DNA of 37,529 nucleotides. It comes from Rhodospirillaceae bacterium. Its GTDB lineage: Bacteria > Pseudomonadota > Alphaproteobacteria > CACIAM-22H2. Each line of letters starts with the position of its first letter. Position 1 is the first letter of the stretch. A program made the position numbers and the translations under genes. Location: positions 1-37,529 of the forward strand of contig JALHMR010000044.1 of the NCBI GenBank assembly GCA_022843945.1, given 5' to 3'. Under the pieces are notes generated by a model. It did not search any database. It saw nothing but the letters and a program-made list of their open reading frames with translations, and was not told the origin of the DNA. Below are positions 1 to 37,529 of this stretch, piece after piece.

Positions 1-1201
1 CCTGCACGGCGAATTCCTCGCGCCGCCAGGGCTCGGGCAGGGTCAGCCAGATGTGAAAGCAGGACGGGTGGGTGGCGTATTCGAAGCCAGCAAGCCGCGT
101 GGCGGCGATCGCCTGGCGGGCGACGGCCTCGACGCATTGCGCCTCGGCCAGGCGGGCGGCGTCGCCCGAGCGGACCAGCCGCGCCGCGACCTCGGCCATC
201 AGCGGGGTGGCCATCCAGGTGGTCGCCCGCAGGGCCGAGCTCATGCGCTCGAGCATGGGCAGCGGCGCCTTGACGAAGCCGATGCGCAGGCCCGGCGCCA
301 CGCATTTCGAGAAACTGGTGATGAAGATCGAATTCTCGGGCGCAAATGAAGAGACCGGCGGAGGGGCGCCGGTCTGCAGGAATCCATAGATGTCGTCTTC
401 GACGATGACCACGCTGTGGCGTTTGCAGATGTCGGCAATCACGGCGCGGCGCTCGGCCGGCATGATCGCGGTCGTCGGGTTCTGCAGGGTGGGGATGCAG
501 TAGAGCGCCTTGGGGGCGTGCTGGCGGCAGGCGGCCTCGAGCGCCTCGGGCAGCAGGCCGTACTCGTCCATCGCCACGCCGTGCAGGCGCAGGCCGAGCA
601 GCGTGGCGACCGACTTGATGCCGTAGAAGGTGAGCTGCTCGGTGAGCACGACGTCGCCGGCGCGGGCCACCGCGGCCATGGCCAGGGTCATGCCGTGCTG
701 GGCGCCGTTGACCACGCCGACCTCGGAGGGCAGGGCGCGGATGCCGTGGCGGGCGAGCCAGTCGACGCCGGCGGCGCGATGCGCCGGCAGGCCGAGATTG
801 GGCGCGTAGGCCAGCATGCGCGCCAGGTCGGGGCTGCTCGCCGCCTCGCCGATGGCGCGGATGATGGCCTCGTTGGCAACTTCCTGGACGGGAAAATTGC
901 GCGCCAGATCGACGAAGTCGTCGTCGGGAAGCGGCGCCGTGGGCGGCACGTCGCTCACCTTGTCGCGCACGAAGGTGCCGCGCCCGACCTCGCCGGCGAT
1001 CAGGCCGCGGCGCTCGGCCTCGGCATAGGCGCGGGTCACGGTGCCCACCGTGACGCCCAGCGTCCAGGCGAGATCGCGATGGGTCGGCAGGCGGTCGCCG
1101 GGTTTAAGGCGGCCCGCGTCGAGATCGCGGGCGAGTTGTTCGGCGATGGCCAGGTAGCGCGGGCCTTGCCGGTTCTCGAGATTGGGAGACCAACTTGTCA
1201 T
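1..1201 (-). CDS. MocR/PdxR-type transcriptional regulator (GntR HTH fused to aminotransferase fold), C-terminus cut by window edge
   Basis: The 400 visible codons begin MTSWSPNL. Residues about 10-80 form a GntR-type winged helix (GDRLPTHRDLAWTLGVTVGTV, then the wing GEVGRGTFVRDK). The rest is a fold-type I aminotransferase domain with the PLP lysine in SFSKCVAPGLRIGF (K299). MocR proteins are PLP-binding regulators that usually control a divergent gene and themselves; catalysis is not expected. The frame stays open to base 1, so the C-terminus lies outside the window. The start at 1201 is chosen because a TTGACA-18-TACATT promoter puts +1 on the A of the ATG, which implies a leaderless mRNA, and because a perfect palindrome covers that point. 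The divergent DUF1127-PaiB-GNAT-PhzF genes are the likely targets (inference). The family call is firm; the effector and regulon are unknown. Confidence 0.93.
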   Translation of the reverse strand, partial: MTSWSPNLENRQGPRYLAIAEQLARDLDAGRLKPGDRLPTHRDLAWTLGVTVGTVTRAYAEAERRGLIAGEVGRGTFVRDKVSDVPPTAPLPDDDFVDLARNFPVQEVANEAIIRAIGEAASSPDLARMLAYAPNLGLPAHRAAGVDWLARHGIRALPSEVGVVNGAQHGMTLAMAAVARAGDVVLTEQLTFYGIKSVATLLGLRLHGVAMDEYGLLPEALEAACRQHAPKALYCIPTLQNPTTAIMPAERRAVIADICKRHSVVIVEDDIYGFLQTGAPPPVSSFAPENSIFITSFSKCVAPGLRIGFVKAPLPMLERMSSALRATTWMATPLMAEVAARLVRSGDAARLAEAQCVEAVARQAIAATRLAGFEYATHPSCFHIWLTLPEPWRREEFAVQ

Positions 1202-1209
1202 CGTGACAA
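1195..1209. promoter_or_regulatory. Perfect palindrome over the MocR start codon, candidate autoregulatory operator
   Basis: TTGTCA-TCG-TGACAA is a perfect 6-3-6 inverted repeat that contains the MocR start codon and the predicted transcription start. Its TGTCA/TGACA half-sites recur about 39 bp away in the second dyad. A regulator bound here would block its own transcription. Binding by MocR is inferred from position only. Confidence 0.5.
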
Positions 1210-1237
1210 TGTAGGCGTTGACGGAAAATTGTGTCAA
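1208..1237 (-). promoter_or_regulatory. Candidate promoter of the MocR-type gene (leaderless)
   Basis: On the minus strand, TTGACA (1237-1232) and TACATT (1213-1208) are 18 bp apart. Six bases later comes the A of the ATG at 1201, so +1 would coincide with the start codon. No Shine-Dalgarno can exist on such a transcript. Confidence 0.5.
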
Positions 1238-1246
1238 TCATAAAGT
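1218..1246 (+). promoter_or_regulatory. Candidate promoter of the DUF1127-PaiB-GNAT-PhzF genes
   Basis: TTGACG (1218-1223) and TAAAGT (1241-1246) are separated by 17 bp. It overlaps the divergent MocR promoter face to face, so the two cannot easily be used at once. Confidence 0.4.
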
Positions 1247-1251
1247 GACAC
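1231..1251. promoter_or_regulatory. Second TGTCA/TGACA dyad between the divergent promoters
   Basis: GTGTCA (1231-1236) and TGACAC (1246-1251) form a perfect inverted repeat with a 9-bp spacer that spans the -10 element of the rightward promoter. It shares the TGTCA half-site with the palindrome at 1195-1209, as expected for two sites of one regulator. Confidence 0.4.
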
Positions 1252-1283
1252 TCCAAGACAATACCGCGATTCAGGGGCTGAAA

Positions 1284-1556
1284 ATGAGCGAGTGTATGGA
1301 TACAATGCCGGCGCCCGGGCAGTTACGGGCGGGTCCTCTCGAAGGCTTCACCACCTGGCTGTTCGCCGGGCTGCTGCGCCTGGCGCGCTTCGGCGACCGG
1401 GTGGTCGTCGAGAGCGTCACCTCGGCCCTCGACTGGCACCAGCGCGCCCGCCAGCGGGCCGCCTTGCGGTCGCTCAACGACCGCATGCTGCGCGACATCG
1501 GCCTGAGCACGGCCGACGTGCACCGCGAATGCGTCAAACCGTTCTGGATGCAGTGA
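1284..1556 (+). CDS. Small DUF1127 domain protein
   Basis: This 90-residue basic protein carries the DUF1127 signature at its C-terminus: a run rich in Arg and Leu, then LNDRMLRDIGLSTADVHRE. DUF1127 proteins are small, common in Alphaproteobacteria, and several are linked to phosphate or RNA metabolism and stress, but a general function is not settled. ATG 1284 is chosen because AGGGG lies just upstream. The frame also opens at a TTG (1218), but that codon is the -35 element of the predicted promoter. It is the first gene of a rightward run, 14 bp before the PaiB-like gene, and may be under control of the divergent MocR regulator. Confidence 0.8.
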   Translation: MSECMDTMPAPGQLRAGPLEGFTTWLFAGLLRLARFGDRVVVESVTSALDWHQRARQRAALRSLNDRMLRDIGLSTADVHRECVKPFWMQ

Positions 1557-1570
1557 GGGCGGGGCGTGCC

Positions 1571-2200
1571 ATGTACGTTCCCCAGGCCTTTGCCGTCGCG
1601 GAGGCGGCGCCGCTCGCTGCGCTGATCGCGGCCTACGATTTCGCGACCGTCGTCTCCCTCACCCCTGATGGGTTGAGCGCGACCCACGTGCCGGTTCTCT
1701 ACGAGCCGGCCCGCGGGGAGCACGGCACGCTGGTCACCCACCTGGCGCGCGCCAATCCGCATGCCGCTTCCCTCGACGGCGCCGAGGTGCTGACCATCTT
1801 CCAGGGTCCGCACGGCTACATTTCGCCATCGCTCTATACCGTGCATCCCTCGGTGCCGACCTGGAACTATGCGTCGGTGCATGTCTACGGCCGCGCCCGG
1901 CTGGTCACCGACCCGCGGGCCCTGGTCGCCATGCTGGCCAGCCTCGTCGACAAGCACGAGTCCGGCCGCCCGGAGCCGTGGTCGATGGCCGGCCTGTCGG
2001 ACAAGTACATCGACGGCATGGTCAAGCGCATCGTCGGCATCGAGATCGCGGTCACGCGCCTGGAGGGCAAGCACAAGCTCAGCCAGAACCGTAATGGCGC
2101 TGATCGCACGCAGATCGTTGCGGCGCTTGCCGCCAGCGAGCACGCGCATGAACGGGAACTCGCCGCCTATATGACGCAACACGCGCCGCCGCCGTCGTAA
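1571..2200 (+). CDS. PaiB-like FMN-binding negative transcriptional regulator family protein
   Basis: The 209-residue protein begins MYVPQAFAVAE and matches the PaiB family in length and motifs: an N-terminal split-barrel strand region (VVSLTPDGLSATHVPVLYE), then ISPSLY and VPTWNYASVHVYG near residue 100, the most conserved block of the family. The C-terminal helix carries KLSQNRN. In Bacillus, PaiB works with the acetyltransferase PaiA in an operon that affects sporulation and protease genes; PaiB-like proteins have a flavin-reductase or pyridoxamine-phosphate-oxidase-like fold. A GNAT acetyltransferase follows 22 bp downstream, which echoes the paiA-paiB pairing, although this GNAT is of RimJ/RimL type. 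True DNA binding is uncertain. Confidence 0.85.
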   Translation: MYVPQAFAVAEAAPLAALIAAYDFATVVSLTPDGLSATHVPVLYEPARGEHGTLVTHLARANPHAASLDGAEVLTIFQGPHGYISPSLYTVHPSVPTWNYASVHVYGRARLVTDPRALVAMLASLVDKHESGRPEPWSMAGLSDKYIDGMVKRIVGIEIAVTRLEGKHKLSQNRNGADRTQIVAALAASEHAHERELAAYMTQHAPPPS

Positions 2201-2222
2201 CCGGAGATCAAAGGGGGACGCC

Positions 2223-2828
2223 ATGGACATGCCGGTCATGGATATTCAAGCGACCACGCTGGAGGGGCGCCACGTGCGCCTCGAGCCGCTGTCGCTGGAT
2301 CACCACGCGGGCCTGTCGCAGGTCCTCGACCCGACCCTGCTGCAGTGGTTCAGCCAGCCGGCCAGCAACGGCCCGGAGCTGCGCGACTTCATCGCCGCCG
2401 CCCTCGACGAGCAGCGCCAGCGGCGCTCGCTGCCGTTCGCCACCATCGACCGCGCCTCGGGGCGGCCGATCGGCTCCACGCGTTTCGGCAATATCGACGC
2501 CGCGCATCGGCGGGTCGAGATCGGCTGGACCTGGATCGGCCGCGTCTGGCAGCGCACCGCCATCAACACCGAAGCGAAGCTCCTGATGATGGGGCACGCC
2601 TTCGAGCGCTGGGGCGCGGTGCGCGTCGAGTTCAAGACCGATTCGCGCAATACCCAGTCGCGCGCCGCCCTGGCGCGCCTCGGCGCCACCGAGGAGGGCT
2701 ACTTCCGCAACCACATGGTGACGGCGAGCGGCCGCCTGCGGCACAGCGTCTATTTCAGCGTCATCGATTCGGAGTGGCCGATGGTCAAGCGCCGCCTGGA
2801 AGCGCGCCTCGTGGGAGGTGCACAATGA
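2223..2828 (+). CDS. GNAT family N-acetyltransferase, RimJ/RimL type
   Basis: This 201-residue protein is an Acetyltransf_3-type GNAT. LEGRHVRLEPLS opens the fold, IGWTWIGRVWQRTAINTEAK is the region before the acetyl-CoA loop, and the strand with NTQSRAALARLGATEEG is the typical Asn-rich block of RimJ/RimL-like enzymes that acetylate amines or protein N-termini with acetyl-CoA. The substrate cannot be read. The start at 2223 follows AAAGGGGGA; in-frame ATGs at 2232 and 2238 are possible. Its stop overlaps the PhzF start by 4 bp (ATGA), so the two are translationally coupled. It probably belongs to the PaiB transcription unit. Confidence 0.88.
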   Translation: MDMPVMDIQATTLEGRHVRLEPLSLDHHAGLSQVLDPTLLQWFSQPASNGPELRDFIAAALDEQRQRRSLPFATIDRASGRPIGSTRFGNIDAAHRRVEIGWTWIGRVWQRTAINTEAKLLMMGHAFERWGAVRVEFKTDSRNTQSRAALARLGATEEGYFRNHMVTASGRLRHSVYFSVIDSEWPMVKRRLEARLVGGAQ

Positions 2829-3616
2829 AACTGCCGATCTACCAGATCGACGCCTTCACCAGCGTCGTCTTCGGCGGCAACCCCGCGGCGGTGGTGCCGC
2901 TCGATGCCTGGCTGCCGGATGCCACGCTCCAGGGCATCGCCGCCGAGAACAACCTGGCGGAGACCGCCTACTTCGTGGCGGAAGGCGATGGCTGGCGCCT
3001 GCGCTGGTTCACGCCGACCATGGAGGTCGATCTCTGCGGCCACGCGACGTTGGCCTCGGCGCATCTGATCTTCGACCGGATCAAGCCCGGCGCCACCAAT
3101 GTGCGCTTCCAGACGCGCTCCGGCCTGCTCGAGGTCAACAAGGACGGCGATGTCCTGGCCCTCGATTTCCCGGCGATGCCCGTCACGCGCGTGCAGGATG
3201 ACGGCCTGCAGAAGGCGCTGACCCAGGCCCTCGGCCATGCGCCCCTGGAGATGTGGAAAGCGCGCGACCTGATGGTCGTTCTCAAATCGGACGCCGACGT
3301 GATCGGCCTCAAGCCCGACCTCCTGGCCTTGGCGAAGGTCGATGCCTTCGCCGTGCTGGTCACGGCGCCGGGCAGCGGCGGCATCGATTTCGTCTCGCGC
3401 TTTTTCGCGCCGGCACGCGGCGTACCCGAGGATCCGGTGACCGGCTCCGCGCATTGCGAGCTGATCCCCTACTGGGCCAAGCGGCTGGGCAAGACCAGGC
3501 TGAAGGCCCGCCAGGTCTCGGCACGCGGTGGCGAGCTTGAGTGCGAGGACCAGGGTGCGCGGGTGCGCATCGCCGGCAAGGCGGTGCTCTATCTGGAAGG
3601 CACGATCACCGTTTAG
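2825..3616 (+). CDS. PhzF family isomerase/epimerase
   Basis: The 263-residue protein has the two-lobed PhzF architecture. The N-terminal signature IDAFTSVVFGGNPAAVV is followed by the catalytic glutamate in NNLAETAYF (E46), the DLCGHATLASAH block, and the second-lobe motif EDPVTGSAHCELIPYW. PhzF-like enzymes catalyse isomerisations or epimerisations without cofactor; the name-giving member acts in phenazine synthesis, but most homologues, as here, sit outside phenazine clusters and have unknown substrates. The start at 2825 overlaps the stop of the acetyltransferase as ATGA, preceded by GGGAGG. No phenazine gene is nearby, so that pathway should not be assumed. Confidence 0.92.
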   Translation: MKLPIYQIDAFTSVVFGGNPAAVVPLDAWLPDATLQGIAAENNLAETAYFVAEGDGWRLRWFTPTMEVDLCGHATLASAHLIFDRIKPGATNVRFQTRSGLLEVNKDGDVLALDFPAMPVTRVQDDGLQKALTQALGHAPLEMWKARDLMVVLKSDADVIGLKPDLLALAKVDAFAVLVTAPGSGGIDFVSRFFAPARGVPEDPVTGSAHCELIPYWAKRLGKTRLKARQVSARGGELECEDQGARVRIAGKAVLYLEGTITV

Positions 3617-3702
3617 CGCCCACGTTGGGAGACGGGGGCGGCCGCCTGGAAAGCCGCAAGAATCGGGTGGTGACGGGGGGATGGCAGGCCTAGATTTACG
3701 GC

Positions 3703-4584
3703 ATGCCCAGTGATTACACCCGCATTGCCCAAGCCCTGGAATACCTTGCCGCCCACGTGGACGAGCAGCCGGGGCTTGACCAGGTTGCGGCCGAGATCGG
3801 CCTCAGCCCCCACCATCTCCAGCGCCTGTTCACGCGCTGGGTCGGGGTCAGCCCGAAGAAGTTCCTGCAGTACCTGACCCTCGACCGGGCCAAGGCGGCC
3901 CTGGTCGCCAACAGTAGCGTGCTCGACGCCGCCCTGGCCGCCGGGCTCTCCGGGCCTGGCCGTCTGCACGACCTGTTCGTCGTCCACGAGGCGGTAACCC
4001 CCGGCGAGTACAAGGCGCAAGGGGACGGTCTCGCCATCGATTACGGCTGGGGCTCGTCGCCGTTCGGCGACGCCCTGGTTTTCCTGACCCCGCGCGGCAT
4101 GTGCGGACTGGCCTTTGCCTTTGCCGGGACGAAGGGACGTGACGAGGCTTTTGCCGACATGCGGCGCCGTTGGCCGAAGGCCAGACTGGTCGAGAACGGC
4201 GCGCGGGCAGCCGACACGGTGGACCGTGTCTTTGGAGGCCGCGGACGCAAGACCAAGGAGCCGCTGAAACTGGTGCTCCACGGCTCGCCGTTCCAGATCA
4301 AGGTCTGGGAGGCGTTGCTCCGGGTTCCGCCCGGCGCGCTGGTGACCTACGACGCCCTGGCGAAGAAGGTCGGCGTGCCGACCGGCGCCCGTGCCGTCGG
4401 TGGCGCGGTCGGCGCCAACCCGATCTCCTGGCTGATTCCCTGCCACCGCGTCATCCGCAAGATGGCCGTGGGCGGCGATTACAACTGGGTCGGCGGCTAC
4501 AACTGGGGACCGACACGCAAGCTGGCGATGCTCGGCTGGGAAGCGGCCCGTCACGACGGCGAAGGCCTGCGCGCCGCGAGCTAG
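3703..4584 (+). CDS. AraC-type HTH fused to O6-methylguanine-DNA methyltransferase (Ada-like, no N-terminal Zn domain)
   Basis: The 293-residue protein has an AraC helix-turn-helix at residues about 10-105 (LDQVAAEIGLSPHHLQRLFTR) and a C-terminal alkyltransferase domain at about 205-285, with the active-site PCHRVI (C247) and the NPISWLIPCHR context intact. It repairs O6-alkylguanine by irreversible transfer to C247. Canonical Ada also has an N-terminal domain with a Cys4 zinc site that senses phosphotriester methylation; that is absent here, so how the HTH is activated is open. The 86 bp upstream hold no clear promoter. The stop codon overlaps that of the convergent receiver gene in CTAG. 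Confidence 0.93.
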   Translation: MPSDYTRIAQALEYLAAHVDEQPGLDQVAAEIGLSPHHLQRLFTRWVGVSPKKFLQYLTLDRAKAALVANSSVLDAALAAGLSGPGRLHDLFVVHEAVTPGEYKAQGDGLAIDYGWGSSPFGDALVFLTPRGMCGLAFAFAGTKGRDEAFADMRRRWPKARLVENGARAADTVDRVFGGRGRKTKEPLKLVLHGSPFQIKVWEALLRVPPGALVTYDALAKKVGVPTGARAVGGAVGANPISWLIPCHRVIRKMAVGGDYNWVGGYNWGPTRKLAMLGWEAARHDGEGLRAAS

Positions 4585-4952
4585 ACGCCGCCCAGCGCCC
4601 GGGTGACCGCCGCCAGCAACGTGTCCGGCGGAAAAGGCTTGCGCAGCGTCTCGATCGCCCCGAAGGCCTTGGCGGCGGGCAGGGCGTTGGCGTAGCCCGA
4701 CCGTCCACCCCCCGACATGGCAATGACCCGGGCCTGGGGATTAAGGCGCAGCAGCTCCTGGATGGCCTCCAGGCCGTCCTTTTCGGGCATGATCAGATCG
4801 GTGATCACGACGTCGGGCTTCGCGCGGCGGTAGGCATCGAGGCCGGAATCGGCGCTGGTCGCCGTCACGACCTGATAGTGGGCCGCCTCGAGAATCTTAC
4901 GCACCAATTCGAGCATGAACGGCTCGTCATCGATGACGAGGATCGTCTTCAT
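4581..4952 (-). CDS. Single-domain response regulator (receiver only)
   Basis: The 123 residues form just one CheY-like receiver: the acidic pair D8 D9, phosphoacceptor D52 in VVITDLIMPEKDG, S80 in IAMSGGG, and K105 in RKPFPPD. All phosphotransfer residues are present, so it should be phosphorylated, but it has no output domain and acts by protein contact. No histidine kinase is next to it, so the partner is unknown. It is transcribed toward the alkyltransferase gene, and their stop codons share CTAG. A minus-strand TATAAA -10 element lies upstream. Confidence 0.93.
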   Translation of the reverse strand: MKTILVIDDEPFMLELVRKILEAAHYQVVTATSADSGLDAYRRAKPDVVITDLIMPEKDGLEAIQELLRLNPQARVIAMSGGGRSGYANALPAAKAFGAIETLRKPFPPDTLLAAVTRALGGV

Positions 4953-4996
4953 CCCAGCGACCCCAGCGTTTCTGCTGCGTTTAATCCTTCTCCTAT

Positions 4997-5025
4997 TTAT
5001 AGCAGTCGGAAAGCCCGTCGATAAC
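4997..5025 (-). promoter_or_regulatory. Candidate promoter for the receiver-only gene
   Basis: On the minus strand, TATAAA (5002-4997) is a good -10 and TTATCG (5025-5020) a weak -35, with 17 bp between them. It lies in the 135-bp gap between the receiver gene and the divergent dehydrogenase. Confidence 0.35.
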
Positions 5026-5087
5026 TCTGTTCAGCGGCGAGGCTGCTGGCTACTGTAGCGGCCGCTTTTAGAGGGGACGCTGCTTTC

Positions 5088-6149
5088 ATGAGCAAAAAGA
5101 CGCATACGATCGCGGTGATCGAGGGTGACGGCATCGGCCACGAGGTCGTGCCGGAGGGCATCCGGGTTCTGGAGAAAGCCGCCCGCAAGTTCGGCATCTC
5201 CCTCAAGTTCAAGAGCTTCGACTGGTCCTGCGAGCGTTACGCCAAGATCGGCAGCATGATGCCCGAAGACGGGCTCGATACGCTGCGCAAGTTCGATGCG
5301 ATCTATCTCGGTGCGGTCGGCTATCCGGGCGTCTCGGACCACGTCTCGCTCTGGGGCCTCCTGGTTCCGATCCGCCGCGGCTTCATGCAGTACGTCAATT
5401 TCCGGCCGGTGCGCCTGCTCAAGGGTCTCGAGAGCCCGCTCAAGGGCCGCGGCCCCAAAGACATCGACATGCTGATCATCCGCGAGAACGTCGAGGGCGA
5501 GTACTCCGAGATCGGTGGCCGCCTGTATGGCGGGACCCCCGACGAGGCGGCGTTCCAGCAGGCGGTATTCACCCGCAAGGGCTGCGACCGGGTGATGAAA
5601 TACGCCTTCGAACAGGCGGCCAAGCGCCGCAAGCACGTCACCTCGGCCACCAAGTCCAACGGCATCTCGATCTCGATGCCCTACTGGGACGAGCGTTTCG
5701 CGGCCATGGGCAAGCAGTACCCGAAGATCAAGACGGCGCAGTACCACATCGACATCCTGACCTCGCATTTCGTCCGCCATCCGGACTGGTTCGACGTCGT
5801 GGTGGCCAGCAACCTGTTCGGCGACATCCTCTCGGACCTGGCGCCGGGCGTGGCGGCGGGTGTCGGCATCACCGCCGGCGCCAATCTCAACCCGGAGAAG
5901 GAATACCCGTCGATGTTCGAGCCGGTGCACGGTTCGGCGCCGGATATCGCCGGCAAGGGGATTGCCAATCCCATCGGCCAGATCTGGTCGGGCGCCTTGA
6001 TGCTCGACCATCTTGGTTATCCCAAGGCCCATGACGCCATCGTCAAGGCGATCGAGACGGTGATCGCCGAAACCAAGCTGCGGACCCCGGATATCGGCGG
6101 CAAGACCAAGACGAGCGAGATGGGCAAGGCCATCGCCGACGCGATCTAA
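5088..6149 (+). CDS. Tartrate/D-malate-type decarboxylating dehydrogenase (isopropylmalate dehydrogenase superfamily)
   Basis: The 353-residue enzyme belongs to the isocitrate/isopropylmalate dehydrogenase superfamily. IAVIEGDGIGHEVVPEG opens the NAD-binding fold. The motifs FDWSCERY, MMPEDGL and GAVGYPGVSDHVSLWGLL are typical of tartrate dehydrogenase and distinguish it from LeuB. The metal-binding aspartates are in ASNLFGDILSDLAPG, and the NAD loop is FEPVHGSAPDIAGKG. Such enzymes oxidise and decarboxylate tartrate, D-malate or related beta-hydroxy acids with NAD+ and Mn2+; the exact substrate is uncertain. GAGGGGA lies 9 nt before the ATG. A MaoC hydratase begins 1 bp after its stop, suggesting one operon. 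Confidence 0.9.
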   Translation: MSKKTHTIAVIEGDGIGHEVVPEGIRVLEKAARKFGISLKFKSFDWSCERYAKIGSMMPEDGLDTLRKFDAIYLGAVGYPGVSDHVSLWGLLVPIRRGFMQYVNFRPVRLLKGLESPLKGRGPKDIDMLIIRENVEGEYSEIGGRLYGGTPDEAAFQQAVFTRKGCDRVMKYAFEQAAKRRKHVTSATKSNGISISMPYWDERFAAMGKQYPKIKTAQYHIDILTSHFVRHPDWFDVVVASNLFGDILSDLAPGVAAGVGITAGANLNPEKEYPSMFEPVHGSAPDIAGKGIANPIGQIWSGALMLDHLGYPKAHDAIVKAIETVIAETKLRTPDIGGKTKTSEMGKAIADAI

Positions 6150-6150
6150 G

Positions 6151-6612
6151 ATGAAACCGGTCGACAACTACCTCGACGATCTCAAGCCCGGCGATCGCTT
6201 CGTCAGCCCGAGCGGCTACACGCTCACCGAGTCGGATATCATCGATTTTGCGCTGCGTTACGATCCGCAGCCCTTTCATATCGATGTCAACGCGGCCAAG
6301 GAGACCGCCTTCGGTGGGCTGATCAGCAGCGGTTTCCAGACGCTGGCCATCGGTTTCCGGGTGATCTACAGCACCGGCTTCATCACCACGGCCAATCTCG
6401 GTGGTGCCGGTGTCGATGAGCTGCGCTGGTTGCGGCCTGTGCGTCCCGGCGACACGCTGCGCTCGACGGCCGAGATCAAGGAAGTGACTCCGTCGAAGTC
6501 GAAACCCGATCGCGGGGCCGTCAAATATGTCCTGACGGTCAGCAATCAGCACAACGAGCCGGTGCTGACCGGCACGTTCGTCATCGTGGTTAAGCGGCGG
6601 CGCGAGGGTTGA
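6151..6612 (+). CDS. MaoC family hot-dog dehydratase
   Basis: The 153-residue protein is a single hot-dog domain of the MaoC/(R)-hydratase type. The catalytic Asp/His pair sits in DPQPFHID, followed by FGGLISSGFQTLAIGFR and the strand with LRWLRPVRPGDTL. MaoC proteins hydrate enoyl-CoA thioesters or dehydrate the hydroxyacyl form; stand-alone copies are often of unknown substrate. The ATG follows the dehydrogenase stop by one base, so co-translation is likely and the pair may act on one hydroxy-acid route (inference). The gene ends 31 bp before the serC promoter. Confidence 0.9.
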   Translation: MKPVDNYLDDLKPGDRFVSPSGYTLTESDIIDFALRYDPQPFHIDVNAAKETAFGGLISSGFQTLAIGFRVIYSTGFITTANLGGAGVDELRWLRPVRPGDTLRSTAEIKEVTPSKSKPDRGAVKYVLTVSNQHNEPVLTGTFVIVVKRRREG

Positions 6613-6643
6613 GCGCCGAGCTCGCTACGCTGCAACATTCCGC

Positions 6644-6672
6644 TTGCAGGCCCGGATCGCCCTCCTTATAAG
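6644..6672 (+). promoter_or_regulatory. serC promoter
   Basis: TTGCAG (6644-6649) and TATAAG (6667-6672) are separated by 17 bp, a strong sigma-70-type match. It predicts +1 near 6679 and a leader of about 51 nt that holds exactly the two hairpins described at 6683-6725. Confidence 0.65.
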
Positions 6673-6682
6673 CGGCGCCGGG

Positions 6683-6725
6683 CCAGAACCTCCCAACGGG
6701 TTCCGGCTCTTCTGAAAGGAAGAGC
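6683..6725 (+). ncRNA. Candidate serC RNA motif (cis-regulatory leader)
   Basis: The short leader folds into two hairpins. The first pairs GAACC (6686-6690) with GGTTC (6699-6703). The second is a perfect 7-bp stem, GCTCTTC (6706-6712) with GAAGAGC (6719-6725), whose loop and 3' arm contain the Shine-Dalgarno AAGGAAG. This fits the serC RNA motif, a conserved two-hairpin element described upstream of serC in Alphaproteobacteria and thought to control translation. I match it by layout and position, not by a covariance search. Confidence 0.6.
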
Positions 6726-6729
6726 GCAC

Positions 6730-7902
6730 ATGACAGCGATCCCCAAGCCGGCCACCCGGCCGCATTTTCCCCATTTCTCCTCAGGCCCCTGTGCCAAGCG
6801 TCCCGGTTGGACTCTTGCCCTGCTGGCCGATGCCGCCCTCGGGCGCTCCCATCGTTCCAAGCTCGGCAAGGCCAAGCTCGGCGAGCTGATCGACCGCACC
6901 CGGGCGATCCTTGGCATCCCGGCGGATTACCGCATCGGCATCGTCCCCGCCTCCGACACCGGCGCCGTCGAAATGGCGCTCTGGTCGCTGCTCGGCGCGC
7001 GCGGCGTCGACGTTCTGGCCTGGGAGAGCTTCGGCGCCGGCTGGGTCACCGACATCGTCAAGCAGCTCAAGCTCACCGACGTGCGCACCCTGGAGGCGCC
7101 GTACGGCAAGCTGCCGGACCTCAAGCAGGTCTCGCCGGATCGCGATGTGGTTTTCACCTGGAACGGCACGACCTCGGGCGTGCGTGTGCCCAACGGTGAC
7201 TGGATCAGCGCCAAGCGCGAAGGTCTGACGATCTGCGACGCGACCTCGGCGGCCTTCGCCATGACGCTGCCCTGGGACAAGCTCGATGTCACCACCTGGT
7301 CCTGGCAGAAGGTGATGGGCGGCGAGGGCCAGCACGGCATGATCGTGCTCAGCCCGCGCGCCGTCGAGCGGCTCACCAGCTACAAGCCGGCCTGGCCGCT
7401 GCCCAAGATCTTCCGCCTGACCCAGGGCGGCAAGCTGATCGAAGGCGTGTTCAAGGGTGAGACGATCAACACGCCCTCCATGCTGGCAGTCGAAGACCAG
7501 CTCGATGCGCTGAGATGGGCCGAGCGGATCGGCGGCCTGTCGGCCCTGATGGCGCGCTCGGAAGCCAATCTGGCGGCGATCGAGAAATGGGCGGCGCAAG
7601 CCGGCTGGGTCGGCTTTCTGGCCGAGGACAAGGCGATCCGCTCCTGTACCTCGATCTGCCTGACGATCAGCGATCCGGCGGTGGCCAAGCTCGACGCCGA
7701 AGGCCGGGCCGCGGTGTCCAAGAAGCTGGTCGCGGCGCTGGAGGCGGAGAAGGTTGCCTACGACATCGACGCCTATCGCGACGCGCCACCCGGCCTGCGG
7801 ATCTGGGGTGGGGCGACTGTCGAGACGCGCGACCTCGAGGCGCTCTTCCCCTGGCTCGACTGGGCCTATGCCAAGGTAAAGCCCAAGGCAGCCGCGGCCT
7901 AG
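6730..7902 (+). CDS. serC: Phosphoserine aminotransferase
   Basis: The 390-residue protein is the long alphaproteobacterial form of SerC. It converts 3-phosphohydroxypyruvate and glutamate to 3-phosphoserine and 2-oxoglutarate, the second step of serine synthesis, using PLP; the same enzyme often serves PLP biosynthesis. [16 protein letters not shown] at the start is family-specific, and the PLP lysine is K194 in [13 protein letters not shown]. The gene is followed by serA, the pathway's first enzyme, in the usual alphaproteobacterial order. A strong promoter and a two-hairpin leader precede it, so both genes are probably controlled together at the level of translation of serC. Confidence 0.96.
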
Positions 7903-7924
7903 CCGCGGGCTCGCGCATTTATTC

Positions 7925-7951
7925 GCCGGCTACGCGCCGGCCGTCATTTTT
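7925..7951 (+). terminator. Hairpin plus T-run between serC and serA (terminator or attenuator)
   Basis: GCCGGC (7925-7930) and GCCGGC (7936-7941), a self-complementary 6-mer repeated around TACGC, form a GC-rich stem, followed by five T residues at 7947-7951. It looks like a weak intrinsic terminator that would lower serA relative to serC transcription. The serA Shine-Dalgarno AAGGA is just downstream. Confidence 0.45.
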
Positions 7952-7967
7952 CCCAAGGATATAGGCC

Positions 7968-9545
7968 ATGCCCAAGGTCCTGATCGCCGACAGTCTCAGC
8001 CCCCGTGCCGTCGAAATCTTTCGGGAGCGCGGCATCGAGGCCGACGTGAAGACCGGTCTCAAGCCGGAAGAGCTCAAGGCGATCATCGGCAACTATGACG
8101 GGCTCGCGGTGCGCTCCAGCACCAAGGTGACCAAGGACCTGCTCGCCGAAGCGCGTCATCTCAAGGTGGTCGGACGCGCCGGCATCGGCGTCGACAATGT
8201 CGATGTCCCGGCCGCGACGGCCCGCGGCGTGGTGGTCATGAACACGCCCTTCGGCAACGCCATCACCACCGCCGAGCACGCCATCGCCATGATGTTCGCG
8301 CTGGCCCGCCAGGTGCCGGCCGCCGACCGTTCGACCCAGGGCGGCAAGTGGGAGAAGACCCGTTTCATGGGCACCGAGGTGACCGGCAAGACGCTGGGCA
8401 TCATCGGCTGCGGCAACATCGGCACCATCGTCGCTGACCGGGCGCTGGGCCTGAAGATGAAGGTCATCGCCTATGATCCCTATCTTTCCCTCGAGCGGGC
8501 CCAGTCGCTGGGTGTGGAGAAAGTGGAGCTCGACACGCTGTTCCAGCGCGCGGACTTCATCTCGCTGCACACGCCACTGACCGACGCGACCAAGAACATC
8601 ATCAACGCCAAGGCCATCGGCAGGATGCGCAAGGGTGTGCGCATCATCAATTGCGCGCGCGGCGGTCTCCTGGTCGAGGAGGATGTGAAAGCCGGCCTTG
8701 AATCCGGCACCATCGCCGGCGTTGGCCTCGATGTCTTCCCGGTCGAGCCGCCGAAATCGAGCCCGCTCTTCGGCCGCGACGACGTCGTCTGCACGCCTCA
8801 TCTGGGTGCTTCGACCAGCGAGGCACAGGAGAATGTGGCGCTCCAGGTGGCCGAGCAGATATCGGACTTTTTGCTGACGGGTGCCGTGGTCAACGCCGTC
8901 AACATGCCGTCGGTCTCGGCCGAGGACGCGCCCAAGCTGCGGCCCTACATGACGCTGGCCAAGAACATCGGCAGCTTCATCGGCCAGCTTGCGACCTGTG
9001 AGATCAAGGCGGTGCGCATCGAATACGAAGGTCATGCCGCGAAGCTCAACGCCAAGCCGCTGACGGCCTGCGTGCTGACCGGCTTGCTGGCGCCACAGCT
9101 CGAGACGGTCAACATGGTCAACGCGCCGATCCTGGCGCGCGAGCGCAATATCGCGGTGACCGAGATCCAGCACGACCGCGCGGTCGACTACCAGACGCTG
9201 ATCCGGGTCACCGTGGACTGCGAGGACCGGCCGCGTCGCGTCGCCGGCTCACTGCTCGGCAACGACCGGCCGCGAGTGGTGGAGATCGACGAGATTGCCA
9301 TCGAGGCCGAGTTCGCGCCGCATACGCTCTACATCCGCAACCAGGACAAGCCGGGCTTCGTTGGCAATCTTGGCCGCACGCTGGGTGATTCCGGCATCAA
9401 TATCGCCACCTTCCACATGGGGCGTATCGAGACCGGCGGTGATGCGATCTGCCTCGTGCTCGTCGATCAGCCGTTGAGCGATATCGTGCTGGGCAAGGTG
9501 CGCGGCCTTCCCCACGTGGTGAAGGCGCGCCTCCTGACGTTCTGA
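7968..9545 (+). CDS. serA: D-3-phosphoglycerate dehydrogenase
   Basis: The 525-residue protein is the long form of SerA, which oxidises 3-phosphoglycerate to 3-phosphohydroxypyruvate with NAD+, the committed step of serine synthesis. The Rossmann motif is GIIGCGNIG, followed by the active-site blocks NCARGG and CTPHLGASTSEAQ. After the catalytic part comes the intervening domain and a C-terminal ACT domain (LYIRNQDKPGFVGNLG), which in this family binds serine for feedback control. AAGGA lies 8 nt before the ATG. It is 65 bp downstream of serC and meets the QueC-like gene tail to tail 14 bp after its stop. Confidence 0.97.
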   Translation: MPKVLIADSLSPRAVEIFRERGIEADVKTGLKPEELKAIIGNYDGLAVRSSTKVTKDLLAEARHLKVVGRAGIGVDNVDVPAATARGVVVMNTPFGNAITTAEHAIAMMFALARQVPAADRSTQGGKWEKTRFMGTEVTGKTLGIIGCGNIGTIVADRALGLKMKVIAYDPYLSLERAQSLGVEKVELDTLFQRADFISLHTPLTDATKNIINAKAIGRMRKGVRIINCARGGLLVEEDVKAGLESGTIAGVGLDVFPVEPPKSSPLFGRDDVVCTPHLGASTSEAQENVALQVAEQISDFLLTGAVVNAVNMPSVSAEDAPKLRPYMTLAKNIGSFIGQLATCEIKAVRIEYEGHAAKLNAKPLTACVLTGLLAPQLETVNMVNAPILARERNIAVTEIQHDRAVDYQTLIRVTVDCEDRPRRVAGSLLGNDRPRVVEIDEIAIEAEFAPHTLYIRNQDKPGFVGNLGRTLGDSGINIATFHMGRIETGGDAICLVLVDQPLSDIVLGKVRGLPHVVKARLLTF

Positions 9546-9559
9546 ACCCTGGTCGGGGG

Positions 9560-10948
9560 CTAGGTCGTCTGAATCGGCCCCGGGCCGGCGGGGACCGACA
9601 CGGCCCGGCCGATCTGCTGCGCCAGGCTCGGCGTCGGGAGGGTTCCGGGCGCGCGCGGCGCCGCGTTGGTTCTCGTCAGGTTCATGAGCGCGCGGCGAAG
9701 GACCTTCACGGGCCAGAGCCACTTCTCCAGGTCCTGACGGTAAGGCAGCAGCGCCCGGTTTATCAGCCAGTTGACCTGGACGGCGCGCAGCCACGCGCCA
9801 CCAGTAACGCCGGTGCGGCGTGCCGAATCGATGATATCGATGAGGTAGTTGACCTGCGCGGCGTGGCGCGCATTCAGGCAGAGGGCGTCGAGCACCCCGG
9901 CGCGCACCGGAAAGGCCGGCCCGGGATCACGGCCGATGGCAAGATAGTTGAGCTGAGTACGCACGCACTTCTCGCAGATGCCGCAATTCTCGCCGGTCAG
10001 CGGCCCAGCCCAGCAGACACGCAGGCGATCCGACAGCGCGGGAACGCTGGCGACGAGCTCGGTGCGCGCCGAGCGCTCGAAGCCCTGCCCTTCGGGGCGC
10101 AGCACGAAGCGCCCGCCCGACAGCAGGCAGTCGAGCCCGGGCTGCGAACCCCAGGGCCAGAAGTGGAAGATGTGGGTCAGGTCACTGCCGAACAGGCCGA
10201 TATCGCAGGCGCCGGAGAAGTGATGGAGTGCGCCGGCGAGCGCTGCCATGTGATCCATCTCCCAGCGCGTCTCCGCCACTTCGCGCCAGTTGGTGCGGAT
10301 GGTGGTCAGTGATACACCCACCGCGTCGAGGGCCGCCTTGGCGCCGGCGCGTGCGGTTTCGAACGCCGCCTCCGCGGATAGCGGGATATCGAAGCCGTGG
10401 ACCAGCACGGCGGTCTCGACCGCGGCGGTGCGATAACCGGCATGACCGGAGAGATGGCGGATCAGGGTGAAGCAGGCGTCGATCCCGCCGGAGAAGGCGA
10501 CGACCGCCCTGGACTGGCCGGGAGGGGCAGGCGGCAGGTCGCTCAGGATCTCCGTCGCCTCGATCGGGATCAGCGCGTAGCGGTCCGGCATGAGCTGGTT
10601 CCAGGCCTCGTTCATCTCCTCCATGTTGCGCAGCATGGTGGCGGTAACGGGGCCCTGGATGACTAGGCGGGCCTTCTCGCGCATCGCCACGAACAGCGTG
10701 GCGATGGCGGCAAAGTCGAGTGACTCGATGGCCGGCAGGTCGAGCGGCGTGTTGATCTCCCAGAAGATCTGGTGCGTTTCGGGCGCCTGGCCGGGCCGCT
10801 GCAGCGTGAAATCGGCCTCACGGCGGAGGAGGCCGTCGGTCGTGCGGCGCTCGCGGGCCACGACGGTCATCGTCGTATCGGTGGCGAGCCGGCGCGCAAT
10901 AAGACTGCGCGCTCCGCCCAGATTGTCCTTGGAATGGAGAATGTTCAT
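9560..10948 (-). CDS. Orphan QueC-like PP-loop ATPase of unknown role
   Basis: With the start at 10948 the protein has 462 residues. Residues 1-145 are an unrecognised N-terminal domain. Residues 150-350 resemble the PP-loop ATP pyrophosphatase QueC: VVAFSGGIDACFTL holds the PP-loop SGGxD (153-157), but the serine that normally follows is Ala158. GENCGICEKCVRT with an earlier cysteine gives C-x9-C-x2-C-x2-C, the QueC zinc site. QueC makes 7-cyano-7-deazaguanine; no other queuosine gene is near, and the protein is about twice QueC size, so another nucleotide-activated amidation or ligation is likely. Similar fusions occur in polysaccharide and anti-phage loci, but neither is seen here. An upstream in-frame ATG (10984) lacks a ribosome-binding site. 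Confidence 0.72.
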   Translation of the reverse strand: MNILHSKDNLGGARSLIARRLATDTTMTVVARERRTTDGLLRREADFTLQRPGQAPETHQIFWEINTPLDLPAIESLDFAAIATLFVAMREKARLVIQGPVTATMLRNMEEMNEAWNQLMPDRYALIPIEATEILSDLPPAPPGQSRAVVAFSGGIDACFTLIRHLSGHAGYRTAAVETAVLVHGFDIPLSAEAAFETARAGAKAALDAVGVSLTTIRTNWREVAETRWEMDHMAALAGALHHFSGACDIGLFGSDLTHIFHFWPWGSQPGLDCLLSGGRFVLRPEGQGFERSARTELVASVPALSDRLRVCWAGPLTGENCGICEKCVRTQLNYLAIGRDPGPAFPVRAGVLDALCLNARHAAQVNYLIDIIDSARRTGVTGGAWLRAVQVNWLINRALLPYRQDLEKWLWPVKVLRRALMNLTRTNAAPRAPGTLPTPSLAQQIGRAVSVPAGPGPIQTT

Positions 10949-11058
10949 TTCGTGCCACCCAGCAGCCCAGCTTGTTCCGGGCATACTCAGCCGTCACGCA
11001 AGCTTGGCCTAGGCGCAAAAACATGAGCGTAGCCGTGACAGGTATTGTCACGCTTGCC

Positions 11059-11832
11059 TCACACCAATTGAATAACCCCTTCGGCTATCCGGCGTGGCCG
11101 TTCGCCCAATCCCGCGACAATCGCATCACGACCGCGCGGGTCGATCTCGACGACCTTGGTGCCGCGTTCCACCGGCACGCCGCTGCGGGTCAGGCCCCGG
11201 ATGGCGCCGGCAATGGGTGCTGCCAGCCCGTGGCCGCCGACTGTGGCGATGGGGTCGCCGGCGGCGACGATGTCGCCGATGTTTCGCGGGGACAGGAACA
11301 GGCCATCGGCCGGCGCGTAGACCAGGCGGTCGCGGCCATGGCCGAGAATGGCCCGCGGCTCTCCGCGCAGTGGCGCCGTGGCGCCATGGCGCACGACCGC
11401 TCCGAGCGCGTCCCAGCCGGTCTCCACCGCCGCGTGACAGTTGGCGCCGACGACGAAGCCCGGACCCAGGCCGATAGTCAGCCGGGCCAGGGACCGCAAA
11501 TCCGGCGGGGTCTTCCGCTTGCGCATCCGCCCGTCAACCAGCACGTCCCAGGCGGCGGCGACAGCCAGCCCGTCGAAGGGTCCGACATGGACGGACACCG
11601 CCTGGCGGCGATCGGCTTCGAGCACCGCGCCGGCGGCGTCGTTGACCCGGCGTGCCGTCACGCCGTCGAGGGTCGCGCTTCCGTCGAACACCGAATCGAC
11701 GAAGGCCATGCGCCGCCGATGGGCGGTCGGGGCGGGGTCGTCGTGAATGACGACCGCGTGGCCGGCCCTGAACAGCGCATGCGCCACCGCCGAGCCGACA
11801 TCGCCGGCGCCGCGAACGAGGCAGCGGGCCAT
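11059..11832 (-). CDS. YqeB/EF2563-family molybdenum hydroxylase maturation protein
   Basis: The 257-residue protein starts with a Rossmann-like segment, RCLVRGAGDVGSAVAHAL, and carries GPGFVVGANCHAAVET and APADGLFLSPRNIGDIV, motifs of the YqeB family (selenium-dependent molybdenum hydroxylase system protein, related to XdhC). Proteins of this group help mature the molybdenum cofactor site of xanthine-dehydrogenase-type enzymes. Its gene follows the large hydroxylase subunit by 14 bp on the same strand, which supports that role. The selenium link is known for some members; nothing in the window (no selD or selenocysteine gene) shows it here, so a plain sulfurated cofactor is equally possible. 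Confidence 0.82.
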   Translation of the reverse strand: MARCLVRGAGDVGSAVAHALFRAGHAVVIHDDPAPTAHRRRMAFVDSVFDGSATLDGVTARRVNDAAGAVLEADRRQAVSVHVGPFDGLAVAAAWDVLVDGRMRKRKTPPDLRSLARLTIGLGPGFVVGANCHAAVETGWDALGAVVRHGATAPLRGEPRAILGHGRDRLVYAPADGLFLSPRNIGDIVAAGDPIATVGGHGLAAPIAGAIRGLTRSGVPVERGTKVVEIDPRGRDAIVAGLGERPRRIAEGVIQLV

Positions 11833-11846
11833 GTCGCAGGGAGCGC

Positions 11847-14201
<2,355 letters not shown>

Positions 14202-14243
14202 CCCAGCCCCATCAATATGTTAGTGGCGGCGGATCATAAGCAA

Positions 14244-14270
14244 ACCGGACGGGCTTGGCGACCGTCCGGT
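14244..14270. promoter_or_regulatory. Perfect dyad upstream of the molybdenum hydroxylase gene, candidate operator
   Basis: ACCGGACGG (14244-14252) and CCGTCCGGT (14262-14270) are perfect inverted 9-mers with a 9-bp spacer, centred about 55 bp before the hydroxylase start. The spacing suits a dimeric regulator. No regulator gene is adjacent, and a hairpin in the leader RNA is an alternative. Confidence 0.35.
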
Positions 14271-14321
14271 CCGCATGGCTGCCCTGTCGGCGGGGCCCAT
14301 TTAGGCTTTGCCCACACCGGT

Positions 14322-14346
14322 CAAACGGGCTAATCAGGCCCGTTTG
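14322..14346. repeat. Perfect hairpin/dyad in the hisZ upstream region
   Basis: CAAACGGGC (14322-14330) and GCCCGTTTG (14338-14346) form a perfect 9-bp inverted repeat with a 7-nt spacer, ending 33 nt before the hisZ start. It could be an operator or a leader hairpin for the hisZ-purA unit. There is no T-run, so it is not a plain terminator. Confidence 0.4.
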
Positions 14347-14379
14347 CAGGGAGCGGGACGCGATTCCCGACCGCCAGTC

Positions 14380-15534
14380 ATGACCGATCTTGCCCGCCGT
14401 GGGCTGCTGCCCGCCGGCCTGCGCGACGTGCTGCCGCCCGAGGCCGACCACGAAGCCACCGTCATCCAGCGGTTGCTTGGCGTCAGCGCCGCGCGTGGCT
14501 ATCGCGCGGTCAAGCCGCCGCTGGTCGAGTTCGAGGACAGCCTTCTGGCCGGCTCCGGCGCCGCCATGGGCCCCAACATGTTCCGGGTCATGGACCCGGT
14601 GTCGCAGCGCATGCTGGGCCTGCGGGCCGACATGACCCTGCAGATCGCGCGCATCGCCGCCACCCGGCTCAAGAAGCTGCCGCGCCCCTTGCGCCTGTCC
14701 TATGCCGGCGAGGTGCTGCGGGTGAAGGGCGATGGTCTGCGCCCGGAGCGGCAGTTCGGCCAGGTTGGCGCCGAGCTCATCGGCTCCGATTCCCAGGCCG
14801 CCGACGCCGAGGTCGTGCTGCTCGCCGTCGAGGCCCTGGAGACGATCGGCGTCAAGAACCTGACCGTCGATCTGTCATCGCCGCGCCTTGCGCCGGCGGT
14901 GGTCGCCGCCGCCGGTCTCGAGCCTGAAGCCGCGCAGCGGGTGCGCGAGGCGCTGAACCAGAAGGACCAGAGCGCGGTGAAGCGTCTGGCCAGGCAGGCG
15001 GCCCCGACGCTCGTCGAGCTGCTCAAGATCACCGGCCCGGCCGACGCGGCGCTCGCCGCCCTCAAGAAGCTCAAGCTGCCGGCCGAGGCCGAAGCCGAGG
15101 CGCGGCGCCTGTCGGAAGTCGTGGCCCTGGTGCGCGAGGCGGCGCCGAAGCTGTCGCTGACCATCGATCCCGTCGAGATCCGCGGCTTCGAGTATCACAC
15201 CGGCCTGTGCTTCACCGTGTTCGCCCGCCGGGTGCGCGGCGAGCTCGGGCGCGGGGGGCGCTACGTCGCCGGCGAGACGGTCTCGCCCAGCCTCGCCGAA
15301 TCGGCGACCGGCTTCACGCTCTACATGGATTCCATCCTGCGGGCGCTGCCCGCAGCGGGCGAGGCGAAGCGGCTGTTCCTGCCCTACGGCACGTCGCCGG
15401 CGGAGGCCCGCAAGTGGCGCGGCGAGGGCTGGATCGCAGTCGCCGGGCTCGAACCCGGCGATGCCAGCGGCGAAGCCAGGCGCCTGGCCTGCACGCACGT
15501 GCTCCTCGGCGGAGCGATCAAGGACGTTGGATAA
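14380..15534 (+). CDS. hisZ: ATP phosphoribosyltransferase regulatory subunit
   Basis: The 384-residue protein resembles the catalytic core of histidyl-tRNA synthetase: the class II motif 1 region (LPPEADHEATVIQRLL), motif 2-like FRVMDPVSQRMLGLRADMTLQIARI, then ERQFGQVGAELIG and a motif 3-like RGGRYV. It lacks a C-terminal anticodon domain and does not charge tRNA. HisZ pairs with short HisG to form the first, feedback-inhibited enzyme of histidine synthesis. ATG 14380 is chosen because family members begin close to this LLPxGLRD motif; an upstream in-frame ATG at 14308 would run through the hairpin. purA follows 15 bp downstream, a common alphaproteobacterial arrangement that links histidine and purine synthesis, since both draw on purine nucleotides. 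Confidence 0.93.
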   Translation: MTDLARRGLLPAGLRDVLPPEADHEATVIQRLLGVSAARGYRAVKPPLVEFEDSLLAGSGAAMGPNMFRVMDPVSQRMLGLRADMTLQIARIAATRLKKLPRPLRLSYAGEVLRVKGDGLRPERQFGQVGAELIGSDSQAADAEVVLLAVEALETIGVKNLTVDLSSPRLAPAVVAAAGLEPEAAQRVREALNQKDQSAVKRLARQAAPTLVELLKITGPADAALAALKKLKLPAEAEAEARRLSEVVALVREAAPKLSLTIDPVEIRGFEYHTGLCFTVFARRVRGELGRGGRYVAGETVSPSLAESATGFTLYMDSILRALPAAGEAKRLFLPYGTSPAEARKWRGEGWIAVAGLEPGDASGEARRLACTHVLLGGAIKDVG

Positions 15535-15549
15535 GAAGGCACCAGACGT

Positions 15550-16839
15550 ATGGCGAATGTCACGGTAGTCGGCTCGCAGTGGGGCGACGAAGGCAAGGGT
15601 AAGATCGTCGACTGGCTGTCGGAGCGCGCCGATATCGTGGTGCGCTTCCAGGGCGGCCACAATGCCGGCCATACCCTGGTCATCGGCAACCAGGTCTACA
15701 AGCTGAGCCTGCTGCCGTCCGGCGTCGTGCGCGGCAAGCTCTCGGTGATCGGCAACGGCGTGGTCGTCGATCCCTGGGCGCTGCTGGCCGAGATCGAGGT
15801 GCTGCGCAAGCAGGGCATCACCATCACACCGGAGACGCTGAAGATCGCGGAGAACGTGGTGCTCATCCTGCCGCTGCACGGCGACATCGACCGCCTGCGC
15901 GAAGCGGCGCGCGGCGATGCCAAGATCGGCACCACCGGCCGCGGCATCGGTCCCGCCTACGAGGACAAGGTGGCGCGCCGCGCCATCCGCCTGTGCGACC
16001 TGGCCGAGCCAGCGACGCTCGACCGCAAGCTCGAGGAGCTGCTGCTGCACCACAACGCGTTGCGACGCGGGCTCGGCCATCCGGAGATCGACCGGGCGGG
16101 CTTGCGCGCGGCCCTCGACGAGGTTGCCCCCAAGGTCCTGCCCTTCGCCGAGCCGGTATGGGAGCGGCTCGACGACGCCCGGCGCGGCGGCAAGCGCATC
16201 CTGTTCGAGGGTGCGCAGGGCACGATGCTCGACGTCGATCACGGCACCTATCCCTTCGTAACCTCGTCGAACACCGTGGCGGCCCAGGCCGCCGTCGGCG
16301 CCGGACTCGCCCCGTCGGCGACCGGCTACATCCTCGGCATCACCAAGGCCTATACGACGCGCGTCGGCAGCGGCCCGTTCCCCACCGAGCTCACCGACAA
16401 GATCGGCCAGACGCTTGGGGAGCGGGGACGGGAATTCGGCACCGTGACCGGCCGGCCGCGGCGCTGCGGCTGGTTCGATGCGGTCATGGTCCGCCAGGCG
16501 CTGCGCGTCAGCGGCATCCGCGGCATCGCCCTGACCAAGCTCGACGTGCTCGATGGCTTCGACGAGCTCAAGGTCTGCGTCGGCTACCAATGCGGCACCG
16601 AGGTCTTGAATCACTTCCCCGCCGGCATGGCCCGCCAGGCCCAGGTCAAACCGGTCTACGAGACCATGCCCGGCTGGAAGACCAGCACCAAGGGCGCCCG
16701 GTCCTGGGTCGACCTGCCGGCCGAGGCGATCAAGTACATCCGCCGGATCGAGGAGCTGATCGGCTCGCCGGTGGCGCTGCTCTCGACCAGCCCGGAGCGC
16801 GACGACACCATCCTGGTGCAGGATCCGTTCGCCGATTGA
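15550..16839 (+). CDS. purA: Adenylosuccinate synthetase
   Basis: The 429-residue enzyme joins IMP and aspartate with GTP to make adenylosuccinate, the first committed step to AMP. The P-loop-like [16 protein letters not shown] (with the catalytic aspartate) and [10 protein letters not shown] open the protein. [34 protein letters not shown] and [12 protein letters not shown] are all present, as is the C-terminal [12 protein letters not shown]. Length and motifs match functional enzymes. It lies in one unit with hisZ. A GC-rich hairpin begins two bases after its stop codon. Confidence 0.98.
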
Positions 16840-16840
16840 G

Positions 16841-16861
16841 GGGGCGTCTGCCAGGCGCCCC
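16841..16861 (+). terminator. GC-rich hairpin just after purA, possible terminator
   Basis: GGGGCG (16841-16846) pairs with CGCCCC (16856-16861), and inner bases extend the stem to about 9 bp with a 3-nt loop. No T-run follows, so it may be Rho-assisted or serve mainly to stabilise the 3' end. Confidence 0.45.
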
Positions 16862-16863
16862 TG

Positions 16864-16888
16864 TTAACCTTTGGTTATCATTAACCAA
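16864..16888. promoter_or_regulatory. TTAACC repeats and TTGGTTA/TAACCAA dyad before the pseudokinase gene
   Basis: TTGGTTA (16871-16877) and TAACCAA (16882-16888) are perfect inverted 7-mers with a 4-bp spacer; another TTAACC lies at 16864-16869. Thus three TTAACC-type sites alternate in orientation. TTAACC(AT) is a CtrA half-site in Alphaproteobacteria, though the full TTAA-N7-TTAA form is absent. A GANTC methylation site (GACTC, 16910-16914) is nearby. Confidence 0.4.
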
Positions 16889-16948
16889 TTGTTTGCCATA
16901 TCTTAATTAGACTCTAAGGCTCGAACGACACTCGAGGCCCACAAGCCT

Positions 16949-19000
16949 ATGGCGCCGGACGGCCAAACGCCTGATCTGGAAAAGGAATCACGTCCCGGCC
17001 GAGCGCCGGTGGCGAAGGGCGCGATCGTCGTCGAGGATCGCTATGTCATCCATCCGGACCGGCCGGCGCCCGAGCATGCGACGCCCCAGACCCCCGCGGT
17101 CATGGCCGACGACCCGATGTCCCCCGGCGAAGCGCGGGTGGCGCTGATCTGCGATATCGAGCCGCTGCCCCGCATCGAGGTGATGGACAAGCTGCGCGGC
17201 CTGGCGCGCCCCGGCCTGACCCAGATCGCGGCCTTCGGCCCGGTGGATTTCCCCGGAGCCAATGGCCAGCGGCTGGCCGTGGTGGTTCATCCCGGACAAG
17301 GAGGCCGCCTGGTGGCACCGGGTGCCGCCACCGTCCCGGTGATGAGCACCGAGACGATCTTCGAGACCGTGGTCCGGCCGATCGTCATCGGTCTGACCGA
17401 GATGTTCCACCGCAACCAGACTCATCGCGGCATCCGTCCCGACAACATCTTTTTCAGCGACGCGAGCCAGACGCGCGTGGTGCTGGGCCAGAGCGTCACG
17501 GCGCCGGCCGGTTACTATCAGCCCCCCGCTTTCGAGACCATCGAATGCGCCATGGCGGATCCCGAGGGCAAGGGGACCGGCACGCGCGCCGAGGACATGT
17601 TCTCGCTCGGCGTGGTCATGCTCGCGCTGTGCACCGGCAAGATCCCGGGAGCGGGAGTCGACCCGGAGGAGATGCTCGCGCGGCGCATCGAGAAGGGCTC
17701 GCTCGATGCCTATGCCGATGCGCAGGCGCTCCCGCGCGATTTGATCGACGGACTGCGCGGCCTGCTATCCGACGATTCCCGCGAACGCTGGGGCCTCGAG
17801 AACTTCAAGAGCTGGCTGGAAGGAAACCGCGTCGGTGCGCCGCGCGTCGGTGCGACCATCCGGGCGCATCAGGGCTTTGATTTCGGCGGCAAGAAGTGGT
17901 GGACCGCGGCGGGCACCGCGATGGCGCTTTGTCGCCGGCCGGAACAGGGCGCCAAGGCGCTGCGCTCGGGCGCGGTGCTGGATTGGATGAAGCGCAGCCT
18001 GCCCGACAACATCCCGGTCGACGCGCTGTCCTCCGTGCTGGCGGAGTTCGAGGTTTCCGGCGGCGGCACCGACCAGATGCTGCTGGCCAAGGCCTCGATC
18101 GCCATGGATCCGCAGGCGCCGATCCGCTTCTCAGGCATGAGTGTGCGCCTCGATGGTCTGGGTTCGGCCATGGTCACGGCCATGCGCAAACCTGGCGGCG
18201 GCGCCCTGTTCGGCGACCTGCTCAAGGCCAACCTGCCGTCCTACTGGCTCAACAGCCAGCCCAAACACGTCAACCGCGGCATCGGCGTCACCGCGCATCT
18301 CGAAAAGCTCGGTCGCTGGGTGAGCGACGGCGGGCCCGGTGCTGGCATGGAACGCTGCCTCTACGACCTCAATCCCAACCTGCCCTGCCTGAGTCCGATC
18401 ACCGGCGGTCGCTGGGTTTCCGAACCGTCGGAGCTGCTGCCGGCCATCGACGCTGCCGCCTCGGCCGGCGGACTCAGCCGCCAGCCGATCGATCGCCACA
18501 TCGCCGCCTTTCTCGCCTCGCGCTCGCACGCCGATACGACACAGCTCCTCGGCCTGATGCAGCCACAGGGGCTCGATGAGCACTCGGCCATCGGCACGCT
18601 GCGCCTGCTGGCGGAGTTGCAATCGAGCTTCAAGGCGAAATCCTTGCCCGGGCTGGGTAACTACTGCGCCGAGCTTCTGAAGCCGGTGATCGACACGTTC
18701 CATCACCGCAGGCGGCGCGGCAAGCTGCACGAGGCGGTGATGGCCGTGGCGCGGTCGGGCAATCTGCCGGCCCTGCTGAAGCTGATCGATGATGCCGATT
18801 TCAAGAAGATCGATCGGCGCGGCTTCGAGAAAGCACGCGAGCTTTTCTCCAAGGCGGAGTCCGACCTTTCCCACCTGGAGCGCGACGCTCCGCGACGTAA
18901 GGAAGAGGCGCGCCGCAAGGGGCGGGAGTCGGCGGCCCTGATCTCCTCGGGCCTGTCGGTCGTTACGGTGGCCCTGCTGCTGTTCCTCAAATGGCTGTAA
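16949..19000 (+). CDS. Tail-anchored pseudokinase (protein-kinase-like fold, degenerate catalytic residues)
   Basis: The 683-residue protein has a kinase-like N-terminal third. THRGIRPDNIFF (from residue 158) aligns with the HRDxKPxN catalytic loop, but the Asp is Gly161 and the Lys is Arg; the DFG region reads VVLGQSV with no aspartate, and no VAIK-type lysine is visible. Later blocks (GTRAEDMFSLGVVMLALCTGKIP) match subdomains VIII-IX. It therefore looks catalytically dead. Residues 300-640 are unrecognised, the end is highly charged, and a single transmembrane segment (SVVTVALLLFLKWL) closes the protein, so the bulk should lie in the cytoplasm on the membrane. The last 10 bp overlap the next membrane-protein gene. 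A scaffold or signalling role is inferred. Confidence 0.75.
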   Translation: MAPDGQTPDLEKESRPGRAPVAKGAIVVEDRYVIHPDRPAPEHATPQTPAVMADDPMSPGEARVALICDIEPLPRIEVMDKLRGLARPGLTQIAAFGPVDFPGANGQRLAVVVHPGQGGRLVAPGAATVPVMSTETIFETVVRPIVIGLTEMFHRNQTHRGIRPDNIFFSDASQTRVVLGQSVTAPAGYYQPPAFETIECAMADPEGKGTGTRAEDMFSLGVVMLALCTGKIPGAGVDPEEMLARRIEKGSLDAYADAQALPRDLIDGLRGLLSDDSRERWGLENFKSWLEGNRVGAPRVGATIRAHQGFDFGGKKWWTAAGTAMALCRRPEQGAKALRSGAVLDWMKRSLPDNIPVDALSSVLAEFEVSGGGTDQMLLAKASIAMDPQAPIRFSGMSVRLDGLGSAMVTAMRKPGGGALFGDLLKANLPSYWLNSQPKHVNRGIGVTAHLEKLGRWVSDGGPGAGMERCLYDLNPNLPCLSPITGGRWVSEPSELLPAIDAAASAGGLSRQPIDRHIAAFLASRSHADTTQLLGLMQPQGLDEHSAIGTLRLLAELQSSFKAKSLPGLGNYCAELLKPVIDTFHHRRRRGKLHEAVMAVARSGNLPALLKLIDDADFKKIDRRGFEKARELFSKAESDLSHLERDAPRRKEEARRKGRESAALISSGLSVVTVALLLFLKWL

Positions 19001-19578
19001 TCCCGCCCACCACGGCCGGCCCGGCCGCCCCCAATACCCAGGCGCAGATTGCGGCAGCCAACGCCAAGACGGCCGCGGCGGTTGCCGCGCAGGCCCGCAA
19101 GGGCGGCAAGAGCGGGATGATCCTGATCATCGGCCTCGGCCTGTTCGCCATGCTGGCGATCGGCTTGGGCTCGCCCTCGTTGCTCGTCTTCATGATCATC
19201 GCCCTCGGGCCGACGATCGGTGCGGCCCTGGTCGACAAGGATCCGGAAAAGCATTCGGCCATCGCGGTCGGGGCCATGAGCCTGGCGGCGATGATTCCGC
19301 TGGTTCTCGCGCAATTCACCGCCAAGAGCGGGTCCGGTTACCACGTGCTGCGCGACCCGTTTGCCTGGCTCAGCGTCTACGGCGCGGCCGGCGTCGGCTG
19401 GGGCATCCATGCCGCGGTACCCGCCGTCACCGTGATGCTGTCGGACTTGCGCGCCGAGTGGCGGCGCAAGGACCTGCTCAAGCTGCAGGATGACCTCGTC
19501 GAGGAATGGGGGGCGGAGGTCTCGACCAAGAAGAAGGCCGAGCAGCCCAAGGCGCCGGCCGGGCCTCGAGCTTCCTAG
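18991..19578 (+). CDS. Four-helix membrane protein coupled to the pseudokinase, function unknown
   Basis: The 195-residue protein has an Ala/Gln-rich N-terminal arm (residues 1-40), four hydrophobic segments (about 43-60, 62-81, 89-109, 124-149) and a charged C-terminal tail with LRAEWRRKDLLKLQDDLVEE and a Lys-rich end. I recognise no family. Its ATG lies inside the pseudokinase gene, 10 bp before that gene's stop in another frame, so translation is coupled and the two probably form a membrane complex. It ends tail to tail with rpoH, sharing CTAG between stop codons, so the pair is confined between purA and rpoH. Confidence 0.75.
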   Translation: MAVIPPTTAGPAAPNTQAQIAAANAKTAAAVAAQARKGGKSGMILIIGLGLFAMLAIGLGSPSLLVFMIIALGPTIGAALVDKDPEKHSAIAVGAMSLAAMIPLVLAQFTAKSGSGYHVLRDPFAWLSVYGAAGVGWGIHAAVPAVTVMLSDLRAEWRRKDLLKLQDDLVEEWGAEVSTKKKAEQPKAPAGPRAS

Positions 19579-20465
19579 CTCGGGCGCCGGCGCGCGGCGT
19601 CCTCGTTGGCGTAGGACTTCATCGCCTTCTGCAGCTTCTCGAACGCTCGCACCTCGATCTGGCGCACGCGCTCGCGGCTGACCGAATACTTCTGCGATAG
19701 GTCCTCGAGCGTCGTCGGCTCCTCGCGCAAGCGGCGCTCGACAAGGATGTCGCGTTCGCGCGGGTTGAGCGATTTGAGGGCCCGCTGGAGCAGCCGCTGC
19801 CGGCGATCGTATTCCTGCGATTCAGCGAGCTTGACCTCCTGGCTGTCGGTATCGTCGACCAGCCAGTCCTGCCATTCGCCTTCGCCATCCTGGCGCAATG
19901 GCGCGTTGAGCGAATGATCGGGGCTGGCGAGCCGCCGGTTCATGTTGACGACGTCGGTCTCCGGAACGCTCAGCTCCTGCGCGATCTTTTTCACGTGCTC
20001 GGGCGTCAGGTCGCCTTCCTCCAGCGCCTGCATCTGGCTCTTGATCTTGCGCAGGTTGAAGAACAGCTTTTTCTGGGCCGCGGTCGTGCCCATCTTCACC
20101 AGCGACCACGAATGCAGGATGTATTCCTGGATCGCGGCGCGAATCCACCACATGGCATAGGTGGCGAGACGAAACCCGCGATCGGGATCGAAGCGCTTCA
20201 CCGCCTGCATCATTCCGACGTTGCCTTCGGAGATGAGTTCGGACAGCGGCAGGCCGTAGCCGCGATAGCCCATGGCAATCTTCGCCACGAGACGCAGATG
20301 GCTGGTCACGAGCTGATGCGCGGCTTGGGAATCCTCACGCTCGCGCCAGCGCTTGGCGAGCATGTACTCCTCTTCCGGCTCGAGCAGGGGAAACTTGCGA
20401 ATCTCCTGCAGGTACCGGCTGAGGTTCCCCTCGTTCGACAGGGCGGGAATGGTCATCGTGGCCAT
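19575..20465 (-). CDS. rpoH: RNA polymerase sigma-32 factor (heat shock)
   Basis: The 296-residue protein is RpoH, which directs RNA polymerase to heat-shock promoters. Region 2 has LVTSHLRLVAKIAMGYRGYG and the -10 recognition part RLATYAMWWIRAAIQEYIL. The RpoH box, QKKLFFNLRKIK, separates it from other sigma factors. Region 4 (ERRLREEPTTLEDLSQKYSVS with SRERVRQIEVRAFEKL) ends the protein. The start at 20465 has GCGGAAC just upstream; an ATG three codons later is possible. Two promoters are visible: a sigma-70-type one at the end of rluD and a perfect EcfG-type one closer in. The order rluD-rpoH is common in Alphaproteobacteria. Confidence 0.97.
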   Translation of the reverse strand: MATMTIPALSNEGNLSRYLQEIRKFPLLEPEEEYMLAKRWREREDSQAAHQLVTSHLRLVAKIAMGYRGYGLPLSELISEGNVGMMQAVKRFDPDRGFRLATYAMWWIRAAIQEYILHSWSLVKMGTTAAQKKLFFNLRKIKSQMQALEEGDLTPEHVKKIAQELSVPETDVVNMNRRLASPDHSLNAPLRQDGEGEWQDWLVDDTDSQEVKLAESQEYDRRQRLLQRALKSLNPRERDILVERRLREEPTTLEDLSQKYSVSRERVRQIEVRAFEKLQKAMKSYANEDAARRRPS

Positions 20466-20511
20466 CTGTTCCGCTTCACCAATTGGAATCCCCTGAAGGT
20501 GTTGTCCGCAA

Positions 20512-20537
20512 AACGTACAGGCTGACCCCTACGTTCC
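20512..20537 (-). promoter_or_regulatory. Candidate EcfG (general stress sigma) promoter of rpoH
   Basis: On the minus strand GGAAC (20537-20533) and CGTT (20515-20512) are separated by exactly 17 bp, the full consensus for EcfG-type sigma factors. Expected +1 is near 20505, about 40 nt before the rpoH start codon. Confidence 0.65.
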
Positions 20538-20589
20538 CGCGGGTACCCCCTGGAACCACCAACGAATACGGTAAAGCTTTAATGCGGCG

Positions 20590-20618
20590 ATCATAGGGCA
20601 GAAGGCAGGGGTTCTCAA
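20590..20618 (-). promoter_or_regulatory. Housekeeping-type promoter of rpoH
   Basis: On the minus strand TTGAGA (20618-20613) and TATGAT (20595-20590) are 17 bp apart, a strong sigma-70 match. The element begins at the rluD stop codon, giving rpoH its own transcript with a leader of about 118 nt. CCCTAT before the -10 also resembles half of a sigma-32 -10 element, so self-activation is conceivable. Confidence 0.55.
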
Positions 20619-20619
20619 C

Positions 20620-21606
20620 TCACGTCGATATACGTTCTAATCTCTCAATTAGATCACTTATATCTCTAGATATTTTCCTGTCGAAACGTAGGGGTTTTCC
20701 GGTTCTGGGGTGTTGAAAACCCAGGGTGACGGCGTCGAGGGCCTGGCGCGGAAAATCAGAGATGCCCGCCCCATCCTGGACCGCGATACCGCGCCCGGCT
20801 TTCCGCCCATAGACCGGATCACCGATCAGCGGGTGCCCGCTCGCGGTCAGGTGGACGCGGATCTGATGGGTGCGCCCGGTGGCCAGCCGGCATTCGACAA
20901 GGCTGGCCCGGTCATCGGCCAGCGGCCTGAGCACCCGGTAGTGCGTCACCGCCGGTTTGCCGCCTCTCTGCACGACCGCCATCTTCTTGCGGTCGCGGGG
21001 CGAGCGGCCGATGGCGCCAGTCATCGTGCCTTCGCGGGGTCGCGGCACGCCCCACACGACGGCCTGGTAGGCGCGTTCGATCGTGCGCGCGGCGAACTGG
21101 GCGACGAGCGATTGGTGCGCGGCATCGTTCTTGGCCGCCACCATCAGGCCGCTGGTGTCCTTGTCCAGCCGGTGAACGATACCGGGCCGCACCACGCCGC
21201 CGATGCCCGACAGGCTGTCCGCGCAATGAGCGAGCAGCGCGTTGACCAGCGTGCGATCAGGATTGCCGGGAGCGGGATGGACGACGAGCCCCGCCGGCTT
21301 GTCGATGACGATGAGGTCGCGATCCTCGTAGAGAATCTCGAGCGGCATGGCCTGGGCGGCAGCGTGCGCCTGGTGCACCGCCGGCAGGGTCACGGCGAAA
21401 ACCTGCCCTGGTTTGACCCTGCGGGAGGGGTCGGATATCGTCCGGCCGTCGCTGGTGACGCGGCCCTCGGCGATCAGGGCCTTGATCCGCGAGCGCGACG
21501 GTGCCGGCTCCTGCGCGGCGAGGCTCGTCGCCAACGCGCGATCGAGCCGGTCGCCGGCAGCCTGCGCATCGATCGTCACCGTTATGGTTTGATCTTCGCT
21601 TCTCAT
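20620..21606 (-). CDS. rluD: Ribosomal large-subunit pseudouridine synthase, RluA family (RluD-like)
   Basis: The 328-residue protein has an N-terminal S4 RNA-binding domain (RLDRALATSLAAQ, then SRSRIKALIAEGRVTSDG) and a pseudouridine synthase domain with the catalytic aspartate in HRLDKDTSGLMV. IDKPAGLVVHPAPGN and GRTHQIRVHL are further family blocks. RluD converts uridines in helix 69 of 23S rRNA and is needed for efficient ribosome assembly; the specific site is inferred from the rluD-rpoH gene order. Start 21606 is used; an ATG five codons upstream (21621) is equally possible. The gene is divergent from the small membrane protein, only 36 bp away. Confidence 0.92.
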   Translation of the reverse strand: MRSEDQTITVTIDAQAAGDRLDRALATSLAAQEPAPSRSRIKALIAEGRVTSDGRTISDPSRRVKPGQVFAVTLPAVHQAHAAAQAMPLEILYEDRDLIVIDKPAGLVVHPAPGNPDRTLVNALLAHCADSLSGIGGVVRPGIVHRLDKDTSGLMVAAKNDAAHQSLVAQFAARTIERAYQAVVWGVPRPREGTMTGAIGRSPRDRKKMAVVQRGGKPAVTHYRVLRPLADDRASLVECRLATGRTHQIRVHLTASGHPLIGDPVYGRKAGRGIAVQDGAGISDFPRQALDAVTLGFQHPRTGKPLRFDRKISRDISDLIERLERIST

Positions 21607-21642
21607 GCCCGTTCCGGTCATCACCCGACACTGACCCACCCG

Positions 21643-21981
21643 ATGCGCGCGCTCAAGACCATCGTTATCACGCTCGGCGTGGTCCTGCTCGGCGGCATGG
21701 GCCTGCTGATCTATGGCCTGTCGCAGAACTGGCACCGGGGGGCCGAGGCCCCGTCGCGTCCGGGTGCCGCCGCCACCGCGGCTCTCGCGACCGCCCCTCT
21801 GGCCACAGGCTGGGGCCGCGCGGTCCTGGGCGACGCGGCCGCCGGCCGGGTGAGCGCCGTGACGGCGGCCGGCGATCTCCTGGCGGTGCATCTGCGCGGC
21901 GATCGCGGCGATCGCGTGGTGATCGTCGATCCGCGCACCGGCGGCGTGGTCGGGACGTTCACGGTCGGCGACGCGCCATGA
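21643..21981 (+). CDS. Small single-pass membrane protein of unknown function
   Basis: The 112-residue protein has a short basic N-terminus, one transmembrane helix (TIVITLGVVLLGGMGLLIYGL, about residues 6-26), an Ala/Pro-rich linker and a small periplasmic beta-rich domain (VTAAGDLLAVHLRGDRGD, then VVIVDPRTGGVVGTFTV). It resembles the small DUF6476-type proteins that sit beside rluD in Alphaproteobacteria; that name is from memory of context and not checked. Its stop codon overlaps the ATG of the JAMM peptidase by 4 bp, so the two are co-translated. The beta repeats suggest a half-propeller-like fragment, but no function can be given. Confidence 0.72.
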   Translation: MRALKTIVITLGVVLLGGMGLLIYGLSQNWHRGAEAPSRPGAAATAALATAPLATGWGRAVLGDAAAGRVSAVTAAGDLLAVHLRGDRGDRVVIVDPRTGGVVGTFTVGDAP

Positions 21982-22499
21982 TGCGCATCGCCCCTGAGGC
22001 CCTGCGGCAGCTCGTGGAGGCGGCGGAAGCCGCCTATCCCGGCGAATGCTGCGGCCTGCTCGTCGGGCGGCAGTTGCCGAGCGGCGTGATCGAAGCGATC
22101 CGGGCCCATCCCAGCGCCAATCTCGGCAAGAAGGAGAACCGCTTCGAGATCGACCCGCGGCTTTGGGTCGATCTGGCGCGAGCACTGGGCCGGGGGCCGA
22201 CCAAGGTCGTCGGCCTCTATCATTCGCATCCCGACGGCCCGGCGCAGCCGTCGGCGGTCGATCTCGACTCCGCCTGGGGCGAAGAGCTGGTCTGGCTGAT
22301 CGTCAGCGTCGCGGGCAATCCGGATGCGGCGGCGGGTGCTGCGCGCACGGGCCAGGCGATCCAGGTGACCGCCCACATTCTCGATCATGATGGGCGGCAG
22401 TTCCGCGAGCTGCCGCTGCGCACCACCGACTGGGCGCCTTATCCAGTGCGCCTCGATCCCGACAAATTTCCAGATGGGCCGCTGGAAGAGACGCCATGA
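21978..22499 (+). CDS. JAMM/MPN metalloprotease (M67 family)
   Basis: The 173-residue protein is a JAMM domain with all zinc-site residues: E23 in YPGECCGLLVGR and H82, H84, S92 and D95 in YHSHPDGPAQPSAVDLDSA. Bacterial M67 enzymes remove residues from the C-terminus of ubiquitin-like sulfur carriers such as CysO, or act in related sulfur transfer; a carrier gene is not visible here. A start at 21978 overlaps the previous stop (ATGATG, either ATG is usable). The 3' end overlaps the threonine aldolase by 4 bp, so three genes are chained by translation, and a link to amino-acid or sulfur metabolism is possible. Confidence 0.9.
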   Translation: MMRIAPEALRQLVEAAEAAYPGECCGLLVGRQLPSGVIEAIRAHPSANLGKKENRFEIDPRLWVDLARALGRGPTKVVGLYHSHPDGPAQPSAVDLDSAWGEELVWLIVSVAGNPDAAAGAARTGQAIQVTAHILDHDGRQFRELPLRTTDWAPYPVRLDPDKFPDGPLEETP

Positions 22500-23542
22500 A
22501 TTTCTGCAGCGACAACACCGCCGGCGCGCATCCCAAGGTCCTCGAAGCGCTGGTCGCGCATAATGCCGGTGCCGCGATGCCGTATGGCAACGACGAGCTC
22601 ACGCAGCGCGTCGAAAAGCGCATCGCCGAGATCTTCGAGCGCGACTGCGCGGTGTTTCTGGTCGGCACGGGGACGGCGGCCAACGTGCTGTCGCTGGCGG
22701 CGCTGACGCCGCCCTGGGGTGTCGTCTATTGCCACCCTGGATCGCATATCAACTGCGATGAATGCGGCGCACCGGAATTCTTCACGGGCGGCGCCAAGCT
22801 CATGCCCATCGCCGGCGCGGACGGCAAGATCGCGGCGGCCGATCTCGATGGGGCGATCACCGGGGCCGGCGTGGTCCACCATGCGCAGCCGGCCTCGATC
22901 AGCCTGACCCAGGCGACGGAGGCAGGCACCGTCTATACCGAGGGCGAGATCGGCGCCATCGCCGACGTGGCGCGTCGCCACCGGCTGGGCCTGCATGTCG
23001 ATGGGGCGAGGTTTGCCAACGCCCTGGTCAGCCTCAACTGCCGGCCCGCCGATATCACCTGGCGCGCCGGCGTCGATATCCTGAGCTTCGGGGCGACCAA
23101 GAACGGCGCCGTCGCGGCCGAGGCGGTGGTCGTTTTTGACAGGGAAAAGGCGGCCACGCTGGGCTATCGCCGCAAGCGCGGGGGGCAGCTGTGGTCGAAG
23201 ATGCGGTTTATCTCGGCGCAGTTCGACGCCTATCTCAAGGACGATCTCTGGCTCGCCAATGCGCGGCACGCCAACGCCACGGCCAAGACGCTGGGCCAGG
23301 GGTTGGCAGGCGTGCCGGGTGCCCGCATCGAACATCCGGTCCAGGCGAATGAGATCTTCGTCACCCTGCCTGAACCGGTCATCCGCGGCCTGGAACAGGA
23401 TGGCTTCAAGTTCTATCGCTGGGTCGAGGGCGGCCAGCTGCTGAGGCTTGTCACCTCGTTCAATACCGAGCCGGCCCATGTCGAGGCCTTCCTGGCCAGC
23501 GCCCGAAGGCATGCCGCCCGGGGCACCCAGGCCGCTCAATAG
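22496..23542 (+). CDS. ltaE: Low-specificity L-threonine aldolase
   Basis: The 348-residue protein is a PLP enzyme of the beta-eliminating lyase/threonine aldolase group. NFCSDNTAGAHPKVLEAL is the typical N-terminus, LHVDGARFANA binds the cofactor, and the PLP lysine is K202 in SFGATKNGA. It cleaves L-threonine or allo-threonine to glycine and acetaldehyde. Its start overlaps the JAMM gene stop as ATGA. A GC-rich inverted repeat follows the stop by 8 bp. With serA and serC in the same window, it adds a second glycine/serine route, but it is 13 kb away and not in that operon. Confidence 0.93.
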   Translation: MNFCSDNTAGAHPKVLEALVAHNAGAAMPYGNDELTQRVEKRIAEIFERDCAVFLVGTGTAANVLSLAALTPPWGVVYCHPGSHINCDECGAPEFFTGGAKLMPIAGADGKIAAADLDGAITGAGVVHHAQPASISLTQATEAGTVYTEGEIGAIADVARRHRLGLHVDGARFANALVSLNCRPADITWRAGVDILSFGATKNGAVAAEAVVVFDREKAATLGYRRKRGGQLWSKMRFISAQFDAYLKDDLWLANARHANATAKTLGQGLAGVPGARIEHPVQANEIFVTLPEPVIRGLEQDGFKFYRWVEGGQLLRLVTSFNTEPAHVEAFLASARRHAARGTQAAQ

Positions 23543-23550
23543 CTTAGGAC

Positions 23551-23582
23551 CGGCCCCGAGCGTGCTTGATCGGCCGGGGCCG
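23551..23582 (+). terminator. Hairpin after the threonine aldolase gene
   Basis: CGGCCCCG (23551-23558) and CGGGGCCG (23575-23582) form a perfect 8-bp stem with a 16-nt loop. No T-run follows. It overlaps the -35 of the tRNA promoter. Confidence 0.4.
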
Positions 23583-23594
23583 TTCCGCTATTCA
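23566..23594 (+). promoter_or_regulatory. tRNA-Glu promoter
   Basis: TTGATC (23566-23571) and TATTCA (23589-23594) are 17 bp apart, placing +1 near 23601, 10 bp before the mature tRNA. Confidence 0.55.
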
Positions 23595-23610
23595 CTGGCG
23601 GCCGGTCAGG

Positions 23611-23686
23611 GTCCCCTTCGTCTAGTGGCCCAGGACACCGCCCTCTCACGGCGGGAACAGGGGTTCGAATCCCCTAGGGGACGCCA
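23611..23686 (+). tRNA. tRNA-Glu (anticodon CTC)
   Basis: The acceptor stem pairs GTCCCCT (23611-23617) with AGGGGAC (23676-23682), followed by G and an encoded CCA (23684-23686). The anticodon stem CCGCC/GGCGG encloses the loop CTCTCAC, anticodon CTC at 23645-23647, reading GAG. The T-arm is AGGGG-TTCGAAT-CCCCT. The minus-strand glycan cluster, richer in A/T, starts about 110 bp beyond; no duplicate of the tRNA 3' end was found in the window. Confidence 0.96.
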
Positions 23687-23795
23687 GCTTTTTCAATGAC
23701 CCTGGCGAACCGGCAGTATGCCTGGCCACTCGCAGCTCAGCCTTGCACGGCGGGCGGCCGGGGAGAGCCAGGTCGACGCGGCTCCATCGTGCTGG

Positions 23796-24869
23796 CTACC
23801 ACTTGAAGCTGACGCCCTGGCGCGGACATTCGGCGCATATGGGGATCGGGGTTCGACCTTGCTTCGCGTGGATGATCCGCATCCGCTGAGCCAGGGGACC
23901 GTTCCAGATGGCTGTGAGACTGTCGCTGCCAGCCTTGCCGTAAGAAGGCGCATCGCTCCACACGACATGATCGCAGCAGGGATAGATGGCGCTGTTCCAG
24001 TCAATTGACAGAACGGTCCAAAGCCAGTCGCACGGCACATCGACCGGCAGCGGCGAGGTCGTTTGCGGTGCTTCGGTTTCCTCCATTCCGCGCGGGTTGC
24101 CGGGGCGAACGTTGAACAGCATCCCGTGGCTCAGCGCGAACCGGCGAGCGGCATCAAGCTCATGTGCGTTGTGCCGATAGGAGATGTAGTCCAGCAAGAC
24201 GATCGTCTTGGCTTTCGTCTCGGATCGCAGACGCATGAAATTCAACAGATTGGCTTTGATCCGCTCGACGTCACCGCGTCGATGTTGAATCGAATGGACG
24301 GGCTGGGTGAATCCGCTCACGTGCACCTTCAGGCAGTCCAACCCCGCTTCAAGCAGCTTTCGCGAGTTCTGGTCATTGAGAAGGATGCCGTTCGACGCGA
24401 TCAGCGTGCCCACCCTCAGCTCGCTGGCAAATCTGACGGCCTCGTAGATATCCTTCGACATCAGCGGTTCGCCGTTGATGTAGGGGATCGCCAGCATCAG
24501 CCGGTCCGCGCATTCGCGGACCACGGCCTTGTAGTGGGCTAGATCCAGTTTTCCCTTGGGGATGGCCTGCCCGCTTCCCCGGGGGTTCGTATCATAGATG
24601 TCGTCCTCTGCGTCCCGACAGAAGAGGCAGCTCTCGTTGCACTCGTTCCAGAGCTCGAAATTGGCAACGATCGGCGACTTCGCGGAGGTGCGGAGCCGAA
24701 GGAAATAGGCCGCGTAACAAGCGACGGCGTTCCACACCTTGAGCGGGCTGAGCTTTCGCCCGGCCAGAAGTCTCCAAAGGAGCCTGGCCCGCAATTCGAG
24801 ATAGTGATTGCGCGGCCCCGGTTCCGCGGTTCCGCTGCCGACGAGTATGGTGGCTGGGGACGTGACCAT
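23796..24869 (-). CDS. Radical SAM protein with SPASM-type C-terminus
   Basis: The 357-residue protein has the radical SAM cluster motif CNESCLFC (C77, C81, C84), GEPLMS (the GGE-type SAM motif) and, at the end, extra cysteines (IYPCCDHVVW, PICAECPRQG) as in SPASM domains that hold auxiliary Fe-S clusters. The first 65 residues are basic and amphipathic. Radical SAM/SPASM enzymes modify peptides or sugars; with two neighbouring glycan genes upstream on the same strand, a sugar modification is the better guess here. Base composition is more A/T-rich than in flanking genes. The start at 24869 has GGAG close upstream. Confidence 0.85.
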   Translation of the reverse strand: MVTSPATILVGSGTAEPGPRNHYLELRARLLWRLLAGRKLSPLKVWNAVACYAAYFLRLRTSAKSPIVANFELWNECNESCLFCRDAEDDIYDTNPRGSGQAIPKGKLDLAHYKAVVRECADRLMLAIPYINGEPLMSKDIYEAVRFASELRVGTLIASNGILLNDQNSRKLLEAGLDCLKVHVSGFTQPVHSIQHRRGDVERIKANLLNFMRLRSETKAKTIVLLDYISYRHNAHELDAARRFALSHGMLFNVRPGNPRGMEETEAPQTTSPLPVDVPCDWLWTVLSIDWNSAIYPCCDHVVWSDAPSYGKAGSDSLTAIWNGPLAQRMRIIHAKQGRTPIPICAECPRQGVSFKW

Positions 24870-24977
24870 AGGGCTCCGCTAACGGCTATTCGGGGCCATC
24901 ATAGTCGATCCCGCCGGGCGGCACGGCTGGCTTTTTGCCGCCCGTTTCAGGTCCGCAAATTCGCCGCGTGGGTCCAT

Positions 24978-26084
24978 CTACACGGGTCTTGTGCCACTCT
25001 TGCGCGGCTCGCCGACAGTGCCGCGCGGATTGCCGCCAGCCCCCGGCAGGAACTCCACGCTCTTGGCCGGCGCCAGGCTGGTGCCGTGGGATGGCGGAAA
25101 ACCGTAGGTCCGATGGATGATGTAGTTCGGTCGGGTCTTGGACTCGAGAAAGATTGAGTTGATATAGAGACCGTTGATGCCCGTTGTCAGCAACTGCATG
25201 CCGCCGAGGAGCAGCAATGTCGCCATGATCATCGTCCATCCCTGGGTCACGTCGGCGACGACGAATTTCTGAACGACAACGTAGATCAGAAACAAGAATG
25301 CAAATACGGACGTCACGGCACCAAGAAGAATCGATAGCAGCAGAGGGGCGGACGAGAACGAAATCAGCGCTGAAAAAAAGAAGTTATAGAAGACTTTTGG
25401 GCTGCTCATCGGGAATTTCGTCATGCCCGAAGGCCGGGCCTGGCGGCGGTATTTGACAAGCGTCTGCTTGAAACCGATCCAGTAGATCATGCCGCGCACG
25501 AACGGCAGCTTCTCCTTCATCTCGATGAGATGCTCGACAACTCGCCGGGAGAGGAGTTTGAAATCGCCCGCCTCGACCAGGAAATTTATGTTCGTTGTCC
25601 GCCTCAAGAGCCGATAGGCCAGGCGGGTCAGGAGGAGCTTCTCGCGGGATTCTCCCGCACGTTCGATGCGTACCGTGTTGACGACATCAACGTCGCCCCC
25701 CTCGCGCCAGGCCTGCAGGAGCTCGGGAATCAGCTCGGGCGGATCCTGGAGATCGGCATCCATGTAGATGACAAGATCGCCGACCGTATGCTGCATGCCG
25801 GCCAACACGCAGGGAGAGACGCCGAAATTACGCGACATCGTGATCAGACGTATGTCGTCGTGGCCCTCCGTGGCCGCGACGATCACGTCTTCAGACCCGT
25901 CCGTCGAAGCGTCATTGACGAAAACCAGCTCGTAACTCGATAGCTGGCTGTCTTCAACGAGCCGACCCAGGACCGCCCGCAGACGGGCGATCAATTCCGG
26001 CAGGACCTCGGCCTCGTTAAAAAACGACAGCACGACGGACAATGTGGGCTGCCGCTGGAGTTTGGTCATCTCGGATGCCAGCAT
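24978..26084 (-). CDS. GtrB/DPM1-type glycosyltransferase (GT2) with two C-terminal membrane helices
   Basis: The 368-residue protein has a GT2 nucleotide-sugar domain (LSVVLSFFNEAEVLPELI at the start, FVNDASTDGS, and the metal-binding DAD in IYMDADLQDPPE) followed by two hydrophobic spans (about residues 235-310). This layout is that of polyprenyl-phosphate sugar transferases such as GtrB and ArnC, which load glucose or a related sugar onto undecaprenyl phosphate at the inner membrane. The C-terminal 60 residues are polar and variable. GtrA flippase is absent nearby. The larger membrane protein upstream is the likely acceptor-side transferase. Start 26084 (GGGG upstream) is preferred over ATG 26069. 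Confidence 0.9.
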   Translation of the reverse strand: MLASEMTKLQRQPTLSVVLSFFNEAEVLPELIARLRAVLGRLVEDSQLSSYELVFVNDASTDGSEDVIVAATEGHDDIRLITMSRNFGVSPCVLAGMQHTVGDLVIYMDADLQDPPELIPELLQAWREGGDVDVVNTVRIERAGESREKLLLTRLAYRLLRRTTNINFLVEAGDFKLLSRRVVEHLIEMKEKLPFVRGMIYWIGFKQTLVKYRRQARPSGMTKFPMSSPKVFYNFFFSALISFSSAPLLLSILLGAVTSVFAFLFLIYVVVQKFVVADVTQGWTMIMATLLLLGGMQLLTTGINGLYINSIFLESKTRPNYIIHRTYGFPPSHGTSLAPAKSVEFLPGAGGNPRGTVGEPRKSGTRPV

Positions 26085-26196
26085 CCGCCCCGAACCTTCT
26101 TGCCTGTCTCTTTAGCTGTTTTTGGACCGCCGCAGTCTAGCAGGTCGCCGGAAAAATCCGACGGAGAATCGCCGAGACGGCTCGATACAGCCCCGA

Positions 26197-27837
26197 TCAT
26201 CCAAGCCTGCACAGTGGAGCGCCTCCGTGATCGAGGGCGATGACGGCCGTATTCGGGCTGGCCGGATCGAGCCGCGCGTAACCCCACCACCGCTCCCGGT
26301 CCGAGATCTCAATCCCGCCTATCGGGAAGAAGCGAGGAACAAGCGGTGCGCGCCAGCGTCGTCCGACGCCTGCAATCTCGCCCTTATCATCCAGAACCAA
26401 AATCCAGCGAGCGCCAGTCGGCAGGTCTCCCCCCAGGCGCCAGCCGCCACCCGTCAATGCCATCCGTGCCACGGCGTGTCCGCCACAGACGCTCAATCGA
26501 GCGACATCAATCCTTTCCGCCGACGGCGTGGTGTCGAATGGCGGATTGCGCATCCGGCGCAATTCATCCCACAGCGGATCGTGCGGCGGCGTCAGGGGAA
26601 ACGAGGCATGGAGTTGGGGATCGTCAATCCCGGCAAGCAGGGCAATCTGCGCCGCATCAAATGACGATCCTCGGGCGTCGACGCGCAGGGAGGTAAGCGC
26701 ATGATTAGGTCCGAGCGCAAGGATTGCGGCGAAAGCCGCCGCGGGCACCAGCAGACGGACCGCCCGCCGGTCTTTCAGCACCGTGATCACCGCCGCCACC
26801 ATGGCGAACCAGAACCAGCCGACGACGAAGAAATACCGCTCGAGCAGTCCCTCCGATTCCGGATGCTTAACTGCCGCGCTTACAATCCACGTCAGTGCCA
26901 AGAGAAGAATCCCGCCTGCCAGCGGCGTCCCGGGCGGCAGCGCGCGCGGGCGCCATAGCCACCACAGCGAGAGAATGGCGGCGGCGGCAAGCCCGAGGGC
27001 ACCGCAAGTCGTGGCGACCGTATCGGAGGCGTGCGAAAGCGGAGCAAAGAACAGGGCTTGGCCGAAAATGCTGCCCAGGTAACGGGAAATCCAGGCGACC
27101 GATCCCAGCGGGTCGGCCGATAGCGTGAGAACCAGCCCTCCCGCTTGCGACCCTGCAGCTTGAACCGCAAAAACGGGCAGCGAGCCGGCGGCGACGACAA
27201 GCAAAAGCCTTTTCTGCCGTTCTGCGAGGGCCAGGTAGGCCATGGCTGGCCACACGAAAAGCCCTGGCAACAAGCTCAGGCCGGCGCTCCATCCAAGGAC
27301 GATTGCGGCGCCAAGCCAAGCATTGAAAGAGGAACTCCGGCGGCAGGCCGCGGCGAAACTGCACAGGGAAGCGACGCTCAAGAACCATGTCACGACGTAA
27401 TTGGCGTGTTGCCCGTGTGCGTAGACCGCATAGTACGGACCAAAGACCAGAATTGCGCCAAGGCAAAGTACAGCGGCGCGTAGCAGGCGGTCGCGGCCCA
27501 GCTCCCCCGTCGTCGCGGCGAGAACCCAGAGAAAGCCGAGCGCATTCATCGCCCACACGACGACCAAGGTGAAGCGGTTCGTCCCCCCGAAGGCGCCATA
27601 GTCCATCACTTGGATCGCCCGCGGCACAGCCATGCGATGGCCTTCGATCGGCTTCCATAGAACATGGGCGAGGCCGAAACGCTGCAGGTCGTCGAGGATC
27701 GTAAGGAATTCCGGCTCGGGGAACGGAACTCTGCCGCGCCAGCTGAAAAACGCGGTCGTAGCGGCTACGGCTATCGCAAGCATCGACAGAAGGAGGGCCG
27801 CGCTCCTGGAGCGGGTGGTGCTGCCCTTGCCGATCAC
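26197..27837 (-). CDS. Polytopic membrane protein, probable GT-C-type glycosyltransferase
   Basis: The 546-residue protein has an N-terminal signal-like helix, then many hydrophobic spans up to about residue 385, and a soluble C-terminal domain of about 155 residues. An acidic pair follows the first helix (EPEFLTILDDLQRFG), as in GT-C enzymes that use polyprenyl-phosphate sugars, and HRMAVPRAI lies beside it. I cannot place it in a named family. It is the first gene of the minus-strand cluster, before the GtrB-like transferase, a natural pair in which one loads the lipid carrier and the other transfers the sugar to a surface glycan. GTG 27837 is chosen because AGGAG lies 7 nt upstream; ATG 27783 would lose the first helix. 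Confidence 0.72.
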   Translation of the reverse strand: MIGKGSTTRSRSAALLLSMLAIAVAATTAFFSWRGRVPFPEPEFLTILDDLQRFGLAHVLWKPIEGHRMAVPRAIQVMDYGAFGGTNRFTLVVVWAMNALGFLWVLAATTGELGRDRLLRAAVLCLGAILVFGPYYAVYAHGQHANYVVTWFLSVASLCSFAAACRRSSSFNAWLGAAIVLGWSAGLSLLPGLFVWPAMAYLALAERQKRLLLVVAAGSLPVFAVQAAGSQAGGLVLTLSADPLGSVAWISRYLGSIFGQALFFAPLSHASDTVATTCGALGLAAAAILSLWWLWRPRALPPGTPLAGGILLLALTWIVSAAVKHPESEGLLERYFFVVGWFWFAMVAAVITVLKDRRAVRLLVPAAAFAAILALGPNHALTSLRVDARGSSFDAAQIALLAGIDDPQLHASFPLTPPHDPLWDELRRMRNPPFDTTPSAERIDVARLSVCGGHAVARMALTGGGWRLGGDLPTGARWILVLDDKGEIAGVGRRWRAPLVPRFFPIGGIEISDRERWWGYARLDPASPNTAVIALDHGGAPLCRLG

Positions 27838-28132
27838 GACCGCGCTCCTGTCTGCAGAGGTGCCCTGCAGGCGGTGTTGTCCACCCAGTGCTGGAGAGTT
27901 GATCTGACAAGCCCCCCAATGTCGATTGAATGATAGTTGGGTCGTTGCAGCCGGTCCAGCGCGGCCGACGGAACCATGGGTTGCGAGGCCTCTAGGGGGC
28001 CTGCATCGTCGTCGTAGCGGTGAGATTGGCGTCGCGGCTTACAGGAAATTGACGTCGCCGGAGCGGCAACGGGGAAATCCTCCCCATCAACCATTCACGC
28101 GAATAGCGCACCTCGCGCAATCAGCGGATCCC
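27838..28132. other. Intergenic region of about 295 bp with one doubtful small ORF
   Basis: A minus-strand frame of 86 codons (28094-27834) ends in a TGA that overlaps the GTG start of the polytopic protein (GTGA). It has no recognisable motif, no ribosome-binding site and irregular composition, so I do not call it a gene. No clear promoter or repeat was seen apart from the hairpin at 28133-28165. Confidence 0.3.
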
Positions 28133-28165
28133 GGAGGGGCAACCGGCTGGCGTGGCTGCCCCTCC
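28133..28165 (-). terminator. Hairpin downstream of the small lipoprotein gene
   Basis: GGAGGGGCA (28133-28141) and TGCCCCTCC (28157-28165) form a perfect 9-bp stem with a 15-nt loop, 12 bp beyond the lipoprotein stop codon. No T-run is present on that strand. Confidence 0.4.
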
Positions 28166-28177
28166 CATGGGCCAAGG

Positions 28178-28384
28178 TTACGGCCGGCGCTCCGGCACGA
28201 CCACGGTATTGTTCTGGGTCGGCGCCGGGTTGTTGTTGGCCGGCGGGTTCACCACGGTCGTGCTCGGGGCCGTGGCAGGCGCTGGCGGCTGGACGACGAC
28301 GGTCCGTTCCTTCACGTCATCGCCGCAGGCGGCAAGGCCAAGGGCCATGGCGGCTGCGGCGGCTACGGTCACTAGACGCTTCAT
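28178..28384 (-). CDS. Small lipoprotein with proline/asparagine-rich tail
   Basis: The 68-residue protein starts MKRLVTVAAAAAMALGLAAC, a signal peptide with lipobox LAAC, so the mature protein would begin at Cys20 with a lipid anchor and be about 49 residues long. The rest is low-complexity (Val, Pro, Asn, Thr) with VVVQPPAPA and NPPANNNPAP repeats. AGGAGG sits 9 nt before the ATG. Upstream is a perfect EcfG-type promoter with an 8-bp dyad over its -10, so it is probably a stress-induced envelope protein (inference). A long overlapping minus-strand ORF in the same frame that extends across the TctC-like gene is an artefact. No function is known to me. Confidence 0.8.
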   Translation of the reverse strand: MKRLVTVAAAAAMALGLAACGDDVKERTVVVQPPAPATAPSTTVVNPPANNNPAPTQNNTVVVPERRP

Positions 28385-28421
28385 TGTGAAAGCCTCCTCC
28401 TGAGTTGCTGGTCGGGTAATC

Positions 28422-28447
28422 AACGACCAGCGAGGAGGGCGCGTTCC
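28422..28447 (-). promoter_or_regulatory. Candidate EcfG promoter of the lipoprotein gene, with overlapping dyad
   Basis: On the minus strand GGAAC (28447-28443) and CGTT (28425-28422) are 17 bp apart, a perfect EcfG match, 38 bp before the ATG. The perfect 8-9-8 dyad GCTGGTCG/CGACCAGC (28407-28431) overlaps the -10 and start region, so a repressor site or a 5' hairpin is possible. Confidence 0.6.
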
Positions 28448-28455
28448 GCTGAAGC

Positions 28456-28482
28456 TCACGGCCAAGCTTGGCTTGGCCGTGA
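28456..28482 (-). terminator. Strong hairpin directly after the TctC-like gene
   Basis: TCACGGCCAAGC (28456-28467) and its complement GCTTGGCCGTGA (28471-28482) form a perfect 12-bp stem with a 3-nt loop that begins right at the TctC stop codon. There is no T-run, but the stem is strong and separates it from the lipoprotein promoter. Confidence 0.55.
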
Positions 28483-29454
28483 CTAGTCGACGGTGATGCC
28501 GACTTCCTTCACCAGCTTGCCGAACTTGGCGTAGTCCTCGCGAAGGCGCGCGGCGAAGCTTTCGCGGGAGGACGTATAGGGGTCGAGACCGCCGGCCTTG
28601 TTGTACTTGTCCTTCACGTCGCCCTGCTCGAGGATCTTGGTCACCTCGCCGTGCAGCTTGGCCAGAATGGGCTCGGGCGTGCCGGCCGGCGCGAACAGCG
28701 CCAGCCAGATGCTGTTGCTGTAGCCGGGATAGAACTCGCCGATGGTCGGCAGCTCCGGGAACATCTTCGAGCGCTGCTCGCCGGTCACCGCCAAAGCGCG
28801 CAGGTTGCCGGCCCGGATCTGCGGCGCGGTTGAGGAGCCGGCGAACATCGCCGCCACCTCGCCGCTGACCGTTGCCGTGGTCGCCGGGGCGCCGCCGCGA
28901 TAGGGCACGTGCGTCAGCTCGATCTGCGCACGTTGCCGCAGCATCTCCATCGACAGATGATGCTGGCTGCCGTTTCCGCCCGACGCGTAGGCGAGGGGCG
29001 GGTTGGCCTTGCGCGCCAGCTCGATGAACTCCTGGAACGTCTTGGCGGGCAGCGAGGGATTGACCGAGAGCACGAACTCGTTCGCCGCCACCGTCGCCAC
29101 CGGCACGATGTCCTTGAGGGTATCGACCGACATCTTGGAATAGAGATGCGGGTTGATCACCACCTGGCTGTCGGCGATCAGGGCGAGCGTGTAGCCGTCG
29201 GCCGGCGCCTTGGCGAGCATCTCGGTGGCGATGATGCCGTTCGAGCCGGCCCGGTTTTCCACGACGATCGGCTGGCCGAGGCTCTCGTTCAGCTTCTCGC
29301 CGAGGATGCGGGCCGCGATATCGGGCGCGCCGCCGGGCGGAATCGGGATCAGGATCTTGATCGGCCGCGTCGGATACTGTTGGGCCGTGGCACCGGGAGC
29401 GCCGATGGCGGCGGCCGCGGCGAGGATCAGGACGCAAGCCAGGAGCTTTTTCAT
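28483..29454 (-). CDS. Bug/TctC-family periplasmic solute-binding protein
   Basis: The 323-residue protein has a signal peptide (MKKLLACVLILAAAAAIG, cleavage near ATA-QQ) and the Bug signature YPTRPIKILIPIPPGGAPD. These proteins bind small carboxylates or amides in the periplasm for tripartite tricarboxylate transporters, though most genomes hold far more of them than transporters, and many act as sensors. ATG 29454 is preferred because GGAGG lies just before it; ATG 29466 is an alternative. No TctA or TctB membrane subunits are nearby. The upstream gene on the same strand is a phthalate-decarboxylase-like protein, 54 bp away, so the two may be co-transcribed. Confidence 0.92.
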   Translation of the reverse strand: MKKLLACVLILAAAAAIGAPGATAQQYPTRPIKILIPIPPGGAPDIAARILGEKLNESLGQPIVVENRAGSNGIIATEMLAKAPADGYTLALIADSQVVINPHLYSKMSVDTLKDIVPVATVAANEFVLSVNPSLPAKTFQEFIELARKANPPLAYASGGNGSQHHLSMEMLRQRAQIELTHVPYRGGAPATTATVSGEVAAMFAGSSTAPQIRAGNLRALAVTGEQRSKMFPELPTIGEFYPGYSNSIWLALFAPAGTPEPILAKLHGEVTKILEQGDVKDKYNKAGGLDPYTSSRESFAARLREDYAKFGKLVKEVGITVD

Positions 29455-29508
29455 CGTTTCCTCCATCTATGCGGCCCGGTCTTTCTGCCGCCGGGCTGGC
29501 GATCGTCT

Positions 29509-30498
29509 TCAGACCTTGAAGCTCGTCTGTACCTCGGGAGCGAAGAGCTCTTCAACTGTCACCTTGCGATGGCTCACACCCTGCTCGAAGGCGTATTGCG
29601 CGAAGGCCTCGAGCGTCGTGCGGTTTGCCTCTATCCCATAGGGCCAGAAATCCTCGCCCAGCTGCTGGCGCGACAGCACGGTGTTCTCGGCCATCCATGG
29701 CACCGCGTAGTAGGAGGCGGTGATATCGGTCAGGCGTTTCAGGCTGCGCTCCTTGGCGACGGTGAAAGCCTTTTGGAGGTTCATCGCGATCCAGCGGTTG
29801 CGTTCGTAAACCTCGCGGCGCAGCGCCACGACATGCATGATCGGAAAGATGCCGGTCTTGCGCCAGTAGGCCTGCTCGACGCTGCGATAATCCTCGAACA
29901 GGCGGCGCACGCGCCCTTCGCCCCTGGTGAATGCCTCGGGCGGGCGGGCGGAGAACACCGCATCCAGGTCACCGGCCAGCAGCATCTGCGACAGCGACTT
30001 GTCGGGGACGACGGTGAGGCGCAGCCCTTCGGGCAGCTTGAGCTTGACCTTTTCGACCCGGCCCGGATCGTTGACGCCGGCCTGATGCCAGTGGATTGAG
30101 CGCAGGTCCACCCCGTGCTCGTGGGCGAGCATGCCCCGGGAATAGAGCGAGGCGGTCTGGGCCCATTCGGGGACGCCGACCCGCTTGCCCGCCAGCTGCT
30201 CCGGGCGGGTGATGCCCGCTTCGGAGCGTACGTAGATCGAGGAGTGGCGGAAAACCCGGGACGGGAAGACCGGGATGGCGACGATGCCCGGATCGCCCTG
30301 CGAGGCCAAGGAGATCACCTTGCCGAAGGACATCTCGGAGATGTCCCATTCGCGGAACTTGGTGAAGCGATAGAAAATTTCCTCGATCGGCAGCTGCAGA
30401 ACCGTCAGGTCGATGCCGTCGGCCCGGATGCTGCCGTCCAGGAGATCGCGCACGTGATCGTAGGGTCCGATAGCCGCGCTAAGCGCAAGGTTGGGCAT
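29509..30498 (-). CDS. 4,5-dihydroxyphthalate decarboxylase-like / substrate-binding fold protein
   Basis: The 329-residue protein resembles the family of 4,5-dihydroxyphthalate decarboxylase, which has a periplasmic-binding-protein fold but no signal peptide here: MPNLALSAAIGPYDHVRDLL begins the domain, with ISEMSFGKVISL, IPVFPSRVFRHSSIYV and KRVGVPEWAQTASLYSRGML as recognisable blocks. Members decarboxylate aromatic acids or bind small ligands. The absence of a signal peptide favours a cytoplasmic enzyme. Neighbouring phthalate-degrading genes are missing, so substrate and role stay open. AGGA is seen before the ATG. It may share a transcript with the TctC-like gene downstream. Confidence 0.8.
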   Translation of the reverse strand: MPNLALSAAIGPYDHVRDLLDGSIRADGIDLTVLQLPIEEIFYRFTKFREWDISEMSFGKVISLASQGDPGIVAIPVFPSRVFRHSSIYVRSEAGITRPEQLAGKRVGVPEWAQTASLYSRGMLAHEHGVDLRSIHWHQAGVNDPGRVEKVKLKLPEGLRLTVVPDKSLSQMLLAGDLDAVFSARPPEAFTRGEGRVRRLFEDYRSVEQAYWRKTGIFPIMHVVALRREVYERNRWIAMNLQKAFTVAKERSLKRLTDITASYYAVPWMAENTVLSRQQLGEDFWPYGIEANRTTLEAFAQYAFEQGVSHRKVTVEELFAPEVQTSFKV

Positions 30499-30694
30499 AC
30501 ATCATCCTGTTCGGTTCGATAGGCGACACTCCACCGTGCATGACAGGCTGCGCCGGGGCAAGATTGGAATATCTCTCAAATGGCAGCGGTCGGATGCGAG
30601 CTTTGCAGGAGCAGTAACATATTGAAATTTCGTTCAAACGGGCAAAACGCCCATGCTCTTTCGAGGTGCTGTCATGCAACATATTTGAGGCATC

Positions 30695-30724
30695 TTGATA
30701 TTAAATCGCCACGACACAGATAAT
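30695..30724 (+). promoter_or_regulatory. Promoter of the REC-HTH-REC regulator
   Basis: TTGATA (30695-30700) and GATAAT (30719-30724) are 18 bp apart, a good sigma-70 match with +1 near 30731, about 80 nt before the ATG at 30812. This places an upstream TTG codon (30695) inside the -35 and rules it out as a start. Confidence 0.55.
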
Positions 30725-30740
30725 GCTATACGGGTGTCGT
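30711..30740. promoter_or_regulatory. Dyad flanking the -10 of the REC-HTH-REC gene
   Basis: ACGACAC (30711-30717) and GTGTCGT (30734-30740) are perfect inverted 7-mers with a 16-bp spacer, surrounding the -10 and +1. A protein bound here would block the promoter. Which regulator binds is unknown; autoregulation is the simplest idea. Confidence 0.4.
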
Positions 30741-30811
30741 CGGTTGCTATGGTGAGGCTCCAAGAGCGGCATCATCCCCGACCGTCACCCTGCAGTTCGT
30801 CAGTAGGGCGC

Positions 30812-31933
30812 ATGGAACCGATAGCTGTATACCTCGTCGATCGAAGCACCCTCTTCCGCGACGGCATCAAGAGATTGCTGTCGGAAGGGGGCTTCATCGT
30901 TAAGCGCGAAGCAAGCCATCTCCAGGATCTCCTGACACGCGTCGACAGCGAAGACGCGCCGCATATCATTCTCACGGACATCGCTGCCGGCGATCCGCTC
31001 TTCCCGCAGCACTTGGGCGCGTTGCGCGAGCGCTTCGCCGACGTCCGCATCGTGATCCTGACGGATGAGCTCACGCCCGAGCGCATCGGTGTCGCCGTTC
31101 AGGGCGGCGCCGACGGCTACCTGCTGAAAGATATCTCGGTCGACGCCCTCCGGCAGTCGCTGCGGCTCGTCATGCTGGGCGAGAAAGTCATGCCTGCCGA
31201 CCTCGCGACCTCGGTTTCCGGCGGCGAGGATCTCGAAGCACGGCGCCGCTCGCACAAGGCTGTCCTGGCCAAGATGTCGGGACGCGAGACCGAAGTGCTG
31301 CGTTACCTGCTGCAAGGGCTTTCCAATAAGGCCATAGGAAATCAGCTCAATATTTCCGAAGGGACCGTGAAGGTCCACCTCAAGGGCATCCTTAAAAAGA
31401 TCAACGTCCGCAACCGTACGCAGGCCGTAATCTGGGCGATGGTCAACGGCATCGCCAGCTCGCTGGCCCCGACGGTGGCAGCGGCACCCGCCCATGGCGC
31501 GCCGCCGGGCAGCGACATCGCGGTGACGCCGCGGCCGACCATCGCGCCGGCCGGCTTTAATGCCGCTCCGGGCAAGTCGGCGCTCAAGGTGGTTATCGTC
31601 GAGGATGAGCTGCTGGTCGCCATGTACATCGAGCAGACGGTCCGTGATCTTGGCTACGAGGTCATTGGCCCGGCCGGCACTCTCGCGGAAGCCAAAAAGC
31701 TGTTCGAGGTCTCGGACTTCGATGTCGCCATCCTCGACGTGCGGCTCCGCCAGGGCGAGTTGATCTATCCCGCGATTGAGATCCTGCGCGAGCGGCGCAT
31801 CCCCTTCGTGTTCATCACCGCCTACGGGGCCGAGGGTCTCGACCGCCAGTTCGGCCGGCATCCCGTGCTCAAGAAGCCCTTCTCGCAGCGCGAGCTGCAG
31901 CGCTGCATCCGCAACGTCGTCGCGCTCCAGTAG
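30812..31933 (+). CDS. Response regulator with REC-HTH(LuxR)-REC architecture
   Basis: The 373-residue protein has three domains. Receiver 1 (1-125) has phosphoacceptor D56, T84 and K106. The LuxR/NarL helix-turn-helix (about 153-213) contains SGRETEVLRYLLQGLSNKAI and ISEGTVKVHLKGILKKINV. After an Ala/Pro linker (214-256) comes receiver 2 (258-373) with E264, D265, phosphoacceptor D309 and a KKPFS lysine. NarL-type proteins normally end at the HTH; a second CheY-like receiver after it is unusual and would let two phosphorylation inputs meet. The HTH is almost identical to that of the paralogue at 34390. No histidine kinase is near. Start 30812 has AGGG upstream. A 7-bp dyad surrounds the promoter. 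Confidence 0.9.
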   Translation: MEPIAVYLVDRSTLFRDGIKRLLSEGGFIVKREASHLQDLLTRVDSEDAPHIILTDIAAGDPLFPQHLGALRERFADVRIVILTDELTPERIGVAVQGGADGYLLKDISVDALRQSLRLVMLGEKVMPADLATSVSGGEDLEARRRSHKAVLAKMSGRETEVLRYLLQGLSNKAIGNQLNISEGTVKVHLKGILKKINVRNRTQAVIWAMVNGIASSLAPTVAAAPAHGAPPGSDIAVTPRPTIAPAGFNAAPGKSALKVVIVEDELLVAMYIEQTVRDLGYEVIGPAGTLAEAKKLFEVSDFDVAILDVRLRQGELIYPAIEILRERRIPFVFITAYGAEGLDRQFGRHPVLKKPFSQRELQRCIRNVVALQ

Positions 31934-31966
31934 TCCAGCTTGATTGCCTGCCTGCAGGCGTCATCC

Positions 31967-31983
31967 GCGCGACACCGTCGCGC
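31967..31983 (+). terminator. Hairpin after the REC-HTH-REC gene
   Basis: GCGCGAC (31967-31973) and GTCGCGC (31977-31983) form a perfect 7-bp stem with a 3-nt loop, 33 nt beyond the stop codon. No T-run follows. A second, smaller stem (GCCTG/CAGGC) lies just upstream. Confidence 0.35.
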
Positions 31984-32015
31984 TGAAACCTTCGATCCTG
32001 TGCTGCGTTCCGCTA

Positions 32016-32030
32016 AGACGACATTCGTCT
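32016..32030. promoter_or_regulatory. Perfect palindrome before the hemerythrin start
   Basis: AGACGA-CAT-TCGTCT is a perfect 6-3-6 inverted repeat whose 3' end touches the ribosome-binding GGAGG of the hemerythrin gene. It could be an operator or a hairpin that limits translation. Confidence 0.35.
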
Positions 32031-32041
32031 GGGAGGGTTTC

Positions 32042-32515
32042 GTGCACAAAACCACCGACGCCGGCAGCCTGCCCAACCTTCTCGATCGGCTCCACCATGA
32101 CCACGAAGGGGTCAAGGACCTGTTCGAGAAGATCTGTGAGGGGCTCGACGACGAGTCGCTTGCCGCGACTTTCAGCGAGCTGCGCGCGGCGCTGCTGGCC
32201 CACGCCGAGGCCGAGGAGAAGTGCTTTTACGGTCGGCTGCTCAAGGAAGATGACGAATCACGCTTCTTCGCCCTCAAGGCCGACGTCGAGCACGGCCTGG
32301 TCGAGGGTCTTCTCAAGCGGCTCACGGACAGTGCCGAGAAGGGTTCGGACGAGTGGCTGGCGGGGTGCATCGTGCTCAGGGAGCTGGTGGAGCATCACAT
32401 CGACGAGGAGGAGGGCGAAGGCTTCGACATCGCCCGCGAGATACTCGAGGACGGCGATCTGGAGAAGCTGGGCGCCGAGTTCGAGCACGAGAAGCAGCGC
32501 CTGATGAAGGTCTGA
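32042..32515 (+). CDS. Hemerythrin-like (HHE) domain protein
   Basis: The 157-residue all-helical protein has the ligands of a di-iron hemerythrin fold in order: LHHDHEGVKDLF, HAEAEEKCF, a central HGLVEGLL, and LVEHHIDEEEGEGFDI. Such domains bind O2, NO or iron and are used in oxygen or nitrosative stress, or as iron-sulfur repair partners. GTG 32042 is chosen because GGAGG lies just before it and because the family starts here; in-frame ATG 31940 would add 34 basic residues. It lies between the REC-HTH-REC regulator and an opposing LuxR-type gene, so stress-sensing regulation is likely (inference). Confidence 0.85.
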   Translation: MHKTTDAGSLPNLLDRLHHDHEGVKDLFEKICEGLDDESLAATFSELRAALLAHAEAEEKCFYGRLLKEDDESRFFALKADVEHGLVEGLLKRLTDSAEKGSDEWLAGCIVLRELVEHHIDEEEGEGFDIAREILEDGDLEKLGAEFEHEKQRLMKV

Positions 32516-32532
32516 CGCCGGCGGGCTCCGGG

Positions 32533-33162
32533 TTACTGCACGCTTTGCTTCTGGCAGTAGAAGACCGCGACAGCCGTGCGGTTCGGCATGCCGAGCTTGC
32601 TGATGATGGAGCGCACCACCGATTTGGCGCGGCTCAGCGGCAGCCCGAGACGGGCCGCGATCCGGCTATTCGGAGCGCCCTGTCCGAGAAGGTCGAGGAC
32701 CGACGCTTCCTCCGGGGTCAGGCTGCCGAGAGAATCGACGCGTAGCGCGTCGGATCGGATGTGCTGGAGAACCCCGTCCGGGATGACGATCAGCCCCTCC
32801 AGCGAGAGGTCGATGACCTGGGGCAGATTCTTGGTGAGATGATGAACAAAGATCAGCCGCTGCCCCGGGGCCATGACGCTGAGCCCATGCAGCAGCTGGT
32901 CGTTGCGCAACACCACGATGACCGGCGGGTGGGCTGATGCCAGGCGCCGGCCGATGCTTCGGGCACGGCGGGCCTCGGCGATAAGCTCTCGCGCGCCGAG
33001 GAGGATCATGTCGGCGTTCTGCATCTCGGCCTTTCGGCGATTGAAGATCGCCGAGGAACAGACGCCGCCGACAGCGTAACGCGTCGTGCGCAATGCGTTC
33101 TCAAGCGAAGCAGCCAGCTTCTTGTCGCGTGTGACGATCAATACCCGACGCGCGCTCTCCAT
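32533..33162 (-). CDS. LuxR-type regulator with degenerate receiver domain
   Basis: The 209-residue protein has a receiver-like N-terminal domain (RRVLIVTRDKKLAASLENAL) that lacks the phosphoacceptor aspartate: the strand reads ADMILLGAREL instead of an Asp-ending one, and the lysine position is also unclear. A LuxR-type helix-turn-helix closes the protein (about residues 148-205: LTPEEASVLDLLGQGAPNSRIA, then AKSVVRSIISKLGMPNRT). It is likely a phosphorylation-independent regulator. It faces the hemerythrin gene tail to tail, 17 bp apart. AGGA precedes the ATG. Compared with the two NarL-type paralogues nearby it is a more distant relative. Confidence 0.82.
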   Translation of the reverse strand: MESARRVLIVTRDKKLAASLENALRTTRYAVGGVCSSAIFNRRKAEMQNADMILLGARELIAEARRARSIGRRLASAHPPVIVVLRNDQLLHGLSVMAPGQRLIFVHHLTKNLPQVIDLSLEGLIVIPDGVLQHIRSDALRVDSLGSLTPEEASVLDLLGQGAPNSRIAARLGLPLSRAKSVVRSIISKLGMPNRTAVAVFYCQKQSVQ

Positions 33163-33556
33163 TCGTCCTGCCTCTTGCTCTGAAGAACCGAGCCGCGCCC
33201 CGACCTCGCCACACGTGCCTTCGCTTGTCTCCCATCTGCCTGGCTAACGGCCACGCTTGGACGGCCGTAGTGGATTTATCTGGCGCTGGCGCGCGCGTCA
33301 CACAGGAGGCAAAGGGAAGCTGGCCAAGCGCGCCGCTTTTCAACTCAACGGCTGGTGTGGCGACCGAACGGCGGCGGCCTACGCGTTTGAAGTAACCCGG
33401 CCGATGCCCGGATTGGCCGTCTGCTCGCTTTCTTCTGGCGCCTTATCCCGTATCTTGGCGATCCGAGGGCAGCCCGCTGCCCGACGCGCATCCGTAGCGG
33501 CGATAAGCATTTTCTCAAGACTCCGCGACTCCGTACCCTCCCACCGGAGCCACGGA

Positions 33557-33585
33557 CCGGAGGATGGGGTCATCCCATCCTCCGG
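33557..33585. repeat. Perfect 12-bp hairpin in a divergent intergenic region
   Basis: CCGGAGGATGGG (33557-33568) and CCCATCCTCCGG (33574-33585) are perfect complements with a 5-nt loop, GTCAT. As no gene points toward it, it may be the 3' end of an unannotated small RNA, a regulatory site or a repeat relic. Confidence 0.5.
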
Positions 33586-33589
33586 GCTT

Positions 33590-33619
33590 ATCAGAGCCGC
33601 GGGGATCAGAGCCGCGGGG
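33590..33619. repeat. Exact 15-bp tandem duplication
   Basis: The unit ATCAGAGCCGCGGGG occurs twice, head to tail (33590-33604 and 33605-33619), directly after the hairpin. It looks like a replication-slippage duplication or a pair of binding sites. Confidence 0.6.
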
Positions 33620-33739
33620 AACCTTTGCCGCGTTCAGGCATTTTTATGACGTCGGTCGGTGAGTTTTCTCACAGTGCGTCGCGGCCAAGCTTGCTAACCA
33701 GCCATGCGTTGCGATGCCGCGCAGGACGCGAGGTCGGTC

Positions 33740-34138
33740 ATGGATTCCAGCAGCGCCCGTATTCTCGTGGTCGAAGACGATTCCATCCTCAGGATGTTCA
33801 TCGTCGACGGTTTACGCGATATCGGCTTTCGCGTCGAGGCCGTGGCGACGGCTGCGGAGGCCCTGGGCCTGCTGCACAGCCCCGGCAGTTTCGACGGTGC
33901 GGTGATCGATTTCGGGCTGCCGGATCACCGCGGGGACGTCCTGGCTGCCGAGATCCGCAAGATCAGTATCGATATGCCGGTGGTGATTGCCAGCGGCTAT
34001 CACGAGGACATGCTGCGCGACCGTTTCGCCGCAGACGGCCGGACGGTGTTGTTGGGAAAGCCGTATGACGGGCTTCAGCTGCGCCAAGCCCTGAGCAGGC
34101 TGGGTGTCATGCCCGGTCCGGTTGTCGCCGCCTCCTGA
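33740..34138 (+). CDS. Single-domain response regulator
   Basis: The 132-residue protein is a CheY/FixJ-type receiver: D13 and D14 in VVEDDSIL, phosphoacceptor D57 in AVIDFGLPDHRGD, the Thr/Ser position in IASGY, and the conserved lysine in LLGKPYDG. No output domain follows. Start ATG 33740 has GAGG 6 nt upstream; an earlier ATG (33704) is less likely. It lies between the degenerate LuxR protein and the NarL-type gene. A T-tailed stem-loop follows its stop. Kinase and target are unknown. Confidence 0.9.
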   Translation: MDSSSARILVVEDDSILRMFIVDGLRDIGFRVEAVATAAEALGLLHSPGSFDGAVIDFGLPDHRGDVLAAEIRKISIDMPVVIASGYHEDMLRDRFAADGRTVLLGKPYDGLQLRQALSRLGVMPGPVVAAS

Positions 34139-34148
34139 TCATATCCTC

Positions 34149-34187
34149 AGCGCCGTGGCGCTAAGAGCAGGGCGCGAAACGCCTTTT
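34149..34187 (+). terminator. Stem-loops and T-run after the receiver gene
   Basis: A first stem (AGCGC/GCGCT, 34149-34162) is followed by GGCG-CGAAA-CGCC (34171-34183) and four T residues (34184-34187), a modest intrinsic terminator. Confidence 0.5.
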
Positions 34188-34211
34188 GGCCTCGCGACAT
34201 TCTTGTGATTT

Positions 34212-34235
34212 TCGTGTGAGCGTCCTGTCACACGA
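34212..34235. promoter_or_regulatory. Perfect 8-8-8 dyad upstream of the NarL-type gene
   Basis: TCGTGTGA (34212-34219) and TCACACGA (34228-34235) are perfect inverted 8-mers with an 8-bp spacer, a good geometry for a dimeric regulator. It lies 155 bp before the gene; it could serve as an upstream operator or activator site. Confidence 0.45.
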
Positions 34236-34327
34236 GTTCAATACCTCTTCGGGCTTACTTAGCATTTTTCCTCTTTAACCCAATTCGCCCTCAAACAATC
34301 TGAAGGAGCGCGAAACAATCTTGGCCG

Positions 34328-34348
34328 TGACCGTGGGCAATACGGTCA
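34328..34348. promoter_or_regulatory. Second dyad (7-7-7) before the NarL-type gene
   Basis: TGACCGT (34328-34334) and ACGGTCA (34342-34348) are perfect inverted 7-mers with a 7-bp spacer, about 41 bp before the start codon. The sequence differs from the first dyad, so it is either a different operator or a hairpin in the leader. Confidence 0.45.
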
Positions 34349-34389
34349 GGGCATCCAAATAGAACAACTGTTCGAATAAGGGATAGCCA

Positions 34390-35082
34390 ATGACACCTTT
34401 TCTCGTGCTGGTGGTGGAGCGAAATCGCCTTTTTCGCGAAGGTCTCAAGCGGATCTTCGAAGGCTCGCCGTTTGAAGTCCGCCGCGAGGCGGGTAACTTC
34501 GACGAGATCCTGGGCACGCCCAATGACGAAATACCGCCGGATCTGGTGCTCACCGACCTGGCTGAGAACGGCGCCAACTTCGTTGAGCAGATCTCGACGC
34601 TGCGGTCACGCCTGCCGGGCCTGCGGATCGTGGTGCTGACGGATCGCATCTCGAACGCCAGCCTGGCGACGGCGCTCGATGCCGGCGTCGATGGCTATCT
34701 CCTCAAGGATATGTCGGCCGACGCCCTGCAGCAGTCGCTGCGGCTGGTCATGTTGGGCGAGAAGGTGTTCCCCACCGGCCTTGCGCATCTGCTCATCGCC
34801 GGGCGCCTGAAGGAGCCGGGCCGGACCAACGGTCTGGCGCAGCTGGCCACGCCGGGCCTGTCCGATCGCGAAGTCGAGATCCTCACCTGTCTGCTCAACG
34901 GCATGTCCAACAAGGTCATCGCCAATCAGCTGCACATCTCCGAGGGCACGGTCAAAGTGCACCTCAAGGGCATCCTGAAGAAGATCAACGTCCGCAATCG
35001 CACCCAGGCAGCCATCTGGGCGATCAACAACGGTATTCACCAGCCGGCGGACTCGATGAAGAGCATGGCTCGGGCCTACTGA
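34390..35082 (+). CDS. NarL/LuxR-type response regulator
   Basis: The 230-residue protein has a receiver domain (1-125) with phosphoacceptor D56, T and K in VVLTD and YLLKDMS, and a LuxR helix-turn-helix at the end (LSDREVEILTCLLNGMSNKVI, then ISEGTVKVHLKGILKKINV). E10 replaces one acidic residue of the metal site. It is a close paralogue of the first two domains of the REC-HTH-REC protein at 30812; the HTH helices match nearly residue for residue, so both probably bind the same DNA motif. AAGGG precedes the ATG. Two perfect dyads lie upstream. Confidence 0.93.
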   Translation: MTPFLVLVVERNRLFREGLKRIFEGSPFEVRREAGNFDEILGTPNDEIPPDLVLTDLAENGANFVEQISTLRSRLPGLRIVVLTDRISNASLATALDAGVDGYLLKDMSADALQQSLRLVMLGEKVFPTGLAHLLIAGRLKEPGRTNGLAQLATPGLSDREVEILTCLLNGMSNKVIANQLHISEGTVKVHLKGILKKINVRNRTQAAIWAINNGIHQPADSMKSMARAY

Positions 35083-35097
35083 GCCTCCACGAGGCAC

Positions 35098-35120
35098 CCG
35101 CGGCCGTCAGTCGGCCGCGG
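35098..35120 (+). terminator. Strong hairpin between the NarL-type gene and the opposing glycosyltransferase
   Basis: CCGCGGCCG (35098-35106) and CGGCCGCGG (35112-35120) form a perfect 9-bp stem with a 5-nt loop that contains the stop codon of the opposing gene. It can terminate rightward transcription. Its T-run is missing. Confidence 0.45.
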
Positions 35121-36297
35121 CGAGCTCGGGCGGACCGGCGAGAATCTGCCGCCAGGTCGAGGCAAAACGATCGGGATCATGATGGCGACGCACATAGTCG
35201 CTGCCGATCCGAACGGCATCGTTGAGCTTACCAAGAGACTGGCTCGACAGGAACTCGCCGCTCGCCAGCCGCTCAGCCGGCTGGCGCAGCGGATAAGCCG
35301 GCAGTTGCATGCCTTCGAACGTGTTGTCGTTTCCGATGACCGGCGTGCCCCAAGCGAAAGCTTCGATAACCTTCGTCTTCACCCCACCGCCGACGAACGA
35401 GGGGGTAAAAAGGATGCTGCGCCCGTCATAGACCTCAGCCAGCGTCTCGACATAGCCGTGAAAGAAGACATTCGCGGGCTGTGGCCAGCGTCGCGACATC
35501 TTGCCGTAGATATGAAGAGGCAAGGGGGGCGGCGCCCGGGTCCAGAGATCGAGCAGGTACTCGATCGTCAGGCGGTTCTGCGTCAGCGTGTCCATGCCGA
35601 TGAACACGTAACGAGCCGGCGCGGACATCGTCTGCGGCAGGCGGATGACCTGCTCGGGCGGCGGTATGGCCCGGATGGCCGCGCGCGGCGGCCCCTTGAG
35701 CCGGTCGCGAAGAAGGCTCGCCTCGAATGGCGAAAGCAGGACGACCTCGTCGGCAAGGGCGCAGGCGCGGTCTTCCCATCGCCGCAGGCCGGCACGCTCG
35801 TACCGCAGCACGAGACCGGCGGTTCTCTTCAGTACACGCGCCAACCAGCGGGGGAATTTCTCCGTCAGGTAGCCCGGCGAGAAGCCCTCGCCGGCCTGCA
35901 GCAGAATGTCCGTGCGGCGCGACATCAGGTCATCGAGGTCGATGATCAGGCGCGCCTGGGGCAGCCTTCGGCGCAGCCGTTGAAGCAGGCGAATGGTGCG
36001 GATGCCATCGAAGTAGACGACATCCGCATCGCCCGGGATGGAGTCGGCGATCCGCCGGTTGTCCTCCGTATCGAACAGCCAGCATTGCAGCGGCAGGCCG
36101 AGACCGATGCCGCTCAGGACCGCGCGCAGCCAGTCGCCCACCCGCCTTGTATCCATGACGGTGGCCAGCACGTGGTGGCTTATCTCGTGTTCCGAGGCGT
36201 TGAGCGCCGCGCGGATGCGGCGGGCTACCTTGAGGCGCCCCGCGGAGTAGGGAACATCAAGATCGCGGGTCCAGATACAGTGGATCTTCAACGACAT
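35107..36297 (-). CDS. Glycosyltransferase (GT4/GT-B type)
   Basis: The 396-residue protein has the GT-B layout: an N-terminal half starting KIHCIWTRDLDVPYSAG with ADVVYFDGIRTIRLL and RLIIDLDDLMSRR, and a C-terminal half with RYVFIGMDTLTQNRLTIEYL and the sugar-nucleotide block FTPSFVGGGVKTKVIEAFAWGTPVIG. It transfers a sugar from a nucleotide donor onto a surface glycan or lipid; donor and acceptor are unknown. No other glycan gene is adjacent, so it is an isolated copy about 7 kb from the glycan cluster. The start lies 98 bp beyond the KGG gene on the same strand. Confidence 0.85.
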   Translation of the reverse strand: MSLKIHCIWTRDLDVPYSAGRLKVARRIRAALNASEHEISHHVLATVMDTRRVGDWLRAVLSGIGLGLPLQCWLFDTEDNRRIADSIPGDADVVYFDGIRTIRLLQRLRRRLPQARLIIDLDDLMSRRTDILLQAGEGFSPGYLTEKFPRWLARVLKRTAGLVLRYERAGLRRWEDRACALADEVVLLSPFEASLLRDRLKGPPRAAIRAIPPPEQVIRLPQTMSAPARYVFIGMDTLTQNRLTIEYLLDLWTRAPPPLPLHIYGKMSRRWPQPANVFFHGYVETLAEVYDGRSILFTPSFVGGGVKTKVIEAFAWGTPVIGNDNTFEGMQLPAYPLRQPAERLASGEFLSSQSLGKLNDAVRIGSDYVRRHHDPDRFASTWRQILAGPPELAAAD

Positions 36298-36342
36298 CCT
36301 TTCAGCTGCCGTACTGAGGTGCGACCGGCAGGGCGCGGCTGC

Positions 36343-36364
36343 AAGGCGCGCTTACGCGCTCCTT
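36343..36364 (-). terminator. Possible terminator of the KGG gene
   Basis: AAGGCGCG (36343-36350) and CGCG plus CCTT (36355-36358, 36361-36364) form a stem with a 2-nt bulge and a CTTA loop, about 30 bp after the KGG stop codon. The prediction is weak. Confidence 0.3.
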
Positions 36365-36395
36365 TCTCGACACCCGAACGACGGGCCGGAGCGCG

Positions 36396-36632
36396 CTACC
36401 GCTCGTCCCTGCTTTCCGCCGCGGCGCCGTCGCGTCCTAGCTCGGCGGCGCGCCGTCCGCGGGCCTGGCCGCCCTTGCGGCCGGCGGCCGACGCGAGTTC
36501 GCGATCCCGCGAAAAGCTTCGCTTTTCGTTGGGGACCCGCTGGCCGCCCTTGCTGGCGATGGCCCGCTGGCGGTCTTCGTCCATCGAGGCGAATCCCCGG
36601 CTCGAAATGCCGGTACCTTTTCGTGCCGCCAT
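36396..36632 (-). CDS. KGG-motif general stress protein
   Basis: The 78-residue, highly charged protein has GISSRGFASMDEDRQRAIAS followed by two KGG motifs (SKGGQRVPNEKRSFSRDRE and GRKGGQARGRRAAEL), the layout of the stress-induced con-10/GsiB-type KGG proteins, small hydrophilic proteins made in dry, osmotic or stationary conditions. GGGGAG lies 6 nt before the ATG. About 42 bp upstream is a near-consensus EcfG-type promoter, so it likely belongs to the general stress regulon. A perfect 8-bp hairpin, CGAAAAGC/GCTTTTCG (36510-36528), sits inside the gene. It is divergent from the AAA ATPase, which also has an EcfG-type promoter. Confidence 0.85.
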   Translation of the reverse strand: MAARKGTGISSRGFASMDEDRQRAIASKGGQRVPNEKRSFSRDRELASAAGRKGGQARGRRAAELGRDGAAAESRDER

Positions 36633-36674
36633 TGCCGTCTCCCCAAAATTGTCCAAGGTTTGCTTCGTCGGTAA

Positions 36675-36699
36675 AACCGAACTAGCAGCAAAATGTTCC
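36675..36699 (-). promoter_or_regulatory. Candidate EcfG promoter of the KGG gene
   Basis: On the minus strand GGAAC (36699-36695) and GGTT (36678-36675) are 16 bp apart; GGTT differs from CGTT by one base that varies in known EcfG promoters. It fits the stress-protein nature of the gene. Confidence 0.55.
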
Positions 36700-36746
36700 G
36701 GTTTTCCTGTTCCGTCTGCGGGCCGTGTCCTCCGGGGCGTGGCGGC

Positions 36747-36772
36747 GGAACGGGGTGGCCGGCAAGGCCGTT
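36747..36772 (+). promoter_or_regulatory. Candidate EcfG promoter of the AAA ATPase
   Basis: GGAAC (36747-36751) and CGTT (36769-36772) are exactly 17 bp apart, a perfect EcfG match, with +1 near 36780 and a leader of about 80-95 nt. It is divergent from the KGG promoter, 48 bp away. Confidence 0.6.
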
Positions 36773-36875
36773 GTGAAGGTCGCCCCCTGGGCGATCTTGA
36801 CGTTCCGGCCGCCGGCCAAGCTTTTCCCTCGCATATAAACCGGAGGACAGGGGCGTTCGCTTGCGCCACGCAAAA

Positions 36876-37529
36876 ATGATGCTGAAGCTGAGGGGTTCCC
36901 AAGTCGCGATACCGCGCTTGCCGTGGCGAGATGGCCCGGCGAGCGCCTTCCTGTTGAGCAGCCACCGCCGGGCGCGCGAGGCGATCGAACTTGCGCTGGC
37001 CATCGACGCGGCCGGATACAATGTCTTCGTGCTCGGCGAGGATCGTACCGGCCGCATGACGACGACGATGTCCTATCTGCGCTCGGCCCGCGGCGAACCC
37101 GGCATCGCCGCGGACTGGGTGTACCTCAGCAACTTTCAGGACGATTCCGCGCCGCGCGCCTTTCGCCTCGCGGCCGGCGACGGCCGGCGGCTCGCCGAAA
37201 GCATCGACAAGTTTCTCGACCGTATCCGCCGGATGCTCGATGCGGCGCTGACCAGCGATGAGCATCGCCAGCGTGCCGATGCGCTCTACCGCGAAGTGGA
37301 GGCGCGCCGCGCGCTCTCGCGCGACCGGCGGCAGACCCGGGATCGTGCAGGCACGCGCGGTGGCCCGAGGGGGCGGGTTGCCGAGCGGCGGCGGCGTCCC
37401 CGCACGCCGGAGAGGGAGCCCAGCGATCTTTCGGCCGAGGAGCTCGAACGCGAGATTGCCGAACTGCGTGCTGCGGCGGACGAGCAGCGCGCGGCCCTCA
37501 ATCGCCAGACCCTGGCCGCCATCCTCGAT
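36876..37529 (+). CDS. Lon-like AAA_32-type ATPase, N-terminal fragment (runs off window)
   Basis: The 218 visible residues start MMLKLRGSQ. Residues about 30-110 match the N-terminal AAA part of Lon-like ATPases (AAA_32): REAIELALAIDAAGYNVFVLG, then RTGRMTTTMSYL, DWVYLSNFQDDSAPRAFRL and GDGRRLAESIDKFLDRI. The P-loop reads GEDRTGRM, with Arg in place of the Walker A lysine; some members of this family have lost P-loop residues. After residue 140 an Arg-rich linker leads into a likely coiled coil (EELEREIAELRAAADEQ). The protease part lies outside. ATG 36876 has no ribosome-binding site; a TTG at 36861 has AGGGG 7 nt upstream and may be the real start. The upstream EcfG-type promoter suggests stress induction. 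Confidence 0.82.
   Translation, partial: MMLKLRGSQVAIPRLPWRDGPASAFLLSSHRRAREAIELALAIDAAGYNVFVLGEDRTGRMTTTMSYLRSARGEPGIAADWVYLSNFQDDSAPRAFRLAAGDGRRLAESIDKFLDRIRRMLDAALTSDEHRQRADALYREVEARRALSRDRRQTRDRAGTRGGPRGRVAERRRRPRTPEREPSDLSAEELEREIAELRAAADEQRAALNRQTLAAILD

Follow-up and report, generated by a model that had tools for sequence, protein, structure and literature searches.

How do response regulators receive their signals when no kinase is encoded beside them, and what could a second receiver add to one of them? Positions 30812-35082 of the window (the whole 37,529-nt stretch of DNA analysed here) encode the REC-HTH-REC regulator RHR, a hemerythrin, LuxRdeg, a lone receiver and NarL2, all recognized by Pfam domains (Table 1). 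The initial annotation had described four regulators and a hemerythrin with no kinase nearby, and this description holds: across the window, four histidine kinase queries reached no E value better than 0.28, and the 16 HWE matches of the genome, which also has 109 receiver matches, all lie on other contigs than the cluster. Our main reading, to which we assign a probability of about one half, is that RHR, NarL2 and LuxRdeg are the regulatory core that remains of a CsgG/HfaB (curli/holdfast-anchor) surface locus of Alphaproteobacteria, in which the NarL-type gene was duplicated and one copy was fused to an HWE-class receiver.

Table 1. Features of the regulator cluster in window coordinates
Feature	Position	Strand	Basis
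RHR, REC-HTH-REC regulator, 373 aa	30812..31933	+	one open frame, coding composition throughout
REC1 of RHR, pseudo-receiver, site D-R-D-T-K (Arg as second acid)	30812..31186	+	site alignment
GerE/LuxR HTH of RHR	31262..31453	+	Pfam GerE, residues 155-209
Ala/Pro-rich linker, HTH to REC2	31454..31579	+	residues 215-256
REC2, intact receiver, PhyR/HWE-partner class	31580..31930	+	Pfam Response_reg; E-D, D, T, K by eye
Hemerythrin	frame 31940..32515, gene listed from 32042	+	Pfam
LuxRdeg, fully degenerate receiver and LuxR HTH	32533..33162	-	Pfam GerE only; model; opposite-strand partner in relatives
Lone receiver, site residues intact by eye	33740..34138, possible start 33704	+	Pfam
Perfect 7-8-7 dyad, upstream of NarL2	34213..34234	not applicable	
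Perfect 7-7-7 dyad, upstream of NarL2	34328..34348	not applicable	
NarL2, pseudo-receiver (E-R-D-T-K) and HTH, sister paralogue of RHR	34390..35082	+	Pfam REC plus GerE; tree

A sequencing frameshift is an unlikely origin of RHR: the gene is a single open frame, third codon positions of its linker have a G+C content of 0.86, and a stop interrupts each of the two other forward frames there. The initial annotation considered a NarL protein with a second receiver behind its HTH to be rare, and our counts bear this out: the architecture was found in 1 of 496 genomes among the matches listed (at E<=1e-30 or E<=1e-45, with at most five candidates scored per genome in one scan, so that fusions whose second receiver aligns poorly could escape), and of the 1668 plasmid records that gave a match, none reached 80% cover. 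Among the matches listed in one scan of genome contigs, none at 77 loci extended past RHR residue 251, and the 38 relatives in the 40-row family end at most 51 residues behind the HTH, where RHR continues for 159 (residues 215-373). A literature search of partial coverage retrieved no report on proteins of REC-HTH-REC layout, nor any on LuxR regulators at HfaB loci. An AlphaFold single-sequence model of RHR was discarded (pLDDT 42.6), and because this model is too poor, a contact between REC2 and the HTH is conjecture.

Judged from sequence, RHR and NarL2 are sister duplicates within an alphaproteobacterial pseudo-receiver family. They are sisters in the tree (97/85), and their neighbours are the HfaB-locus rows of genomes G315 and G021 (97/84), the latter from the same family as the window organism. 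The two proteins are identical at 57 of 125 receiver residues and 46 of 60 HTH residues, with a single difference in the 27-residue recognition stretch. The HTHs had been called nearly identical, which is roughly right; the likeness is a family feature, however, because the NarL2 HTH is equally close to that of locus L135 (also 46/60).

According to the accessible part of a 2025 review (PMC12632262), a receiver lacking any of the five site residues is a pseudo-receiver, CsgD is counted among such proteins, and what turns pseudo-receivers on and off is called a mystery. In the alignment, both REC1 and NarL2 fall under this definition. At DD2, the position of the second acid that binds Mg, a non-acidic residue stands in 38 of the 39 family rows aligned there, the two window proteins included; the residues are R, P, S, A, G, H or Q, with Arg in 10 of the 39 rows, again including both window proteins. 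The phospho-Asp is kept in 23 and replaced in 15 of 38 rows and the Lys is kept in 29 of 40, whereas all five outgroup rows read D-D-D-T-K. Competition was one of the routes named in the initial annotation; competition for kinases through the two NarL-type receivers is unlikely, because both are pseudo-receivers. Weak phosphorylation may still occur, as REC1 and NarL2 each retain phospho-Asp, Thr and Lys. The dimer exchange also proposed there is plausible, because conservation within the receiver centres on the presumed dimer helices, alpha1 and alpha5 (2.44 bits versus 1.72 for random receiver columns; none of 10000 draws as high).

LuxRdeg carries the degeneration further. Its receiver has no Pfam match, GerE alone being found, and its AlphaFold model (pLDDT 85.3) displays a (beta-alpha)5 fold plus HTH that matches VraR, RcsB and VpsT (Foldseek E 2e-8 to 1e-7; VpsT 1e-7); by eye on the modelled strands, all five receiver site residues are missing. 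When LuxRdeg was used as a single query, all three non-self matches at E<=1e-12 were located within 4.1 kb of the best NarL2 homologue of the respective genome. A LuxRdeg partner is present at 10 of 41 family loci, on the opposite strand in all ten and convergent in nine; loci L137 and L143 are exceptions to the convergent or fixed layout. Profile A2, searched against 385 genomes, yielded seven LuxRdeg matches of at least 224 bits, which we do not count as evidence because every one is a seed of the profile; a non-seed match in genome G287 (84.6 bits) is found at the LuxRdeg position of its HfaB locus.

Whether the cluster recurs in relatives was a question already raised by the initial annotation. 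The whole unit is not conserved, the hemerythrin being absent from all 25 relative loci searched and lone-receiver matches being confined to a gene at L150 (3.6 kb from the NarL gene) and to receivers inside kinases (L136, L276), but the core pair of NarL-type regulator and LuxRdeg is. A lack of any conserved co-occurrence, or a kinase always adjacent in relatives, had been named as counting against the grouping, and neither applies in full; the core pair co-occurs in some relatives, and with the kinase queries used here a kinase was detected within 5 kb at 9 of 41 family loci. The initial annotation mentions neither the kinase near some relatives nor the surface-fibre setting in which some family members are found.

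This context is a CsgG/HfaB-type secretion operon. At all 14 HfaB loci examined of one such operon type, a member of the family lies no more than 5 kb away, compared with none of 20 lower-scoring HfaB loci, which are presumably of the holdfast type. At high-scoring HfaB loci a NarL2-like gene lies within 4.5 kb (between midpoints) in 12 of 12 cases, and two further loci agree; the HfaB profile was built from five seeds chosen beside NarL2 homologues, and only G287 and G117, whose NarL2-like genes are weak, were recruited via HfaB alone. HfaB is present within 5 kb at 14 of 41 family loci, and 25 of 41 have neither HfaB nor LuxRdeg within this distance (some flanks being short). Because of these 25 loci, and because the HfaB label requires nine changes on the tree (shuffled mean 12.0; 16 of 500 shuffles as low), linkage to fibre genes is not a rule of the family. 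In the commonest gene order, found exactly in 6 of the 14 HfaB loci, a forward NarL-type gene is followed by reverse HfaA and LuxRdeg genes and then by forward HfaB and AFD genes (AFD repeats: six loci examined, L145, L135, L137, L147, L058 and L279). In the window, the lone receiver and NarL2 stand at the HfaB-AFD position, and the hemerythrin occupies the HfaA position, at which several relatives have a gene. The secretion protein of the relatives passes the CsgG Pfam model PF03783 (L145 80.8 bits, L279 85.3 bits; cut-off 20.8). In the window organism's own assembly no HfaB was detected with the HfaB profile, and the CsgG model gave one match of 16.3 bits, under its cut-off; we read the regulators as stranded because their own genome is without such an operon.

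In contrast to REC1 and NarL2, REC2 and the lone receiver have all five site residues by eye and are true receivers. REC2 is, by its sequence relationships, an intact receiver of the class serving HWE kinases: its best NCBIfam matches are PhyR-family and PRK13435 models, with scores under the family cut-offs, and seven of its best ten relatives in its own genome have an HWE_HK match no more than 2 kb away, two of these matches being weak. In genome G266, the frames of a NarL2-like gene and a REC2-like gene (ATGGTTGA) overlap, and a PAS-HWE kinase comes next; a REC2-like gene near a NarL2-like gene is seen at only 2 of 41 loci. Because G266 has both parts as overlapping genes ahead of a PAS-HWE kinase, RHR looks like a fusion by which a phospho-blind regulator regained phospho-control. 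RHR itself has no kinase nearby, and its association with HWE partners is seen through relatives and G266. The remote kinases invoked in the initial annotation are thus plausible for REC2, with its intact site and its relatives near HWE kinases, but fit REC2 only. REC2 resembles PhyR and the FATGUY receivers (MrrA, SdrG, Sma0114) in its model matches and HWE-near relatives. It scores 74.2 bits against PhyR, over the receiver part only, whereas the NCBIfam model (cut-off 240) comprises a sigma-like domain and a C-terminal receiver; it reads FITAYG, whereas the letters of the FATGUY motif are FATGY; and RHR differs from these proteins by its DNA-binding HTH and N-terminal pseudo-receiver. In PhyR, the receiver stands after the output domain, and phosphorylation of this C-terminal receiver acts on the adjacent output domain.

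In the reading that we favour, the fibre genes would have been lost from the locus in the lineage of the window organism, and RHR would be the copy of the duplicated NarL-type gene that acquired a receiver of the HWE-kinase class. REC1 and NarL2 would not be driven by phosphorylation; they would dimerise via alpha1/alpha5, possibly also with LuxRdeg or with each other, and like CsgD or BldM/WhiI such pseudo-receiver regulators may act by abundance or partner choice. NarL2 and RHR would recognise similar DNA sites, and distant HWE/HisKA2 kinases may phosphorylate REC2 and thereby release or block the adjacent HTH of RHR. If REC2 gates the HTH in this way, we propose that stress-type signals reach a regulon that was first controlled without phosphorylation; the targets here are probably matrix or polysaccharide genes.

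The strongest competitor, which we still regard as unlikely, is that the regulators were taken up on their own or were retained to serve a different regulon such as exopolysaccharide; no fibre genes would then have been lost, and the gene order would resemble that of HfaB loci by chance. The regulators may indeed have arrived alone, because no remnant of HfaA, HfaB or AFD (nor of MFE) was found in the window (best E 0.089). The pair of NarL-type regulator and LuxRdeg also occurs without HfaB in G367, beside polysaccharide genes, and in 6 kb of a Pelagibius MAG locus; it is present at all four loci L250-L253 from the taxonomic order to which G367 belongs, with flanks of about 1.5 kb that are too short to show HfaB. 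The 25 family loci without HfaB and LuxRdeg point in the same direction, as do a glycosyltransferase that adjoins the cluster (35107) and another 4.7 kb upstream of it (24981-26084). In the tree, however, the window pair is placed closest to proteins of HfaB loci, one of them, G021, within the same family.

Two further alternatives concern the receivers, and we consider both improbable. In line with the initial annotation, RHR and NarL2 might be ordinary phospho-responsive NarL-type regulators whose kinases are encoded elsewhere, while the lone receiver would act as phosphate sink and their odd acid pocket would only lower phosphorylation; the retained phospho-Asp, Thr and Lys, the many receiver and HWE matches in the genome and the intact site of the lone receiver would agree with this, but Arg at DD2 in both proteins, a non-acidic DD2 in nearly the whole family, the replacement of the phospho-Asp in 15 of 38 rows and the lack of a matching lone receiver adjoining the NarL gene at the relative loci examined argue against it. 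Alternatively, the Arg at DD2 might lock REC1 and NarL2 in an active-like state, leaving them always on and set by expression level, with REC2 as the sole switch. According to the accessible part of PMC4671073, D13K is cited as rendering CheY constitutively active, but D13K in EpsW gave no activation. Arg is shared by 10 of 39 rows, including both window proteins, yet a fixed Arg lock is no rule of the family because DD2 varies.

With regard to known systems, LuxRdeg resembles VpsT, a c-di-GMP-binding LuxR regulator of matrix genes, in its fold of pseudo-receiver plus LuxR HTH. The c-di-GMP motif of VpsT is W[FLM][TS]R, and by eye it was not seen in RHR and NarL2. Like CsgD, the window proteins have a LuxR-type HTH behind a receiver-like domain, and some relatives adjoin a CsgG-type secretion gene; however, NarL2 and RHR score 78.8 and 68.4 bits against the CsgD equivalog model (cut-off 250), NarL2 is closer to NarL, and the relatives have an HfaB-type CsgG and AFD proteins and often a second, opposite-strand regulator. 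As far as the accessible part of Dueholm 2012 (PMC3521004) goes, csgD is absent from Alphaproteobacteria. BldM and WhiI of Streptomyces, described in the accessible part of PMC4125116 as two atypical orphan response regulators that heterodimerise, are similar in being atypical orphans and candidate homo- or heterodimers; here, in contrast, the genes are linked in conserved orientation and the heterodimer is putative, suggested by linkage and the conserved alpha1/alpha5. HfaA, HfaB and HfaD form the Caulobacter holdfast anchor (PMC6707917, accessible part). The relatives' secretion protein resembles Caulobacter HfaB in matching PF03783 and, under the cut-off, the NCBIfam HfaB equivalog model, but differs in its score (152.6 bits for L145, the one protein scored; cut-off 300) and in that the 20 lower-scoring HfaB loci have no NarL2-like neighbour. 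FlcA of Azospirillum, considered as a namesake, is the orphan regulator AZOLI_1403 in the accessible part of PMC4618731, and is set beside our proteins by description only. The words alphaproteobacteria, HfaB and holdfast are absent from the accessible part of a review on amyloid gene regulation (PMC8072697).

Through the linkage described here, the regulators become candidates for the CsgD counterpart that has been missing at some alphaproteobacterial CsgG/HfaB-type loci. A broader idea, for which we would put the odds clearly below even, is that Alphaproteobacteria have a dedicated phospho-blind pair (NarL2-type regulator and LuxRdeg) playing a CsgD-like role for an unnamed HfaB/AFD fibre system, and that RHR regained phospho-control via its HWE-class receiver, so that a general-stress-type kinase network gates the matrix regulon in a fibre-less cell. 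RHR itself is a natural example of a pseudo-receiver regulator that has seemingly regained a phosphorylation input at its other end, for which NarL2, the unfused sister in the same cluster, is a built-in control.

No target gene or binding site of the regulators was found, as upstream k-mers did not exceed the null: the best shared 8-mer count among 17 upstream regions was 5, matched by 11 of 100 null sets. The 7-8-7 dyad has no second copy in the window and none upstream of RHR, and the 7-7-7 dyad has three other window matches with three mismatches each (6 of 100 shuffles had as many). Elsewhere in the window, a further receiver is encoded at 4605-4943, and a Pkinase match scoring under its cut-off is located at 17009-18997.

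RHR, the REC-HTH-REC protein, is followed by genes for a hemerythrin, LuxRdeg (a LuxR-type protein with a degenerate receiver, on the opposite strand), a lone receiver and the NarL-type paralogue NarL2. RHR and NarL2 are identical at 46 of 60 positions in the HTH and at 57 of 125 in the receiver, and in a tree of 48 rows they are sisters (support 97/85), adjoined by the rows of genomes G315 and G021, the latter from the window's own family (support 97/84); the end branch of RHR measures 1.15 versus 0.46 for NarL2. Two perfect dyads lie 5' of NarL2, and none corresponding 5' of RHR. In NCBIfam the hemerythrin matches a single model, that of the PA2171 ribosome-binding persister protein, at 64.5 bits against a cut-off of 190.

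Coordinates of features in the window and in loci (L) of relatives
Feature	Sequence	Coordinates	Strand	Remark
RHR	window	30812-31933	+	receiver (REC1), LuxR-type HTH, 42-residue Ala/Pro-rich linker, second receiver (REC2); single frame
Hemerythrin	window	32042-32515
LuxRdeg	window	32533-33162	-
Lone receiver	window	33740-34138	+
Dyads	window	34213-34234; 34328-34348
NarL2	window	34390-35082	+
AFD	L135	4849-5850
AFD	L137	3374-4204
AFD	L145	4694-5821
AFD	L147	11913-13706
AFD	L058	9748-10902
AFD	L279	5298-6329
NarL2-like tandem	L149 (G216)	8190-9742
NarL2-like tandem	L281 (G102)	7442-9033
HfaB place	L144 (G037, contig 1)	462500-481000
CheB-to-HTH protein	L135 (G315)	10786-14994

RHR and NarL2 both begin with a pseudo-receiver. 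The five site residues (the Mg-binding acid pair DD1 and DD2, the phospho-Asp, Thr and Lys) read D-R-D-T-K in REC1 and E-R-D-T-K in NarL2; all five outgroup rows read D-D-D-T-K. Within the family clade (40 rows including both window proteins, support 100/99), DD2 is non-acidic in 38 of the 39 rows aligned at that position, L148 carrying E and L059 being truncated there. The Mg ligand is thus lost as a rule across the family. We limit the claim to this ligand and do not extend it to decay of the entire pocket, because DD1, the phospho-Asp (23 of 38 aligned rows) and Lys (29/40) are often retained; Thr or Ser is kept in 23/40. For the same reason the site residues as a set are, at 2.19 bits, not below random columns (12% of draws as high). 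The conserved part of the receiver is helices alpha1 and alpha5, which PMC12632262 describes as the dimer face of NarL/FixJ regulators; they average 2.44 bits, random receiver columns 1.72, and no draw among 10000 reached the value of the helices. NarL2 and REC1-HTH would dimerize independently of phosphorylation, and mixed dimers with LuxRdeg may form. It is unlikely that the Arg at DD2 instead locks REC1 and NarL2 in an active-like state; we keep this reading as a rival because, according to PMC4671073, the similar D13K renders CheY constitutively active, but the same change gave no activation in EpsW. Two loci, L149 and L281, each hold a tandem of NarL2-like genes with overlapping stop-to-stop frames, another duplication inside the family; the acid pair is G-G in both genes of L149.

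By eye, all site residues are present in REC2, which would be the sole phospho-input of RHR and gate the HTH from behind. In NCBIfam it scores best with the receivers of PhyR (74.2 bits against a cut-off of 240) and PRK13435 (62.8 against 151). For seven of its ten best relatives in the same genome, an HWE_HK match is no more than 2 kb away or shares their frame (contigs C26, C13, C18, C78, C36, C11 and C4, the kinases of C11 and C4 barely above the cut-off); the three on C27, C20 and C57 have none at that range. The parts of RHR appear as separate neighbouring genes in G266, where a NarL2-like gene and a REC2-like receiver gene (35% identity over 111 residues) overlap by ATGGTTGA, and next come a PAS-HWE_HK gene and one for a PAS-HisKA kinase. 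With a weaker second case (L223, 50 bits, 0.7 kb apart), such neighbours occur in 2 of 41 loci. The initial annotation called the REC-HTH-REC order rare, and this is borne out: among the matches listed, queries with RHR over 496 distinct genomes (23 + 385 + 82 + 18, overlaps removed by handle) found it in one, and in none of the 1668 plasmid records having an RHR match. The parts are of known kinds; new is the combination of a pseudo-receiver regulator family, linked in part to surface-fibre genes, with one rare fusion.

LuxRdeg gives no receiver match in a Pfam scan. Modelled on an alignment of 10 relatives (pLDDT 85.3), it shows a (beta-alpha)5 fold plus HTH and matches VraR, RcsB, VpsT and NarL in Foldseek with modest TM-scores (0.28-0.59), we think because the two domains are set at differing angles. 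As a single query against 385 class genomes (E<=1e-12), LuxRdeg found four, namely its own and G315, G367 and G237; in the latter three the gene lies 0.3-4.1 kb from the genome's best NarL2 homologue. A LuxRdeg-like gene occurs within 5 kb in 10 of 41 NarL2-like loci with flanks, always on the opposite strand (convergent in 9, divergent in L137), and the convergent pair recurs in four further loci, L250-L253, the best four matches of one search with RHR.

Beside many of these pairs lie genes for a CsgG/HfaB-type secretion protein, a secreted repeat protein (AFD) and a protein named HfaA by position, the latter without Pfam or NCBIfam match where scanned. The L145 secretion protein scores 80.8 bits with PF03783 (cut-off 20.8) and 152.6 with the HfaB model (cut-off 300). 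AFD proteins of the six loci examined carry one to three [SV]xATAVxNN-like repeats, and Pfam scans of those from L145 and L279 gave no match; AFD is a candidate for the matrix subunit of a curli-like system yet to be named. The HfaB-type profile A1 matches 34 of 385 class genomes in two score groups (12 matches at 392-534 bits, 28 at 86-172). A NarL2-like gene lies within 4.5 kb in 12/12 high-scoring loci (ten from the profile search, L145 and L058) and in 0/20 low-scoring loci (20 of 28 fetched), a count to be read with caution since the five A1 seeds were picked beside NarL2 homologues. Both loci found by the profile alone (G287, G117) have a NarL2-like gene, weak (117 and 106 bits) and with long branches, and the high-scoring L279 and L280 carry one as well. 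The order NarL, HfaA, LuxRdeg, HfaB, AFD is exact in 6 of 14 HfaB loci (L058, L135, L145, L222, with only a weak match at the LuxRdeg position, L279 and L280); in the others LuxRdeg is absent, or NarL displaced or duplicated. Contig 1 of G037 holds five full-length high-scoring HfaB genes and a fragment at three places (L144, L220, L221), each with NarL2-like genes; for two of the full copies the closest such gene is some 5 and 10 kb away.

The surface-fibre association is clear in part of the pseudo-receiver family, and surface-matrix genes are the probable targets. The linkage is not reciprocal: within 5 kb, the 41 family loci (a non-random sample, a few with short flanks) have HfaB in 14, LuxRdeg alone in 2 and neither in 25. 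On the tree the HfaB label changes 9 times, the average after shuffling being 12.0 (16 of 500 shuffles as low), and is therefore only weakly clustered.

The window's genome (assembly 96.7% complete) has no HfaB by the A1 profile, and its single CsgG Pfam match (16.3 bits) is under the cut-off. Among the order's 23 genomes the profile finds HfaB in G021 only. Of the other 22 genomes, G005 and G021 carry NarL2 homologues at E<=1e-25; G022, the sole other genome of the genus, has none at that threshold. We read the cluster as a regulatory core remaining after fibre-gene loss, in which the hemerythrin and the lone receiver, together with the duplicate, would now occupy the places of the lost genes. 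G367 has a similar layout without HfaB (NarL and LuxRdeg convergent, then a LuxR gene), near polysaccharide export and sugar-nucleotide genes. Because a search of the window found no fibre-gene remnants, it is also possible that the regulators came independently, with no such loss in this lineage.

That the cluster has no kinase, as first annotated, carries over to relatives only in part: kinases lie within 5 kb in 9 of 41 NarL2-like loci by BLAST queries, and Pfam adds a fragment of HisKA_2 where a contig of G237 ends, so that they are neither always adjacent nor absent. One of the nine is L152, in which a GAF-PAS-HisKA_2 kinase adjoins the A. brasilense NarL2-like gene. Two of the 14 HfaB loci have one by BLAST queries, three with the G237 fragment. 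Near the fibre locus of G315, a single frame encodes CheB-CheR-PAS-HisKA-HATPase-REC-REC with a C-terminal LuxR HTH, an unusual one-piece sensor-regulator.
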